Assembly: GCA_003258405.1 (NCBI GenBank)
Contig: QKPN01000023.1
Coordinates: 1 to 59,527, forward strand
Source: Rhodobacteraceae bacterium DSL-40
GTDB taxonomy: Bacteria > Pseudomonadota > Alphaproteobacteria > Rhodobacterales > Rhodobacteraceae
DNA: 59,527 nucleotides
Direction: 5' to 3'
Shown here piece by piece: positions 1-59,527 of the stretch. The notes below the pieces were generated by a model. The model searched no databases, was not told the origin of the DNA, and worked only from the letters and a program-made list of their open reading frames with translations. Within the stretch, counting starts at the first letter, position 1, and each line of letters opens with the position of its first letter. The translations under genes were made by a program, and so were the position numbers.

Positions 1-26
1 GCTACAAGATCGCCTATATGCGGCAT
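1..26 (-). CDS. Start of an unidentified gene, cut by the window edge
   Basis: An ATG at 26-24 on the minus strand is preceded at a good distance by AAGGAG (34-39 region), and eight codons (MPHIGDLV) remain before the edge. It lies 113 bases after the FGGY kinase stop on the same strand, so it is probably the next gene of the same operon. Too little remains to name a family. The strong ribosome site is the only support. Confidence 0.4.
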
Positions 27-130
27 CGGTCAGTCTCCTTGAACTCTTGGCAAAAAGGGGGCCACCCGCGCCCTTTTCCGGCGCGGCAGGCGGCAGGGTT
101 TCGTTTGGCGTGTCAGGCCGTTTCTTCAGG

Positions 131-150
131 CGGCGGTCTTCAGACCGCCG
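131..150. other. Stem-loop spanning the stop codon of the FGGY kinase
   Basis: Arms 131-139 and 142-150 (CGGCGGTCT / AGACCGCCG) pair perfectly around a two-base loop, so the hairpin covers the kinase stop codon at 140-142. No T-run follows in the direction of transcription, so it may stabilise the transcript end or attenuate it rather than terminate it fully. Confidence 0.45.
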
Positions 151-1723
151 CGGCAGGCTCCAGCCCCGGCCTGACAGCCGCCGCAGGATCCTCGGGGGTC
201 GTCTGACCCCGGCGCGCCATCCGGTGCATCAGCGGGCGAAGCGCCTCATAGGTCGCGCGATAGAACTCGAATTGCTCTGCATAGCGCGCATGACGGCCCG
301 GATCTGGCTCGATCGTGCAATCCATCCGCACCATCGCCGCCGCGGCCTCGGGCAGGCTCGCGAATGCCCCGACCCCATGGGCCGCGGCAACCGCCGCGCC
401 CATCGCGGTCGCCTCCGCCTCGACCGGCACCGAGATCGGTACGCCGGCGGCATCGGCATGCATCTGCATCCAGAAGGGGCTCCGCGTGGCGCCGCCGCAA
501 CCCACCATCTCTTCAACCGCCACACCGCGCTCGGCCATGGTCACGAGGATGTTGCGGGTGCCATAGACGACGGATTCGAGCAAAGCGCGCAGGATATGGG
601 CGGGCGTGTGCTTCAGTGTCATGCCCCAGAGCGCCCCCTGAAGGTCGTAGTCGATGTAGGGATTGCGATTTCCTTGCCAGAAATCCAGTGCCACCAGCCC
701 TTCCGCGCCGATCGGGATCGCCTCGGCGGCGCGCATCATTGCGGCAAAGCTGTCCTCCCCATGCATGTGGCAACCGACCTGATCGTGCCACCAGCGGATG
801 ACCGAGCCGGTCGAGACCTGCCCACCCTCCATCACGTAAAGATCCGGCACCACGCAGTCGGGATGCGGGCCGAAGATGCCCGGCACCTCGAGATCGCGAT
901 CGGTCATCGAGAGCACCAGATGCGAGGAGCCGGTGATGAAGGCCGTCCGGCCGGCCGCACAGACATCGAGCCCCAGCATCGCGACATAGGCATCCGTGCC
1001 GCCGCAGACGACGAGCGTCGCGGGGTCGAGCCCCATTTCGGCAGCAGCCTCGGGCGTGATCGGGCCGACGGGGGCGCCGAGCGGCAGAACCCGCGCAGGG
1101 AAGCGCTCGGTGATGCCCGAAAGCCCGATACGCCCGAAGAAATCTTCCGGCCAGCCGCCGCGGCGGCCATCGTAGAACCAGCGGTTGGTGATGTGGTTGT
1201 GGCCGAGCGAGAGCGCGCCGGAGAGGCGCAGGGCGAGATAGTCCGCCATCTCCATGAACCAGCGCGAACGGTCGAAGACCTCCGGCCGGGTTTCCCGAAG
1301 CCAGAGGATCTTGGGGATCGCCCATTCCGAGCTCACCCCGATCCGCGAGCGCCGGAGAGCGGCATCGCCGGTGGCAGCCATGCGGCGGGCCTGGGGCGAG
1401 GCGCGGTTGTCCATCCAGAGGATCGCCGGCATCGTCGGCTGCAGCCCTGCATCGAGGGCGACAAGTGTGCTCGAAGTGCCATCGGCGCAGATTGCGGCGA
1501 TCTGACGGGGCGAGACATCGGCCATGCGGATCGCCTTCGCGACCGCTGTGCAGGCCGCCCGCCACCAGTCCGCCGGATCCTGTTCCGCCCAGCCGCTGTG
1601 GGGGTGGGTGGTGGCGTAGTCCGAGCTTGCGATGGCCCGCACGTTGCCGGAGAGATCCGCCACCAGAGCCCGCGCCCCGCCGGTGCCGCCATCGAGGCCG
1701 ATCACATAACGTTCCGCGCTCAT
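140..1723 (-). CDS. FGGY-family carbohydrate kinase
   Basis: A 527-residue cytoplasmic ATP-dependent kinase for a sugar, ketose or polyol. The N-terminal phosphate-binding motif GLDGGTGGAR (about residues 9-18), the ILWMDNRAS substrate/catalytic segment and a second phosphate motif GGTDAY show the two-domain FGGY fold; 500-550 residues is the family norm. The ATG at 1723 overlaps the stop of the upstream permease gene (ATGA), so translation is probably coupled. It is the last complete gene of a transporter-kinase-dehydrogenase operon that also holds a second FGGY kinase (6393-7871). The motif GLDGGT resembles ribulokinase-like members more than xylulokinases, but substrate cannot be read from sequence. 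The family call is secure; specificity is unknown. Confidence 0.9.
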   Translation of the reverse strand: MSAERYVIGLDGGTGGARALVADLSGNVRAIASSDYATTHPHSGWAEQDPADWWRAACTAVAKAIRMADVSPRQIAAICADGTSSTLVALDAGLQPTMPAILWMDNRASPQARRMAATGDAALRRSRIGVSSEWAIPKILWLRETRPEVFDRSRWFMEMADYLALRLSGALSLGHNHITNRWFYDGRRGGWPEDFFGRIGLSGITERFPARVLPLGAPVGPITPEAAAEMGLDPATLVVCGGTDAYVAMLGLDVCAAGRTAFITGSSHLVLSMTDRDLEVPGIFGPHPDCVVPDLYVMEGGQVSTGSVIRWWHDQVGCHMHGEDSFAAMMRAAEAIPIGAEGLVALDFWQGNRNPYIDYDLQGALWGMTLKHTPAHILRALLESVVYGTRNILVTMAERGVAVEEMVGCGGATRSPFWMQMHADAAGVPISVPVEAEATAMGAAVAAAHGVGAFASLPEAAAAMVRMDCTIEPDPGRHARYAEQFEFYRATYEALRPLMHRMARRGQTTPEDPAAAVRPGLEPAAAV

Positions 1724-2727
1724 AGCCCTGCCTCCGCGTGATGTCCGCCCTTCTTCCGGTTCGCGCGAACTGCCACTGCAATGCCGATGAGCAGGAGCGC
1801 GCCCTGAATGATCTGACGCTTCCAGTCCGCCCAGCCTAGCAGCGCGGCCCCGCTCGCGAGCACCGCGAGGAAGAGGATCGCCACTGCTGTGCCGATGATG
1901 TTGGGTTTGCCGATATGGATCATCATCCCTCCGAGCAGCACAGCGGTCAGGCCGTTGATGAAGTAGGACGCGCCGATCATCGGCTGGCCCGAGGAAAGGC
2001 TCGCAGCAAGAAAGAGGCCTGCGAGCGCCGAGAGCCCCCCCGTCAGCACGAAGAGCATGATGAGGAGCCGCCGCGACGAGATGCCCGCCTCGATCACCGC
2101 CTCCTCGCTCTGGGCGATGGCATACATGTAATGCCCGAAGGTCAGCCGTTCCTGGAACACCCAGGCAATGGCATAGACGAGGAGCACCCCGAAGAGCACG
2201 AGCGGGAACGGCCCGATGTTGGTGGTGAGCAGGTCGGTCAGCAGGCCGTGCTCGGCGATGCGGATCGAGGTGCCCTTGCCGAGCGCCGCCGCGATCGAGG
2301 CGCAGATCCCGCCCGTCGCGATGGTGACGATGAGCGGCGGCAGGCCGAGCCCAGCGATGAGGAGCCCGTTGACAGCGCCCGCGATGAGCCCCGCGCCGAG
2401 GCCCGCGGCGCTCGCGACACCCCAGCCGTGGCCGGCGGCAAGCAGGGCCGCCGCGATCATGTTGGAGAGGGCCGCCACCTGCATGAAGGAGACGTCGATC
2501 TTGCCCGCGGCCATCACCCAGGTAAGGCCGAGGGTCATGGTGGCCATGATTGCGAAGCTCCGCAGGATCGTCGCGACATTGCCGGGTTCGAGCATTTCCG
2601 GCCGGAGGCTTCCGAAGATGGCGATCATCGCGAGAAGCGCGGCCACGAGCCAGAAGCGGCCGATGAGGTTCGAGCGCAGGGCAGGCCCGGTGCGTTCGGG
2701 CACGGCGGGACTGATGGCGGCTGTCAT
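1720..2727 (-). CDS. Sugar ABC transporter permease (RbsC-like)
   Basis: A 335-residue inner-membrane permease of the ribose/xylose-type (BPD_transp_2) family, with about eight to ten hydrophobic segments and the family's conserved alanine/glycine-rich core (AGKIDVS near residue 75, GLGLPPLIVTIATGG near 125-140). It should form the translocation path together with the neighbouring permease and the double ABC ATPase. The ATG at 2727 overlaps the preceding permease stop by four bases (ATGA) and has GGAGA upstream. The two permeases are related to each other but clearly different, implying a heterodimeric pore. Confidence 0.9.
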   Translation of the reverse strand: MTAAISPAVPERTGPALRSNLIGRFWLVAALLAMIAIFGSLRPEMLEPGNVATILRSFAIMATMTLGLTWVMAAGKIDVSFMQVAALSNMIAAALLAAGHGWGVASAAGLGAGLIAGAVNGLLIAGLGLPPLIVTIATGGICASIAAALGKGTSIRIAEHGLLTDLLTTNIGPFPLVLFGVLLVYAIAWVFQERLTFGHYMYAIAQSEEAVIEAGISSRRLLIMLFVLTGGLSALAGLFLAASLSSGQPMIGASYFINGLTAVLLGGMMIHIGKPNIIGTAVAILFLAVLASGAALLGWADWKRQIIQGALLLIGIAVAVRANRKKGGHHAEAGL

Positions 2728-3722
2728 CGTCTGGTCTCCGTCTTTTTCGGAATGAGGAAGCGGACGGCGTCGTCAAGGATGTCGCGCACGCGAGGATCAA
2801 AGAGCAGGACGCCACCGAGCAGAATCGCACTGACGATGCCGTCGCTGTAGTAGTAGGGCATGCCGGCGAGCGCGAAGCCGTCGAGCAGCATCGTGATGAG
2901 GAAGGTGCCCGAAAGTGTTGCGAGCACCGAGGTGCCGCCCATCAGCGCCGCGCCGAGGAAGACCGCGGCATATGCGGGCATGAGCAGGTTTGCGCCCTCG
3001 TTGGTATCGGCCGTGCCGCTCTCGGCAAGGATCAGCACCACGGCGAGCACGGCACCGACGGCGCAGGCGACGAAGGCGAGCGCAGTGTAGGTCCGCGTCG
3101 GGATGCCGGAATAGAAGGCCGAGACCGGATTCTCGCCTGTGGCATAGAAGGCCGCGCCGTAGCGCGTGCGGTGCATCAACACCCAGGCGCACGCATAGAT
3201 CGCGATCAGGAACACGAAGGAGACGCTGAAGCCGAGCACGCGGGCATCGTTGAGGTCGATGATGCCGGAGGTGAAGAAGTTCTGGAAGATCGTCCGGCCG
3301 CCGGAATAGAGGAAGGCCATCCCGGCCGCGATCGAGCCCGTCGCGATGGTGGTCACGATATCGGGCAAGCCGAAATGGCTGATCGCAATGCCGTTGACCG
3401 CACCGGCCACCACCCCGACGAGGATGCCCGATCCGATCGCGACCCAGAGCGGCAGGCCGCCCGCGATCGCGAACCCGATGGTCATTGCGGCGAAACAGGC
3501 CACGCCCGCGAAGGAGAGGTCAAAGCGGCGGACGATGACGACAAAGGTCAGGCCGAGCGCAGCGAGCCCGTTCGCTGCCATGTGGCGCGTCATGGCCGAG
3601 AAGTTTGCCTGCGACAGGAAGCGCGGCTCGGCCAGGGTGAAAAGCGTCGCCATTACGGCGACGAGGCCGAGAAAGGCCAGCACGCGGCCCGCGCCGTGCG
3701 GAAGCAGTCCGGATTTCATCAT
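2724..3722 (-). CDS. Sugar ABC transporter permease (RbsC-like), first of two
   Basis: A 332-residue membrane protein of the same carbohydrate permease family, with repeated hydrophobic segments and the motif VIVRRFDLSFAG near residue 65, corresponding to the conserved GGIDLS-type segment of RbsC proteins. The start is MM at 3722/3719; GGGGAGG seven bases upstream favours 3722, which overlaps the ATPase stop by four bases. It works with the second permease (1720-2727), the ATPase (3719-5233) and the binding protein (5309-6313) to import an unidentified sugar or polyol. Confidence 0.9.
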   Translation of the reverse strand: MMKSGLLPHGAGRVLAFLGLVAVMATLFTLAEPRFLSQANFSAMTRHMAANGLAALGLTFVVIVRRFDLSFAGVACFAAMTIGFAIAGGLPLWVAIGSGILVGVVAGAVNGIAISHFGLPDIVTTIATGSIAAGMAFLYSGGRTIFQNFFTSGIIDLNDARVLGFSVSFVFLIAIYACAWVLMHRTRYGAAFYATGENPVSAFYSGIPTRTYTALAFVACAVGAVLAVVLILAESGTADTNEGANLLMPAYAAVFLGAALMGGTSVLATLSGTFLITMLLDGFALAGMPYYYSDGIVSAILLGGVLLFDPRVRDILDDAVRFLIPKKTETRR

Positions 3723-5233
3723 GTGTGGGCCTCCCCAAGAATTCCGGCCATGAGCAGATCGCCGCGCGGCATGTCTTCGGGCGCCGGCACCCGCTTGCCC
3801 CGGTAGAGTGCGATGGTTCGGTCGGCGAGGCCGAAGACCTCGTCACAATCGGTGGACATCACGATGACGGCGGCCTTCCTGCTCAGCTCGCGCATCAGAC
3901 CGTAGATCCGGGAGCGGGCGCCGATGTCGACGCCGACCGTCGGCTCGACGAAGATGTAGAGCTCGGCCTCGGTGTAGAGGCCCTTGGCGATCACCACCTT
4001 CTGCTGGTTGCCGCCGCTGAAGCGGCCGACCGGCGCGCCGATGTCGGGCGGCTGGAGCGTGACCTCCTCGGCAAGCCGGCGCGCGGCACGGAGGTTGTCT
4101 GGTCGTCGCATCAGGCCGCCGCGGCGGGAGGCCTTGTCGAGCTTGGCAAGCGTCATGTTGAAGATGGAGGAACGCGACAGGGTAAGCCCCTCGGAGCGCC
4201 GGTCACCCGGCACGAGGAAGATGCCGCGGGCGAGCGCCTCGCCGGGCGAGGAGAAGGAAGCCTCCTGTCCCAGCAGCCGCATCGCACCGCGGTCGGGAGG
4301 CATCGCGCCGAAGAGCGCCTTGGAGAGCTCGTCGATGCCCGAGCCCACGAGACCGAAGACGCCGAGGATCTCGCCGCGGCGGGCGGCGAAGGTCAGGTCC
4401 TCGAAGGCCCCGTCGCGGGCCAGGCCACGGACCTCGAGCACTGCTTCGCCCCGGCTCGGCGCGGCATTCTTTTCCGGAAACACCTCGCCCAGGGTCTCGC
4501 CGAGCATGAGTTCGGCAAGCGACAGACGCTCCTCGCGCGCCTCCGTCACTGCGACCGTGGCAACCCGACGACCGCCGCGGAAGACGGAAAAGCGGTCGGC
4601 GATCTCGTAGACCTCGTCGAGCCGGTGGGTGATGTAGATGATCGCGATGCCGCTCTCCCGGAGATTGGCCATCAGCCGGAAGAGGATATCCTTCTCGACC
4701 TCGGTGAGCGTCGAGGTCGGTTCGTCGAGGATCAGCACCCTGATGTGCTCACCGGCGAGCGCCTGCAGGATCGCGACGATCTCGCGCTCGACTGCAGGCA
4801 TTTCCCCCACCTTCCGCGACAGGTCGATCTCGACGGGAAAGCGCTTGAGGAGCGCCTGGCCGCGGCGTTCCAGTGCCTTGCGATCCATGCGGGCAAAGAG
4901 GCTGCCGCCCTCGGATTCTCGGCCCAGGAAGATGTTCTCGTAGCCCGAGATGTCCGGCACGAGCTCCGGGTGCTGCTGAACCGTGGCGATCCCGGCCCGG
5001 ATCGCGTCTTGCGGGCTGTGGAAATGTACCTCGCGGCCGGCGAGTTCGATCCGTCCGCCATCCTTCACATGGATGCCGGAAAGGATCTTGATGAAGGTCG
5101 ACTTTCCCGCGCCGTTGACGCCGAGAAGCGCGTGGATCTCACCCGGTTCGAGGCTGAAGTCGATGTCATGGAGCGCGACGAACGGGCCGAAGCGCTTTGT
5201 CACAGATGTGGCCGTAAGAGCTGGCAGCGCCAT
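3719..5233 (-). CDS. Sugar ABC transporter ATPase with two ABC domains (RbsA-like)
   Basis: A 504-residue protein with two ABC modules, as in RbsA/XylG/MglA. The first carries a good Walker A (GVNGAGKST, 38-46), Walker B (VLILDE, 166-171) and H203. The second has the degenerate P-loop usual for this family (GLVGSGIDE, 294-302) and a good signature SGGNQQK (406-412). Oddly, its Walker B reads LYIFVEP, so Val429 stands where Asp is normally found. A GTG could extend the frame by seven codons, but the ribosome site AAGGAGGGGAGA lies inside that extension, so ATG 5233 is the start. It follows the binding-protein gene after a 75-base gap with a hairpin, and the next permease gene overlaps its end. 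Confidence 0.92.
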   Translation of the reverse strand: MALPALTATSVTKRFGPFVALHDIDFSLEPGEIHALLGVNGAGKSTFIKILSGIHVKDGGRIELAGREVHFHSPQDAIRAGIATVQQHPELVPDISGYENIFLGRESEGGSLFARMDRKALERRGQALLKRFPVEIDLSRKVGEMPAVEREIVAILQALAGEHIRVLILDEPTSTLTEVEKDILFRLMANLRESGIAIIYITHRLDEVYEIADRFSVFRGGRRVATVAVTEAREERLSLAELMLGETLGEVFPEKNAAPSRGEAVLEVRGLARDGAFEDLTFAARRGEILGVFGLVGSGIDELSKALFGAMPPDRGAMRLLGQEASFSSPGEALARGIFLVPGDRRSEGLTLSRSSIFNMTLAKLDKASRRGGLMRRPDNLRAARRLAEEVTLQPPDIGAPVGRFSGGNQQKVVIAKGLYTEAELYIFVEPTVGVDIGARSRIYGLMRELSRKAAVIVMSTDCDEVFGLADRTIALYRGKRVPAPEDMPRGDLLMAGILGEAHT

Positions 5234-5275
5234 TCTCCCCTCCTTCCCGATCACGAAGTGCCATTGGACGAATGC

Positions 5276-5299
5276 GGGGCGGCCGCAGCGAGCCGCCCC
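5276..5299. other. Stem-loop between binding-protein and ATPase genes
   Basis: GGGGCGGC (5276-5283) pairs with GCCGCCCC (5292-5299) around an eight-base loop, in the 75-base gap after the binding-protein stop. Such hairpins commonly protect the upstream message or reduce read-through, giving more binding protein than membrane components. No T-run follows, so full termination is unlikely. Confidence 0.5.
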
Positions 5300-5308
5300 C
5301 GGAGCCGG

Positions 5309-6313
5309 TCAGACCGCGCGAGTCCAACCGAGCTCCGCCGCACGTCCGGGCACGTCGAAATCATCGGGGATGCCGTCGGCGAGCATGTCCTGCTCGACCG
5401 CATAGGTCGGCGTAATGATGAGCCGTGGGGACTTCCGGCCAGCGAGGTGCTCATGGGCGTAGAAGACGCACATGTAAGCCATCTCGTAGAAGCTCTGGGC
5501 CATAGAGAGCTTGAGCGGCGTGCCGCCCGCAATGTAGTTGAAGGCCTGCGAACCGCCATCGATCCCGGTGAGAATGAGATCCGGGCGGTTGGCAGACCGT
5601 GCGGCCAGCGTGCCCTCAACTGCCGCGCCATCCCAGGCGCACCAGACCGCATCGACATCGGAATGCGCGGTGAGAATGTTGTCGACGGCCTGACGCGGCG
5701 TGACGTTGCCCGCCAGCGCGAAGGCCCAGTCCGCCACGACCTCGATGTCCGGGTATTTGCGCAACGTCCATTCCATGCCGAGCGTGCGCTGGTCCCAGCT
5801 CTCGTTCTGGGGCAGCAGCACGCGGGCGATGCGGCCCTTTCCGCCGAGCGCCCTGCAGATGTATTCGCAGGAATATTCACCCATGCCGAAGTTGTTCGAC
5901 ATCGCGGTGGTGTTGACCGTCACACCCGGAACCGCGCTGTCGGCGCAGAAGACGGGAATGCCTGCGCTGATCGCACGCTGGACGGCGGGGGCAATGGCCA
6001 CGGCATCGGCGGGCGTGATGAAGAGCGCCTCGGGCTTGGAGGCAACGAGCGAGTCGATCTGGTCGGCCTGGGTCTTGGCATCGAAGCCGGCATCGGTCGT
6101 CGTGAGATTGCCGCCGAGCTCGGCAACCGCGGCGAGGAAGCCGTCCTGGAGGTGGCGGCCGGAATCGTAGGTCGTCCAGCCGAGAGCGGCGGCGAAGTTC
6201 CGGTCGGAATCCTGCGCGAAGGCCGCGCGTGCGCCGAGCACACTGGTCGCCGCAAGTGCGCCCGCGCCCCGCAGAAGCGTCCGGCGGTTCAGGTCGAAGG
6301 AAAAGCTGGTCAT
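5309..6313 (-). CDS. Sugar ABC transporter substrate-binding protein, Tat-exported
   Basis: A 334-residue periplasmic protein of the RbsB-like family (Peripla_BP_4). Its N-terminus has a twin-arginine motif (NRRTLLRG, residues 8-15), a hydrophobic stretch and an ARAAFAQ cleavage region, so it is likely exported folded through Tat. The body has the alternating alpha/beta pattern of the family, with conserved patches such as ITPADAVAIAPAV, IPVFCADS and TGIDGGSQAF. ATG 6313 is preceded by GGGAGACC. It captures the operon's substrate for the ATPase/permease pair downstream. The ligand is unknown; the surrounding kinases and phosphate dehydrogenases suggest a polyol or small sugar. Confidence 0.9.
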   Translation of the reverse strand: MTSFSFDLNRRTLLRGAGALAATSVLGARAAFAQDSDRNFAAALGWTTYDSGRHLQDGFLAAVAELGGNLTTTDAGFDAKTQADQIDSLVASKPEALFITPADAVAIAPAVQRAISAGIPVFCADSAVPGVTVNTTAMSNNFGMGEYSCEYICRALGGKGRIARVLLPQNESWDQRTLGMEWTLRKYPDIEVVADWAFALAGNVTPRQAVDNILTAHSDVDAVWCAWDGAAVEGTLAARSANRPDLILTGIDGGSQAFNYIAGGTPLKLSMAQSFYEMAYMCVFYAHEHLAGRKSPRLIITPTYAVEQDMLADGIPDDFDVPGRAAELGWTRAV

Positions 6314-6392
6314 GGTGGTCTCCCTGTTGTCTGTGGCGCCGCGATGGCCGCGGCGGCGCGGGCTTGCCGCCCCGTTTTCCGGGGCCTTCTGG

Positions 6393-7871
6393 TCAGTTGA
6401 GATGCCGGAGCGCGACCGAGGCCTGGCGGACGGAGGGCGCGAGCGCCGTCCACTCCCGGAAGGCCTCGGCATAGCCCTCGGCAAAGTCTTGCCGCGGTGC
6501 GATGCTGCGGCTGATCCTCGGCGCGGTCAGCACGTCCTCGGTGCTGCGATTGCCCTCCGCGATCATCGCGAGCCGGGCCGCCCCGAACGCCGCGCCCAGA
6601 TGGTTCGATTCCGGCACATCGAGCCGCACGCCGAGACAGGTCGCGATCATCGAGAGCCAGAGATCCGAGCGCGAGCCGCCGCCGATGGCGAGCAGCCGCT
6701 CGAAGGATGTACCGGTCCGGCGGAACGCTTCGGCGCATTCGGCCAGCGCGAAGGCAACGCCTTGGAGCACGGCGCGGGTAAGCATCGCATCATCGGCCCG
6801 GTGGCCGAGACCGACGAAGGCACCGCGGATTTCCGGATCGTCATGGGGCGACCAGCAACCATCGAGGAAGGGCACGAAGAGCACCCGGCAAGCCGGCAGC
6901 GGTTCGGTGCCCAGCTCGCCGACCAGCTCGGCCGCCGGACGCTTGAGCGTCGCGGCAAGCCAGTTGAGGCAGGAGGTGGCGGAGAGGATGACCGACATCT
7001 GGTGCCAGGTGCCCGGAACCGCGTGGCAGAGGGTCTCGATCGAATATTCGTGGCTCGGGCGCGGCTCGCCATTGGCGACGAAGAGCACGCCCGAGGTGCC
7101 GAGCGAGACCGTGCCGTCGCCATCGTGGACAACGCCCGTGCCACAGGCGCCGCAGGCATTGTCGCCGCCGCCCGCCGCAATCACCGGCCGCTTGGCCATG
7201 CCCCAGCGCGCGGCAAGCCCCGCATTCAGCTGCCCGGTTGCCTCAGTGCCCTCATGGAGCCGCGGCATCTGGCTCCGTTCCATCCCCGTCGCCTCGAGCA
7301 GCCGGTCGGACCAGTCGCGCGCGGCGTTATCCATCCAGAGCGTGCCGCTCGAATCCGCCATGTCGGAGGCCTTGTCGCCCGAGAGCCACAGGCGGATGTA
7401 ATCCTTGGGCAGCAGGACGGTGCGGATCTTCGCGAATGTCTCGGCCTCATGCTTGCGGAGCCAGGCGAGCTTCGCCGCGGTAACGCCCGGCGTCGGCTTG
7501 CGGCCCGCAATGTCGCGCAGATCCGGCACCGCGGCGTCAAGCTCGGCGCATTCCGCGCCGCAGCGGGTGTCGTTCCAGAGGATCGCGGGTCGGAGCGGCG
7601 CGTCGGAAGCATCGAGCGCAGTCGCGCCATACATCTGCCCGGAAAGGCCGATGCCGCGCGTGGCGGAAAGCTCGCGGCCATGGGTCGCGGCAAGCCCGTC
7701 GACACTTTCCTCGACCGCCTGCCACCAGAGAGCCGGATCCTGCTCCGACCAGCCCCGATGCGGCCGCGAGACCGCGAGCGGGCGTGAGGCCTGCTCGGCG
7801 ACGATGCGCTGCTCGTCGTCGATGAGCACTGCCTTCACCCCGGATGTTCCGAGGTCGATACCGAGATACAT
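6393..7871 (-). CDS. Xylulokinase-like FGGY kinase
   Basis: A 492-residue kinase with the N-terminal phosphate motif GIDLGTSGVKAV (residues 4-15), the SGQMYG segment, the substrate/catalytic ILWNDTR and a GGGDNACGACGTG region, all closest in pattern to XylB-type enzymes. It would phosphorylate a ketose or polyol in the cytoplasm. The ATG at 7871 is preceded by AGGGAGGAC. It sits between the GlpD-like dehydrogenase (103-base gap) and the binding protein (79-base gap). Two FGGY kinases in one operon suggest two sequential or alternative substrates. No xylose isomerase or xylitol dehydrogenase is present here, so calling it a true D-xylulokinase would be unsafe. Confidence 0.85.
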   Translation of the reverse strand: MYLGIDLGTSGVKAVLIDDEQRIVAEQASRPLAVSRPHRGWSEQDPALWWQAVEESVDGLAATHGRELSATRGIGLSGQMYGATALDASDAPLRPAILWNDTRCGAECAELDAAVPDLRDIAGRKPTPGVTAAKLAWLRKHEAETFAKIRTVLLPKDYIRLWLSGDKASDMADSSGTLWMDNAARDWSDRLLEATGMERSQMPRLHEGTEATGQLNAGLAARWGMAKRPVIAAGGGDNACGACGTGVVHDGDGTVSLGTSGVLFVANGEPRPSHEYSIETLCHAVPGTWHQMSVILSATSCLNWLAATLKRPAAELVGELGTEPLPACRVLFVPFLDGCWSPHDDPEIRGAFVGLGHRADDAMLTRAVLQGVAFALAECAEAFRRTGTSFERLLAIGGGSRSDLWLSMIATCLGVRLDVPESNHLGAAFGAARLAMIAEGNRSTEDVLTAPRISRSIAPRQDFAEGYAEAFREWTALAPSVRQASVALRHLN

Positions 7872-7890
7872 GCCATGTCCTCCCTGTGGC

Positions 7891-7961
7891 GCCCATTTTT
7901 TTTGCGTGGGCTGTCCATTTACGGCTGTCGTGTTTGCATCGCTCAGCTTCCGTTCCGAAGC
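7891..7961. other. Hairpins and an A8/T8 tract in the dehydrogenase-kinase gap
   Basis: The 103-base gap holds two small inverted repeats: GCTTC (7946-7950) with GAAGC (7957-7961), right after the dehydrogenase stop in the direction of transcription, and GCCCA (7891-7895) with TGGGC (7907-7911), whose loop contains eight T (7896-7903, A8 on the coding strand). They may set processing or an internal promoter. I see no clear -35/-10 pair. Confidence 0.35.
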
Positions 7962-7974
7962 GCTCCTTTCGTCT

Positions 7975-9504
7975 CTAACCAGCCTTTGAGGGGCGCAACC
8001 CGGCCAGATGCCGGTCAAGCGACTCGATCTGGCTGGCGGTCATGCGGAGGCCGAGCTTGCTGCGGCGATAGACAATGTCGGCAGCCGAACGGGCCCATTC
8101 CTCGCGCACGAGGTAGTCCACCTCGGCCTGAGTGAGCCCCGCACCGAAGTCCGTGCCGAGATCGGCGGGCGCGCGGGCGCCGTCCAGCAACTCGGGAAGC
8201 CGCGTGCCATACTGGCGGAACATGCGGAGCGCCCGGCGCTCGCCAAGCCAGGGATAGGCTTCCCGCAATGCCGCCAGCCGCGGGCCGAATTCCTCGATCG
8301 GAAACCCGCCGCCCGGCAGCGCCTCACGTCCCGACCATCCCGCACCCGCCGCGATCTCGCGCGCCCGATCGCCGGGGAGAAGGCTCTCGAGGCGCGCGAG
8401 GACGGCCTCGGCGAGGCGTCTGTATGTGGTGATCTTGCCGCCATAGATGGTAAGGAGCGGCGCGGGGCCATCCGTCCGCACGTCGAGCACATAGTCTCGC
8501 GTCGCGGCCTGCGCCGCACCGTCACCACTGTCGTGAAGCGGGCGAACACCGGAATACGACCAGACCACCTGAGCCGGCGTCACCGGCCGGATGAAGTAGG
8601 CGCTGACAGCGCGACAGAGATAGGTGATCTCCTCCTGACTCGCCTCGATCCGGTCGAGCGAGCCGTCATAGTCGCGATCGGTCGTGCCGATCAGCGTGTA
8701 GTCCTGTTCATAGGGGATGGTGAAAACGATCCGACCGTCGGGGTTCTGGAAGATGAAGCACCGGTCGTGGGTGTAGAGCTGCGGAACCACGATATGCGAG
8801 CCCTGCACCAGCCGCACGCGCGCCTTCGCAGCGCCGCCCGTCGCCATGCCGGCAAGCTCGTTCGCCCAGGGGCCACCCGCATTCACCAGCACCCGCGCCC
8901 GGATCTCGCGAACGGCTCCGGTATCACGGTCACGCACCCGCACCGTCCAGCCTTCGGCATCCGACCCCAACGCGATGCAGACCGTGTGGGGCGCGATCAC
9001 CGCGCCGTGGCCCTTGGCCGACTGAGCATTGAGGATGACGAGACGGTTGTCCTCGACCCAGCAGTCGGAATACTCGAAGCCCCGCCGGAGCGAGGGCCGG
9101 AGGCCGCTGCCGATCTCGCTGCGATGAAAATCTACCCGCGACGTGCCAGGCAGACGGGTCCGCTTGCCTAGATGATCGTAAAGGAAGAGGCCCGCGCGGA
9201 GCATCCATGCTGGCCGCATTCCGGGCGTCTGTGGCAGCACGAAACGCAGTGGCCGGACGATATGCGGCGCAATCGACCATAGCCGCTCACGCTCTTCGAG
9301 CGCCTCGCGCACCAGACGGAATTCATAATGCTCGAGATAGCGCAAGCCACCGTGCAGGAGCTTCGTCGAGGCCGAAGAGGTCGCTCCGCCGAGATCCCCC
9401 TTCTCGCAGAGATAGACCTTGAGCCCGCGCCCGGCGGCATCGCGCGCCACGCCGCAACCATTGATGCCGCCGCCGATGATGGCGAGGTCGAAGAGCTCAG
9501 ACAT
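7975..9504 (-). CDS. GlpD-like FAD-dependent glycerol-3-phosphate dehydrogenase family protein
   Basis: A 509-residue flavoprotein of the GlpD/EryB family, which oxidises the secondary alcohol of a polyol phosphate and passes electrons to quinone at the inner membrane. The FAD-binding motif IIGGGINGCG is at about residues 9-18, followed by SSASTKLLHGGLRYLE, diagnostic for GlpD-type enzymes. The region around VWSYSGVRPL and IYGGKITTYRRLAE matches the family's C-terminal substrate and FAD contacts. Length fits E. coli GlpD (about 500). ATG 9504 overlaps the HAD gene end by eight bases and has GGAGG upstream. In an operon with FGGY kinases it could act on a larger polyol phosphate, as EryB does in erythritol catabolism, rather than sn-glycerol-3-phosphate itself. 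Confidence 0.88.
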   Translation of the reverse strand: MSELFDLAIIGGGINGCGVARDAAGRGLKVYLCEKGDLGGATSSASTKLLHGGLRYLEHYEFRLVREALEERERLWSIAPHIVRPLRFVLPQTPGMRPAWMLRAGLFLYDHLGKRTRLPGTSRVDFHRSEIGSGLRPSLRRGFEYSDCWVEDNRLVILNAQSAKGHGAVIAPHTVCIALGSDAEGWTVRVRDRDTGAVREIRARVLVNAGGPWANELAGMATGGAAKARVRLVQGSHIVVPQLYTHDRCFIFQNPDGRIVFTIPYEQDYTLIGTTDRDYDGSLDRIEASQEEITYLCRAVSAYFIRPVTPAQVVWSYSGVRPLHDSGDGAAQAATRDYVLDVRTDGPAPLLTIYGGKITTYRRLAEAVLARLESLLPGDRAREIAAGAGWSGREALPGGGFPIEEFGPRLAALREAYPWLGERRALRMFRQYGTRLPELLDGARAPADLGTDFGAGLTQAEVDYLVREEWARSAADIVYRRSKLGLRMTASQIESLDRHLAGLRPSKAG

Positions 9505-10348
9505 GGTCCGCCTCCGCGCGCGCTCCTCCGGCCGGCGCAGGTGCCTGCGCCGCACCGCGGGCTGCGAGAATGCGTTCGGCAATCTCGACGAAGCCCTCGC
9601 CGCCCCGGTTGTGCGCCACGAACCGCGGCAGCGCGTGACCTGAGCCGCGGAATTCCTCGACATTCGCGACGCCGCAGGAATTTGGAAAGAAGGAGAACAT
9701 CGGCCCGTCATTCGGACTGTCACCGACGAAGATCACCCGGTCCTTCATCGCATCGAGGTCGAAGCCCAGGATGTCCGCCGCGAAGATCCTGCTCATCGAG
9801 AGCTTGTCGTAGTCGCCGAACCAGCCATTCACATGGATCGAGGAAAGCTTCGCGATCGCCCCCTCCTCCTTGAAGATCCCGAGCACCCGCTCGACCTCGC
9901 CCGCAGGCAGCGGATCGACATCCTCGCAGACATCGATCGCCAGATCCGCTTCGCGGTAGAGCTGGTCGGAAGCAATGCCGGTCCCTGGGACCTCGCGCAG
10001 GATCCGCTCGCGCAGATGTTCGAGGCGGGCACGATTGACGCGGCGCTCGTCATCGGTGGCGAAGAAGCGCTGGCGCATCTTCCGCGCCGCGCGGTCATAG
10101 GAGAAGTAGAAGGCGCCGTTTTCGCCCACCACCCCCGCAACCGGCCAGAAGCGTGCAATCATGTCGCACCAGCCCGCAGGCCGGCCAGTGATCGGCACCA
10201 CCTCGAGGCCCGCCTGGGCGAGGCGTTCGAGAGCGGCATAAGCGCCGGCGGGGAGCTGACCCTCGGTCGTGAGCGTGTCGTCAATATCTGTAAAGACGGC
10301 GACGACTTCGGAGAGGGCCGCAGGCGAAAGCTCGTCGAGCGGGAGCAT
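9497..10348 (-). CDS. HAD-IIB family phosphatase
   Basis: A 283-residue soluble hydrolase. It shows HAD motif I TDIDDT with nucleophile and acid Asp21 and Asp23, motif II PITGRP, and the acidic motif VGDSPNDGPMF near residues 225-235; the inserted cap between motifs II and III fits the IIB subclass that includes trehalose-, sucrose- and mannosyl-phosphate phosphatases. ATG 10348 shares one base with the dehydrogenase stop (TGATG) and has GAGGAGG at the right distance; an ATG six bases earlier is too close to that site. Lying between the two phosphate dehydrogenases, it may dephosphorylate a pathway intermediate or an unwanted phosphate. Its substrate is not known. Confidence 0.88.
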   Translation of the reverse strand: MLPLDELSPAALSEVVAVFTDIDDTLTTEGQLPAGAYAALERLAQAGLEVVPITGRPAGWCDMIARFWPVAGVVGENGAFYFSYDRAARKMRQRFFATDDERRVNRARLEHLRERILREVPGTGIASDQLYREADLAIDVCEDVDPLPAGEVERVLGIFKEEGAIAKLSSIHVNGWFGDYDKLSMSRIFAADILGFDLDAMKDRVIFVGDSPNDGPMFSFFPNSCGVANVEEFRGSGHALPRFVAHNRGGEGFVEIAERILAARGAAQAPAPAGGARAEADHV

Positions 10349-11694
10349 CAGCATTCCTCCTCGATGAAGGCCTCGAGAATTCCCATGTCGGCCGCGAGAT
10401 CGAGCATGGAGTAACGGTCGCGCATCTCGCGCGAATGCCGTACCGCTTGGCGGTAGAGGTCGCGATCCATCCCGATCTCTTCGGCCGTAGCCCCGCCGCC
10501 GGCCGCCCGCAGATGCGCAGCGAGATCGGCGGCAGGCATCGACATGGCCTGAAGCAGCGGCCGGATCTCGGGCCAGAGTCGCTGCAGATCGGCATTGAAT
10601 TCCGCCGCACGCGCGGCATCGAACGCCTTGGCCCGACAGGCCTTGATGCAATCACCGACCGCCGCGTCCGGATAGCGCCGCCGCAGATCCGCTTCATCGA
10701 AATCGTTGGGGCGGATTTGGGGAGCCTCGTCACGCGCCAGGATCAACTCCTGAAGCCGCGCCATGGTGACTGACGCGACACCAACCTGCTGGCCATGGAC
10801 GGTGCCCGGATGCGCCGCGCCTGCGAAGCTGTCGATCCAGTGAGAGATCTGGTGCTCTCCCATGGAGCCGGGGTGGCTCATGCCGACGAGGCTGATGCCG
10901 AAGCCGCCCAGCGTCAGGATGCGGTGAAGATAGCCGACCGCCTCATGATCGCGCCGGCCGAGCCCGGCGGAGCGCGCCATCGTCGCCGCCTCGTCTTCGG
11001 TCTGGAGCACGTAGGGAGAAGTGGCGTAGCGGGTGCCGAGCAGGCGATGGGAGAAATACCAGTCGACCTGGGCGCTCGCCCGGCAGAGGCTGTCACCGAA
11101 CCCGGCCGCGATCAGGTATTGCGGCGCCTCGGCCGAGATGCCGATGTCGAGGAAGACCCCCTTCGCCGCATGGGCGGGCTGCGTGGTCTTGAGCCCGCTG
11201 TCGAGCGTGATCGAGGCGGTTGTTGAGGTGTAGCCGTTCATCGAGGGTGCGGTGCCGAAGACGCTGTAGGCGCGGCCATCGCCCGCGGTGACGTATTTGC
11301 AGAGATCGTTGATCGTTCCCGATCCAACCGCAACGAGCGCGTCCGCGCCCTGCGTCCGTTCGCGCAGCGCTCGGACCTCAGCCTCGTCGGCATGGGGCGC
11401 CTCGAGCACCACAACCTCAGCGCGCGCGCCGAGCGCCCGGGCAATCGCATAGCCGTAGACGTCATAGGTCGCGACATCGGCCACCACCGCGTAGCGCTCG
11501 GCGGGCATCACACCCGCAAGCAGGCCAGCTTCGGCGCCGCGAAGGCTTTCCTCGATGACCACGCAACCGAATGGAACCTGCGCCCGCGCGCCCGTGTCGG
11601 GGTCGATCCAGCGCCCCGCTGTCACGTCGTCGATCAGTGCCGTCCAGTTCTGCCGTCCCTCCGGTGCGAGGACGGCTGCAGCAGCCGCTTCCAT
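10348..11694 (-). CDS. sn-glycerol-1-phosphate dehydrogenase-like (AraM/G1PDH family)
   Basis: A 448-residue NAD(P)-dependent dehydrogenase of the iron-type ADH/G1PDH group, interconverting sn-glycerol-1-phosphate and dihydroxyacetone phosphate in known members. The nucleotide loop VAVGSGTINDLCKY (122-135) and SVFGTAPSMNGYTS (144-157) are family hallmarks. The metal ligands are visible as Asp201 (AGFGD), His281 (GSMGEHQISH) and His300 (GTVHGQQ). The ATG at 11694 has GGGAGGG upstream and is the first gene of the minus-strand operon, facing the SorC-type regulator across 172 bases. It is longer than the roughly 390 residues usual for bacterial AraM, with an extended C-terminus. Co-occurrence with a GlpD-like enzyme is unusual; the true substrate may be another polyol phosphate. 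Confidence 0.85.
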   Translation of the reverse strand: MEAAAAAVLAPEGRQNWTALIDDVTAGRWIDPDTGARAQVPFGCVVIEESLRGAEAGLLAGVMPAERYAVVADVATYDVYGYAIARALGARAEVVVLEAPHADEAEVRALRERTQGADALVAVGSGTINDLCKYVTAGDGRAYSVFGTAPSMNGYTSTTASITLDSGLKTTQPAHAAKGVFLDIGISAEAPQYLIAAGFGDSLCRASAQVDWYFSHRLLGTRYATSPYVLQTEDEAATMARSAGLGRRDHEAVGYLHRILTLGGFGISLVGMSHPGSMGEHQISHWIDSFAGAAHPGTVHGQQVGVASVTMARLQELILARDEAPQIRPNDFDEADLRRRYPDAAVGDCIKACRAKAFDAARAAEFNADLQRLWPEIRPLLQAMSMPAADLAAHLRAAGGGATAEEIGMDRDLYRQAVRHSREMRDRYSMLDLAADMGILEAFIEEEC

Positions 11695-11738
11695 GGGCAC
11701 CCTCCCTTGGTGTCTTGCATCGTTGTTCTTTGTCGTTG

Positions 11739-11774
11739 ATTGACAATTTCCACATGTCTCTGCCATTTGTCAAT
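11739..11774. promoter_or_regulatory. Candidate operator between the polyol operon and its regulator
   Basis: In the 172-base divergent gap, ATTGACAA (11739-11746) and TTGTCAAT (11767-11774) form a perfect inverted repeat with 20 bases between. The stretch 11730-11820 is markedly AT-rich compared with its surroundings. The position between divergent regulator and operon starts suits an operator for the SorC-type protein, which binds as a tetramer to such spaced repeats. No binding data; the assignment is inferred from position and symmetry. Confidence 0.5.
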
Positions 11775-11866
11775 GACATTTGTTTTTATCATTTGGCATT
11801 TTCCAAATCCGCTCCGCTGGACAGAACGCGCCCGCTCTGGCAGTGCTGTGGAGACAAGGAGAGACA

Positions 11867-12850
11867 ATGGCCCGATCAGCCCAGCCCCAGGACAAGGCCG
11901 CCCGTCGGCGCATGGCGCCCCCGATGCAGTTTGGCGGCGACCTCGTTCTCTGGGCCGCTTGGCTCTATTACGAAGAGGGACTGAAACAGGACGAGATCGC
12001 GCTCCGTCTCGGCATCTCCCGTGCCTCGGTCTTCAATCTGCTGCAAAAGGCGCGCGACGAGGGGGTCGTGACCATCACCATCGACCCCTCGCGAATCGCA
12101 CGTGCCGATCTCGCGATGAAGCTGCATGAGCTCTGGGGCCTCGCGGAGTGCTACGTGCTGCCGAACGAGGGCGGAGATACGCCGCTCCACGACCGGATCG
12201 GACGGCTCGGCGCGCGCATCGTCGAGCAGAAGATTGGCGACGAGGACATCATCGGCGTCGCTTGGGGCCGCACTGTCCTCTCTCTCTCCAAGGCGCTTTC
12301 ACCGATGCAGCATCCGGGTGTCACCGTCGCCCAGCTCACCGGCAGCTCGATGGCGACACACGATTTCTCACCGGAATTTTGCACCTCGAACATCGCGAGC
12401 CGCCTCAACGCCCGCTGCGTGAACCTGCATGCGCCCGGCGTGCTCTCGAACGCCGCAATGAAGGATCTCCTGATGCGGGAGCCGATGATCGAGCAGCATT
12501 TCGCGCTGCTCCGGCGCTGCACAATGACACTCTTTGGTGTAACGCACCTCGACGGTCCGACGCTGCTCCAGAACAGCGGCTTCATGCAGCCGAGTTTCAT
12601 CGAGGAATACCGCGCCGCCGGAGCGGTCGGCTTCGCTTCCGGTTATTTCTTCGACATCGAGGGTCGGATCGTCACCACGGATTTCGACAGCCGCCATGTC
12701 GTGATGCCGCTGGAGGATTTCCGCCGCGTGCCGAGCCGGATCTGCATCGGCGGCGGAGCGTCGAAGTTCGAGGCGATCCGCGGCATGCTGCGCGCGCGAA
12801 TCGCCACGATTCTGATCACGGACCAGACGACGGCCGAAGCCCTCGTCTGA
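11867..12850 (+). CDS. SorC/DeoR-type sugar-binding transcriptional regulator
   Basis: A 327-residue one-component regulator. Residues about 25-65 hold a helix-turn-helix (YYEEGLKQDEIALRLGISRA), and the rest is a SorC/CggR-type effector domain with the IGVAWGRTV and CIGGGASKFEAI segments typical of sugar-phosphate-binding members such as EryD. ATG 11867 is preceded by AAGGAGAGACA. It diverges from the polyol operon and very likely controls it, with a phosphorylated intermediate as inducer. It converges with doeB, with only 20 bases between the stops. Confidence 0.9.
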   Translation: MARSAQPQDKAARRRMAPPMQFGGDLVLWAAWLYYEEGLKQDEIALRLGISRASVFNLLQKARDEGVVTITIDPSRIARADLAMKLHELWGLAECYVLPNEGGDTPLHDRIGRLGARIVEQKIGDEDIIGVAWGRTVLSLSKALSPMQHPGVTVAQLTGSSMATHDFSPEFCTSNIASRLNARCVNLHAPGVLSNAAMKDLLMREPMIEQHFALLRRCTMTLFGVTHLDGPTLLQNSGFMQPSFIEEYRAAGAVGFASGYFFDIEGRIVTTDFDSRHVVMPLEDFRRVPSRICIGGGASKFEAIRGMLRARIATILITDQTTAEALV

Positions 12851-12870
12851 TATAATTGCACTGGAGCGCT

Positions 12871-13911
12871 TCAGCCGTCCCGCGCGGGCTCAGGGGTGAT
12901 CTCCGCGCCGCGCACGGCAACCACGGCGAGGCAGTCTCCGGTTTTCACGAGGCCCGGGAAATGCCGGGCCGCCAGCAACCCTCCGCGCCGGGCATGGTAG
13001 ATCTTCGCGGGCTGGCCCGTGCGCGCAACTGGCCAGACTCGCGCGATCGCCGCACCCTTCTCGACCTCGTCGCCGAGATCGGCAAGCGGCTCGATCAGGC
13101 CGTCATCCTCGGAAAAGACAAAGCAGTCGCCGTCGGGCATGTCGAGCTCGACACTTGGCGCGAACTCGGGTTCGGCATCCAGAATGCCGGCATGGATCAG
13201 GAAGTTGCGCACGCCCTTTCGCGCAATGCCGATCGAGCGCGCAGTGGCCGTGCCGCCGCCGCCGAGCTCGGTCGAAACGAAGACCTTGCCGTGGTTCTCG
13301 ACCGCGGTGTCGAACATCCCCACATTGTCGATCTCCAGCAGCACCATGGAGTAAGGCGCATTGAACGCATGCATCGCCGCGATGCACGCCTCCTCCTGCA
13401 TCTTTGCCTCCAGCCGATGCGCCGCCGCGAAAGGCACGAAATCGAGCGTCTTGCCCCCTGAATGAAAGTCGAGCACGAAATCCGCCATCGGCGCGAGCAC
13501 TGTGTCAAAATAGTCGGCGATCTTCTCCGTGGGCGAGCCGTCCGGACGGCCGGGAAAGGTCCGGTTGAGATTCCCGCCGTCCAGCGGCGACGTGCGGGTG
13601 CCTGCGCGGAAAGCCGGCGTATTCATGAAGGGGACAATGATGACACGCCCGCGGATCTGCTTCGGATCAAGCTCCGAGGTCAGGGCCTGAAGCGCGGCGG
13701 GCCCCTCGTATTCGTCGCCGTGATTGGCCCCCGTCAGCAACGCCGTCGGCCCCTCGCCATTGCGGAAGACGGCGATGGGGATCATCACCGATCCCCAGGC
13801 ACTGTCATTGCGGCTGTAGGGGAGACGCAGGAAGCCGTGACGCACCCCGTCCTCATCAAAAGGCACGGTACAGACGATCGGGTTTTCCGGGCGGGAGGTA
13901 GCGGCATTCAC
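12871..13911 (-). CDS. doeB: N-alpha-acetyl-L-2,4-diaminobutyrate deacetylase (DoeB/EutE)
   Basis: A 346-residue zinc hydrolase of the succinylglutamate desuccinylase/aspartoacylase family. It removes acetate from N-alpha-acetyl-L-2,4-diaminobutyrate, giving diaminobutyrate, the second step of ectoine breakdown. The zinc motif ANHGDE (His64, Glu67) and the third ligand in DFHSGG (near residue 155) are present. The start is GTG 13911, five bases after the doeA stop and about nine after AAGGA. Known as eutE in the Roseobacter-type gene order. It is the last gene of the enuR-uehABC-usp-eut group. Gene order and motifs make this call firm. Confidence 0.92.
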   Translation of the reverse strand: MNAATSRPENPIVCTVPFDEDGVRHGFLRLPYSRNDSAWGSVMIPIAVFRNGEGPTALLTGANHGDEYEGPAALQALTSELDPKQIRGRVIIVPFMNTPAFRAGTRTSPLDGGNLNRTFPGRPDGSPTEKIADYFDTVLAPMADFVLDFHSGGKTLDFVPFAAAHRLEAKMQEEACIAAMHAFNAPYSMVLLEIDNVGMFDTAVENHGKVFVSTELGGGGTATARSIGIARKGVRNFLIHAGILDAEPEFAPSVELDMPDGDCFVFSEDDGLIEPLADLGDEVEKGAAIARVWPVARTGQPAKIYHARRGGLLAARHFPGLVKTGDCLAVVAVRGAEITPEPARDG

Positions 13912-13916
13912 GGCGG

Positions 13917-15104
13917 TCAGTCCTTCACGAAAAGCTTGCGGGGCACATTGGCAAGGCACTCGGGGGCTGCCTCGCCGATCACGATGCTCTCGGTGATCTC
14001 GAAGCCCCAATCCTCCATCCAGAGGCCCGTCATGAAATGAAAGGTCATGCCGGGTTCGAGCACCGTCTTGTCACCGGGCCGGAGCGAACAGGTCCGCTCG
14101 CCCCAGTCAGGCGGATAGCTGAGCCCGATTGGATAGCCCGTCCGGTTGTCCTTCTCGATGCCGTGCTTGCGCAGGACGCCGAAGAAGGCATTGGCAATAT
14201 CCTCGCACATTAGACCGGCGCGGGCTTTCTCGAGCCCGGCCTCCATGCCTTCGAGCACCGCCTTCTCGGCATCGAGAAAGGTCTCGGTGGGCTTGCCCAG
14301 AAAGATCGTGCGCGAAAGCGGGCAGTGATAGCGGTTATAGGCCCCCGCAATCTCGAAGAACGTCCCCTCTCCCGCGCGCATCGGCAGATCATCCCAGGTG
14401 AGATGCGGCGCCGAGGCGTCGGCGCCCGAGGGCAAAAGCGGCACGATGGCAGGATAATCGCCGCCCGCTCCGATCTCCGGATCGTAGCGCAGGCCCGCGT
14501 CATAGATCTCGGCGACGAGGTTGCACTTCCGCATACCCGGCTCGATCACGTCATAGATGCGCTTGTGCATCCGCTCGACGAAGCGCGCGGCCACACGCAT
14601 GTATTCGAGCTCCTGCTCCGATTTGACACCCCGCTTCCAGTTGACAAGGCCCGTCGCATCGACGAGCCGAGCGTTGGGCAGCCCCTTCTCGAGGGCGGCG
14701 TAGGACCGGGCGGAAAAATAATAGTTGTCCATCTCGACGCCGATACTGCCCTTGTCCCAGCCGCGCTCGGCCAGAACTCCCGTGAGATACTCCATCGGAT
14801 GACGGACCGCCGATTGCACGTAGTGGTCGGGGTAGCCGATGATGTCGGCCTCGCTCATGAAGCAGGTGCGCAGTGCGCCGTTCGCATCCTGGCCACGCCC
14901 GAACCAGACCGGATCGCCATCGCCCGCAAGCAGGACGCATTGCGGAACGTAGAAGGACCAGCCGTCGTATCCCGTGAGCCAGGCCATGTTGGAACTGTCA
15001 TGGCAGATCAGCAGATCGATCCCGGCCGCCTCCATCGCCGCGCGGGTCTTCGCGATCCGCGCCGCATATTCCTCATGCGTAAAGTGCAGAACCGGCTCGA
15101 CCAT
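13917..15104 (-). CDS. doeA: Ectoine hydrolase (DoeA/EutD)
   Basis: A 395-residue cytoplasmic enzyme of the M24 aminopeptidase-like (creatinase) fold. It opens the ectoine ring to N-alpha-acetyl-L-2,4-diaminobutyrate. The N-terminal creatinase-type domain occupies about residues 1-150 and the pita-bread catalytic domain the rest, with recognisable GAGGDYPAI, AYNRYHCPLSRTIFLG and TFHFMTGLWMEDWGFEITE segments. ATG 15104 has GGAGG upstream. It is placed directly before doeB and after eutC, exactly as in known ectoine catabolic operons, where it is also named eutD. Confidence 0.93.
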   Translation of the reverse strand: MVEPVLHFTHEEYAARIAKTRAAMEAAGIDLLICHDSSNMAWLTGYDGWSFYVPQCVLLAGDGDPVWFGRGQDANGALRTCFMSEADIIGYPDHYVQSAVRHPMEYLTGVLAERGWDKGSIGVEMDNYYFSARSYAALEKGLPNARLVDATGLVNWKRGVKSEQELEYMRVAARFVERMHKRIYDVIEPGMRKCNLVAEIYDAGLRYDPEIGAGGDYPAIVPLLPSGADASAPHLTWDDLPMRAGEGTFFEIAGAYNRYHCPLSRTIFLGKPTETFLDAEKAVLEGMEAGLEKARAGLMCEDIANAFFGVLRKHGIEKDNRTGYPIGLSYPPDWGERTCSLRPGDKTVLEPGMTFHFMTGLWMEDWGFEITESIVIGEAAPECLANVPRKLFVKD

Positions 15105-15131
15105 GTCTCGCTCCTCCTCTTGCCTGTGTGC

Positions 15132-15147
15132 CTGCGGCACGCCGCAG
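15132..15147. other. Small stem-loop in the eutC-doeA gap
   Basis: CTGCGG (15132-15137) pairs with CCGCAG (15142-15147) around a CACG loop in the 90-base gap, the longest between the eut genes. No T-run follows. It may mark a processing point separating doeAB from eutABC. Confidence 0.3.
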
Positions 15148-15194
15148 TGTTCGCGGCTGGGCGGAAACCTGCACGACCCCGCCCGCCTGAAATG

Positions 15195-16184
15195 TCATGT
15201 CACGAAAGCCTGCCCGGCACCTGTGGCCTCCGCCCGAGCCCGGGCAAGCGTTGCGATCACAGTGTCCTGAACCCCCGTTCCGGTCAGATCGGCGATGGTG
15301 ATAGCCTCCGGCCCCGGGCGCCCACCGGTTCTGCCCGAAAGCACGTCGCCAAGTTCGGCGAAATCTGACTCGGGCGCGACGTTTCCCGCTGCAATCGCGC
15401 TGCGAAGCTCGCCCAGCGCGCGGGTCTGTGACAGCCGGTCAGCCACATAGAGGTCGGCGCGGGCGAGGCAGGCCGGGTCGAGCTCGTTCTTGGTGTGCTG
15501 GTCCGAACCCATCGCCGTTACATGCTGGCCCGGCTCGATCCACTCGGCCAGCAAGATCGGGGCACGCGCAGGTGTCGTCGTGACGATGATATCGGCACCG
15601 CGCACCGCGGCTTCCGCGTCCGCCTCCGCCGAGGCCGCGATCCCGAGTTCCTGCATCATCTCGGTCGCGGCCGCCGCGGCCTTCGCCACGTCCCGCCCCC
15701 AGAAGACCGCCTCGCGGATCGGCCGAACGAGGCAGAGCGCGCGGAGCTGCATCCGCGCCTGAAGCCCGGTTCCGAAGATCGCCGCGCGCCGGGCATCGCT
15801 CCGCGCAAGCGCGCGCGCCGCGACCGCACCAGCCGCCGCTGTTCGGACATCCGTCAGGTAGCCGTTATCAAGCAGAAGTGCCTCGACCCGCCCCGTCCGG
15901 GCCGAGAAGAGCACCATCAGCCCGGAAGTCGAGGGAAGGCCAATCTTCGGATTGTCAAAGAAACCGGGAGAAACCTTGATTGCGAAACTCTCCACGCCGG
16001 GGACATAGGCGGTCTTCACATCGACCTCGCCATTGGCATCGGCAATTTCCATCGAGAGGATCGGTGGCATCACCACACCACCTGCAGCCAGCGCCCGGAA
16101 CCCGCCCTCTATCGCATCGATCACGTCAAGATCGAGAGCAACGAGGCTGCGCAGGTCCGCTTCGGTCAGAACCCGAACTGCCAT
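15195..16184 (-). CDS. eutC: Ectoine utilization protein EutC (ornithine cyclodeaminase family)
   Basis: A 329-residue NAD(P)-dependent protein of the ornithine cyclodeaminase/mu-crystallin family. The nucleotide motif IFGTGLQARMQL (near 135-146) and the substrate-side lysine region TAYVPGVESFAIKVSPGF are clear. With EutA and EutB it is proposed to convert 5-hydroxyectoine into ectoine; the exact reaction is not settled. ATG 16184 has GAGGAGG upstream and follows the eutB stop by one base. Relatives include imine-reducing enzymes, so an imine reductase step after a dehydration by EutB is plausible, but that is inference. Confidence 0.9.
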   Translation of the reverse strand: MAVRVLTEADLRSLVALDLDVIDAIEGGFRALAAGGVVMPPILSMEIADANGEVDVKTAYVPGVESFAIKVSPGFFDNPKIGLPSTSGLMVLFSARTGRVEALLLDNGYLTDVRTAAAGAVAARALARSDARRAAIFGTGLQARMQLRALCLVRPIREAVFWGRDVAKAAAAATEMMQELGIAASAEADAEAAVRGADIIVTTTPARAPILLAEWIEPGQHVTAMGSDQHTKNELDPACLARADLYVADRLSQTRALGELRSAIAAGNVAPESDFAELGDVLSGRTGGRPGPEAITIADLTGTGVQDTVIATLARARAEATGAGQAFVT

Positions 16185-16185
16185 C

Positions 16186-17178
16186 TCATGCCTCCTCGGC
16201 CATCAGGTCCACATCCTCGCCGGAGACGATCCGGAGATGCAGCCCCATGTCGATATTTGCGCCCGAAAGCAGTGCAACCACCGGCCCCTTGGGCTGCAGT
16301 TTTCCGGCCAGCAGCGCCCCGACGCCCACCGCCGCCGCCCCTTCGATCACCTGACGCTCCTCGGCATAGCAATGCCGGATCCCCGCCGCGATCTCCGGCT
16401 CGGAGAGCAGAATGACCTCATCGACGAGATCGCGCACCATCGGGAAGGTGACCTGGTTCCCGAGGCCAATGCCGCCCCCGAGCGAGTCGGCGAGTGAAGG
16501 CAGCTCCTCGACCTGCACCGGTTGGCCCGCGGCGAGGCTCTCAGCCATCGCCGCACCGCGCGCCATGGAGATGCCCACGACCCGGATATCGGGCTTGCGC
16601 GCCTTGAGCGCCGCGGCCACGCCCGCGATAAGCCCCCCGCCCGAAAGCGGCACAAGCGCCATCGCCATGTCCGGCACGGCCTGGAGCATCTCGAGCCCGA
16701 GCGTTCCCTGCCCTGCAACCACGCGCGGATCGTCGAAGGGCGGGATCATCGCGAGCCCCTCCTCGCGCACAAGTCGCTCAACCTCCTCCTGGGCGTCATC
16801 CTGGGAGCGCCCGATGATGCGGACCTCAGCCCCCAGCGCCTCTATGGCCCGGAGCTTGTTGGCGGGCACCAGCCGTGACATGCAGACCACAGCGCGAATG
16901 CCCGCCGCACGGGCGGCGTGGGCAAGCGCGCGCCCATGATTGCCGGTTGAGGCACAGACGACGCCGCGCGCCCGTTCCGCCACGCCAAGCTGCGCCACCG
17001 CGTTTGACGCCCCCCGCAGCTTGAAGGCCCCGGTGATCTGGTGATTCTCGCACTTGAGCCAGACCGGCACTCCAATGCGCGCCGTGAGGGCAGGCGAGGG
17101 TTCAACCGGGGTCTCGCGCACGAGCCCCCGGATGCGCGCCTGCGCCGCAAGGATATCCTCCAATGCGACCGGGTTCAT
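16186..17178 (-). CDS. eutB: Ectoine utilization protein EutB (PLP threonine dehydratase-like)
   Basis: A 330-residue fold-type II PLP enzyme. Lys53 in ITGAFKLRGA is the Schiff-base lysine, STGNHGRALA binds the substrate carboxylate side, and SGGGLIAG is the glycine loop for PLP phosphate. Such enzymes dehydrate beta-hydroxy amino acids, which suits removal of the 5-hydroxyectoine hydroxyl group together with EutA and EutC. ATG 17178 overlaps the eutA stop by four bases (ATGA); a GTG at 17190 would also be possible. Gene order identifies it as eutB. Confidence 0.9.
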   Translation of the reverse strand: MNPVALEDILAAQARIRGLVRETPVEPSPALTARIGVPVWLKCENHQITGAFKLRGASNAVAQLGVAERARGVVCASTGNHGRALAHAARAAGIRAVVCMSRLVPANKLRAIEALGAEVRIIGRSQDDAQEEVERLVREEGLAMIPPFDDPRVVAGQGTLGLEMLQAVPDMAMALVPLSGGGLIAGVAAALKARKPDIRVVGISMARGAAMAESLAAGQPVQVEELPSLADSLGGGIGLGNQVTFPMVRDLVDEVILLSEPEIAAGIRHCYAEERQVIEGAAAVGVGALLAGKLQPKGPVVALLSGANIDMGLHLRIVSGEDVDLMAEEA

Positions 17179-17960
17179 GCCGTCACCCACGTGCCAGAAA
17201 GCAGACGCCCATAGCCCGCGAGCGGCGCAGCCAGCCCCGCTGCGGCACGCAGTTCGCGGATGCAGGCCTGGTTCGAGGTCACCACCGGCTTGCCGATCCG
17301 CGCCTCGATCTGCCCGGCGAGCGCAAATGCAGGCAAGGCGGTGCAGGAGATGAAAAGCGCATCCGCCTCCGGATGATCGGCGGCTTCCGCCGCCGCGAGA
17401 ATTGTCACCGCATCCACACGTGCCATCTCACGGTCATCCTCGAGCCCGAGACAGACGGCCCGCAGGATCTCGAATCCTGCTGCAGCGAAAAAATCGGCGA
17501 CCGGCGAGGTCGTCTCGGGAAGATAGGGCGTCATGATCGCGATGCGCCGCGCGCCGAGATCCCGCAGCGCCCGCGCACCGGCAGCGGCGGGCGTAACGAT
17601 CGGTATGCCCGGTCGGACCGCGCCGATCGCGGTCTGCACTGCCTCTTCCCCGATCACCACAGAAGCCGAAGTGCAACCGTAGCAGATCGCGGCAAGCATC
17701 CTGCCCGGGACCAGCAGCGCCGCCGCCTCGCTCAGGCGCGGCAGCATCGCGCGGAGGTTCTCCGGGGTCGTCGGGTTCGCATAAGCGATCCGCGTCCCGT
17801 GCAGCGCCGCGGCATCCGGCGGGATCGCGCGCACAATGTCGCCTTCTGTCGTCATATCGGTCGCCAGCAGGATGAGCCCCAGCCGTCGGGGTTCCGGTGC
17901 AAATTCGACGGTCAGCGCGGCCTGCTCGACCGCACAGCTCACACGACCAGAACCGGACAT
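17175..17960 (-). CDS. eutA: Ectoine utilization protein EutA (Asp/Glu racemase superfamily)
   Basis: A 261-residue protein of the aspartate/glutamate racemase and arylmalonate decarboxylase superfamily. The two catalytic cysteines expected for that fold are seen in CYGCTSASV and FISCTALPAF. It acts with EutB and EutC in 5-hydroxyectoine use, possibly as a racemase/epimerase; its reaction has not been firmly shown as far as I know. From ATG 17960 it overlaps usp by 22 bases; a GTG at 17942 overlaps the usp stop in the common GTGA form and is an equally good start (255 residues). Confidence 0.9.
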   Translation of the reverse strand: MSGSGRVSCAVEQAALTVEFAPEPRRLGLILLATDMTTEGDIVRAIPPDAAALHGTRIAYANPTTPENLRAMLPRLSEAAALLVPGRMLAAICYGCTSASVVIGEEAVQTAIGAVRPGIPIVTPAAAGARALRDLGARRIAIMTPYLPETTSPVADFFAAAGFEILRAVCLGLEDDREMARVDAVTILAAAEAADHPEADALFISCTALPAFALAGQIEARIGKPVVTSNQACIRELRAAAGLAAPLAGYGRLLSGTWVTA

Positions 17961-18373
17961 GTCGCAAGCCCTGTGACCTTGTGGGAAACGCTGCCAACCA
18001 GATAACTCTCGAGCGAACCGAGTCCACGGCTGCCGACCACTATCAGATCCGCGCCATGCTCCTCTGCAAAGGCAACGATGCTGCGCGCAGGCTGGCCGTT
18101 CTTCACGAAGGCCCGGATGCTGATGCCCCGCTCCGCCGCGCGAGCCTTGGCATGATCTGCCACATCGCGTGCATAGTCGCGCATCGCGTCGTCGATCTGC
18201 TCGGGCTCGTCTGGCCGCACCATGGAGAAAGACGCCTCGAGCATGCTGTAATGCCGGAAGACCGTCAGAACCTGGAGCTCGGCGCCGCAGAGGCGCGCAA
18301 GCTCGATACCCTTCTCGAGCGCGGCTTCGGCGCCGCGCGAGCCGTCATAGGCGACAAGGATGCGCTTGAACAT
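17939..18373 (-). CDS. usp: Universal stress protein (UspA family), ectoine locus
   Basis: A 144-residue UspA-fold protein with the ATP-binding signature: LVAYDGSRGAEAAL at the N-terminus and VVGSRGLGSLESYLVGSVS at the C-terminus. In halophilic bacteria the related TeaD binds ATP and modulates the TeaABC ectoine TRAP transporter, so a role in controlling UehABC is likely. ATG 18373 lies ten bases after the uehC stop. It sits between the transporter and eut genes, as in other Roseobacter-type ectoine loci. Confidence 0.92.
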   Translation of the reverse strand: MFKRILVAYDGSRGAEAALEKGIELARLCGAELQVLTVFRHYSMLEASFSMVRPDEPEQIDDAMRDYARDVADHAKARAAERGISIRAFVKNGQPARSIVAFAEEHGADLIVVGSRGLGSLESYLVGSVSHKVTGLATCPVLVV

Positions 18374-18383
18374 TCAGGAAGTC

Positions 18384-19667
18384 CTAGTGGAAGGCGAGAT
18401 CACGCAGGAAGAGCGCGATCTGTGGGAAGAAGATGAGCGCGACCGAAACGCTAAGCAGCATGATGATGAAAGGCGGCGTGCCGCGGATCACCTCCATGTA
18501 GGGCCGCTTGAAGACGGCGATTGCAGTGAAGATGTCACAGCCGAAGGGTGGCGTCGCCGACCCGATCGCAACCTGGAGCGTGATGATCGTGCCCACCAGC
18601 ACTGGATCGAGCCCAACATCTTTCACCACCGGCGCAAAGATCGGAACCAGCACGAGAATGACGACGATCGGATCGACGAACATGCAGCCGATGAAGAAGG
18701 CGATCGAAATCACGAAGAGCACCCCGATCGGCCCCATGTCGGAAATCCCGACGCCCTCAAGGATATGCTGCGGGATCTGGGCAAACGAAATCACCCAGGA
18801 AAATGCCGCACCCGCGCCGACAAGGATGAAGACGACGGCAGTGATGAGGCCCGTCGATTTCGCTGTGGCATAGACTGCCCGCAAACCCATCGAGCGGAAG
18901 ACGAGCACCTCGAGGATCAGCGCATAGAGCACGCAGGCCGCCGCCGCCTCGGTCGGGCTGAAGACGCCACCGTAGATTCCGCCGATGATGATGGCGGGAA
19001 AGCCGAGTGGCCAGAGCGCCTGCCGCACCGCCACCAGCCGCTGCCCCCAGCTGGCCTTCGGCTCGGTCGGCACACCGTGGCGCGTTGCATACCACACGCT
19101 GTAGGTCGAGAAGAGCAGGAGGATCAGCAGCCCCGGCCCGATGCCTGCAATGAAGAGCTCCGCGATCGAGGTGTTGGAGACGACACCATAGATGATCATG
19201 CCGATCGAGGGCGGGATCAGGAAGGCGATGTCGGAGGAGTTGACAATGAGCGCGAGCACGAAACTGTCGTTATAGCCCGCCTTGAGCATCCGCGGCCGCA
19301 AGGGCGAGCCCACCGCGACCACCGTCGCCTGAGTCGAGCCCGAAACGGCGCCAAACATGGTACAGGCAGCTGCCGTCGAGACCGCAAGGCCACCCTTCAC
19401 ATGGCCGACGAAGGCCATAACCATGTCGATGAGCCGGCCTGCGGACTGCCCGCGGGTCATGATGTCGGCGGCAAAGATGAACATCGGCACCGCGATGAGC
19501 GAGGCGGGCCGGATGCCGGCGAGGATCTGCTGGATCATTGTTTCGAGCTGCCCGAAGCCGCCGAAGAGCGAGTAGAATCCCACGAAGGAGCCGACGATGA
19601 GCGGAATCATCATCGGAAACCCCAGCAGGAGCAGCACGATCATGGTCAGGAAAATGGTAAGTGCCAA
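18384..19667 (-). CDS. uehC: Ectoine TRAP transporter large permease UehC (DctM)
   Basis: A 427-residue inner-membrane protein with about twelve hydrophobic segments, the ion-coupled channel subunit of a tripartite ATP-independent transporter. Typical DctM patches include GAVSGSTQATVVAVG, IPPSIGMIIYG and SATPPFGCDIF. The start appears to be TTG 19667, because GAGGGGGCGG lies just upstream and the next in-frame ATG would remove the start of the first membrane helix. It works with UehB and UehA to take up ectoine and 5-hydroxyectoine as nutrients, driven by an ion gradient. Confidence 0.92.
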   Translation of the reverse strand: MALTIFLTMIVLLLLGFPMMIPLIVGSFVGFYSLFGGFGQLETMIQQILAGIRPASLIAVPMFIFAADIMTRGQSAGRLIDMVMAFVGHVKGGLAVSTAAACTMFGAVSGSTQATVVAVGSPLRPRMLKAGYNDSFVLALIVNSSDIAFLIPPSIGMIIYGVVSNTSIAELFIAGIGPGLLILLLFSTYSVWYATRHGVPTEPKASWGQRLVAVRQALWPLGFPAIIIGGIYGGVFSPTEAAAACVLYALILEVLVFRSMGLRAVYATAKSTGLITAVVFILVGAGAAFSWVISFAQIPQHILEGVGISDMGPIGVLFVISIAFFIGCMFVDPIVVILVLVPIFAPVVKDVGLDPVLVGTIITLQVAIGSATPPFGCDIFTAIAVFKRPYMEVIRGTPPFIIMLLSVSVALIFFPQIALFLRDLAFH

Positions 19668-19679
19668 TGCGCCGCCCCC

Positions 19680-20258
19680 TCAGATCTCGAGTTCGTCTTC
19701 CTCGTATCCCTCCAGCACGATCGTGGAGAGATAGATGTCCTTCTCGACCAGATTCTTGATCGCTGTGAGCAGGTACTGGACGCCCGTCATGAAGAAGCCG
19801 ACGGGCACCCAGACATAGATCCACCACACCGGGATCTGCATCGCAGGCAGGATCCGCCCCTGCCCCTTGAGGGTCAGGATGTAGCCGAGCGCATACCAGC
19901 AGAGGCCGAGCATGAAGGTCGCCGTCACCAGCGCGATCAGCACCATCATCGCCTTGCGCAGCGGCGGCGGGAAGGTATCGAACAGCGCTGACATGCGGAT
20001 ATGCCGCCCGTGGCGTGCCGCGTAGCTGATGCCCGCGAAGGTGATGAAGACGATCAGCACACTGTTGAGCTCCTCGGTGAAGAAGAGGCTCGATCGGAAG
20101 ACGAAACGCCCGACGACGTTCGCCACGGTGTTGAGCGCCATCAGCAGCACCCCGGCTGCCAGCATGACGGATTCGATGCGCGCGATGGTGCCGTCGATCA
20201 CCCCGAGCACCCCTGGCAGCGTCGAGTCACGCGAACTGTGGGATTCCGTATCGTTCAA
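19680..20258 (-). CDS. uehB: Ectoine TRAP transporter small permease UehB (DctQ)
   Basis: A 192-residue DctQ-family protein with four predicted membrane helices (around 30-50, 65-82, 105-125 and 145-167) and an acidic C-terminal tail. It pairs with UehC. The start seems to be TTG 20258, with GGGAGGGC seven bases upstream; the next ATG is at codon 32, inside the first helix. It is separated from uehA by 90 bases that contain a strong palindromic hairpin. Confidence 0.9.
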
Positions 20259-20324
20259 GCCCAGCCCTCCCGGCCCGGTGTTGCGAGGCCCTCGCCCCGG
20301 GCAGCTGGCCCCGGCCCAGCCGCG

Positions 20325-20340
20325 CAGGGCGCGCGCCCTG
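20325..20340. other. Palindromic hairpin between uehA and uehB
   Basis: CAGGGCGC (20325-20332) and GCGCCCTG (20333-20340) are perfectly complementary, directly after the uehA stop. It resembles the hairpin after the other binding-protein gene at 5276-5299 and probably raises binding-protein expression relative to the membrane subunits. Confidence 0.5.
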
Positions 20341-20348
20341 TTGCGGCC

Positions 20349-21353
20349 CTACTGCACCGCCTGCAAGTCAGCCTTCATCTGATCGAGGATGGCCTTGCCG
20401 CTGTCCCCGGTCATGCCGACGAAGGTCTCCTCGACCTGACCGGCGGTATCCATGAACGGCTTGCGCTCCTCTTCGGAGAGAATGTTGATCTCCATGGAAG
20501 GCTTCTCTTCCTTGATCTTGGCGAGCGACTCGTCCTGGAGCCCCTGCTGATACTCGAGGATGTATTCGAAGGCGGCATTGGAGGCGTTCTGGATCAGCGT
20601 CTGATCCTCCTCACCGAGCCCATCGTAGAAGCCCTTGTTGGCCATGACCGCGGTGGTGAAGTTGTTGTGCCCGATACAGGTCACAACGTCCGTTACCTCG
20701 TAGATCTTGGTGGATTCGAGAAAGAAGCCCGGATTTTCCTGGCCCTGGATGATGCCCGTCTGAAGCGCCCCGTAGACCTCGCCCCAGGGAAGCGGCGTCG
20801 GCGTCGCACCGAAGGCCTTGTAGCTCTCGACCAGAAGCGGGTTCGTCATCACCCGGAACTTGACCTCGTTGAGGTCCGCCGGGCTGTGTACTGGCGCCTG
20901 CGTGGTCATGCAGACCTCACCTTCCGGGAACATGGTGAGAAGTTCGAGCCCCTGCTGGGCATAAAGCTCCGGGAACATCTCGTGGATCGCCTTCGAGGTG
21001 CGGAAGAACTCGAAGAGCTGCCCCTGATCCTGCGGCAGCAGATAGGGCACGAAGAAGACCTGCGCCTCGGGGATCAGGGCGCCGGTAAAACCCGGGGACT
21101 GGTCCACGAACTGGAGAATGCCTGCCTGGGCCTGCTCCATGATGTCCGCGCTTTCACCGAGCGTGCCGAAGGGAAAGAGCTGGATCTCGTGATCGGAATT
21201 GGCCTCGATCTCCTCCTTGAACTTCTGGGCGTAGACGCCCTGCACCTCCGTCATGGCTTCCTCGAAGGCATAGCGCCATGTGTCGGCACTGGCGATACCG
21301 GCTGCCATCACGCCGATGGCGGTACCGGCCAGCAGAAGAATACGACCTGACAT
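20349..21353 (-). CDS. uehA: Ectoine/5-hydroxyectoine TRAP binding protein UehA (DctP)
   Basis: A 334-residue periplasmic DctP-family binding protein with a Sec signal peptide (cleavage near GIASADTW, residue 23). The mature protein begins with DTWRYAFEEA, and the TRAP-typical helix-rich body includes FGTLGESADIMEQAQ, KFRVMTNPL (the arginine that usually holds the ligand carboxylate) and LPWGEVYGALQTGIIQGQENP. It delivers ectoines to UehBC. ATG 21353 has GGGAGACGAGA upstream. It is the first transporter gene after enuR, across a 244-base regulatory gap. Confidence 0.93.
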   Translation of the reverse strand: MSGRILLLAGTAIGVMAAGIASADTWRYAFEEAMTEVQGVYAQKFKEEIEANSDHEIQLFPFGTLGESADIMEQAQAGILQFVDQSPGFTGALIPEAQVFFVPYLLPQDQGQLFEFFRTSKAIHEMFPELYAQQGLELLTMFPEGEVCMTTQAPVHSPADLNEVKFRVMTNPLLVESYKAFGATPTPLPWGEVYGALQTGIIQGQENPGFFLESTKIYEVTDVVTCIGHNNFTTAVMANKGFYDGLGEEDQTLIQNASNAAFEYILEYQQGLQDESLAKIKEEKPSMEINILSEEERKPFMDTAGQVEETFVGMTGDSGKAILDQMKADLQAVQ

Positions 21354-21532
21354 TCTCGTCTCCCGAACTGAATTCCGTAGGCTGCAAAGCTGCGCACCTG
21401 TCCGGGCAAGCCCGGAAAGGGGAAAGGCGGTCAGCCGACCACCTGGATGTTGCGCATTATTCCCCGGCGTCACGTGCTCCATGAGCACTGCGGCGACGTC
21501 TCACTCCCCTGAACGGTGAAACAGAGACAAAA

Positions 21533-21566
21533 GCATGTCAATTTCAATATTGAACCATGACAATGC
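21533..21566. promoter_or_regulatory. AT-rich dyad upstream of uehA, candidate EnuR operator
   Basis: Within the 244 bases between enuR and uehA, TTCAATATTGAA (21543-21554) is a perfect 12-base palindrome, flanked symmetrically by GCATGTCA (21533-21540) and TGACAATGC (21558-21566), giving a nearly symmetric 34-base element. A further hairpin TCCAGC/GCTGGA lies at 21568-21582 next to the enuR stop and could end that transcript. I could not find a convincing -10 box. The gap is where the ectoine-inducible promoter should lie. Confidence 0.5.
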
Positions 21567-21597
21567 TTCCAGCATGGCTGGAGAACCGCCTGTCGGC

Positions 21598-22989
21598 CTA
21601 GAGTGCGAGCATCGCCGGTTCCGGCTGGTTGCGCAGCAAATGCGCAACGATACCGAGACCACGGGCGAGATCCTCTTCCTCCTCCGGACCTCCAAGACAG
21701 ATCCGAACTCCTGGATGCCGTTGCGCATCGCTCGTCGCGAAGGCCCCGCCCGGTGCAAGCGCGACGCCACGGTGGCGCGCATGGGCGACAAAGGCCTCCT
21801 CGCTCCACTGCCCCTCGAGCGATAGCCAGATATGCAGACCGCTCGGGACAGCGGCATGCGGCGTTCCCACGAGACACCGCGCCGCGATCCGGTTGCGCCT
21901 GTGCAGTGCAGCCTGCTGCCAGGCGAGCAGCTCGGCGGCGGTGCCATCGGCGACCCAGCGCGTCGCCACCTCCGCCACGAGCGCCGTGGCCATCCAGTTC
22001 GTCACCAAATGTCGGTTCATCGCCGCGGAAACCAGCGTCTCGGGCATCACCAGATATCCGTAACGCAACCCCGGCAACAGGCACTTGGAGAAGCCCGTGA
22101 AGTAGAACACCCGCTCGGGCGCAAGTGCCGTCAGCGGCGCAGGGCGGCCCGGGCTCAGCGGTCCGCCCGCGTCATTCTCGAGGATAAGCACATTGTGGCG
22201 GCGGGCGATTTCGCAGATCTCATGCCGTCGCTCGAGACCCATCATTCGAGCCAGAGGATTAAGGCCGTTCGGCACAACGAAGAGCGCCTTCACACTCGTC
22301 TGGCGACAGGCCTGATCGAAGGCGCCGGGCTCGATTCCCTCCCCGTCCACAGGCAGACCGGCGAGACGAAGTCCGAGATAGCGCGCGAGAGACGGCAGGG
22401 TGTGATGGCCATACTCCTCGGTCAGCACGAGGTCGCCCGGAGACGCCGCGGTCATCAGCGCAACCGTCATGGCCGCGGTGCTGCCATTGGTGGGGAGGAC
22501 GAGATCGGGTTGTGTCTGCACCCCGCAGCGCGCAAGCCAGCGCACCCCCACACGCCTATGACGCGCAAGAGCCGCCCGCGGCCGAAAAGAGAAGAGCGCA
22601 TCGTGGGGCAGATCCTGCGCCAGACACGAAAGCGCCGCTGAAAGGCGTTCTCCATGGAGCGCCGATCCAACCGGCGTGAGCATTGAGCAATCGATCACCG
22701 CATCGCTCTCGCGCAGCCGGTGCCACGGTGTCTTCGTCTCCGTGACGCTCTCGCGCACGAAGGTGCCGCGCCCGACCTCGCCGCTGACCACGCCAAGCCG
22801 GACAAGTTCCTCATAGGCCCGGCTGATGGTCTGGACGCTGAGCCCAAGCTGGTAGGCAAGCTCGCGATGTGTCGGCAACCGCTCGCCCGCCCGCAGCTCC
22901 CCGGCCTCGATCGCCTGCACCAGCGCTTGTGCAAGGGACCTGTAGGCTGGACGCTTCAGCGTCGTAGGATCTGGCAGCCAGATTGTCAT
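21598..22989 (-). CDS. enuR: EnuR, MocR-type PLP-dependent repressor of ectoine catabolism
   Basis: A 463-residue MocR/GdcR-type regulator: winged helix-turn-helix of the GntR type at residues 10-78 (RLPTHRELAYQLGLSVQTIS), linker, then an aminotransferase-like domain from about 110. The PLP-binding lysine is Lys302 in FTGFSKCLLPG, the same number I recall for the PLP lysine of Ruegeria pomeroyi EnuR. EnuR represses uptake and catabolic genes until acetyl-diaminobutyrate or diaminobutyrate binds its PLP. The ATG at 22989 has only a weak ribosome site, consistent with low expression. It precedes uehABC on the same strand and diverges from asnC. Confidence 0.93.
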   Translation of the reverse strand: MTIWLPDPTTLKRPAYRSLAQALVQAIEAGELRAGERLPTHRELAYQLGLSVQTISRAYEELVRLGVVSGEVGRGTFVRESVTETKTPWHRLRESDAVIDCSMLTPVGSALHGERLSAALSCLAQDLPHDALFSFRPRAALARHRRVGVRWLARCGVQTQPDLVLPTNGSTAAMTVALMTAASPGDLVLTEEYGHHTLPSLARYLGLRLAGLPVDGEGIEPGAFDQACRQTSVKALFVVPNGLNPLARMMGLERRHEICEIARRHNVLILENDAGGPLSPGRPAPLTALAPERVFYFTGFSKCLLPGLRYGYLVMPETLVSAAMNRHLVTNWMATALVAEVATRWVADGTAAELLAWQQAALHRRNRIAARCLVGTPHAAVPSGLHIWLSLEGQWSEEAFVAHARHRGVALAPGGAFATSDAQRHPGVRICLGGPEEEEDLARGLGIVAHLLRNQPEPAMLAL

Positions 22990-23161
22990 GATATTCCAGC
23001 CTACGCCTTTCAGGACAATTCACAAGAGGTGGTTGCACCGCATCGGCAGGCATCGCGGCAGGATAAGCGATGCCGCCGGGATATGGAATCCCTCCGGCAA
23101 GGCGCTTGCCCGGGCCCGCCCGCCATTGACAAGTCGCGCGGGCAACCCTCAGGCTTCCGCC
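22990..23161. promoter_or_regulatory. Divergent regulatory gap between enuR and asnC
   Basis: These 172 bases separate the start codons of the two regulators of the ectoine locus and must hold both promoters. The half next to enuR is less GC-rich; no standard -35/-10 pair or long inverted repeat stands out. Either regulator could bind here. Confidence 0.45.
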
Positions 23162-23662
23162 ATGTCCCGCCTTGCCCTTGATGACCGCGATATCAAGATC
23201 CTCTCGGTGCTGAGCCGGGAAGGCCGGATCTCGAAAACCGAGCTGGCACGGCGGGTGAACCTCTCCGCCACGCCCTGCTGGGAACGGATGAAACGCCTCG
23301 AGGAAGCCGGGCTCATCCGCGGCTACCATGCCGACATCGCGCTGGCCCGGATCGCCGCCCATGTCGAGGTCTTCGTTATGGTCGAGCTCGAAAGCCACCG
23401 GGCCGAGGCGTTCCGCATCTTTGAGGCGGGAATCGGGCGGCACGAGGAGATTACCGACGCCTGGGCGATCGGCGGCGGTTTTGATTACCTGCTCCGCGTC
23501 ACGTCCCGCGACATCGACGCCTACCAGCGGCTCGTTGATGCGCTGCTCGAGGCGCGGATCGGGATGCGGCGCTACTTCTCCTACATCGTCACCAAAGCGG
23601 TGAAGGCCGATCCGCCGCCACTCGAGCATCTCGCAACCCACCCCGCCCCGGCGGAGGAATGA
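23162..23662 (+). CDS. asnC: Lrp/AsnC-family regulator of the ectoine locus
   Basis: A 166-residue feast/famine regulator: N-terminal helix-turn-helix (residues 4-60, with RISKTELARRVNLSATPCWERMKRLEE) and a C-terminal RAM effector domain of the alpha/beta sandwich type (YLLRVTSRDIDAY). AsnC of R. pomeroyi activates the ectoine catabolic genes and the Halomonas counterpart is DoeX, which binds upstream of doeA. ATG 23162 has only a weak upstream CAGG. It is first in a plus-strand asnC-ssd-atf unit that diverges from enuR, rather than following eutE as in R. pomeroyi. Confidence 0.9.
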   Translation: MSRLALDDRDIKILSVLSREGRISKTELARRVNLSATPCWERMKRLEEAGLIRGYHADIALARIAAHVEVFVMVELESHRAEAFRIFEAGIGRHEEITDAWAIGGGFDYLLRVTSRDIDAYQRLVDALLEARIGMRRYFSYIVTKAVKADPPPLEHLATHPAPAEE

Positions 23663-23784
23663 TCTGCAGCGCCGGGGGCAGAAGAGAGAGATCCTCTGTG
23701 CGTGACCAGGCATTCGGAGGATCCTTCTTCCAGCCCGGGCTATCTTCCCTCTCACGCCAGCACATGAACCACAGGGAGGACGAC

Positions 23785-25269
23785 ATGCTTGCCGCGCCCA
23801 GATTGCACGACGAACCAATGTCCGGTCTCGCCGACCGGTCGCTCCTGCGCAGCTTTGCATATGTCGGTGGCCGCTGGGTTGCGGCACGCTCCGGCGAGTC
23901 GCTCCCGGTCATCGATCCGGCTACCGGCGCCGAAATCGGTCGGGTCGCGAACCTCTCGGCCTCGGAAAGCCGCGCTGCGGTTGATGCCGCTGATGCAGCT
24001 TTCCCGGAGTGGGCCGCAATGCTGCCACAGGCCCGCTCGGCCCTCCTCCGGCGCTGGTTCAAGCTCATGCGCGAGGCGCGCGAGGATCTGGCGCTGATCC
24101 TCACCTGCGAGCAGGGCAAGCCGCTCTCGGAGTCGCTCGGCGAGATCGACTATGCGGCCTCCTTCCTCGAATTCTATGCCGAGGAGGCCAAGCGGCCGAA
24201 CATCGAGAGCGTGACCTCGCATCTGCCCGGCGCCGAAATGGAACTCTGGCGCGAGCCGGTGGGCGTTGCTGCACTCATCACGCCGTGGAACTTCCCGTCG
24301 GCGATGCTCACCCGCAAGACCGCCGCGGCCCTTGCCGCCGGCTGCACCGTGGTGGCACATCCCTCGGCCGAAACGCCCTTCTCCGCGCTCGCACTTGCCG
24401 AGCTTGCGGAACGCGCCGGCCTGCCCGCGGGTGTCTTCAATGTGGTGACCGGCGAGGCCCCGGTAATCGTCGCGCCCTGGACCGAAGACACGAGGGTCCG
24501 GGCGCTCTCCTTCACCGGCTCGACCGAAATCGGCAAGCTGCTCTACCGCCAGTCCGCCGACACGGTGAAGCGCCTCGTGCTGGAGCTCGGCGGCCACGCA
24601 CCCTTCCTCGTCTTCGCCGAGGCCGATCTCGACCGCGCTGTCGACGAGGCGGTGAAGGCCAAATTCGCGACCACCGGTCAGGACTGCCTCGGGGCCAACC
24701 GCTTCCTCGTTGAGCGCCCGGTCTACGACGAATTCTGCGCCCGTTTCGCAGAGCGCGTGAAGGCGCTGACCCTCGGCCCCGGCATCGAGGACCGCGATCT
24801 CGGGCCGCTGATGAATGCGAAGGCCGTGGCGAAACAGGAAGAGCAGGTCGCGGATGCGACCCGTCGCGGGGCGAAGCTGCTGACCGGTGGGCGCACCTCG
24901 CCGCTGGGGCCGCTCTTCTACGAGCCAACGGTTCTGGTCGACGTGCCTGAGGATGCGCTGATCTTCAACGAGGAGACCTTCGGCCCGGTGGCTGCTATCG
25001 CGCCCTTCGAAACCGAGGAAGAGGCCGTCGCTCGCGCCAATGACACCGAATACGGGCTTGTCGCCTACGTCCACAGCCAGGATCCACGGCGGATCTATCG
25101 CCTGAGCCGGGCGCTCCAGTTCGGCATGGTGGCGGTCAACCGCACCAAGGTCACCGGCGCGCCGATCCCCTTTGGCGGCATGAAACAGTCGGGCGTTGCC
25201 CGGGAAGGCGCGCGCCACGGGCTCGAGGCATTCACCGACATCAAGTATGTCTGCCGGGACTGGGCCTGA
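23785..25269 (+). CDS. doeC: Aldehyde dehydrogenase of ectoine catabolism (Ssd/DoeC)
   Basis: A 494-residue NAD(P)-dependent aldehyde dehydrogenase with Asn169 in TPWNFP, Glu267 in LELGG and nucleophile Cys301 in GQDCLGAN. The sequence resembles succinate-semialdehyde dehydrogenases (ssd), and in the ectoine pathway it oxidises L-aspartate-4-semialdehyde to aspartate (DoeC). ATG 23785 is chosen because AGGGAGGACGAC precedes it; an in-frame ATG at 23764 lies before that site. It follows asnC by 122 bases. True substrate preference between aspartate and succinate semialdehyde cannot be read from sequence. Confidence 0.9.
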
Positions 25270-25334
25270 GATGGATGCGCCCGCACGTCGAAGGTATTCA
25301 TTTGGGCGGAAACCCTGTCGGGCAGTGATCGGGC

Positions 25335-25427
25335 CTCGCCAACAGGCGAGTAATTCCCCCTTTCACGGCTGCAGGCCGTGCCCGCCTCGGGGCAACCGCA
25401 AAGGCGGCTGCCCGTCCGGCACCGGAC
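25335..25427. other. Three stem-loops in the ssd-atf gap
   Basis: The 223-base gap holds three short perfect hairpins in a row: CTCGCC/GGCGAG (25335-25340 with 25345-25350), CACGGC/GCCGTG (25364-25369 with 25375-25380) and GTCCGG/CCGGAC (25414-25419 with 25422-25427). The first is followed by a weak T-containing stretch. They may act as a partial terminator or processing element, leaving atf on a separately tuned transcript. I see no open reading frame here that looks real. Confidence 0.4.
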
Positions 25428-25492
25428 ACGCGGGGGCCCTCGCGGCTCCCCAAGCGGTGCCTCCACGTAGAATTCAAGATGAGGACAGGATC

Positions 25493-26863
25493 ATGCTGAC
25501 CAACGACCAACTCGCCCAGTGGGACCGGGAAAACTTCTTCCACCCTTCGACCCACCTTGCCCAGCACGCGCGTGGCGAGACGCCGAGCCGCATCATCACC
25601 GGCGGCAAGGGTGTCTTCATCGAGGATCGCGACGGAAAGCAGCTGCTTGACGCGTTCGCCGGGCTCTACTGCGTGAACGTGGGCTACGGCCGCCCCGAGA
25701 TCGCGCAGGCCATCGCCGACCAGGCGAGGGAACTCGCCTATTACCACGCCTATGTCGGGCACGGCACCGAGGCCTCGATCACACTCGCGAAGATGATTCT
25801 CGACCGCGCCCCCAAGGGCATGAGCAAGGTCTACTTCGGCCTCTCCGGTTCGGATGCCAACGAGACCAACGTGAAGCTCGTCTGGTACTACAACAACATC
25901 CTTGGCCGCCCGGAAAAGAAGAAGATCATCTCGCGCTGGCGCGGCTATCACGGGTCGGGCCTTATGACCGGCTCGCTGACCGGGCTCGAGCTCTTCCACA
26001 AGAAGTTTGACCTGCCGCTCGCCCAGGTTGTTCACACCGAGGCGCCCTACTACTATCGCCGCGAAGACCTCTCGATGAGCGAGGCGGATTTCGTCGCACA
26101 TTGCGCGGCCGAGCTCGAGGCGCTTATCTCGCGCGAAGGTGCCGACACCATCGCGGCCTTCATCGGCGAGCCCGCGCTCGGAACCGGCGGGCTGGTGCCG
26201 CCGCCTGCGGGCTACTGGGAAGCGATCCAGGCAGTGCTCGCGAAGCACGACATCCTGCTCATCGCCGACGAGGTGGTGACGGGCTTCGGGCGGCTTGGCA
26301 CGATGATGGGCTCGGATCACTACGGTCTGCGCCCCGACATCATCACCATCGCGAAGGGGCTCACCTCCGCATACGCGCCGCTCTCGGGCTCGATCGTCGG
26401 CGACAGGGTCTGGAAGGTGCTGGAGCAGGGCACGGACGAGTTCGGCGCAATCGGTCATGGCTGGACCTATTCGGCCCATCCGATCGGTGCGGCGGCCGGG
26501 GTCGCGAACCTCAAGCTGGTGGACGAGCTCGGCCTCGTGAAGAATGCCGGCGAGACAGGAGCCTACCTAAAGAAGGCGATGACGGAGGCGATCGGCGATC
26601 ATCCTAATGTCGGCGACATCCGCGGCGAGGGCCTGCTCTGCGCAGTCGAGTTCGTCGCCGAGCGCGACGGGCGCGTCTATTTCGATGCCGCCGAGAAGGT
26701 GGGCGCGCGGGTCGCCGCGGCCCTGCTTGCCGAGGGAGTGATCGCGCGCGCGATGCCGCAAGGTGACATTATCGGCTTCGCCCCTCCGCTCTGCATCACA
26801 CCCGCCGAGGTGGACCGGGTAACCGCCGCCATGGCAAGCGCCGTGAAATCCGTGCTCGGCTGA
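25493..26863 (+). CDS. doeD: Diaminobutyrate transaminase of ectoine catabolism (Atf/DoeD)
   Basis: A 456-residue class III PLP aminotransferase. The PLP lysine is Lys288 ([13 protein letters not shown]), preceded by [13 protein letters not shown], the conserved PLP-ring Asp region. It converts L-2,4-diaminobutyrate to L-aspartate-4-semialdehyde, linking EutE/DoeB to Ssd/DoeC. ATG 25493 has GAGGACAGGATC upstream. It is the last gene of the plus-strand asnC-ssd-atf unit and is followed by a clear hairpin terminator. Confidence 0.9.
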
Positions 26864-26897
26864 CGCAGGCCGATTGCAGCATTCCGGCTTGACTGCT

Positions 26898-26924
26898 GGC
26901 CCGCTCCCCCAAAGGGGGCGGGCC
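26898..26924 (+). terminator. Terminator after doeD
   Basis: GGCCCGCTCCCCC (26898-26910), loop AAA, and GGGGGCGGGCC (26914-26924) form a very stable stem with a small bulge about 35 bases after the stop, followed by GGTGTCGTTT, a poor T-run. It separates the ectoine genes from the response regulator. Confidence 0.7.
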
Positions 26925-27011
26925 GGTGTCGTTTCAGTGCCGCAAGCCATGGCCTGCGCCGCGCGGACGGGATAGTTTGCCGCTCCGGATGGGAACGGGG
27001 AGGCGCGACGG

Positions 27012-27743
27012 ATGGTCAAGATACTGGCGGTCGATGACGACCCGGACGTGCGCGATATCGTCCGCTACGAGATTGAGCAGCAAGGCTGGGAGGTCGAGGA
27101 GGCCGACAGCGGCGCGGGCCTTCGCGAGGCATTGAAGCGCATCGTCCCCGACATCATCCTGCTCGATATCCGGCTGCCCGACGAGGACGGGCTCTCGATC
27201 GCCCAGCGCCTCCGCGCGAATTCGCCCATCCCCATCATCATGCTGACCGGGCTCGGCTCCGACGTGGACCGGATCGTCGGGCTCGAGGTGGGCGCGGACG
27301 ACTATGTCGTCAAACCCTTCAATCCCCGTGAATTGATGGCGCGGATCAAGGCGGTGCTGCGCCGGACCGGCACCAGGACCACGCCGCGCGCGAGCGCAGG
27401 TGCGGCGGCAAGCCCGCTCGACCATGACTGTCGCCGCTTCGGCGGCTGGTTCATCGACCTGACGGCACGAGTGCTCGAAAATCCCGGGGGGGAGACGGTT
27501 TCGCTTACCAATGCCGAATTCCTGCTGCTCGAGGCCTTCGTGAAGGCGCCGCGCTGCATACTGAGCCGCGATCAGCTCCTGGACAAGACGCGAGCACACG
27601 GCGCCGACGTCTTCGACCGGACCATCGACGTGCTGATCCTGCGCCTGCGACGCAAGATCGAGGCCAACCCCGGCGCGCCGCGCCTGATCCGGACCGAGCG
27701 CGGCGCGGGCTATGTGCTCGATGCGGAGGTGGAAAGCCTCTGA
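27012..27743 (+). CDS. OmpR-type response regulator
   Basis: A 243-residue two-component regulator: receiver domain (residues 1-120) with Asp9/Asp10, phospho-acceptor Asp52 (LLDIRLP), Thr79 and Lys101 (VVKPFNP), then a winged-helix DNA-binding domain (about 140-240, with LTNAEFLLLEAF and RTERGAGYVL). ATG 27012 has GGGGAGG upstream. It converges with the hybrid kinase gene, the two ends overlapping by 34 bases, so kinase and regulator are made from opposite strands. It is the probable output of the kinase/binding-protein set at 27710-31875 and a candidate activator of fruBKA. Confidence 0.9.
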   Translation: MVKILAVDDDPDVRDIVRYEIEQQGWEVEEADSGAGLREALKRIVPDIILLDIRLPDEDGLSIAQRLRANSPIPIIMLTGLGSDVDRIVGLEVGADDYVVKPFNPRELMARIKAVLRRTGTRTTPRASAGAAASPLDHDCRRFGGWFIDLTARVLENPGGETVSLTNAEFLLLEAFVKAPRCILSRDQLLDKTRAHGADVFDRTIDVLILRLRRKIEANPGAPRLIRTERGAGYVLDAEVESL

Positions 27744-30430
27744 GGTGTCGCCTCCAGGCGGGCGCGCACGGCCTGAAGCAGATGCTCCTCGCTGACGGGC
27801 TTCTGGAGCAGGGCAGCGCGGTCGATGCCCGCCTGCCCCGGCTCGGCCGAGGTGAAGAGCACCGGGAGATCCGGGCGGCGGGCACGTGCCGCGCGGGCAA
27901 GACCCGCTCCATCAAGAGCGCCGGGCATCACCACATCGGTATAGAGCAGACGGATCTCCGGCGTGCCGTCAAGGATCTCGAGCGCGCTCGCGGCATCGTC
28001 GGCGCAGAGCACACGGTAGCCATGGCGGGCAAGCTGGCTGGAAGTGATCTCCAGAAGGTCGAGATCATCGTCGACAACAAGGATGGTCTCGCCTGCCGAT
28101 GAAGCTTCGGGCCGGGGGATCTCCCGCAGCGGCGGGGCGACGGGATGCGGAGCCGGCACGGTTTCCGCAAGCGGCAGGCACAGAGTGATGGTGGTGCCCT
28201 TTCCCGGCCGACTGTCGATGGTGACCGAGCCCCCCGACTGCTTGACGAAGCCGTAGACCATGCTGAGCCCGAGCCCGCTGCCCTTGCCCACGGGCTTGGT
28301 GGTGAAGAAGGGCTCGAAGACCTGCTCGCGTACCTCGGGCGTCATGCCTTCGCCCGTATCACTCACCGCAATGTCGATGAAGCCGCCCACGGCAGGCCGG
28401 GTCGAGAAGACGATGCGTCCGTGTCCCTCCATCGCGTCACGCGCATTGATGGCAAGGTTCATCAGCGCGGTCTCGAGCTGGCCCGGATCGATATGGACAG
28501 CCGGCAGCCCCTCGGCGAGATCTGTGACAAGCTCGACACCCGAGCCGAGGCTGTAATCGAGCAGGTCGGTCATGCCCGCGACCAGAGCATTGGCATCGAC
28601 AACCTCCGGCGTCAGCTTCTGGCGGCGGGAGAAGGCCAGCAGGCGCTCGACCTGCCCCGCGGCGCGCTCGGCCGCACCCAGTGCCTTGCGCGTGCGGCCG
28701 AGCAGGGCGGGATTATCCTCAAGCTCGCGCTCGAGAATGAAGAGATTGCCGAGGATCACTGCCAGAATATTGTTGAAATCATGCGCAATACCGCCGGTAA
28801 GTTGGCCAACTGTCTCCATCTTCTGGGCCTGACGGAGCTGACTTTCCGTGGCGCGCTGCTCGGTGATGTCCATATGAATGGTAACGAATCCTCCGCGCGG
28901 GATCGGGTTTGAGCGAAGCTCGATCACGCGCCCGCCCGGCAGCTGCATCTCGAAGCGCTGGGTGAGATGGAGGCGGCTGCGCGACATTTCCTCGAAACCG
29001 GCGAGTGCCCCACCGGGCAACACGATCCGCGCACCGCGTGCGCCGAGCGTGCGGTTGATCTCGTCGAGCGGAATGCCGACCGGCACGTCATCGCTCGTGA
29101 AGCCGTAAAGCGCGAGATATTGCGGGTTCCAGGCGATCAGGCGGCGCTCAGCGTCAAAGACCGAGAAGCCGTCATTCATGTTGTCGAAGGTCGCAAGCAG
29201 GAGGCTCGACTTTTCGGCGAGCTCGCGGTCGAGCACATCCATGCGGAAGGCGTTGTCGCGGAAGACGGTGAACGCGCGGGCGAGCGCCCCGATCTCGTCG
29301 CGGCGCTCGACCCCGGGCACCGCGGCCCCGCGCTCGCCGCGGGCAAGCCGGGTCATCGCGTCGGTCACGCCCGCGAGATTGCGGCCGAGCGGACGAATGA
29401 CGAAGACGTAGGACAACGCGCTTGCAAGCAGGATCACGCCCGCCCCGATCGCGATGAACTGGCCCGTGCGCGAGACGATCGCCGCCCGCAGGCTCTCGGT
29501 CACGCCGAGGATCGCGCGGTTGGCGTCGAGCACCAGTGCATCGACCCCCGCCTTGAGCCCGGCGGCCTCGCCCCGGCTCGCATCGAGCGCGCCAGCTGCT
29601 GCCGCGAGGCTCGCAAGCTCGGCGCGGCGCAGGGCAAACAGCCCCTCGGTCCCTGTCTGGCGATCAATGAGGCCGAGAGCGGCGCGGAACTCGGCACGCA
29701 GGCTCTCGGGAATCTCCTCCGCAACCCGGGCCAGTTCGCGCGCGCTGCGGCCGTAATGCGCCTCGATCTGCGCCAGCGCGCCCGGCGCCGCGCTTCGCGC
29801 CGACACAAGGTCGCCCGCCACGCTGTCGGTCAGGCGCTCGGCGGTCAGGAGTGGCGCCTGGCTCCGCACCGCAGCACGGGTGATTGCAGGATCGGTTTCG
29901 CCCGCCCCGGCAGTGATTGCGGCGATGGCAAGGATCGAGGGTCCGATGAGCTGACGCACGCGATCCTGCCCGGCACGGAGACGAAGCTCTTCGGCGGCAA
30001 TCTCGGCGGCAAGGGCGGACCGCCGCTCGAGCTGGGCGCTTAGTGCTCCGAGGCTCGCGGCAAGCGCATCGGCCCGGCCGGCGATCCCCTCCACCGCCTC
30101 GCCGGGCATGGAGGTGCGCAGCGCATCGAGCTGGCGGTCGAAGGCCGCGAGATCGGCGGCGATCGCGGCCTGTTCCCCCGCCCTTGCCGGCCCCTCGGAG
30201 GCCGCCATCAGGCTTGCACCCCGCTGCTGGAGCCGTTCGCCGATCCGCGCAAGGCCGAGGGCGGCGCGCACCGCCGGAATATCCTCGCCGGTCACGGTCT
30301 CGACCCGGGTGCTGATATCCTCGAGCGCACGGAGGGCCGCGAAGCTCGCGATCATGACCGCAAGGGCAGCGAGGCCGAAAATGAGAAGGAGCCGCCGCTG
30401 GATGCCGGTCGGCCAGAGCCGGGCCATCAC
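27710..30430 (-). CDS. Hybrid sensor histidine kinase with long periplasmic domain
   Basis: A 906-residue inner-membrane sensor. The order is TM1 (12-34), a helical periplasmic domain (about 35-323), TM2 (324-345), HAMP (346-400), PAS (405-525, NMNDGFSVFDAERRLIAWNPQ type), HisKA with His550 (GGIAHDFNN), HATPase_c (N662, DTGEGM, GSGLGLS) and a C-terminal receiver (781-895) with Asp832 and Lys877. The helical periplasmic part recalls TorS. ATG 30430 overlaps the stop of the binding-protein gene by four bases, so the two are co-translated, as expected for a TorT/TorS-like binding-protein/kinase pair. No separate Hpt protein is encoded nearby, so transfer to the OmpR-type regulator may be direct or reversed by the receiver. 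Confidence 0.9.
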   Translation of the reverse strand: MMARLWPTGIQRRLLLIFGLAALAVMIASFAALRALEDISTRVETVTGEDIPAVRAALGLARIGERLQQRGASLMAASEGPARAGEQAAIAADLAAFDRQLDALRTSMPGEAVEGIAGRADALAASLGALSAQLERRSALAAEIAAEELRLRAGQDRVRQLIGPSILAIAAITAGAGETDPAITRAAVRSQAPLLTAERLTDSVAGDLVSARSAAPGALAQIEAHYGRSARELARVAEEIPESLRAEFRAALGLIDRQTGTEGLFALRRAELASLAAAAGALDASRGEAAGLKAGVDALVLDANRAILGVTESLRAAIVSRTGQFIAIGAGVILLASALSYVFVIRPLGRNLAGVTDAMTRLARGERGAAVPGVERRDEIGALARAFTVFRDNAFRMDVLDRELAEKSSLLLATFDNMNDGFSVFDAERRLIAWNPQYLALYGFTSDDVPVGIPLDEINRTLGARGARIVLPGGALAGFEEMSRSRLHLTQRFEMQLPGGRVIELRSNPIPRGGFVTIHMDITEQRATESQLRQAQKMETVGQLTGGIAHDFNNILAVILGNLFILERELEDNPALLGRTRKALGAAERAAGQVERLLAFSRRQKLTPEVVDANALVAGMTDLLDYSLGSGVELVTDLAEGLPAVHIDPGQLETALMNLAINARDAMEGHGRIVFSTRPAVGGFIDIAVSDTGEGMTPEVREQVFEPFFTTKPVGKGSGLGLSMVYGFVKQSGGSVTIDSRPGKGTTITLCLPLAETVPAPHPVAPPLREIPRPEASSAGETILVVDDDLDLLEITSSQLARHGYRVLCADDAASALEILDGTPEIRLLYTDVVMPGALDGAGLARAARARRPDLPVLFTSAEPGQAGIDRAALLQKPVSEEHLLQAVRARLEATPQRLSTSASST

Positions 30431-31875
30431 GGCGCTGTCTCCCCGAGGCCCATTGCCTCACGGTAGTGACGGGCCTGCGCATCGCGGCCCAGGCGGTCGG
30501 TGATCTGTTCCCACTGGATCGCGGCATCGGCAAGCGCCGTGGCGGGGGCCACCTCGCCCGCCAGTATCCGGCCAAGCTGGGTATCGAGCGCGTCCATATA
30601 GGCCGGATAGCCCGGCAGGCGCAGATCGCGGGCGGCTTCGGGTGCGGCAAGGCTCTGGCGCAGGACGGCGAGATAGCGGGCGGAGGCATCCTTGCCCATC
30701 ACCGCCTGCCAAAGCGGGCCATCCTCGAGCTGCGACGTGCGATAGGGATTGAAGCCCGAAGCGCCGTCGGTGACATCGCGATCGGCGTGCTCCGGTGCCG
30801 CGAGCCAGGCGATGTAATCCCAGGCGGCCTTCGGATCGCGCGCGCTGAGCGGCACGGCCGCGAGCCAACCGCCGAAGGCGAGGAACGGCACCTCGCGGAC
30901 TGTCGAGAGCGTCTCCCAGGTGCGCGTGCGGCCGTTCCAGCTTTCGCGGGATCCGGGAAGGGCGAAGAAGCCCACCTGCCCGGCCACAGCGGAGTTTTCG
31001 GGATCGGCCGCCAGCACGCCGATGTCGGACCAGTCGATCGCCATCGCAGCCTCGCCGGCGGCGAAGCGACGGCGCACATCGTGACTCGCGATGGCGAGGG
31101 AATCGGGCGGACCCAGACGCGCCGCCGCGAGATACTCGTCAAGCGCGCGTTGCCAGGCCGGGTTGTCGATGGCAGGCGTCATCGTCACCGGATCGAAGAA
31201 GAGCGTGCCGGGCTCGCCGGGGTGCGTCGCATAGGCCGCGGCATGACCGATGAGGGACCAGAGCCGCTGGCCGCCGGCAGCATGGGCCTCGAGGGTGCCT
31301 GCCAGCGGCTTGCCATCCGGCCCGGGCCGCCCCTCGAAAAATGCAGCGATGGCAAGGTAGTCCTCCCAGCTCCGAGGCGGTTCAAGCGCCCGACCCGTCG
31401 CAGCATGAAACGCCGCGCGCATTGCGGGATCCTCGAAGAGATCCCGGCGGTAGGCTCCGATCAGCAGGTCGCCGTCAATGGTCACCGCCATCGTCCTGCC
31501 CTGCCACCGCATGAGCGCATCGCGATAGATCGGATGGATGCCGCGGACCAGGTCGCTTTCGGCAAGAGCCTCGGGCACCGGCGCGAGATAGGGCGCGAAA
31601 TCCGGTAGCCAGGCCGAGGGGATGAGCAGCACGTCGGCTTCCGAGAGACCGGTCACGAAGCCCACCATGATCTCGCCGTAAAGGCTCGCGAAGGGCCGCC
31701 GGATGACCTCGACGGCAATGCCGGTCTCCCGCGCAAAACTCTCGCCGTAGCGCGCTGCCGGGCCGCCGATTGGTGCGCCGTCGCGGGTCACGACCCGAAG
31801 GGATTCCGCACTGGCTGCGCCGGAGAACAGCCCGAATGTTACAAATATTACAGCGGCGCGGGCGAGGAGCGACAT
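30427..31875 (-). CDS. Periplasmic solute-binding protein, probable kinase-partner sensor
   Basis: A 482-residue exported protein with a signal peptide (cleavage near GAASA/ESL, residue 23) and the two-lobe family 1 extracellular solute-binding fold (SLRVVTRDGAPIGG, ADVLLIPSAW, AAMAIDWSDIGVLA, FGGWLAAVPLS). No ABC permease or ATPase lies near it, while its stop overlaps the hybrid kinase start (ATGA), so it probably senses a ligand and presents it to the kinase. ATG 31875 has only a weak GAACGGGAT site. It is divergent from fruB by 70 bases, so a sugar such as fructose is an attractive but unproven ligand. Confidence 0.85.
   Translation of the reverse strand: MSLLARAAVIFVTFGLFSGAASAESLRVVTRDGAPIGGPAARYGESFARETGIAVEVIRRPFASLYGEIMVGFVTGLSEADVLLIPSAWLPDFAPYLAPVPEALAESDLVRGIHPIYRDALMRWQGRTMAVTIDGDLLIGAYRRDLFEDPAMRAAFHAATGRALEPPRSWEDYLAIAAFFEGRPGPDGKPLAGTLEAHAAGGQRLWSLIGHAAAYATHPGEPGTLFFDPVTMTPAIDNPAWQRALDEYLAAARLGPPDSLAIASHDVRRRFAAGEAAMAIDWSDIGVLAADPENSAVAGQVGFFALPGSRESWNGRTRTWETLSTVREVPFLAFGGWLAAVPLSARDPKAAWDYIAWLAAPEHADRDVTDGASGFNPYRTSQLEDGPLWQAVMGKDASARYLAVLRQSLAAPEAARDLRLPGYPAYMDALDTQLGRILAGEVAPATALADAAIQWEQITDRLGRDAQARHYREAMGLGETAP
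31839..31852. promoter_or_regulatory. TTACA direct repeat near the fruB promoter
   Basis: TTACA occurs at 31839-31843 and again at 31848-31852 (TGTAA twice on the other strand), in an AT-rich island inside the signal-peptide codons of the binding protein and about 100 bases upstream of fruB. OmpR-type regulators bind short direct repeats, so this is a possible site, though the nine-base period is slightly short for that family. Confidence 0.3.
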
Positions 31876-31945
31876 ATCCCGTTCATCTGCCTGATATCCA
31901 AGAGACCCAGCGAAGCATGACACAGAACATGCAAAGGAGGAAATC
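31876..31945. promoter_or_regulatory. Divergent start region of fruB and the binding protein
   Basis: Only 70 bases separate the two starts, so promoters must overlap or reach into the binding-protein gene. AAAGGAGGAAATC at its right end is the fruB ribosome site. I found no sure -35/-10 pair. Confidence 0.5.
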
Positions 31946-34420
31946 GTGGCTATCCTGACAAATGACATGGTTGCGCTCGGCACGAGCGTTGCAACGAAGG
32001 CCGAGGCTATCGCCAAGGCCGTCGAACTTCTTGCCGCCGCCGGCAAGATCGATCCGCGCTACGGCGACAGCATGCTCGGCCGCGAGAAGGTCGCAAATAC
32101 CTTCCTCGGCAACGGCATCGCCATTCCGCACGGCCTGCCGAAAGACCGCGAGATGATCCGCGATACCGCGATCGCGGTGGTGCAGATCCCCGGCGGCGTC
32201 GACTGGGGCCAGGGCAACACCGCCCGCCTTGTGGTCGGCATCGCCGCGAAATCGGACGAGCATCTGGAAATTCTCTCGAACCTCACGGACGTTCTCGGCG
32301 ACGCGGAGGAAGCCGAAAGGCTCGCCACGACCCCCGATGCCGCTGTCATCGTCGCCAAGCTCACCGGGACCGAGCAGCCCGCCACCGCTTCAAGCGGCTC
32401 CGGGCTCGACGAATTCGCAAACGGATTCGATGCGGTGATCGAAGGGGCGCACGGGCTCCATGCCCGACCCGCGACGGCGCTGGTCGAACTTTCCAAGGGC
32501 TTTGCCTCCGAGATCCGGGTGAGCCATGGCGGCACGGTCGCCAATGCAAAGAGCCTGATCTCGCTCCTAAAGCTCGGCGCTGCGGGCGGGGCGACGATCC
32601 GCGTGAGCGCGGACGGCGCCGATGCCGATGCCGCCCTCGCCGCCCTCAAGGCTGCCATTGCCGAAGGGCTTGAGGACGAGGGCGAAGCCGCTGCCGAAGC
32701 CGGCGCAGCTGCCCCCGCGGGCGGCGCACCGGCCTACGATTATGCCGGGCAGACTGTCACCGGCATCTCCTCCTCCCCGGGCATGGCGATTGCGCCGATC
32801 TTCCAGTTCGCCCGCGAACACATTGTCTTCCAGCCCGACGCCGCCGACCCTGCGCTTGAACTGGAGCGGCTCGACCAGGCTCTGCACGCGGCATTCCGCC
32901 AGCTCGACGAGCTTTACGACGAGGTCTGGAAGAAATCCGGCCCCGCGAAGGCCGGGATCTTCCGTGCGCATCAGGAATTCCTCGAGGATCCCGAGATGAT
33001 CGAGGCGGCGCACACCCTCATTCGCAAGGGCCGGAGCGCGGCCTATGGCTGGGAGCAGGCCTATAGCGAACGCGCCGACATTCTCGCGGGCATGAAGGAT
33101 CCGGTGCTTGCGGGCCGCGCGGTCGACCTGCGCGATGCCGGCCGCCGGGTTCTGCGCCAGCTTGCAGGCGTCGAGAAGGACGCGAGCGCGCTGCCGACCG
33201 CTCCCTGCATCCTGGTCGCCGATGATCTCACGCCCTCCGACACCGCGCAGCTCGATCCGCGGCTCGTTCAGGGCCTCTGCACCGCTGGCGGCGGCCCGAC
33301 CTCGCATACCTCGATCATCGCCCGCTCGCTCGACATCCCGGCCGTGGTCGGCGCAGGCGCGGGCGTGCTCGAACTCGTCGAGGGAACACCCGCGCTCCTC
33401 GACGGCAGCTATGGCCTGCTAGTGACCAACCCGACCGAGGGCGATCTTGAGCATGCCCGTGCCGCAATCGTCGATCTCAAGGCCCGTCGCGAGGCAGAAC
33501 AGCGCGACTGCTATAAGCCCGCGCTCACCACGGACGGCAGCCGCATCGAGGTCGTCGCCAACATCAGTGATCTCGCGGAAGCCGAAGCGGCAGTGAACGC
33601 CGGCGGCGAGGGCGTTGGCCTCCTCCGCACCGAATTCCTCTTTGTCCATCGCGATGCAGCCCCGAGCGAGGAAGAGCAGATCGAGATCTACTCGGGCATG
33701 CTCAAGGCCATGAACGGCCTGCCGATCATCATCCGCACCCTCGATGTCGGTGGCGACAAGGCGATACCCTACCTGCGCATGCCGGTGGAGGAGAACCCGT
33801 TCCTGGGCGAACGTGGCATCCGCTTCTGTCTCAGCCATGAAGCGATCTTCCGCACTCAGCTTCGCGCGATCTACCGCGCCTCGGCAAACGGGCCGGTCCG
33901 GATCATGTTCCCGATGATCTCGATGGTCCACGAGCTAGACGCTGCCCTGCGGATCGCCGAGGAAGTCCGGGCCGAGGTCGGGGCCGAAAAGGTTGAGATG
34001 GGCATCATGATCGAGATCCCCTCTGCGGTGATGATGGCGCCCGAGCTTGCCAGCAAGGTGGATTTCTTCTCGATCGGCACCAACGACCTTACGCAATACG
34101 CGCTCGCCATGGACCGGATGCATCCGGTGCTCGCCAAGCAGGCCGACGGCATGCATCCGGCCGTGCTGCGGCTCATCGAGCGCACGGTTGCGGCGGCCGA
34201 CGCGGCAGGGATCTGGGTGGGCGCCTGCGGCGGCATCGCGGCCGATCCGGTCGGCGTGAGCGTGCTGACCGGGCTTGGCGTCAAGGAGCTCAGCGTCTCG
34301 ATCCCCTCGATCGCGGCGGTGAAGGCCCAGCTGCGCGAGCAGTCGATGGCGTCGAACAAGGCGCTTGCGAAGCGCGCTCTCGCCTGTTCCGACGCCGCCG
34401 CCGTGCGCGCGCTGCGCTGA
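31946..34420 (+). CDS. fruB: Fructose PTS multiphosphoryl transfer protein (EIIA-HPr-EI)
   Basis: An 824-residue cytoplasmic fusion carrying all soluble PTS steps: EIIA-Fru (1-145, His62 in IAIPHG), HPr (about 160-245, His172 in GLHARPA) and enzyme I (about 270-824, phospho-His454 in GGPTSHTS, with C-terminal PEP-binding IGTNDLTQYAL). It passes phosphate from PEP to FruA, so the operon needs no other PTS parts. The start is GTG 31946 with a strong AAAGGAGG site; no ATG upstream in frame. It heads fruB-fruK-fruA, the order known from Rhodobacter. Confidence 0.96.
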   Translation: MAILTNDMVALGTSVATKAEAIAKAVELLAAAGKIDPRYGDSMLGREKVANTFLGNGIAIPHGLPKDREMIRDTAIAVVQIPGGVDWGQGNTARLVVGIAAKSDEHLEILSNLTDVLGDAEEAERLATTPDAAVIVAKLTGTEQPATASSGSGLDEFANGFDAVIEGAHGLHARPATALVELSKGFASEIRVSHGGTVANAKSLISLLKLGAAGGATIRVSADGADADAALAALKAAIAEGLEDEGEAAAEAGAAAPAGGAPAYDYAGQTVTGISSSPGMAIAPIFQFAREHIVFQPDAADPALELERLDQALHAAFRQLDELYDEVWKKSGPAKAGIFRAHQEFLEDPEMIEAAHTLIRKGRSAAYGWEQAYSERADILAGMKDPVLAGRAVDLRDAGRRVLRQLAGVEKDASALPTAPCILVADDLTPSDTAQLDPRLVQGLCTAGGGPTSHTSIIARSLDIPAVVGAGAGVLELVEGTPALLDGSYGLLVTNPTEGDLEHARAAIVDLKARREAEQRDCYKPALTTDGSRIEVVANISDLAEAEAAVNAGGEGVGLLRTEFLFVHRDAAPSEEEQIEIYSGMLKAMNGLPIIIRTLDVGGDKAIPYLRMPVEENPFLGERGIRFCLSHEAIFRTQLRAIYRASANGPVRIMFPMISMVHELDAALRIAEEVRAEVGAEKVEMGIMIEIPSAVMMAPELASKVDFFSIGTNDLTQYALAMDRMHPVLAKQADGMHPAVLRLIERTVAAADAAGIWVGACGGIAADPVGVSVLTGLGVKELSVSIPSIAAVKAQLREQSMASNKALAKRALACSDAAAVRALR

Positions 34421-34430
34421 GGAGGTGGAA

Positions 34431-35417
34431 ATGAGCGGCAAACCCAGGATCGCAACCGTCTCGCTCAATTCGGCGGTCGACCAGACGGTGACCGTGCGCG
34501 GCTTCGCCGTCGATACGGTCAACCGGGTGAGCGAGGCGCGGGTGGACGCGGGCGGCAAGGGCGTGAACGTCGCCTCCTTCCTCGCGCATTTCGGCCATGA
34601 AGTGGTCGTCACCGGTCTGCTCGGACGCGACAACGAAGCGCTGTTCGCGCAGCACTTCGAAGCTGCAGGCGTGGTGGACGCCTGCCTGCGCGTGGCTGGC
34701 GCCACACGGACCAACGTGAAGATCGTCGATCCCGACAACAACACGGTGACCGACCTGAACTTCCCGGGCATCCGGACCGCCGACGCCGATCTCGCGGCCA
34801 TCCGCGAGCGGCTCGAGGTGGTCGCGGCAGGCGGGATCGACTGGCTGGTGCTCGCGGGCAGCCTGCCCGAAGGCATGCCCGTCACCGCCTATGCCGATCT
34901 CATCGCCTGGGCGAAGGGCCGCGGCATCCGCGTGGCTCTCGACACCAGCGGTGCGCCTTTCGGTCCGGCTGTGCTGGCCGGGCCGGATATCATCAAGCCC
35001 AATATTGCCGAACTGCGCGAGCTCACCAGCCAGCCGCTGGAGGATCATGACGCAGTGATCGCCGCAGCCCGGCGGCTCAACGCCCGCGGTATCAGCATGG
35101 TCGCCGTGTCGATGGGGGCCGAGGGCGCGATCCTTGTCACGCCCGAGGCGGCGGTCCTTGCCCGGCCGCCGCGCGTGCCGGTCGCAAGCACGGTGGGGGC
35201 GGGCGACGCGATGGTCGCAGGCCTCGTCCATGCCGCAACGCTCGGCCTGCCGCTCGCGGAGGCCGCACCGCTCGCAACCGCCTTCTCGCTCGGCGCGCTC
35301 GGCGAGATCGGCCCGCGCCTGCCCGAAACAGCAAAGATAGAGGCTCTCGCCCGCCAGGTCGGTGTCACCGAACTCTGCGAACCGGCGAAGAGCCCCAGAA
35401 CGGAGGAAACCCAATGA
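34431..35417 (+). CDS. fruK: 1-phosphofructokinase
   Basis: A 328-residue PfkB-family kinase converting fructose 1-phosphate, made by FruA, to fructose 1,6-bisphosphate. The N-terminal [10 protein letters not shown] motif (39-48) and the catalytic VGAGDA motif with Asp259 are present. ATG 34431 has GGAGG upstream, ten bases after the fruB stop, and the fruA start overlaps its stop by four bases, giving a tightly coupled operon. Confidence 0.95.
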
Positions 35418-37210
35418 CACGAATCGTCGCCGTCACCGCCTGCCCGACCGGCGTCGCGCACACCTATCTCGCCGCCGAGGCCCTCGAGGCCACCGGGCGC
35501 AAGATGGGCCATGAAATCCGCGTCGAGCGCCAGAGCGCCGAGGGGACGAGCCAAGCGCTGACCGAGGCCGAGATCGCCGCAGCAGATCTCGTCATCATCG
35601 CCGCCGACATCCACGTGGCGCTCGATCGCTTCGACGGCAAGCCGGTCCGTCGCGTCTCGACGAGCCGCGCGATCCGCGAGACGGACGAGGTCATCGAGGC
35701 CGCGCTGGAAGCCGCCGGCCTTGCCGAAGCTCCGAAGGCCGCCCCCGTGCCCACGGCTTCGGCGACAGCCCACGCTACCCCAGCGGAGGCCCCCTCGAGC
35801 AAACCGATGAAGATCGTCGCGATCACCTCCTGCCCGACCGGCATCGCGCATACCTTCATGGCCGCCGATGCGCTGAAGAAAGCGGCGACGAAGCGCGGCT
35901 ACGAGATTCATGTCGAGACGCAGGGCTCGGTCGGCGCCAAGACGCCGCTCACCGATCAGCAGATCGCCGAAGCCGATCTCGTGGTGATCGCGGCCGACAC
36001 CCATGTCGATGACAGCCGCTTCACGGGCAAGAAGATCTACAAGTCCGGCGTCGGCGAGGCGGTGAAGCGCGCCGACCAGCTGCTGACCGAGGCCATCGCA
36101 GGCGGCGAGATCCTCGGGGGCGGCGGAGCCAAGGGCAGTGGCGACTACATGAGCTCGGTCGCAAAGGCCAAGGCCTCACGCAAGGCCAAGCAGAGCGGCC
36201 CCTACCAGCACCTGCTGACGGGCGTCTCCTACATGCTGCCGCTTGTCGTCGCAGGCGGTCTGCTGATCGCGCTCTCCTTCGTCTTCGGCATCAAGGCCTT
36301 CGAGCAGGAAGGCACGCTCCCGGCCGCGCTGATGGCGATCGGCGGAGGGGCCGCGTTCCAGCTCATGGTTCCGGTGCTCGCCGGTTACATCGCCTATTCG
36401 ATCGCCGACCGGCCCGGCCTCACCCCCGGCCTCATCGGCGGCATGCTCGCAGTAAACCTCAACGCGGGCTTCCTCGGCGGCATCGTCGCAGGCTTCCTTG
36501 CGGGCTATGTCGCCCGGTGGTTGCGCGACCACATCAACTTGCCGACCAACCTCGAGGGGCTGAAGCCCGTCCTGATCCTGCCGCTGCTCTCGACACTCGT
36601 CGTTGGTCTGGTGATGGTCTACATCGTCGGTGAACCGGTTGCGGCGCTGATGGCGGCGATGACGACCTTCCTCCAGGGTCTCGGCACCACCAATGCCGTG
36701 CTGCTCGGCCTCATCCTCGGCGGCATGATGGCTGTCGACATGGGCGGCCCGATCAACAAGGCAGCCTACACCTTCGCGGTGGGCCTGCTGACCTCCGACA
36801 CCTATGCGCCGATGGCCGCGGTGATGGCGGCCGGCATGACCCCGCCGCTCGGCCTTGCCATTGCCACGATGGTCGCGAAGAACCGCTTCACCATCGAGGA
36901 GCGCGAAGCGGGGAAGGCCGCCTTCGTACTCGGGCTCTCCTTCATCACCGAGGGCGCGATCCCCTTTGCCGCGAAGGACCCGGCCCGGGTGATCCCCTCG
37001 ATCATCGTCGGCTCGGCCGTAACCGGCGCCCTCTCGATGATGTTCGGCTGCGGGCTCGTCGCCCCCCATGGCGGGATCTTCGTCCTCGCCATCCCGAATG
37101 CGGTGATCAACCTCGGGATGTATGCCGTCTCGATCGCCGTCGGAACGCTCGTCACGACTGTCCTGCTGGTGGCGCTGAAAAAGCCTGTCGAGGTTGAAGC
37201 GCTCGCCTGA
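35414..37210 (+). CDS. fruA: Fructose PTS permease (EIIB'BC)
   Basis: A 598-residue inner-membrane transporter with a degenerate EIIB' domain (1-100, [10 protein letters not shown], Cys10), an alanine-rich linker, EIIB (133-230, phospho-Cys140 in SCPTGIAHT) and EIIC from about 260 with eight or more helices ([32 protein letters not shown]). It imports fructose as fructose 1-phosphate. ATG 35414 overlaps fruK and has ACGGAGG upstream. Both B domains keep their cysteine, although only the second is thought to carry phosphate in FruA proteins. Confidence 0.95.
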
Positions 37211-37255
37211 CCGGCACCCCAGCCGCCCCGGCGGTTCATCGTGACACCGCGTGCA

Positions 37256-37289
37256 CACGCGCCTCGGGTCTCCCTGCCCGGGGCGCGTG
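37256..37289 (+). terminator. Hairpin terminator after fruA
   Basis: CACGCGCCTCGGG (37256-37268) pairs with CCCGGGGCGCGTG (37277-37289) over 13 positions with one G-U pair and an eight-base loop, 46 bases after the stop. No T-run follows. The rest of the fruA to kinase gap shows nothing else clear. Confidence 0.6.
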
Positions 37290-37405
37290 TCGCGTTCGGG
37301 GGCGCGATTGCCCCGCTCGGCCTCGGAGAGGCTGGCGGCGTTAGCGCTTAGTGCCTATGCTGGAGGCGGCGGTCAGCGAGGCCGCTCCAGTTCCGGTGTA
37401 CCGTC

Positions 37406-39394
37406 TTGCCGCAGTTGACCTGGGCTCTCCCGACACCGCTGCCGAAGCTGCGCCCCCGCGTGGCATTTCGGACCAGCCTTGCGGTGCTCGCGAGCCTCCT
37501 GCTGCTCGGGCTCAACCTCACCGGCGCACCGGCGGCACGTGCGAGCGAGACGCTCGTATTACGACAAGATTCGAGCGAGCCCCCCGGACGACGGCAGCAG
37601 AAACGCTTCCTGCTCATCTATGCCGCGCACAGCATGCTCGCGGCCAACCGGGAAGCAACCGATGGCGTGAAACAGGTTCTCGATGCCGCATTCGGCTCGG
37701 ATTATGAGGCCTACAGCGAGTATCGCGACGCCTTCCGCTTTCCCGGTGACGCCGCAGACGAGAACTTCACCAACCAGATCACCGCGCGTTACAGTGGCCT
37801 GACCTTCGATGCGATCTTCGCCTTCGGCAACACGGCCTACGAGTTCCTGCGCGCGCATCGCGACGAATTCGCACCCGGCGTGCCGGTGATCTTCGGCGGT
37901 GTCGGCACGGATGCGATTGCAGGCGAAACCTTGCCTCCGGACATTCACGGCATCACCAGCTCCCATGCGATTGCAGGCACGCTCGCCTTTGCCCGCGCCC
38001 TCCAGCCCGAGGCGACGCATGTGGTGATCCTGACCGGATCGGGCCGGATCGACCGCAACTGGCAGGCACTCGCCCGCCGCCAGTTCGCCGGAGAGACCGA
38101 ACTTTCGATCGACTATGTCTCTGGCCTGACGCTCCCGGGGTTCGAGGACCTCGCCGCCAGCCTGTCTCCGGATACCATTGTCATCATCCTCTCCGTCTTC
38201 GAGGATGCCAACGGCCAGACATTTGCGCCGGTCAACGCCGCCAGCATGATCGCAAAACGATCGTCTGCCCCGGTTTATGCCGTCTACGACACCCATGTTG
38301 GCGGTGGCGTCGTCGGCGGCAGCGTGGAACGCTTCGAGGCGATCGGAACCGCGATGGCCGAACTTGCGCTGCGCGTCCTCTCGGGCGCGGCGGAGCCCGC
38401 CACCGTCGAGCTCATGGCCGAAACCCCGGTCGTCGACTGGCGCCAGCTGATGCGCTTCGGGCTCGACCCGGACCGCCTGCCGCCGGGCACCGAGATCCTT
38501 TTCCACGATCCCTCTGCCTGGGAACGCTACCGGATCCAGATCCTGCTCGCGGTCACGGTGATCCTGATGCAGTCGGGCACGATCGCGGCGCTCGTCGTGC
38601 AGGACAGGCGGCGGCGCAGCGCGCAGCGGGAAGCCTCTGCCCGGCGGCTTGAGCTCGCCCATGTCTCCCGCGTTGCCCAGCTTGGCGAGCTTTCGGGCGC
38701 GCTCGCACACGAGCTGAACCAGCCCCTCACCTCGATCCTTGCCAATGCCGAGGCCGGCGCGATGCTCGCGAAGGCCTCGGCACCCGATCTCGAGGAAATC
38801 ACCGCAATTCTCGAGGATATCGCCGAGGACGACCGGCGCGCCGCAGGGATCATCTGCGAACTGCGCCGCCTGATGGAAAAGGGCGAGAACGAGTTCACGC
38901 TCGTCGATCTCAACGCCGTGGTGAGCTCCGCGATCACGCTCGCCCGCAGCGAGCTCATCCTGCGCGGCGTGCAGATCCAGGCGCGGAAGGCCGGCGACGA
39001 GCTAATGGTGCACGGCAATCGCGCGCAGCTCGAGCAGGTGCTGCTCAATCTGATGATGAATGCTGCCGATGCGATGGCCGACCAGCCCGCCGAAAGCCGG
39101 CAGATGGTGGTCACGACCCGACTCCGCCCCGACGGCTGGCGCGAACTCTCGGTGCGCGACCACGGCCCCGGCCTGGCGCCCGGTCTCGGACCCGACCCGT
39201 TCCGGCCCTTCGTCACGACAAAATCACACGGTCTGGGGCTCGGCCTCTCCATCTGCCGCACAATCGCGCAGTCCCATGGCGGGCGGCTTGGTTTCGATCC
39301 CGGCGCGATTGACGGCGCCCGGGTCATTCTGGCGCTTCCAGCGCCGCAGAAGGCATTTCAGACAGGCATTCGAGAGAGGGCATCCGGACCATGA
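37406..39394 (+). CDS. Histidine kinase with periplasmic ABC-binding-like sensor domain
   Basis: A 662-residue membrane kinase. An N-terminal hydrophobic segment (20-42) is followed by a periplasmic domain (about 65-345) that resembles ABC substrate-binding proteins of the ABC_sub_bind type (FDAIFAFGNTAYEFL, VPVIFGGVG), then TM2 (375-398), HisKA with His435 (GALAHELNQPLTS) and HATPase_c (MNAADAM, GLGLGLSI). The start is uncertain: TTG 37406 is the longest with a hydrophobic N-terminus, GTG 37460 is an alternative, and neither has a good ribosome site. The regulator at 39391 overlaps its stop. No receiver is attached. The ligand is unknown. Confidence 0.85.
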   Translation: MPQLTWALPTPLPKLRPRVAFRTSLAVLASLLLLGLNLTGAPAARASETLVLRQDSSEPPGRRQQKRFLLIYAAHSMLAANREATDGVKQVLDAAFGSDYEAYSEYRDAFRFPGDAADENFTNQITARYSGLTFDAIFAFGNTAYEFLRAHRDEFAPGVPVIFGGVGTDAIAGETLPPDIHGITSSHAIAGTLAFARALQPEATHVVILTGSGRIDRNWQALARRQFAGETELSIDYVSGLTLPGFEDLAASLSPDTIVIILSVFEDANGQTFAPVNAASMIAKRSSAPVYAVYDTHVGGGVVGGSVERFEAIGTAMAELALRVLSGAAEPATVELMAETPVVDWRQLMRFGLDPDRLPPGTEILFHDPSAWERYRIQILLAVTVILMQSGTIAALVVQDRRRRSAQREASARRLELAHVSRVAQLGELSGALAHELNQPLTSILANAEAGAMLAKASAPDLEEITAILEDIAEDDRRAAGIICELRRLMEKGENEFTLVDLNAVVSSAITLARSELILRGVQIQARKAGDELMVHGNRAQLEQVLLNLMMNAADAMADQPAESRQMVVTTRLRPDGWRELSVRDHGPGLAPGLGPDPFRPFVTTKSHGLGLGLSICRTIAQSHGGRLGFDPGAIDGARVILALPAPQKAFQTGIRERASGP

Positions 39395-40041
39395 CGACGA
39401 CAACGATCGAACCAGAGGATCGGGCAGAGGATCGTATGACAGGACCGGTCCTGCACCTCGTCGATGATGATCCGGCGGTGCGGCGCGCACTGGCCCGGCT
39501 GCTCGCTGCGGCCGGATATCGCAGCGAGGGCCATGGCAGCGCCGAGGAATTCCTCGCCCGCCACAATCCCGCCATACCCGGCTGCGTCATCGTCGACCTC
39601 TGCCTGCCCGGCTCCGACGGGCTCGACCTGCAGGCCCGGCTTGCCGCAGCCCCTTCCGCGCCACCACTGATCTTCCTGACCGGGCAGGGTGATCTCGGCG
39701 CAGGCGTCCGTGCGATGAAGGGCGGCGCGGTCGATTTCCTCACCAAGCCGGTCGAGGCCGAAGCCCTGCTCGCCGCCGTCGGCGATGCGCTCGCGCGCGA
39801 CCGCGACGCGCGGGCCGCATGTGCCGCGCAGTCCAGCTTCGAGGACCGCTTCGGTCTGCTCACGCCGCGGGAACGCGAAGTGCTCGACGGTGTCGTCGCC
39901 GGGCAGCTCAGCAAGCAGATTGCTGCCGAGCTCGGCGTCGCGGAGAAAACGGTCAAGGTCCATCGCGGCCGACTGATGCAGAAGATGCAGGCCCGCACCA
40001 TCGCCGATCTCGTGCGCCAGGTCGTGACCCACCGCGGCTGA
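39391..40041 (+). CDS. FixJ/NarL-type response regulator
   Basis: A 216-residue regulator with receiver domain (18-130, phospho-Asp69 in VIVDLCLPG, TKPVEAEAL lysine) and a C-terminal LuxR-type helix-turn-helix (LTPREREVLDGVVAGQLSKQIAAELGVAEKTVKVHR). The HTH and the HELNQP-type kinase next to it are typical of FixL/FixJ-like pairs. ATG 39391 overlaps the kinase stop (ATGA); an internal ATG at 39436 with GAGGATCGT upstream is a possible alternative. Likely target genes are those just downstream, including the sulfatase. Confidence 0.92.
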   Translation: MTTTTIEPEDRAEDRMTGPVLHLVDDDPAVRRALARLLAAAGYRSEGHGSAEEFLARHNPAIPGCVIVDLCLPGSDGLDLQARLAAAPSAPPLIFLTGQGDLGAGVRAMKGGAVDFLTKPVEAEALLAAVGDALARDRDARAACAAQSSFEDRFGLLTPREREVLDGVVAGQLSKQIAAELGVAEKTVKVHRGRLMQKMQARTIADLVRQVVTHRG

Positions 40042-40112
40042 CGCAGCGGCGGCCCGGGCATTGGACCTGAGGCCAACTGTCGCGCGAGCGCCGCGCAGGC
40101 TAGGTTCACGGG

Positions 40113-40484
40113 ATGGAAATCCAGTCCCGTCTCGTTGCAATCGTCGATGATGACGCGAGCGTCTGCCGCGCGCTGTCGCGCGTCGTGAGGTCGCTCGGGT
40201 TTAGTACGGCGGTCTACGCTTCGGGCGAGGCCCTGCTCGGCGACGCCGCCGGGATGCCGCTCGATCATGTGCTACTCGACCTTCACCTGCCGGGCCTGCG
40301 TGGCACCGACCTGCTGCAGGCCCTCCGGTTGTGCAGCGCGGCGACGCAGATCGTGGTGATGACCGGCCTCGACAGACCCGGCGCTCGCCAGGCCTGCCTC
40401 GCGGCCGGAGCGGTGGCCTATATCCTGAAACCCGTCCAGCGCGTTGAACTCGAACGGCTTCTCGCGGCCAGCCCGCCAGGCTGA
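40113..40484 (+). CDS. Stand-alone receiver domain protein
   Basis: A 123-residue single receiver domain with Asp12-14 acidic cluster, phospho-acceptor Asp56 (VLLDLHLPG), the Thr in VVMTGLD and Lys in ILKPVQ. There is no output domain; the frame closes shortly after. It follows the FixJ-type regulator by 71 bases with a weak ribosome site. It may act as a phosphate sink or intermediate for the kinase at 37406, or be a remnant of a longer regulator. Confidence 0.85.
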   Translation: MEIQSRLVAIVDDDASVCRALSRVVRSLGFSTAVYASGEALLGDAAGMPLDHVLLDLHLPGLRGTDLLQALRLCSAATQIVVMTGLDRPGARQACLAAGAVAYILKPVQRVELERLLAASPPG

Positions 40485-40774
40485 GGCCCGCGATTTCCGC
40501 GGTGTAGGTACTAGGTCCAACTTCACGGAGTGCATCGGCGTCGCGCAAGCTGGCACCACGGGTCGACGCAACCGGGCCGGAGCTGATCCGCTTGTGCGGC
40601 GCGGCCCCGATCCGGTCGGTGCGGCGTCCAGACACACCCGGCCACATCGTGCGACGGGTCAATCGAAGGAAGGGGAGCGGATCCCGTGACAGCCTTGAAG
40701 CCGACCTGCAGCGATCTCTCGAGGATCCGGCACCGGCTCTGTCCCGCCCCCCGTTTCATGCCGGAGAACATCTG
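40485..40774. promoter_or_regulatory. 290-base gap before the sulfatase gene
   Basis: No convincing gene lies here; the sulfatase frame runs back into it but the signal peptide at 40775 marks the true start. It probably holds the sulfatase promoter and the binding site of the upstream regulator. I see no strong hairpin or consensus promoter. Confidence 0.35.
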
Positions 40775-42427
40775 ATGAAGAAACTACTGCTTGTCACCGC
40801 GCTGGTCGTCTGGCCCGCCGGAGCCGTCTTCGCCCAGGAGGCGAGCGGTGCGGAGGCGGCCGGATCGAAGCCCAACATCCTGCTCATCGTCTCCGATGAT
40901 ACCGGATGGGGCGACCTCGGGCCCTACCTCGGCGGCGAAGGACGCGGCATGCAGACGCCGAACTTCGACAAGCTCGCCGAAGAGGGCATGGTCTTCACCA
41001 ATTTCTACGGCCAGCCGTCCTGCACGCCGGGCCGCGCCGCGATCCAGACCGGCCGCATCCCGAACCGTTCGGGCATGACCACGGTAGCCTTCCAGGGCCA
41101 GGGTGGCGGTCTTCCCCATGCGGAATGGACGCTGGCCTCGGTTCTCAAGGAAGCAGGTTACAAGACCTACTTCACCGGCAAGTGGCACCTCGGCGAGAGC
41201 GACTACGCGCTCCCGAACGCCCAAGGCTACGACGTGATGAAGTATGCCTTCCTCTATCACCTCAACGCCTACACCTACACCGATCCGAAATGGTTCCCGG
41301 ACATGAGCCCGGAACTGCTTGACATGTTCCAGAAGGTGACAAAGGGTGCGCTCTCCGGCAATGCCGGCGAAGAGGCCAAGGAAGACTTCAAGGTCAACGG
41401 CGAATACGTTGACACGCCGGAACAGGGCCTCGTGGGCATTCCCTTCCTCGACAAGTATGTCGAACAGGCGGCGGTCGAGTTCCTCGAAGATGCCGCAAAG
41501 GACACGAGCACCCCGTTCTTCATCAACGTCAACTTCATGAAGAACCACCAGCCGAACATGCCGGCGCCGGAATTCGAGCACAAGTCGATCTCGAAGACCA
41601 AGTATGCCGACTCGGTCGTCGAGCTCGACACGCGCGTGGGCAACGTCCTGACCAAGCTTGACGATCTCGGCCTCGCCGACAGCACCGTCGTCTTCTACAC
41701 CGTCGACAACGGCGCCTGGCAGGACGTCTACCCGGATGCGGGCTACACCCCCTTCCGCGGCACCAAGGGCACCGTCCGCGAAGGCGGCAACCGGGTTCCC
41801 AGCATGGTGCGCTGGCCGGGCCATGTGGCCGGCGGCTCCAAGAGCGACGACATCCTCGGCGGTCTCGACCTGATGGCGACCTTCGCCGCGCTGGCGGGCG
41901 AGGAACTCCCGAAGAACGACCGCGAAGGCGAGCCGATCGTCTTCGACAGCTACGACATGACCCCGGTCTGGACTGGCGCCGGCCCGTCCGAGCGCAATAG
42001 CTGGTTCTACTTCACCGAAGACGAACTCTCCCCCGGAGCGGCCCGCGTGGGTCATTACAAGTATGTCTTCAACCTGCGCGGCGATGACGGGCAGCCGACC
42101 GGTGGTCTGGCGGTCGACACCAACCTCGGCTGGAAGGGCGCGTCGTCCTACGTCGCGACAGTGCCGCAGGTCTTCGACCTGCTGCAGGATCCGCAGGAAC
42201 GCTACGACATCTTCATGACCAACTTCACCGAACACACCTGGACGCTGGTTTCGGCGAACGAAGCGATCTCGAACCTCATGAAAACCTACGTCCAATATCC
42301 GCCGCGCAAGCTGCAGAGCGAGAGCTATACTGGACCGATCACCCTCTCGAACTACGAGAAGTTCCAGTGGGTGCGGGAACAGATGTCGAAGGACGGTGTC
42401 AACATCGGCATGCCCACCGGCAACTGA
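40775..42427 (+). CDS. Exported arylsulfatase-type sulfatase (formylglycine enzyme)
   Basis: A 550-residue periplasmic S1-type sulfatase. A Sec signal peptide (1-21, AGAVFA/QE) precedes metal ligands Asp41-Asp42 (IVSDDTGWGDLG) and the formylglycine motif CTPGR with Cys83, which a maturase must oxidise; the later FYTVDNG supplies further metal ligands. It would release sulfate from aryl or carbohydrate sulfate esters. No formylglycine-generating enzyme is encoded in this window. ATG 40775 has CCGGAGA upstream. It follows the two-component genes and is separated from the next exported phosphatase by a hairpin. Confidence 0.9.
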   Translation: MKKLLLVTALVVWPAGAVFAQEASGAEAAGSKPNILLIVSDDTGWGDLGPYLGGEGRGMQTPNFDKLAEEGMVFTNFYGQPSCTPGRAAIQTGRIPNRSGMTTVAFQGQGGGLPHAEWTLASVLKEAGYKTYFTGKWHLGESDYALPNAQGYDVMKYAFLYHLNAYTYTDPKWFPDMSPELLDMFQKVTKGALSGNAGEEAKEDFKVNGEYVDTPEQGLVGIPFLDKYVEQAAVEFLEDAAKDTSTPFFINVNFMKNHQPNMPAPEFEHKSISKTKYADSVVELDTRVGNVLTKLDDLGLADSTVVFYTVDNGAWQDVYPDAGYTPFRGTKGTVREGGNRVPSMVRWPGHVAGGSKSDDILGGLDLMATFAALAGEELPKNDREGEPIVFDSYDMTPVWTGAGPSERNSWFYFTEDELSPGAARVGHYKYVFNLRGDDGQPTGGLAVDTNLGWKGASSYVATVPQVFDLLQDPQERYDIFMTNFTEHTWTLVSANEAISNLMKTYVQYPPRKLQSESYTGPITLSNYEKFQWVREQMSKDGVNIGMPTGN

Positions 42428-42471
42428 TCCGGCCTGAACAATCGGCGGGAGCCCCTCGCCCCCGCCGACAC

Positions 42472-42495
42472 CGCCGGGCCCTTGAGGGCCCGGCG
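42472..42495 (+). terminator. Terminator between sulfatase and phosphatase genes
   Basis: CGCCGGGCCC (42472-42481) and GGGCCCGGCG (42486-42495) form a perfect 10-base stem with a TTGA loop, 44 bases after the stop, followed by CTGCCTTTTCC. Partial termination would lower expression of the downstream gene. Confidence 0.65.
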
Positions 42496-42529
42496 CTGCC
42501 TTTTCCGCCCGTCACTCCCGGAGGTTCTG

Positions 42530-43534
42530 ATGACAATGGACAGTCCAGCCCACGCCCTCGCAGCGCCGATTGCCGCGCTCGCGATGAGCTTCGCGGCCGC
42601 CGCGCCGCTCCATGCCGACCCGCTTCCGTCCTGGAACGACACCGATGCCAAGGCCGCGATCATCGCCTTCGTCGAGAGCGTGACTGATCCCGAGAGCGAC
42701 GACTTCGTGCCCGAGGCGGCGCGCATCGCCGTCTTCGACAATGACGGCACGCTCTGGAGCGAGCAGCCGGCCTATTTCCAGGCGCTCTACGCCATCGACA
42801 TGGTGGAGGAGAAGGCGAAGTCCGATCCCTCGATCCTCACCTCCCCGCCGCTCAAGGCCGCGGCGGAAGGCGACATGCAGGGTGTGATGGCCGGCGGCGA
42901 ACAGGGGCTCATCGAGGTCCTCGACGTTTCGCATGCCAACATCAGCGTGGCGGATTTCGACGCGAGCGCCAGGGAATGGCTCACCACCACGAAACACCCG
43001 ACCTCGGGCCTCACCTATGCCGGCATGACCTTCCAGCCGATGGTCGAGCTGCTGAGCTACCTGCGCGACGAGGAGTTCACCACCTATATCGTCTCCGGCG
43101 GCGGCGTAGATTTCATCCGCTCGGTCTCGGAAGAGGCCTACAATATCCCGCCGGCCCAGGTGGTCGGCTCCGAGGGCACGACGAAATACGTCTTCGAGGA
43201 CGGCAAGGCCAGCCTGATGAAGGAAGGCGGCATCACCTTCATCGACGACAAGGCGGGCAAGCCCGTGGGCATCAACCGCGTCATCGGCACCCGCCCGATC
43301 TTTGCCGCCGGCAATTCCGACGGCGACTACGAGATGCTGCAATATGTCACCACCGCCGAGGGCCCGCATTTCGGCCTTCTGGTGCACCACACCGACGCGA
43401 AGCGCGAGTTCGCCTATGACCGTGACAGCCATATCGGCAAGCTCGACAAGGGGCTCGACGACGCGCAGGCCAATGGCTGGCTCCTCGTCGACATGGAGAA
43501 GGACTGGGGCAAGATCTGGACCGGCAACCAGTAA
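42530..43534 (+). CDS. Exported HAD-family phosphatase
   Basis: A 334-residue protein with a signal peptide (1-29, APLHA/DP) and HAD motif I VFDNDGTLWS (Asp70, Asp72), motif II IVSGGG and motif III AAGNSDGDYEML. It belongs to a haloacid dehalogenase-like family of periplasmic phosphomonoesterases. The ATG at 42530 follows GGAGGTT. Being exported next to a sulfatase under the same regulators suggests joint stripping of sulfate and phosphate groups from an outside substrate; this is inference. No partner transporter is visible. Confidence 0.85.
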   Translation: MTMDSPAHALAAPIAALAMSFAAAAPLHADPLPSWNDTDAKAAIIAFVESVTDPESDDFVPEAARIAVFDNDGTLWSEQPAYFQALYAIDMVEEKAKSDPSILTSPPLKAAAEGDMQGVMAGGEQGLIEVLDVSHANISVADFDASAREWLTTTKHPTSGLTYAGMTFQPMVELLSYLRDEEFTTYIVSGGGVDFIRSVSEEAYNIPPAQVVGSEGTTKYVFEDGKASLMKEGGITFIDDKAGKPVGINRVIGTRPIFAAGNSDGDYEMLQYVTTAEGPHFGLLVHHTDAKREFAYDRDSHIGKLDKGLDDAQANGWLLVDMEKDWGKIWTGNQ

Positions 43535-43567
43535 GAGCGTGCCTCACGGCGCGCGGCGCGCCGCCCG

Positions 43568-43876
43568 TCACTTCGGACAGTAGATGACGCGCAGCGCCGA
43601 GAGGAGCGCCTCGACCCGTGGATCGCTGATCCGATAATGCAGCACCTGCCCGTCACGCCGCGCCGTCACCAGCCTGTCGGCGCGGAGCCGTGCCAGATGC
43701 TGGGAAAGGGCTGACTGGCTGAGGCCGACCGCCTCGCTCAGCGCCCCCACCGACATCTCCCCAGCTCCCGCCAGATGGCAGAGCGCCAGCAGCCGTTTTT
43801 CGTTTGCAAGCAGGCGGAGGGCTGTGCTCACCTCGCCCGCATGGGCCTCGAGGCCTTCATCCGGATCCGTCGCCAT
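43568..43876 (-). CDS. ArsR-family repressor, SqrR/BigR-like dithiol sensor
   Basis: A 102-residue winged-helix repressor (helix-turn-helix around residues 45-70, SVGALSEAVGLSQSALSQHLARL). Two cysteines, Cys33 (LLALCHL) and Cys100 (IYCPK at the C-terminus), are 67 residues apart, matching the pair that forms the persulfide/tetrasulfide switch in SqrR and BigR. The start chosen is ATG 43876 with CGAGG upstream; GTG 43882 is less likely. It diverges from the DUF2892-MFP-RND genes and should repress them until reactive sulfur or oxidants modify the cysteines. Confidence 0.9.
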   Translation of the reverse strand: MATDPDEGLEAHAGEVSTALRLLANEKRLLALCHLAGAGEMSVGALSEAVGLSQSALSQHLARLRADRLVTARRDGQVLHYRISDPRVEALLSALRVIYCPK

Positions 43877-43896
43877 CGGCACCTCGCGTTTTATGT

Positions 43897-43920
43897 ATTG
43901 ATAAATTAGAATATGATAAT
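43897..43920. promoter_or_regulatory. Candidate SqrR/BigR operator and promoter
   Basis: The 126-base gap contains a strongly AT-rich stretch (43888-43930). ATTG-N8-GAAT (43897-43912) differs at one position from the ATTC-N8-GAAT site I recall for SqrR, and it abuts TGATAAT (43914-43920), a good -10 for the plus-strand genes. A repressor here would block that promoter and possibly its own. Confidence 0.55.
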
Positions 43921-44002
43921 ATATATGTCAAGCGGCGACGCCGGGCACGAATCCCTGCCAGGATGCCGCCCGTTCCGCTTCGACAGACAGATGGAGGTTC
44001 AC

Positions 44003-44203
44003 ATGTCGCTCGACCGTTCCGTTCTTGCTTTCGCCGGGGTCATGGTACTGGTTTCCGTGCTGCTCACGGCATTCGTCTCTCCGCTCTTCGTCTGGTTCAC
44101 GGTCTTCATCGGCCTCAACATGTTCCAGTCAGCCTTCACGGGCTTCTGCCCGGCGGCGATGGCGTTCCGGAAACTCGGCGTCAAGCCCGGCACGGCGTTC
44201 TGA
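44003..44203 (+). CDS. Small DUF2892/YgaP-like membrane protein
   Basis: A 66-residue protein with two hydrophobic helices (about 6-24 and 28-47) and a Cys-Pro motif in FTGFCPAAMAFRKLG, like the C-terminal membrane part of YgaP. This family is often linked with rhodaneses and sulfide or persulfide handling. ATG 44003 has TGGAGGTTC upstream. It is the first gene after the SqrR-like operator, and the membrane-fusion gene starts three bases after its stop. Confidence 0.85.
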   Translation: MSLDRSVLAFAGVMVLVSVLLTAFVSPLFVWFTVFIGLNMFQSAFTGFCPAAMAFRKLGVKPGTAF

Positions 44204-44205
44204 CC

Positions 44206-45152
44206 ATGCGCTGGCTCGCCCTTGCCCTTGGTCTCGCCGCCAGCGCCCCGGCGGTGGCGGAGACCGTCACCATCGCGCCCGAAACCGTCACCGAATGGAA
44301 GGCGGTCTACGGCACCGTCTCGCCGCGCAACGACGTGCCGGCCCGCGCCCGCATCGGTGGCGTGGTGGAGGAACTGCTCGTGACGGAAGGCGACGCGGTC
44401 TCGGCAGGCCAGCGCATCGCCACCGTGCATGACGAAAAGATCGGTTTCCAGATCGCGGCCTATGACGCGCAGATCGCCGCGCTCAAGGCGCAGCTCGCCA
44501 CCGCCGAAACCGATCTCGAGCGCGGCCAGAGCCTGATCCAGCGCGGTGTCGTCACCGCCCAGCAGCTCGACCAGCTCCGCACCGCGGTGGACGTGACCCG
44601 CGGCCAGCTCGCCGCGGCAGAGGCAAGCCGCAATGTCGTGGTGCAGCAGGGCCAGGAGGGCGACGTGATCGCGCCGGCGGCCGGGCGGGTGCTGACCGTG
44701 CCGGTAACCCGCGGCGCGGTCATTCTCGCCGGCGAGCCCGTGGCAACCATTGGATCCGGCGGATTTTTCCTCCGCCTCGCGGTGCCCGAGCGCCATGCCG
44801 CCATGCTGAAACAGGGGGCGGCGATCCGCATCGGCACCGCCGACGGTCACCAGGAGGGCCGGCTTGCCAAGCTCTATCCCGAGATCAAGGGCGGGCGGGT
44901 GACGGCGGATGTCGAGGTCACGGACCTGCCTGACGCCTTCGTCAATGCCCGCATTCCCGTCGAACTGCCGGTCGGCGAACGCCCGGCGATCCTCGTACCC
45001 GCCACCGCGGTCGAGACCCGCTCGGGCATCGATTTCGTCACCGTGACCGAAGCCGGCACGGAGGTCGCACGGGCGGTCGTGCTCGGTGAGCCCGACGGCG
45101 ACCGCGTCGAGGTGCTGACCGGGCTTGCCGCCGGAGATGAGCTCGTTCTGCC

Positions 45153-45156
<4 letters not shown>
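44206..45156 (+). CDS. RND efflux periplasmic adaptor (membrane-fusion protein)
   Basis: A 316-residue HlyD/AcrA-type adaptor with a signal peptide (1-19, APAVA/ET), a lipoyl/biotinyl-like half (RARIGGVVEELLVTEGDAVSAGQ), a coiled coil at about 85-140 and beta-barrel and proximal domains behind. It is on the short side for AcrA-type proteins. The ATG at 44206 starts two bases after the DUF2892 stop, and the pump gene overlaps its end by four bases. It links the inner-membrane pump to an outer-membrane channel not encoded here. Confidence 0.92.
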
Positions 45157-48362
<3,206 letters not shown>

Positions 48363-48365
48363 GCC

Positions 48366-48399
48366 CCGGCACCGGGCCTTTAACATGGCCCGGTACCGG
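48366..48399 (+). terminator. Terminator after the RND pump gene
   Basis: CCGGCACCGGGCC (48366-48378) pairs with GGCCCGGTACCGG (48387-48399), 12 of 13 positions, loop TTTAACAT, four bases after the stop, then AATTTC. The remaining gap to the next gene holds nothing else clear. Confidence 0.65.
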
Positions 48400-48508
48400 A
48401 ATTTCACCCGATCGACGCCACATCTGGCGCGTTCCTCCGCCAAATGGCTTGTGCCCGGGCCGCGCATTGGCAAAGCTCCGTCACGGATCGCGAAAACGTG
48501 AGGGCAAG

Positions 48509-50332
48509 ATGGCGGAACCGGAGCAGGAGACGGCGCAAGCCTCGATCGGAGACTACGGGCTTATTGCGGATGGGCGCTCCTGCGCGCTCGTTTCGCGGAC
48601 GGGTTCGATCGACTGGCTCTGCTGGCCCCGCCTCGACAGCCCCGCCTGCTTCGCGCGCCTGCTCGGGACCGAGGACAACGGCCACTGGCTGCTCGCCCCC
48701 AAGGGCGAAAGCACTTCGCGCCGTGCCTACGAATCCTGCACGATGATCCTCGAGACCGTCCACGAAACGCCGGAGGGCTCGGTCCGGGTGACCGATTTCA
48801 TGGCGATGCCCCAGGGCGCGCCGATGGTGGTGCGCCGGGTCGAGGGGCTTTCCGGGCGCGTCGAGATGACCTGCGTCCTCTGCATCCGCGCCGATTACGG
48901 CCGCACCGTGCCTTGGGTCCAGCAGATCGGTCCGGGCGAGTGGCACGCGATCGCCGGTCCCGATCTCTTCATCTTCAAGACCGATGTCGAGATGCATGGC
49001 GAGGATCTGCGCACCGTCGGCGATTTCGAGATCGCCGCGGGCGAGGTGCGGGAATTCGTGCTCTGCCACGGCCGCTCCTTCGGCGCCGAGCCGCAGCCGG
49101 TGGAGGCGGAGGATGCGATCACCGCGACCCGCGCCTACTGGGATGCCTTCACCGACCGCATCAGGCTGCCGCGCAAGATGCGCCCCGATTGGCGCGATGC
49201 GGTGCTCCGCTCGCTGCTGACGCTGAAGGCGCTCACTTTCATTCCCTCGGGCGGCATCGCCGCGGCGGCGACCACCTCGCTGCCGGAGGAATTCGGCGGC
49301 GTGCGCAACTGGGATTACCGCTTCTGCTGGCTGCGCGACAGCGCCTTCACCCTCCAGGCCTTCCTCGAGACAGGCCTCCGGCGCGAGGCCCAGGCCTGGC
49401 GCGACTGGCTGATCCGCGCGGTGGCGGGCTCGCCGGACCAGCTGCAGATCATGTATGGCCTCGCGGGCGAGCGGGTGTTGACCGAATGGGAGGTCGACTG
49501 GCTGCCGGGCTTTGCCAACTCGCGGCCCGTGCGGGTGGGCAACGCTGCGGCAAACCAGTTCCAGCTCGACGTCTACGGCGAGGTCGCGGATGTGCTGGCG
49601 CTCGCCACCCGCCGCGGCCTCCCGCCCCACAGCCGGCAGGGGGATTACCGCAAGGTGGTGATGGATTTCCTCTCGCATGCCTGGCACAAGCCCGACGAGG
49701 GCATCTGGGAAGTGCGCGGCGACCCGCAGCATTTCGTCTATTCCAAGGTCATGGCCTGGGTCGGCTTCGACCATGCCGCGAAGGCTGCGGGCAATGACGG
49801 CGATCTCGCGGAACAGGCCCGCCTCCGGGCGCTGGCCGAAGAGGTCCATGCGGAGGTCTGCGAATGCGGCTTCAATGCGGGGCTCGGCACCTTCACGCAG
49901 TATTACGGCTCGAACACGGTCGACGCGAGCCTGCTCATGCTGCCGCTGGTGGGCTTCCTGCCACCGAAGGACCCCCGCATGATCGGCACCGTCGCTGCGA
50001 TCGAGGAGCGGCTGCTCGTGAACGGATTCCTGCTGCGCTACAAGACGGACGGCCATGACGGGCTCGAGGGCCACGAGGGCGCGTTCCTGCTCTGCTCGTT
50101 CTGGCTCGTCGAGGTCTACGCGCTGCAGGACCGGCTCGACGAGGCCGAGGCGCTGTTCGCACGGCTCCTCGCCATCGCGAACGATCTCGGCCTCCTCTCC
50201 GAGGAAGTCGATCCGAAGACCGGCAGGATGCTCGGGAACTACCCCCAGGCCTTCAGTCATGTGGGGCTCGTGATGGCCGCGCTCATCCTCACCCGCCGCC
50301 GCGACAACGACCGCACCCCGCCCCACGAATAG
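48509..50332 (+). CDS. Glycoside hydrolase family 15 protein (glucoamylase/trehalase-like)
   Basis: A 607-residue cytoplasmic protein: N-terminal beta-sandwich domain (about 10-220, IGDYGLIADGRSCALVSRTGSIDWLCWP) and an alpha/alpha barrel (230-600) with the characteristic GGVRNWDYRFCWLRDSAFTLQAFLE. Such bacterial GH15 enzymes split terminal alpha-1,4-glucose or trehalose. There is no signal peptide. ATG 48509 has GAGGGCAAG upstream. Its substrate cannot be told from sequence; no maltose, glycogen or trehalose genes lie near. A hairpin follows the stop. Confidence 0.9.
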   Translation: MAEPEQETAQASIGDYGLIADGRSCALVSRTGSIDWLCWPRLDSPACFARLLGTEDNGHWLLAPKGESTSRRAYESCTMILETVHETPEGSVRVTDFMAMPQGAPMVVRRVEGLSGRVEMTCVLCIRADYGRTVPWVQQIGPGEWHAIAGPDLFIFKTDVEMHGEDLRTVGDFEIAAGEVREFVLCHGRSFGAEPQPVEAEDAITATRAYWDAFTDRIRLPRKMRPDWRDAVLRSLLTLKALTFIPSGGIAAAATTSLPEEFGGVRNWDYRFCWLRDSAFTLQAFLETGLRREAQAWRDWLIRAVAGSPDQLQIMYGLAGERVLTEWEVDWLPGFANSRPVRVGNAAANQFQLDVYGEVADVLALATRRGLPPHSRQGDYRKVVMDFLSHAWHKPDEGIWEVRGDPQHFVYSKVMAWVGFDHAAKAAGNDGDLAEQARLRALAEEVHAEVCECGFNAGLGTFTQYYGSNTVDASLLMLPLVGFLPPKDPRMIGTVAAIEERLLVNGFLLRYKTDGHDGLEGHEGAFLLCSFWLVEVYALQDRLDEAEALFARLLAIANDLGLLSEEVDPKTGRMLGNYPQAFSHVGLVMAALILTRRRDNDRTPPHE

Positions 50333-50338
50333 CGGGCC

Positions 50339-50368
50339 CGCCCGGCGCAACCCCGCGTTCGCCGGGCG
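50339..50368 (+). terminator. Hairpin after the GH15 gene
   Basis: CGCCCGGCG (50339-50347) and CGCCGGGCG (50360-50368) pair perfectly with a 12-base loop, seven bases after the stop. A weak T-containing stretch follows (GGCTTTGCCCTTT). Confidence 0.5.
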
Positions 50369-50437
50369 CGAACGGCTTTGCCCTTTGAGCGGCGGGCCGG
50401 GCGGACTACCTTCGGGTCAGGCTACAAGGAGAGCGCC

Positions 50438-51373
50438 ATGAGCTGGAATCCTGCCCTCGACCCCGGCTGCCCCGACGATATCGGCACGGATGCGATCGAA
50501 ACCCTCATCATCCCGCGCGCCCGCGACCTCGGCGGCTTCGAGGTGCGCCGCGCCCTGCCGGCGCCGAAACGCCAGATGGTCGGTCCCTTCATCTTCTTCG
50601 ACCAGGCCGGCCCCGCCGAGTTCCTGACCGGCCAGGGCATCGATGTCCGGCCGCACCCGCATATCGGGCTCGGCACCGTCACCTATCTCTATCGCGGCGA
50701 TTTCCATCACCGCGACAGCATCGGCTCCGACCAGGTCATCACGCCCGGCGCGCTCAACTGGATGGTGGCGGGCAAGGGCGTCACCCATTCCGAACGCACC
50801 TCGGAGGCGGCACGCAAGGGCCCCAGCAGCCTCTTCGGCATCCAGACCTGGATCGCGCTGCCCGAAGACCGCGAGGACATCGCGCCGAGCTTCGAGCACC
50901 ATGGCAAGGAGGCGCTGCCGGAAATCTCGGACGGCGGCATCACCGCACGGCTGATCCTGGGCGAGGCCTATGGCGAGAGCGCGCCGGCGACGATGTATTC
51001 CGAGACCTTCTACCTCGATGTCGTGCTCGCCCCCGGTGCGCGTTTCCCGCTACCCGAGAACCACGAGGATCGCGGCCTCTACATCACCGAGGGCTCGGTC
51101 ACCGTGGCGGGCCAGGTCTTCGAGGCGGGCCGGATGATGGTCTTCCGCCCCGGCGACCGGATTACCGTCGCCGCCGGCGAGGCGGGCGCGCGTCTGATGG
51201 CGCTCGGCGGCGCGACGATGGCGGGGCCGCGCTACATCTGGTGGAACTTCGTCGCCTCCAGCCGCGACCGCATCGAGACGGCGAAGGAGGAATGGCGGGC
51301 GGCAAACTGGGGCAAGGGCCTCTTCGACCTGCCGGTGGACGACAAGGCGGAGTTCATCCCCCTGCCCGGCTGA
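50438..51373 (+). CDS. Pirin family protein
   Basis: A 311-residue bicupin. The N-terminal cupin has the pirin metal site: His73 and His75 (RPHPHIGL), His117 and Glu119 (GVTHSER). Some pirins have quercetin 2,3-dioxygenase activity or act as redox-sensing cofactors; the cellular role here is unknown. ATG 50438 is preceded by AAGGAGAGCGCC. It is a single gene between GH15 and a bidirectional terminator. Confidence 0.92.
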   Translation: MSWNPALDPGCPDDIGTDAIETLIIPRARDLGGFEVRRALPAPKRQMVGPFIFFDQAGPAEFLTGQGIDVRPHPHIGLGTVTYLYRGDFHHRDSIGSDQVITPGALNWMVAGKGVTHSERTSEAARKGPSSLFGIQTWIALPEDREDIAPSFEHHGKEALPEISDGGITARLILGEAYGESAPATMYSETFYLDVVLAPGARFPLPENHEDRGLYITEGSVTVAGQVFEAGRMMVFRPGDRITVAAGEAGARLMALGGATMAGPRYIWWNFVASSRDRIETAKEEWRAANWGKGLFDLPVDDKAEFIPLPG

Positions 51374-51395
51374 GCCGTCCTGCGCAAGGCACGAA

Positions 51396-51419
51396 ACCGG
51401 GCGCCGCGCGGCGCCCGGT
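51396..51419. terminator. Bidirectional terminator between pirin and acyl-CoA synthetase
   Basis: ACCGGGCGCC (51396-51405) and GGCGCCCGGT (51410-51419) form a perfect 10-base stem with a GCGC loop, in the 88-base gap between two convergent genes, and can serve both. Confidence 0.65.
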
Positions 51420-51461
51420 GATGTTTGCAGGGCGGAGGAGACGAGCCCCCGCCCGTGCGCC

Positions 51462-53102
51462 TCAGCTCGCGGTTTCGAGGTCCCGGGCCCTCTGGCGCAG
51501 CATGAATTTCTGCACCTTGCCGGTCGAGGTCTTCGGCAGATCCCCGAAGATGATCGTCTTCGGCGCCTTGAATCGCGCCATGTTCTGCTGGCAGAAGCCG
51601 ATCAGGTCCTTCTCCGTCGCCGCCGATCCCTCGCGCAGCCGCACGAAGGCACAAGGCGTCTCGCCCCATTTCTCGTCGGGGCGCGCGACCACCGCGGCTT
51701 CCATCACCTCGGGATGCTTGTAGAGCACGTCCTCGACCTCGATCGAGGAGATGTTCTCGCCACCGGAGATGATGATGTCCTTCGAGCGATCCTTGATCTC
51801 GATGTAGCCGTCGGGATGCATGACACCGAGATCACCCGAGGCGAACCAGCCGCCCTGGAAGGATTCGTCGGTGGCCGAGGGGTTCTTCAGATAGCCCTTC
51901 ATCACGTTGTTGCCGCGCATGAAGATCTCGCCGATCGTCTCGCCGTCGGAGGGCACCGGCTCGAGGCTGCCCGGACGGGCGATCATCAGGCCGCCCGACG
52001 CGATGCTCTGGACACCCTGGCGTGCCTTGAGCCGCGCCCGCTCGTCCCCGGAGAGGCCGTCCCACTTCTCCTGCCAGGCGCAGGACACCGAAGGCCCGTA
52101 GGTCTCGGTGAGCCCGTAGACATGGGTCACGTCGAAGCCCAGCGCCTCCATCTTGGCGATGACGGCCGCGGGGGGCGGGGCACCGCCGGTCATCACCTTG
52201 ATCCCGGCATGCAGGCCGCTCTTCAACTCGTCGGGCGCATGGACGAGCATGGCGAGCACGACGCTCGCGCCGCAGAAATGGCTTACCTTCTCGGCACGGA
52301 TGAGGTCGAAGATCGCGTCCGCCCGCACCGCACGCAGGCAGACCGCAACACCCGCCGTCGCCGCAATCGTCCAGGGGAAACACCAGCCGTTGCAATGAAA
52401 CATCGGCAGCGTCCAGAGATAGGTCGGATGCTGCGGCATGCCCCAGGTGACGATGTTCGAGAGCGCGTTCAGATAGGCGCCCCGGTGATGATAGACAACT
52501 CCCTTGGGGTTGCCGGTGGTGCCGGAGGTGTAGTTGAGGCTGACCGCCTCCCACTCGTTGGCAGGGAGCTCCCAGGCGTAGTCCTCACGGCCGCTCGCGA
52601 GCAGTTCGTCATAGGTGAGCGAGCCGACCCTGTGACCGCCGTCATAGGAGGCGTCCTCGATGTCCACCACGATGCAGCCGCGCAGCCCGGCGATATGGAT
52701 CGCGCGCTCGGCCACTTCCGAAAACTCGGGATCGACGAGGACGACCTTCGCCTCGGCATGGGTGAGGATGAAGGCAATCGCCTCGGCGTCGAGCCGGGTG
52801 TTGATGGTGTTGAGCACCGCACCCGTCATCGGCACGCCGAAATGCGCCTCGAACATCTCCGGAATGTTGGAGGCGATGATGGACACCGTGTCGCCCTTGC
52901 CGATCCCGCGTGCCTCGAGCGCGCTCGCAAACCGGCGGCACCGCGCCCAGGTCTCGGCCCAGGTCCGCCGCACCGTGCCGTGGACCACCGCGAGACGGTC
53001 GGGGTAGATCGCCGCGGTGCGCTCGATGAAGCTGACCGGCGTCAGCGGCAGGAAGTTTGCCGGATTGGGCTCAAGCCCGATCTCGTAGATGTTGTGGGTC
53101 AT
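51462..53102 (-). CDS. AMP-binding acyl-CoA synthetase (DmdB-like)
   Basis: A 546-residue adenylate-forming ligase that activates a carboxylic acid to its CoA thioester. Motifs: the AMP/ATP P-loop YTSGTTGNPKG (191-201), YGLTETYGP, FASGDLGVMHPDGYIEIKDRSKD and the catalytic Lys529 in TSTGKVQKF. Overall pattern recalls methylmercaptopropionate-CoA ligase (DmdB) and related short/medium-chain ligases of roseobacters, but DmdB activity cannot be told from general ligases by eye. ATG 53102 has GGAGGAG upstream. It lies 88 bases after the beta-oxidation fusion gene on the same strand. Confidence 0.9.
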   Translation of the reverse strand: MTHNIYEIGLEPNPANFLPLTPVSFIERTAAIYPDRLAVVHGTVRRTWAETWARCRRFASALEARGIGKGDTVSIIASNIPEMFEAHFGVPMTGAVLNTINTRLDAEAIAFILTHAEAKVVLVDPEFSEVAERAIHIAGLRGCIVVDIEDASYDGGHRVGSLTYDELLASGREDYAWELPANEWEAVSLNYTSGTTGNPKGVVYHHRGAYLNALSNIVTWGMPQHPTYLWTLPMFHCNGWCFPWTIAATAGVAVCLRAVRADAIFDLIRAEKVSHFCGASVVLAMLVHAPDELKSGLHAGIKVMTGGAPPPAAVIAKMEALGFDVTHVYGLTETYGPSVSCAWQEKWDGLSGDERARLKARQGVQSIASGGLMIARPGSLEPVPSDGETIGEIFMRGNNVMKGYLKNPSATDESFQGGWFASGDLGVMHPDGYIEIKDRSKDIIISGGENISSIEVEDVLYKHPEVMEAAVVARPDEKWGETPCAFVRLREGSAATEKDLIGFCQQNMARFKAPKTIIFGDLPKTSTGKVQKFMLRQRARDLETAS

Positions 53103-53190
53103 GTCTGCGGTGTCTCCTCCAGCAATCTGCCTGCCTTTCGCGCAATACCGGGCGCGGCAGGATCCATTCTCTTCCGGCGCGCCGGGGCCG

Positions 53191-55482
53191 TTATCCCGCC
53201 CGTGCAGGCCGGATCCGCGCGGAGGCCTCAGGCCGCCGCGCCAGTCTCATGAAGGCGGCATGCTCGAGCCCGAGCAGCGCCTCCTCCGTCACCTCCCCGG
53301 CCGCTTCGCCGCCCGTCAGCACCCAGGCGATCTCGCGCGCCGCGGCACGCTCCGCCGCACCGAGCTGCGCGGCGAATGGCGCGATCAGCGCCTCGCGGGC
53401 CGCCGCACCGCCCGGCGCGATGGCGAGCGTCCGACGGGCCGGGCGCGCTGCCACACCCGCAGCCGCCATCGCCACCGCCGCCTCCAGAACGTCGCCCCGG
53501 TGCATCACGATCTCCGTGGCCTCCGGAAGCAGCCCGGCCGCGAGCGCCTCGCGGGCCGAGCCCAGCGGCCGCGAGCGCAACAGCAGCTCGAAGGCACGCG
53601 CGGTGCCCTGCGCCGGGTCGCGCGCCAGCGCCGAGGCCAGAAGCCGCACCGTACCGCCCCAGCCCGGCATGAGACCGGCCGCGGCCTGCGTGAGCCCGAG
53701 CGCCGCCTCGGCATGGGCGGCCGCGCCATGGCAGTGGAGCGCCAGCTCGCAACCGCCGCCGAGGGCGGTGCCGGAAATCGCGGCGATGACCGGCTGATCG
53801 AGCCCGCGCAAGGCGCCGAAAAGCCTCTGGCCGCGCAGGAGCCGCGCCTCGAGCACGTCCCACGCCCCGGCCTCGATCAGTCCCGCGAGCGCGCCGCGAT
53901 CGGCCCCCGCCGCAAAGCTGCGCGGATTGCCGTTGCCGATCACCAGCGCGTCATAGGCCCGGCCCGCGACCGCAAGTGCGGCTTCGAGCGTGTCGAGCAC
54001 ATCCTCGTCGAGCACGTTCGCCTTCGTCGAAATCTCGAAACAGGCAATGCGATCGCCCAGCGCCCAGAGCCGCGCCGCGTCATTGCCGAGCAGCCTGTCG
54101 TCCGCCGCGCGGGCCCGGGCAAGCCGGTCCTTCGGTGCCCCGGCGCGCGCACCGCCCTGAAGCCGCGCCGCGCGCGCCTCCGGCCACGCCGCCGCAAGGC
54201 GCGCGGACCCGGCCGCATCGCCGGGCAGAAACGCCCTGCGCACCACCGCCTCGGGCAGGTCCGCCAGGATGCGGAACGGCCCGCGCCGCCAGCCATAGCC
54301 CAGCTCCATCGCCGCATCGACGGCATCCGGCCCGCGCGCGATCGAGGACGTGTGCTCCACCGCATAGTCGAGGATGGAGCCGAGCACGGCGCGGGCATAG
54401 GCGCCGAAGGCCGAGCCGTCGGCCAGCAGCGCGGCAAGATCGCGCCCCTCGCCCGGCAACCGGATCGACGCCTCCTGCGGGCGATAGTCGCCGGTCTGGA
54501 AGTCGATAACCTCGCGCGTGCCGTCCGCGCCCCTGCGGTAGAAGCCCGCGCGGGACTTGCGGCCGAACCGGCCCGCCGCGATCATGCCCTGAACCGCCGC
54601 CGAAGCCGGCAGATCGAAGCGGTTGATCGTGTCCTCGTCCGGCAGCGCGCGCATGAGCGACCCCCAGATATGCGGGATCACGTCGATGCCGATGAGATCG
54701 AGCAGCCCGAAGACGCCGGTCCGCGGCACACCGAAAGCCGTCTGGACCGCATCGGCCTCCTCGGCACCGAGCCCGAGCCGCAGCGCCTCGATCACCGAGA
54801 CCGACATCCAGGTGCAGCCGATCCGGTTGGCGATGAAACCCGGCGTGTCCCGGCAGTCGATCACCGTCTTGCCGAGCACGCGGCGCCCGGCCGCCGCAAG
54901 CCCCGCCGCCGGGCTGCCAGGCTCGGCCACGAGCTCCAGAAGCTCCATGTGGCGCGGCGGATTGAAGAAATGCGTGATGGCGAAATGCGCCGCGAACCCC
55001 GCGCCAAACCCCTCCACGAGGGCGGCGCGCGGAAGGGTCGAGGTGTTCGAGGAGACAAGCGCGCCGGGTTTCCGCACCGCCTCGATGCGCGCATAGAGAT
55101 CGCGCTTGATCGCGATATCCTCGATCACCGCCTCGATGATCCAGTCCGCCTGCGCCAGCCTGTCGAGATGATCCTCGACATTGCCGGTGCTCACGAGCGC
55201 CACCGGGCCCTCCCCCATGAAGCCGCCCGCGCGGAGCTGCGCCGCGATACCCGCCTCGGCGCGGGCATCGCGCCGGCCCTTGTCCGCCGGAATGTCGAGC
55301 AGATCCACCGGCACCCCGGCATTGGCGAACTGCGCCGCGATGCCCGCCCCCATGCTGCCCGCACCGATGACGGCGGCGCGGGAGAGGCCGCTCTGCGCGA
55401 CGGCCCAGGCCTGCCGGAACGGCGTTGGTCGGGGGCCGGATGTGCTTGCGCCGCGCGGCGCCTCGGTCAGTGCATCGGTCAC
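53191..55482 (-). CDS. Fused 3-hydroxyacyl-CoA dehydrogenase/enoyl-CoA hydratase (FadN-like)
   Basis: A 763-residue enzyme with the hydroxyacyl-CoA dehydrogenase part first: NAD motif AVIGAGSMGAGIA (about 37-49), THFFNPPRHMELLE catalytic region, and RFGRKSRAGFY. The C-terminal part is crotonase-like (ISGTALGGGCELALHCHGAA, LMPGWGGT). This order is that of Bacillus FadN, opposite to FadB. It performs hydration/oxidation in beta-oxidation. The start is GTG 55482 with GAGGACG upstream; no earlier ATG fits. The C-terminal domain is rather alanine-rich and diverged, so hydratase activity should not be taken for granted. Confidence 0.88.
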   Translation of the reverse strand: MTDALTEAPRGASTSGPRPTPFRQAWAVAQSGLSRAAVIGAGSMGAGIAAQFANAGVPVDLLDIPADKGRRDARAEAGIAAQLRAGGFMGEGPVALVSTGNVEDHLDRLAQADWIIEAVIEDIAIKRDLYARIEAVRKPGALVSSNTSTLPRAALVEGFGAGFAAHFAITHFFNPPRHMELLELVAEPGSPAAGLAAAGRRVLGKTVIDCRDTPGFIANRIGCTWMSVSVIEALRLGLGAEEADAVQTAFGVPRTGVFGLLDLIGIDVIPHIWGSLMRALPDEDTINRFDLPASAAVQGMIAAGRFGRKSRAGFYRRGADGTREVIDFQTGDYRPQEASIRLPGEGRDLAALLADGSAFGAYARAVLGSILDYAVEHTSSIARGPDAVDAAMELGYGWRRGPFRILADLPEAVVRRAFLPGDAAGSARLAAAWPEARAARLQGGARAGAPKDRLARARAADDRLLGNDAARLWALGDRIACFEISTKANVLDEDVLDTLEAALAVAGRAYDALVIGNGNPRSFAAGADRGALAGLIEAGAWDVLEARLLRGQRLFGALRGLDQPVIAAISGTALGGGCELALHCHGAAAHAEAALGLTQAAAGLMPGWGGTVRLLASALARDPAQGTARAFELLLRSRPLGSAREALAAGLLPEATEIVMHRGDVLEAAVAMAAAGVAARPARRTLAIAPGGAAAREALIAPFAAQLGAAERAAAREIAWVLTGGEAAGEVTEEALLGLEHAAFMRLARRPEASARIRPARAG

Positions 55483-55518
55483 GGGGATCGTCCTCGCCGT
55501 CTCGGCGTCAGTTTCGGG

Positions 55519-55965
55519 TCAGGCGGCCTTTTCGCGGCGGGCGCGCGAGGTGGTCTTCACCACCGCCTCGCCCTCGACGACAACGCTGTTGCCGACGGAG
55601 CAGACCGTCTCGAGCACGGCCCGGCACCGATCCAGGACGAGCTCCTTCACCGTCACCACGGCATCCACCGTGTCGCCCGGCCGCACCGGCCCGACGAAAC
55701 GCATCTGCTGCGAGACATAGATCGTGCCCGGTCCGGGCAGCCGGTTGGCAATCGCCGCCGAGATCGTGCTCGCGGTGAGGAAACCATGCGCGATCCGGCC
55801 GCCGAACGGCGTCGTCTTGGCGAAGTTCTCGTTGATGTGGATCGCGTTGTTGTCGCCCGAGGCGCCTGCGAAAAGGATGATGTCGGCCTCGGTGATCGTC
55901 TTCGAGAACCGGGCGCTCATGCCCACCTCGAGATCCTCGATGTCATAGCCGTTGAGCTCGTTCAT
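55519..55965 (-). CDS. MaoC-type (R)-specific enoyl-CoA hydratase
   Basis: A 148-residue hot-dog-fold protein. The catalytic Asp and His are in FAGASGDNNAIHINENFA (Asp near residue 39, His near 44), the signature of (R)-hydratases such as PhaJ. It would hydrate enoyl-CoA to (R)-3-hydroxyacyl-CoA, giving a route to polyhydroxyalkanoate or an alternative stereochemistry to FadN. ATG 55965 has AAGGA nine bases upstream. It sits between the ETF-quinone oxidoreductase and the FadN-like gene. Confidence 0.92.
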   Translation of the reverse strand: MNELNGYDIEDLEVGMSARFSKTITEADIILFAGASGDNNAIHINENFAKTTPFGGRIAHGFLTASTISAAIANRLPGPGTIYVSQQMRFVGPVRPGDTVDAVVTVKELVLDRCRAVLETVCSVGNSVVVEGEAVVKTTSRARREKAA

Positions 55966-56009
55966 GGTCTCTGTTCCTTGCTCGGGGGCGCATTTGCGGA
56001 GCCCGGTCG

Positions 56010-57662
56010 TCACATGTTGGGATAGTTCGGGCCGTCGCCACCCTGCGGCGTCGTCCAGGTGATGTTCCGGCTCGGGTCCTTGATGTCGCAGGTCTTGCAG
56101 TGGACGCAGTTCTGGAAGTTGATCTGGAACCGCATGCCGCCTTCCCCGTCCTCGACGAACTCGTAGACCCCGGCCGGGCAGTAGCGCGCCGAGGGCCCGG
56201 CGAACTCGGGCAGGTTCACCCGCAGCGGCACGTCCGGATCCGCGAGCCGCAGATGACAGGGCTGGCTCTCCTCGTGGTTCGTCATCGAGAAGGACACGTT
56301 GGTCAGCCGGTCGAAACTCGTCCGGCCGTCGGGCTTCGGATAGTCGATCGGCTTGTGCCGCGCCGCCGGTTCCGTCGCCTCCGCGTCCGACTTCCCGTGC
56401 TTCCAGGTGCCGAGAAGCGAGAAGCCGGCCGTGTTGGTCCACATGTCGAAGCCGCCGAGCAGCAGCGAGGCCTTGAGCCCGAGCTTCGACCAGACGGGCT
56501 TCACGTTGCGGACCTTCTTCAGGTCCCGCCCGATCGCGCCGCCGCGCACCGCCGCCTCGTAATCCGGCAGCTCGTCGCCCGAACGCCCTGCCGCGATCGC
56601 GGCCTGCGCCGCCTCGGCGGCAGCGATGCCCGAGAGCATGGCGTTGTGATTGCCCTTGATGCGCGGCACGTTGACCATGCCGACCGAGCAGCCGAGCAGC
56701 GCCCCCCCGGGGAAGGTCATCTTCGGCATCGCCTGCCAGCCGCCCTCGGTGATGGCCCGCGCGCCGTAGGCGACCCGCTTGCCGCCCTCGAGCAGCTCCC
56801 TCACCAGCGGATGCTCCTTGAGCCGCTGGAACTCGCCATAGGGATAGAGATAGGGATTGGCGTAGTTGAGATGGACGACGAAGCCGAGGAAGAGCTGGTT
56901 GTTCTCGGCATGATAGATGAAGCCGCCACCGCCCGCGTTCTTGCCGAGCGGCCAGCCCATCGTGTGGGTGACCGTGCCCTCGCGGTGCTTCGCGGGATCG
57001 ATCTCCCAGATCTCCTTCATGCCGATGCCGTATTTCTGCGGCCCGCTCTCCGTATCGAGGCCGAAGCGCGCGATCAGCTGCTTGGCGAGCGAGCCGCGGG
57101 CTCCCTCGGCGATCAGCACGTATTTGCCGCGCAGTTCCATGCCGGGCTCGTAGGTGTCGGAGGGCGTGCCGTCGGCGGACCTGCCGAATTCGCCGGCGAC
57201 AACGCCCTCCACTTCCCCGCCAGGCCCGAAAACGAGTTCGGAACAGGCCATGCCGGGGAAGATCTCGACGCCGAGGGCCTCCGCACGCTCCGCGAGCCAG
57301 CGGCAGACATTGCCCATCGAGACGATGTAGTTGCCATGGTTCGACAGGAGCGGCGGCATGGGCCAGTGCGGCAGCCGCCACTGCCCCGCCGCACCGAGCA
57401 GATAGAATTCGTCCCGGCGCACCTCGGTGGTGACCGGCGCGCCGCTGTCACGCCAGTCGGGGAGCAGGAGATCGAGCCCGCAGGGGTCGAGCACCGCGCC
57501 CGAAAGAATATGCGCGCCGACCTCGGACCCCTTCTCGAGGACGACGACCGAAAGGTCGCCGTCGAGTTGCTTCAGCCGGATCGCTGCCGAAAGACCGGCA
57601 GGACCGGCGCCGACGATGACAACGTCATAGTCCGCCGCCTCGCGCTCCGGTCCCCCCGGCAT
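56010..57662 (-). CDS. Electron transfer flavoprotein-ubiquinone oxidoreductase
   Basis: A 550-residue FAD and 4Fe-4S enzyme that moves electrons from reduced ETF to ubiquinone at the membrane. FAD motif VIVGAGPAGLSAA lies at about residues 14-26, and the cluster ligands are Cys495, Cys519, Cys522 and Cys525 (NCVHCKTCD). ATG 57662 shares one base with the stop of the acyl-CoA dehydrogenase gene (TGATG); GTG 57665 would be three bases earlier. The neighbouring etfA end and dehydrogenase show the complete chain acyl-CoA to ETF to quinone. Confidence 0.95.
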   Translation of the reverse strand: MPGGPEREAADYDVVIVGAGPAGLSAAIRLKQLDGDLSVVVLEKGSEVGAHILSGAVLDPCGLDLLLPDWRDSGAPVTTEVRRDEFYLLGAAGQWRLPHWPMPPLLSNHGNYIVSMGNVCRWLAERAEALGVEIFPGMACSELVFGPGGEVEGVVAGEFGRSADGTPSDTYEPGMELRGKYVLIAEGARGSLAKQLIARFGLDTESGPQKYGIGMKEIWEIDPAKHREGTVTHTMGWPLGKNAGGGGFIYHAENNQLFLGFVVHLNYANPYLYPYGEFQRLKEHPLVRELLEGGKRVAYGARAITEGGWQAMPKMTFPGGALLGCSVGMVNVPRIKGNHNAMLSGIAAAEAAQAAIAAGRSGDELPDYEAAVRGGAIGRDLKKVRNVKPVWSKLGLKASLLLGGFDMWTNTAGFSLLGTWKHGKSDAEATEPAARHKPIDYPKPDGRTSFDRLTNVSFSMTNHEESQPCHLRLADPDVPLRVNLPEFAGPSARYCPAGVYEFVEDGEGGMRFQINFQNCVHCKTCDIKDPSRNITWTTPQGGDGPNYPNM

Positions 57663-59461
57663 CACGCAGGCACCCCGAGATCCTCACGGCTGAGCGCGAG
57701 AACCGAGCGGGCACCCTGCATCGCCGAGGCGGCAAGGCCCTGAGCCTGCGGGAACACTTGCGTGCGGTAGAAATCCGCGAGCCGCAGGGCCGCGCCCAGA
57801 TGGCTGCCGGTCTCTCCCGCCGCGAGCCGCCGGGCCGCCGCGGCCGCCGCATCGGCATGCGCCCAGGCCCCGAGGCAGACGCCGAAGAGCTCGAGGACGC
57901 TCGTGGCCGCCGCCTGCGTCGCCGCGCCGTCGTTGGCGCCCTGGGAGACAAGCCAGTCGGCCGCGCTCTCGACGATGCCGGTGGCCTCGGCCACCATGCC
58001 CCGCATCGCGCCCCAGTCGAGATCGCCGCCGAGATCCCCCTCGAGTGCCGCGAGCGAGCCGCGCATGTCCTCGGCCAGCTCGCCGAGCGCGGCGCCATTG
58101 TCGCGCTGGATCTTGCGGCCGACGAGGTCGAGCGCCTGGATCCCGGTCGTGCCTTCATAGATCGTGGTGATGCGGGCGTCGCGCAGATGCTGGGCCGCGC
58201 CCGTCTCCTCGATATAGCCCATGCCGCCGTGGACCTGCACGCCGAGCGAAGCGGCGAGAATGCTCATCTCGGTCGACCAGCCCTTGACCACCGGGATCAG
58301 CAGATCCACCCGGCGCTGATGGCGCGCCGCCACCTCCGGATCGGTGCTGCGCCCGGCGTGATCGAGGGCTGCCGCCGCCCGGTAGGCGAGGATGCGTGCG
58401 GCCTGGGTCCGGGCACGGATGAGCCCGAGCATGCGCCGCACGTCGGGGTGCTCGATGATCGCGGCCGACCCCTCGATGCCGGGCGCGGCGCCCTGCTTGC
58501 GCTCCGCGGCATAGGCCGCCGCGATCTGGCCGGCACGCTCGGCGATGCCGATGCCCTGCAGACCGACGCCGAGACGCGCCATGTTCATCATCGCGAACAT
58601 GTAGCGCAGGCCCTGGTTCGGCTCGCCGACGAGATAGCCGACCGCGCCGCCTGTGTCGCCGAAGGAGAGCGTGCAGGTCGGGCTGGCGTGGATGCCGAGC
58701 TTGTGCTCGATCGAGACGCAGCGCACATCATTGCGCGCGCCGATCGTGCCGTCGGCATTGACGAGGAACTTCGGCACCACGAAGAGCGAGATCCCCTTCA
58801 CGCCCGCCGGCGCATCGGGGAGGCGGGCGAGCACAAGGTGGATGATGTTCTCCGCCATGTCGTGCTCACCGTAGGTGATGAAGATCTTCTGCCCCGAGAC
58901 GAGGTAGTGATCGCCCTCGGGCACCGCGCGCGAGCGGATCGCGGCGAGATCGGAGCCCGCCTGCGGCTCGGTGAGGTTCATCGTGCCGGTCCAGACGCCG
59001 GTCACGAGATTGGGCAGGTAGGTCTCCTTGAGCGCGTCCGTGGCATAGCCCTCGATCGCCTCGATCGCGCCCTGCGTCAGCATCGGGCAGAGCTGGAAGG
59101 CGGTGTTGGCGCCGTCGAACATCTCCTGGATGCAGGCGTTCACCGCCGCGGGCAGACCGAGCCCGCCGTGCTCGGGCGAGGCGGTCGGGCTGTTCCAGCC
59201 CATTTCCACCAGCGTCAGGTAGGCGTCGCGCCAGCCCTCGGGGGTGGTGACGGCGCCATCGACGAAGCCGAGGCCCTTCTCGTCACCGATCCGGTTGAGG
59301 GGGGCGAGCACTTCGCCGGCAAACTTGCCGGCCTCGCCGAGGATGGCGGCCACCATGTCGGGGGTCGCATCCTCGAGGCCCGGAAGCTTCGCGATCTCCT
59401 CGAGGCCGCAAAGATCCTCCAGGATGAACAGCATGTCGTTCAGGGGGGCAGCATAGGTCAT
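57662..59461 (-). CDS. Acyl-CoA dehydrogenase with C-terminal extension (DmdC-like)
   Basis: A 599-residue FAD enzyme of the larger acyl-CoA dehydrogenase group, with core domains (about 30-440) and an added C-terminal helical part. Motifs: TMNLTEPQAGSDL (CoA/FAD), HGGMGYIEETGAAQ and the catalytic Glu in TTIYEGTTGIQALDL. Size and C-terminal extension match the group holding 3-methylmercaptopropionyl-CoA dehydrogenase DmdC, but also other acyl-CoA dehydrogenases. ATG 59461 has AGGAGACC upstream, 20 bases after the etfA stop. Confidence 0.92.
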   Translation of the reverse strand: MTYAAPLNDMLFILEDLCGLEEIAKLPGLEDATPDMVAAILGEAGKFAGEVLAPLNRIGDEKGLGFVDGAVTTPEGWRDAYLTLVEMGWNSPTASPEHGGLGLPAAVNACIQEMFDGANTAFQLCPMLTQGAIEAIEGYATDALKETYLPNLVTGVWTGTMNLTEPQAGSDLAAIRSRAVPEGDHYLVSGQKIFITYGEHDMAENIIHLVLARLPDAPAGVKGISLFVVPKFLVNADGTIGARNDVRCVSIEHKLGIHASPTCTLSFGDTGGAVGYLVGEPNQGLRYMFAMMNMARLGVGLQGIGIAERAGQIAAAYAAERKQGAAPGIEGSAAIIEHPDVRRMLGLIRARTQAARILAYRAAAALDHAGRSTDPEVAARHQRRVDLLIPVVKGWSTEMSILAASLGVQVHGGMGYIEETGAAQHLRDARITTIYEGTTGIQALDLVGRKIQRDNGAALGELAEDMRGSLAALEGDLGGDLDWGAMRGMVAEATGIVESAADWLVSQGANDGAATQAAATSVLELFGVCLGAWAHADAAAAAARRLAAGETGSHLGAALRLADFYRTQVFPQAQGLAASAMQGARSVLALSREDLGVPA

Positions 59462-59481
59462 GGACCGGTCTCCTGGGGAAA

Positions 59482-59527
59482 TCAGATCTTGTCGGCGAGT
59501 GCGGGGACGGCGTCGAAGAGGTCAGCG
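59482..59527 (-). CDS. etfA: C-terminal end of ETF alpha subunit, cut by the window edge
   Basis: The last 14 codons before a TGA at 59484-59482 read ADLFDAVPALADKI, which fits the conserved end of ETF alpha subunits (ADLF..VPEL pattern). The location directly upstream of an acyl-CoA dehydrogenase and ETF-quinone oxidoreductase on the same strand supports it. The fragment is short, so the call leans on context. Confidence 0.6.
   Translation of the reverse strand, partial: ADLFDAVPALADKI

Follow-up and report, generated by a model that had tools for sequence, protein, structure and literature searches.

A candidate three-component sugar sensor linked to a fructose-type PTS operon in Rhodobacteraceae bacterium DSL-40 and related bacteria

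We describe three genes, encoding a sugar-type solute-binding protein (SBP), a hybrid histidine kinase and an OmpR-type response regulator, that adjoin the fruBKA operon of Rhodobacteraceae bacterium DSL-40 and are likely to form a dedicated three-component sensor for this fructose-type phosphotransferase system (PTS) operon. The set (hereafter, the triad) is a variant of the SBP-coupled hybrid two-component systems, and a real and new one; in a literature search that left subscription journals mostly outside its reach, we recognized no report in which a kinase coupled to an SBP governs a fructose PTS. Judging from sequence, the operon is probably switched in these bacteria through the sensing of a sugar outside the cell. 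The fuller reading, in which the triad is an extracellular-sugar switch of the PTS operon and the sole operator predicted in the DSL-40 genome, located in the SBP signal-peptide codons, couples induction to feedback, appears to us evenly balanced. Coordinates without a locus label refer to the window, that is, the whole 59,527-nucleotide stretch of DSL-40 DNA that was analyzed.

Organization and distribution of the six-gene block

Across positions 27012–37210, the list of open reading frames (ORFs) and Pfam and NCBIfam searches give the gene order regulator (+), kinase (−), SBP (−), a gap, and fruB, fruK and fruA (all +). The OmpR-type response regulator (27012–27743, + strand; Pfam Response_reg, 1.2e-28, and Trans_reg_C, 7.4e-22) overlaps tail to tail, by 34 bases (27710–27743), the hybrid histidine kinase (27710–30430, − strand), which comprises HAMP, PAS_7, HisKA (H550), HATPase_c and Response_reg (D832) domains. 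The first-pass annotation had described the regulator as lying behind the kinase within one set; it is indeed present beside the kinase but is convergent with it and lies outside the kinase operon. The SBP gene (30427–31875, − strand; SBP_bac_1, 1.3e-14) encodes a signal peptide and shares 4 bases (30427–30430) with the kinase gene, as it does in Pseudovibrio exalbescens. No transporter gene other than those of the PTS was found in the block, so that the SBP has no ABC partner there, in agreement with the earlier description of a binding protein without transporter genes that overlaps the kinase. The SBP start was set at the ATG at 31875, chosen for the good signal peptide that follows it, whereas the ORF list gives 32046; with this start and the GTG start of fruB at 31946, the 70 bases previously noted between the divergent starts (31876–31945, by sequence reading) are exact.

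The three fru genes are consecutive and, by Pfam and NCBIfam, encode an EIIA-HPr-EI fusion (fruB, 31946–34420, + strand), a 1-phosphofructokinase (fruK, 34434–35417, + strand; TIGR03828, 1.5e-93, 313 bits vs a cut-off of 292) and a fructose-type EIIBC (fruA, 35414–37210, + strand); the fruK start at about 34434 is placed inside an ORF listed from 34365. Two other importers were found among the 29 ORFs searched with Pfam, namely, a TRAP set (18384–21488) and an ABC set (1720–6484) that includes a binding protein from a different family. Immediately beyond fruA, the window contains another two-component set (37406–40484), which consists of a kinase with a long N-terminal part without assigned domain, a FixJ/TtrR-like LuxR-type regulator and a stand-alone receiver, and is followed by a sulfatase gene. 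This second set has no counterpart in the two closest loci described below and, thus, the shared unit stops at fruA.

A search of contigs with the SBP as the query yielded nine loci, the closest two of which belong to Tropicimonas sp. IMCC34043 (L017) and P. exalbescens (L018); their respective identities to the window are 70% and 55% for the SBP, 62% and 47% for the kinase, 78% and 59% for the regulator, and 77% and 71% for FruA. Furthermore, a kinase search of the genus Tropicimonas, nine genomes to which DSL-40 does not belong, matched three genomes and added two loci with the whole block (L141 and L142). The identical six-gene order is therefore present in four further genomes, those of Tropicimonas, two more members of its genus and Pseudovibrio, for a total of five genomes from three genera, the named ones falling into two orders, Rhodobacterales and Hyphomicrobiales. 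In all five blocks, the SBP gene is next to the kinase gene with the regulator gene adjacent, and the 34-base overlap between kinase and regulator is preserved. Counting the co-occurrence of the three genes with fruBKA, as had been proposed, thus gives linkage for each of the five close orthologous sets. Because the four other blocks were found with the SBP or the kinase as the query, not with fru genes, this linkage is more than chance.

The distribution of the block is patchy. At E ≤ 1e-100, FruA was matched in 3 of the 394 genomes of the family sample, 7 of the 385 genomes of the class sample and 2 of 87 in the Pseudovibrio family, and a single one of 11 genomes of the DSL-40 genus contains fruA (E ≤ 0.001); the own-genus SBP search covered DSL-40 and G130. 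Among the matches listed for the family sample, SBP identity outside DSL-40 did not exceed 43%, and eight loci with 41–43% SBP identity (L027–L034) contained no kinase or fru matches of at least 90 bits within flanks of 1.5 kb. On plasmids, the two SBP relatives examined out of 592 records (H4 and H8) belong to ordinary ABC operons, the full kinase has zero matches at E ≤ 1e-100, and FruB matches 75 records, six of which were examined. Taken at the level of sequence, it is likely that the block and the operon were gained and lost jointly.

The sensor, the binding protein and a candidate operator

The first 342 residues of the kinase match no Pfam family, and no HPt domain was detected in the protein by Pfam at E ≤ 0.001. 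Alignment shows that all five block kinases retain the His that accepts the phosphoryl group, along with Asp and Lys of the receiver; the receiver Asp of the regulator is likewise conserved in all five blocks. The N-terminal 400 residues, modeled from an alignment of three sequences (pLDDT 80.7, pTM 0.60), yielded an all-helical structure for which the best PDB matches are TorS sensor domains (3o1i, 3o1h, 3o1j and 3i9y), the top one, from the TorS-TorT complex (3o1i), with an E-value of 5.6e-5, a target TM-score of 0.80 and 14% identity. The kinase sensor accordingly models as a TorS-type helical domain, and the parallel with TorT/TorS drawn in the first-pass annotation holds at the level of this model. 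For the SBP, modeled separately from the sensor (pLDDT 80.1), the best structure matches are 4rya (‘ABC transporter substrate binding protein (Sorbitol)’) and 5iai (‘Sugar ABC transporter’), the ligands of which we take to be mannitol and ribitol. These two are also the only sequence hits among solved structures at E ≤ 0.001 and, with only about 20% identity, they do not allow the SBP ligand to be read off.

When the five SBP-fruB junctions were aligned, the only stretch kept in all of them was the tandem direct repeat GTAAYWWTTGTAAY (GTAAY-WWTT-GTAAY). In the window, this repeat is GTAATATTTGTAAC (31838–31851, − strand), which spans SBP codons 9–13, and it occupies signal-peptide codons in all five blocks. 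Counted from the SBP start, which is clear in four loci, it begins at base 25 in each of these; in L141, where no ATG is kept at the corresponding start, it lies in the same signal-peptide stretch. The distance from the repeat to the fruB start is 95 bases in the window, 92 in L017, 109 in L018, 93 in L141 and 92 in L142. We take the repeat, on sequence grounds, as a candidate operator of the OmpR-type regulator. Its period is 9 bases, and sites of the OmpR/PhoB family have a longer period, of 10–11 bases; no match to a sigma-70-type promoter was found in 31780–32000. Within 340 bases scanned at the start of the regulator gene itself, there is no copy with three or fewer mismatches.

Because the repeat was picked out visually in the alignment and defined from the five junctions before any counting, genome scans test its uniqueness and are no independent discovery. 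In the window, it is the single match with up to two mismatches (0.06 expected; 6 of 100 shuffles with at least one). In the 4.37-Mb DSL-40 genome, the single match with up to one mismatch is the one at the fru junction, compared with three for the reversed control pattern, which makes the divergent SBP/fruB region the only predicted target. The corresponding counts for pattern and reversed control are 2 and 5 in G783, 4 and 11 in G784, 1 and 3 in G872, and 6 and 5 in G873, so that, among the block genomes, the pattern exceeds the control in G873 alone, and barely. Over 21 genomes, we found 11 exact matches, five at fru junctions and six elsewhere (one each in G783, G790, G800 and G876, and two in G873). 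Given that, G873 aside, the one-mismatch counts are not above control, the case for an operator rests on position, not on number. An extra exact copy in G873 (L172:1501–1514, contig C126) is located upstream of an ORF for a putative secreted binding protein and is possibly a second target in that genome.

Codon usage and absence from other loci bear on the same question. In each of the five blocks, the repeat contains two Val codons, both of them GTA (ten positions), and GTA accounts for 2.0, 2.4, 3.0 and 3.3% of the Val codons in the block genes and 13.4% in Pseudovibrio; for L141, the SBP codon count was made from the tblastn start, downstream of the repeat, and the GTA pair was taken from the junction alignment. 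The naive product for ten GTA codons, about 10^-14.4, exaggerates the improbability, given that these are related loci and that the motif was picked afterwards. The signal-peptide codons that neighbor the repeat show little conservation. Additionally, the repeat (GTAAY-N4-6-GTAAY) was found in none of 13 comparison loci, among them L143–L147, L087, L094 and two Azospirillum loci of the Fru-PTS2 type; two of these, L143 and L144, contain SBP-kinase pairs without a regulator gene.

The fru lineage, remote relatives and known systems

Consistent with the earlier observation that no LacI-type gene is near, the window contains none, and none of the eight LacI matches of the DSL-40 genome is on the same contig. 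The best-scoring LacI genes of DSL-40, G783 and G784 (with 8, 20 and 11 LacI matches, respectively) are 30, 32 and 34% identical to FruR, compared with 55–57% identity among FruRs of other families. No FruR ortholog was thus recognized in these three of the five block genomes; there is no LacI-type FruR beside fruB, and no Cra-like palindrome with up to one mismatch was found in the window.

An unrooted tree of FruB and FruA (FruK was not included) was built for 19 loci, including the near-duplicates L095–L097, L179 with L182, and L178 with L184, and leaving out L099 (G604, no fruB found) and L180 (a record without annotation). All ten LacI-linked loci form one clade with a support of 100. LacI-type genes divergent beside fruB were read in G046 and G051, their homologs are in the same place in G434, G562, G659 and G682, and annotated LacI genes are so placed in three Azospirillum records and one Sphingobium record. 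On the other side of the tree are nine loci, five with the triad, two from Azospirillum with a different kinase/regulator set and two with neither, and none of the nine showed a LacI neighbor. In G800 and G746, LacI homologs and the triad are both absent beside the fru locus, and the triad-side operons at L087:8579–13790 and L094:8095–13523 have neither adjacent. The first-pass annotation proposed that the triad replaces control by internal fructose 1-phosphate. This wording is too strong, because the unrooted tree does not show a replacement of FruR: the triad FruB and FruA are on the side where LacI neighbors were not observed, and the lineage may never have had FruR.

In the Pseudovibrio family, the kinase search gave six matches at E ≤ 1e-100 in 5 of 87 genomes, one being the Pseudovibrio fru block. 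At two others (L143:7519–16287 and L144:7574–16322), phnCDE-type ABC genes come directly after an SBP-kinase pair; homology revealed no regulator gene at either, and alignment shows that both kinase receivers lack the Asp and that L144 also lacks the kinase His. These pairs may represent a sensor pair converted into something non-phosphorylating. At the remaining three (L145–L147), kinase and regulator are present, and BLAST with the block SBPs found no SBP. At L145 (4368–12306), the only one of the three read gene by gene, the kinase gene comes last in an ABC operon that encodes a binding protein, a double permease and an ATPase; the SBP of this operon is of another subtype, and the operon products score below the cut-offs of the AEP- and iron-type models. 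This operon is downstream of an edd gene, an operon read by eye as alpha-glucoside-like ABC lies behind it, and a convergent OmpR-type regulator gene overlaps the kinase gene by 43 bases. The contexts at L143–L145 suggest that the kinase family is tied to ABC binding proteins, with the fru link as one sub-branch. Hence, the expectation that would have counted against the first-pass proposal, namely, that the set normally sits apart from fruBKA, fails for the close orthologs and holds just for remote relatives. A profile of the sensor domain gave 40 matches among 385 genomes of the class; SBP matches were found at none of the 29 fetched loci other than that of DSL-40 (flanks of about 1.5 kb), and these loci were rejected as SBP-coupled relatives and taken as unrelated TorS-like kinases.

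The system most similar in its sensor is TorT-TorS-TorR of TMAO respiration, which likewise combines a periplasmic binding protein gene, a hybrid kinase with a helical sensor and an OmpR-family regulator. However, the window regulator scores 206 bits against the TorR profile (cut-off 275) and the kinase 114 bits against the TorS equivalog TIGR02956 (cut-off 676.5). TorS carries a C-terminal HPt, for which the window kinase has no match; TorT is a binding protein of another type than the SBP_bac_1 protein found here; and the output here is a PTS operon. BT1754 of Bacteroides is a single-protein system of a polysaccharide locus and is not known to involve a separate SBP or a PTS; it is reportedly a hybrid two-component system tied to fructose sensing (PMC3404733, PMC5061871). 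The ten LacI-linked FruR(Cra)-fruBKA loci resemble the block in that a regulator gene is divergent from fruB at the same place, but they have a cytoplasmic LacI-type regulator and form a separate fru clade, whereas the window encodes a periplasmic-sensor system.

ChvE-VirA-VirG, which serves sugar sensing in Agrobacterium, also comprises a sugar-binding protein, a hybrid kinase that ends in a receiver and an OmpR-family regulator. Without an HPt in the window kinase, the present system is nearer to VirA-VirG than to TorS; however, its sensor model matches TorS, its score for the VirA-like family is 226 bits vs a cut-off of 647, and the block contains no virulence genes. The VirA receiver is reported to control VirG activation (PMC4705274). 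In CuaD-CuaS-CuaR of Ruminiclostridium, a cellobiose system, the signaling SBP is encoded with a kinase and a regulator and the system controls a sugar-uptake operon (PMC10384115); the host there is of the Clostridium type and the controlled operon encodes an ABC transporter instead of a PTS. Fru-PTS2 of Azospirillum brasilense shares the triad side of the fru tree, with no LacI gene seen and with kinase and receiver genes adjoining fruBKA, but these genes are co-directional, no SBP gene is adjacent, and the hybrid kinase matches that of the window only from residue 534 on, at 40% identity. At this locus (L178:6081–19688), genes for an ATP-binding protein, a receiver and a PAS kinase precede the operon and a gene for a HAMP kinase follows it. 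Fru-PTS2 is reported not to be fructose-inducible, and its authors think it not fructose-specific (PMC11837500).

Proposed mechanism and alternative readings

We propose that a sugar in the periplasm would bind the SBP, which is of the sugar-ABC type and has no transporter beside it, and we infer the ligand to be fructose or a related hexose or polyol. The loaded SBP would dock on the hybrid kinase at its TorS-like helical domain. The kinase would change its autophosphorylation and pass phosphate to the OmpR-type regulator, either directly or with its own receiver as a gate, as no HPt domain is present in the kinase. The phosphorylated regulator would then bind the repeat in the first SBP codons, most likely activating rather than repressing fruBKA and, because the repeat is inside the transcribed SBP gene, also feeding back on SBP-kinase expression. 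Induction could thereby come before uptake, without the need for cytoplasmic fructose 1-phosphate. The initial suggestion of an outside-sugar sensor that controls the PTS operon is partly supported by the fivefold linkage, the shared candidate operator, the TorS-like sensor and the lack of a FruR ortholog in three block genomes, with fructose as a possible ligand.

There is a substantial chance, although somewhat short of even, that the set controls fruBKA in response to a signal other than fructose. This signal would be a polyol, an oligosaccharide that contains fructose, or a compound of the phosphorylated or phosphonate kind, used together with this PTS. The sugar and sorbitol annotations of 5iai and 4rya, the nearest solved SBPs, would fit such a signal, as would the phnCDE-type genes beside L143 and L144, although those pairs, lacking the receiver Asp and in one case the kinase His, may have another role. 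A. brasilense Fru-PTS2, on the same tree side, points the same way, since it is described as not induced by fructose and of doubted specificity (PMC11837500); against this, FruA belongs to the fructose-type EIIBC proteins and the FruK score exceeds the cut-off for 1-phosphofructokinase.

We consider it unlikely that the set controls its own expression or that of other genes and simply lies next to fruBKA, with the repeat serving the SBP-kinase operon only. Such an arrangement would suit the location of the repeat within the SBP gene, and precedents exist. The YpdAB genes adjoin the fry PTS of Escherichia coli. YpdAB is reported to act on yhjX (PMC5552118). In A. brasilense, the FruR gene diverges from fruB1, which FruR nevertheless does not seem to control (PMC11837500). 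These A. brasilense cases, FruR/fruB1 and Fru-PTS2, make neighborhood alone weak evidence, and it is the shared site and the fivefold block that carry the argument: linkage is intact in five of five cases and across two named orders, the spacing to fruB stays within 92–109 bases, and DSL-40 has no second site with up to one mismatch. We give little credence to the notion that the repeat, rather than being an operator, simply reflects the composition of the signal peptide or is a promoter element rich in AT. It is AT-rich, falls in hydrophobic-core codons and has match numbers that do not clearly exceed the reversed control; however, each of the ten Val positions is GTA, whose background share is 2.0–13.4%, the adjacent signal-peptide codons are little conserved, and the SBP paralogs without a regulator gene (L143 and L144) are without the repeat.

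The reading that we prefer, an extracellular-sugar sensor dedicated to fruBKA, departs from the textbook induction of fructose PTS operons by the internal product, fructose 1-phosphate, acting on FruR/Cra. If true, placing a fru operon under a periplasmic binding protein would uncouple its induction from uptake, offering a clean system for comparing outside with inside sensing of one sugar. The operator in signal-peptide codons would be an easy target for synonymous recoding, with the LacI-linked and other fru loci as natural controls, and the PTS would join the known outputs of SBP-coupled kinases.
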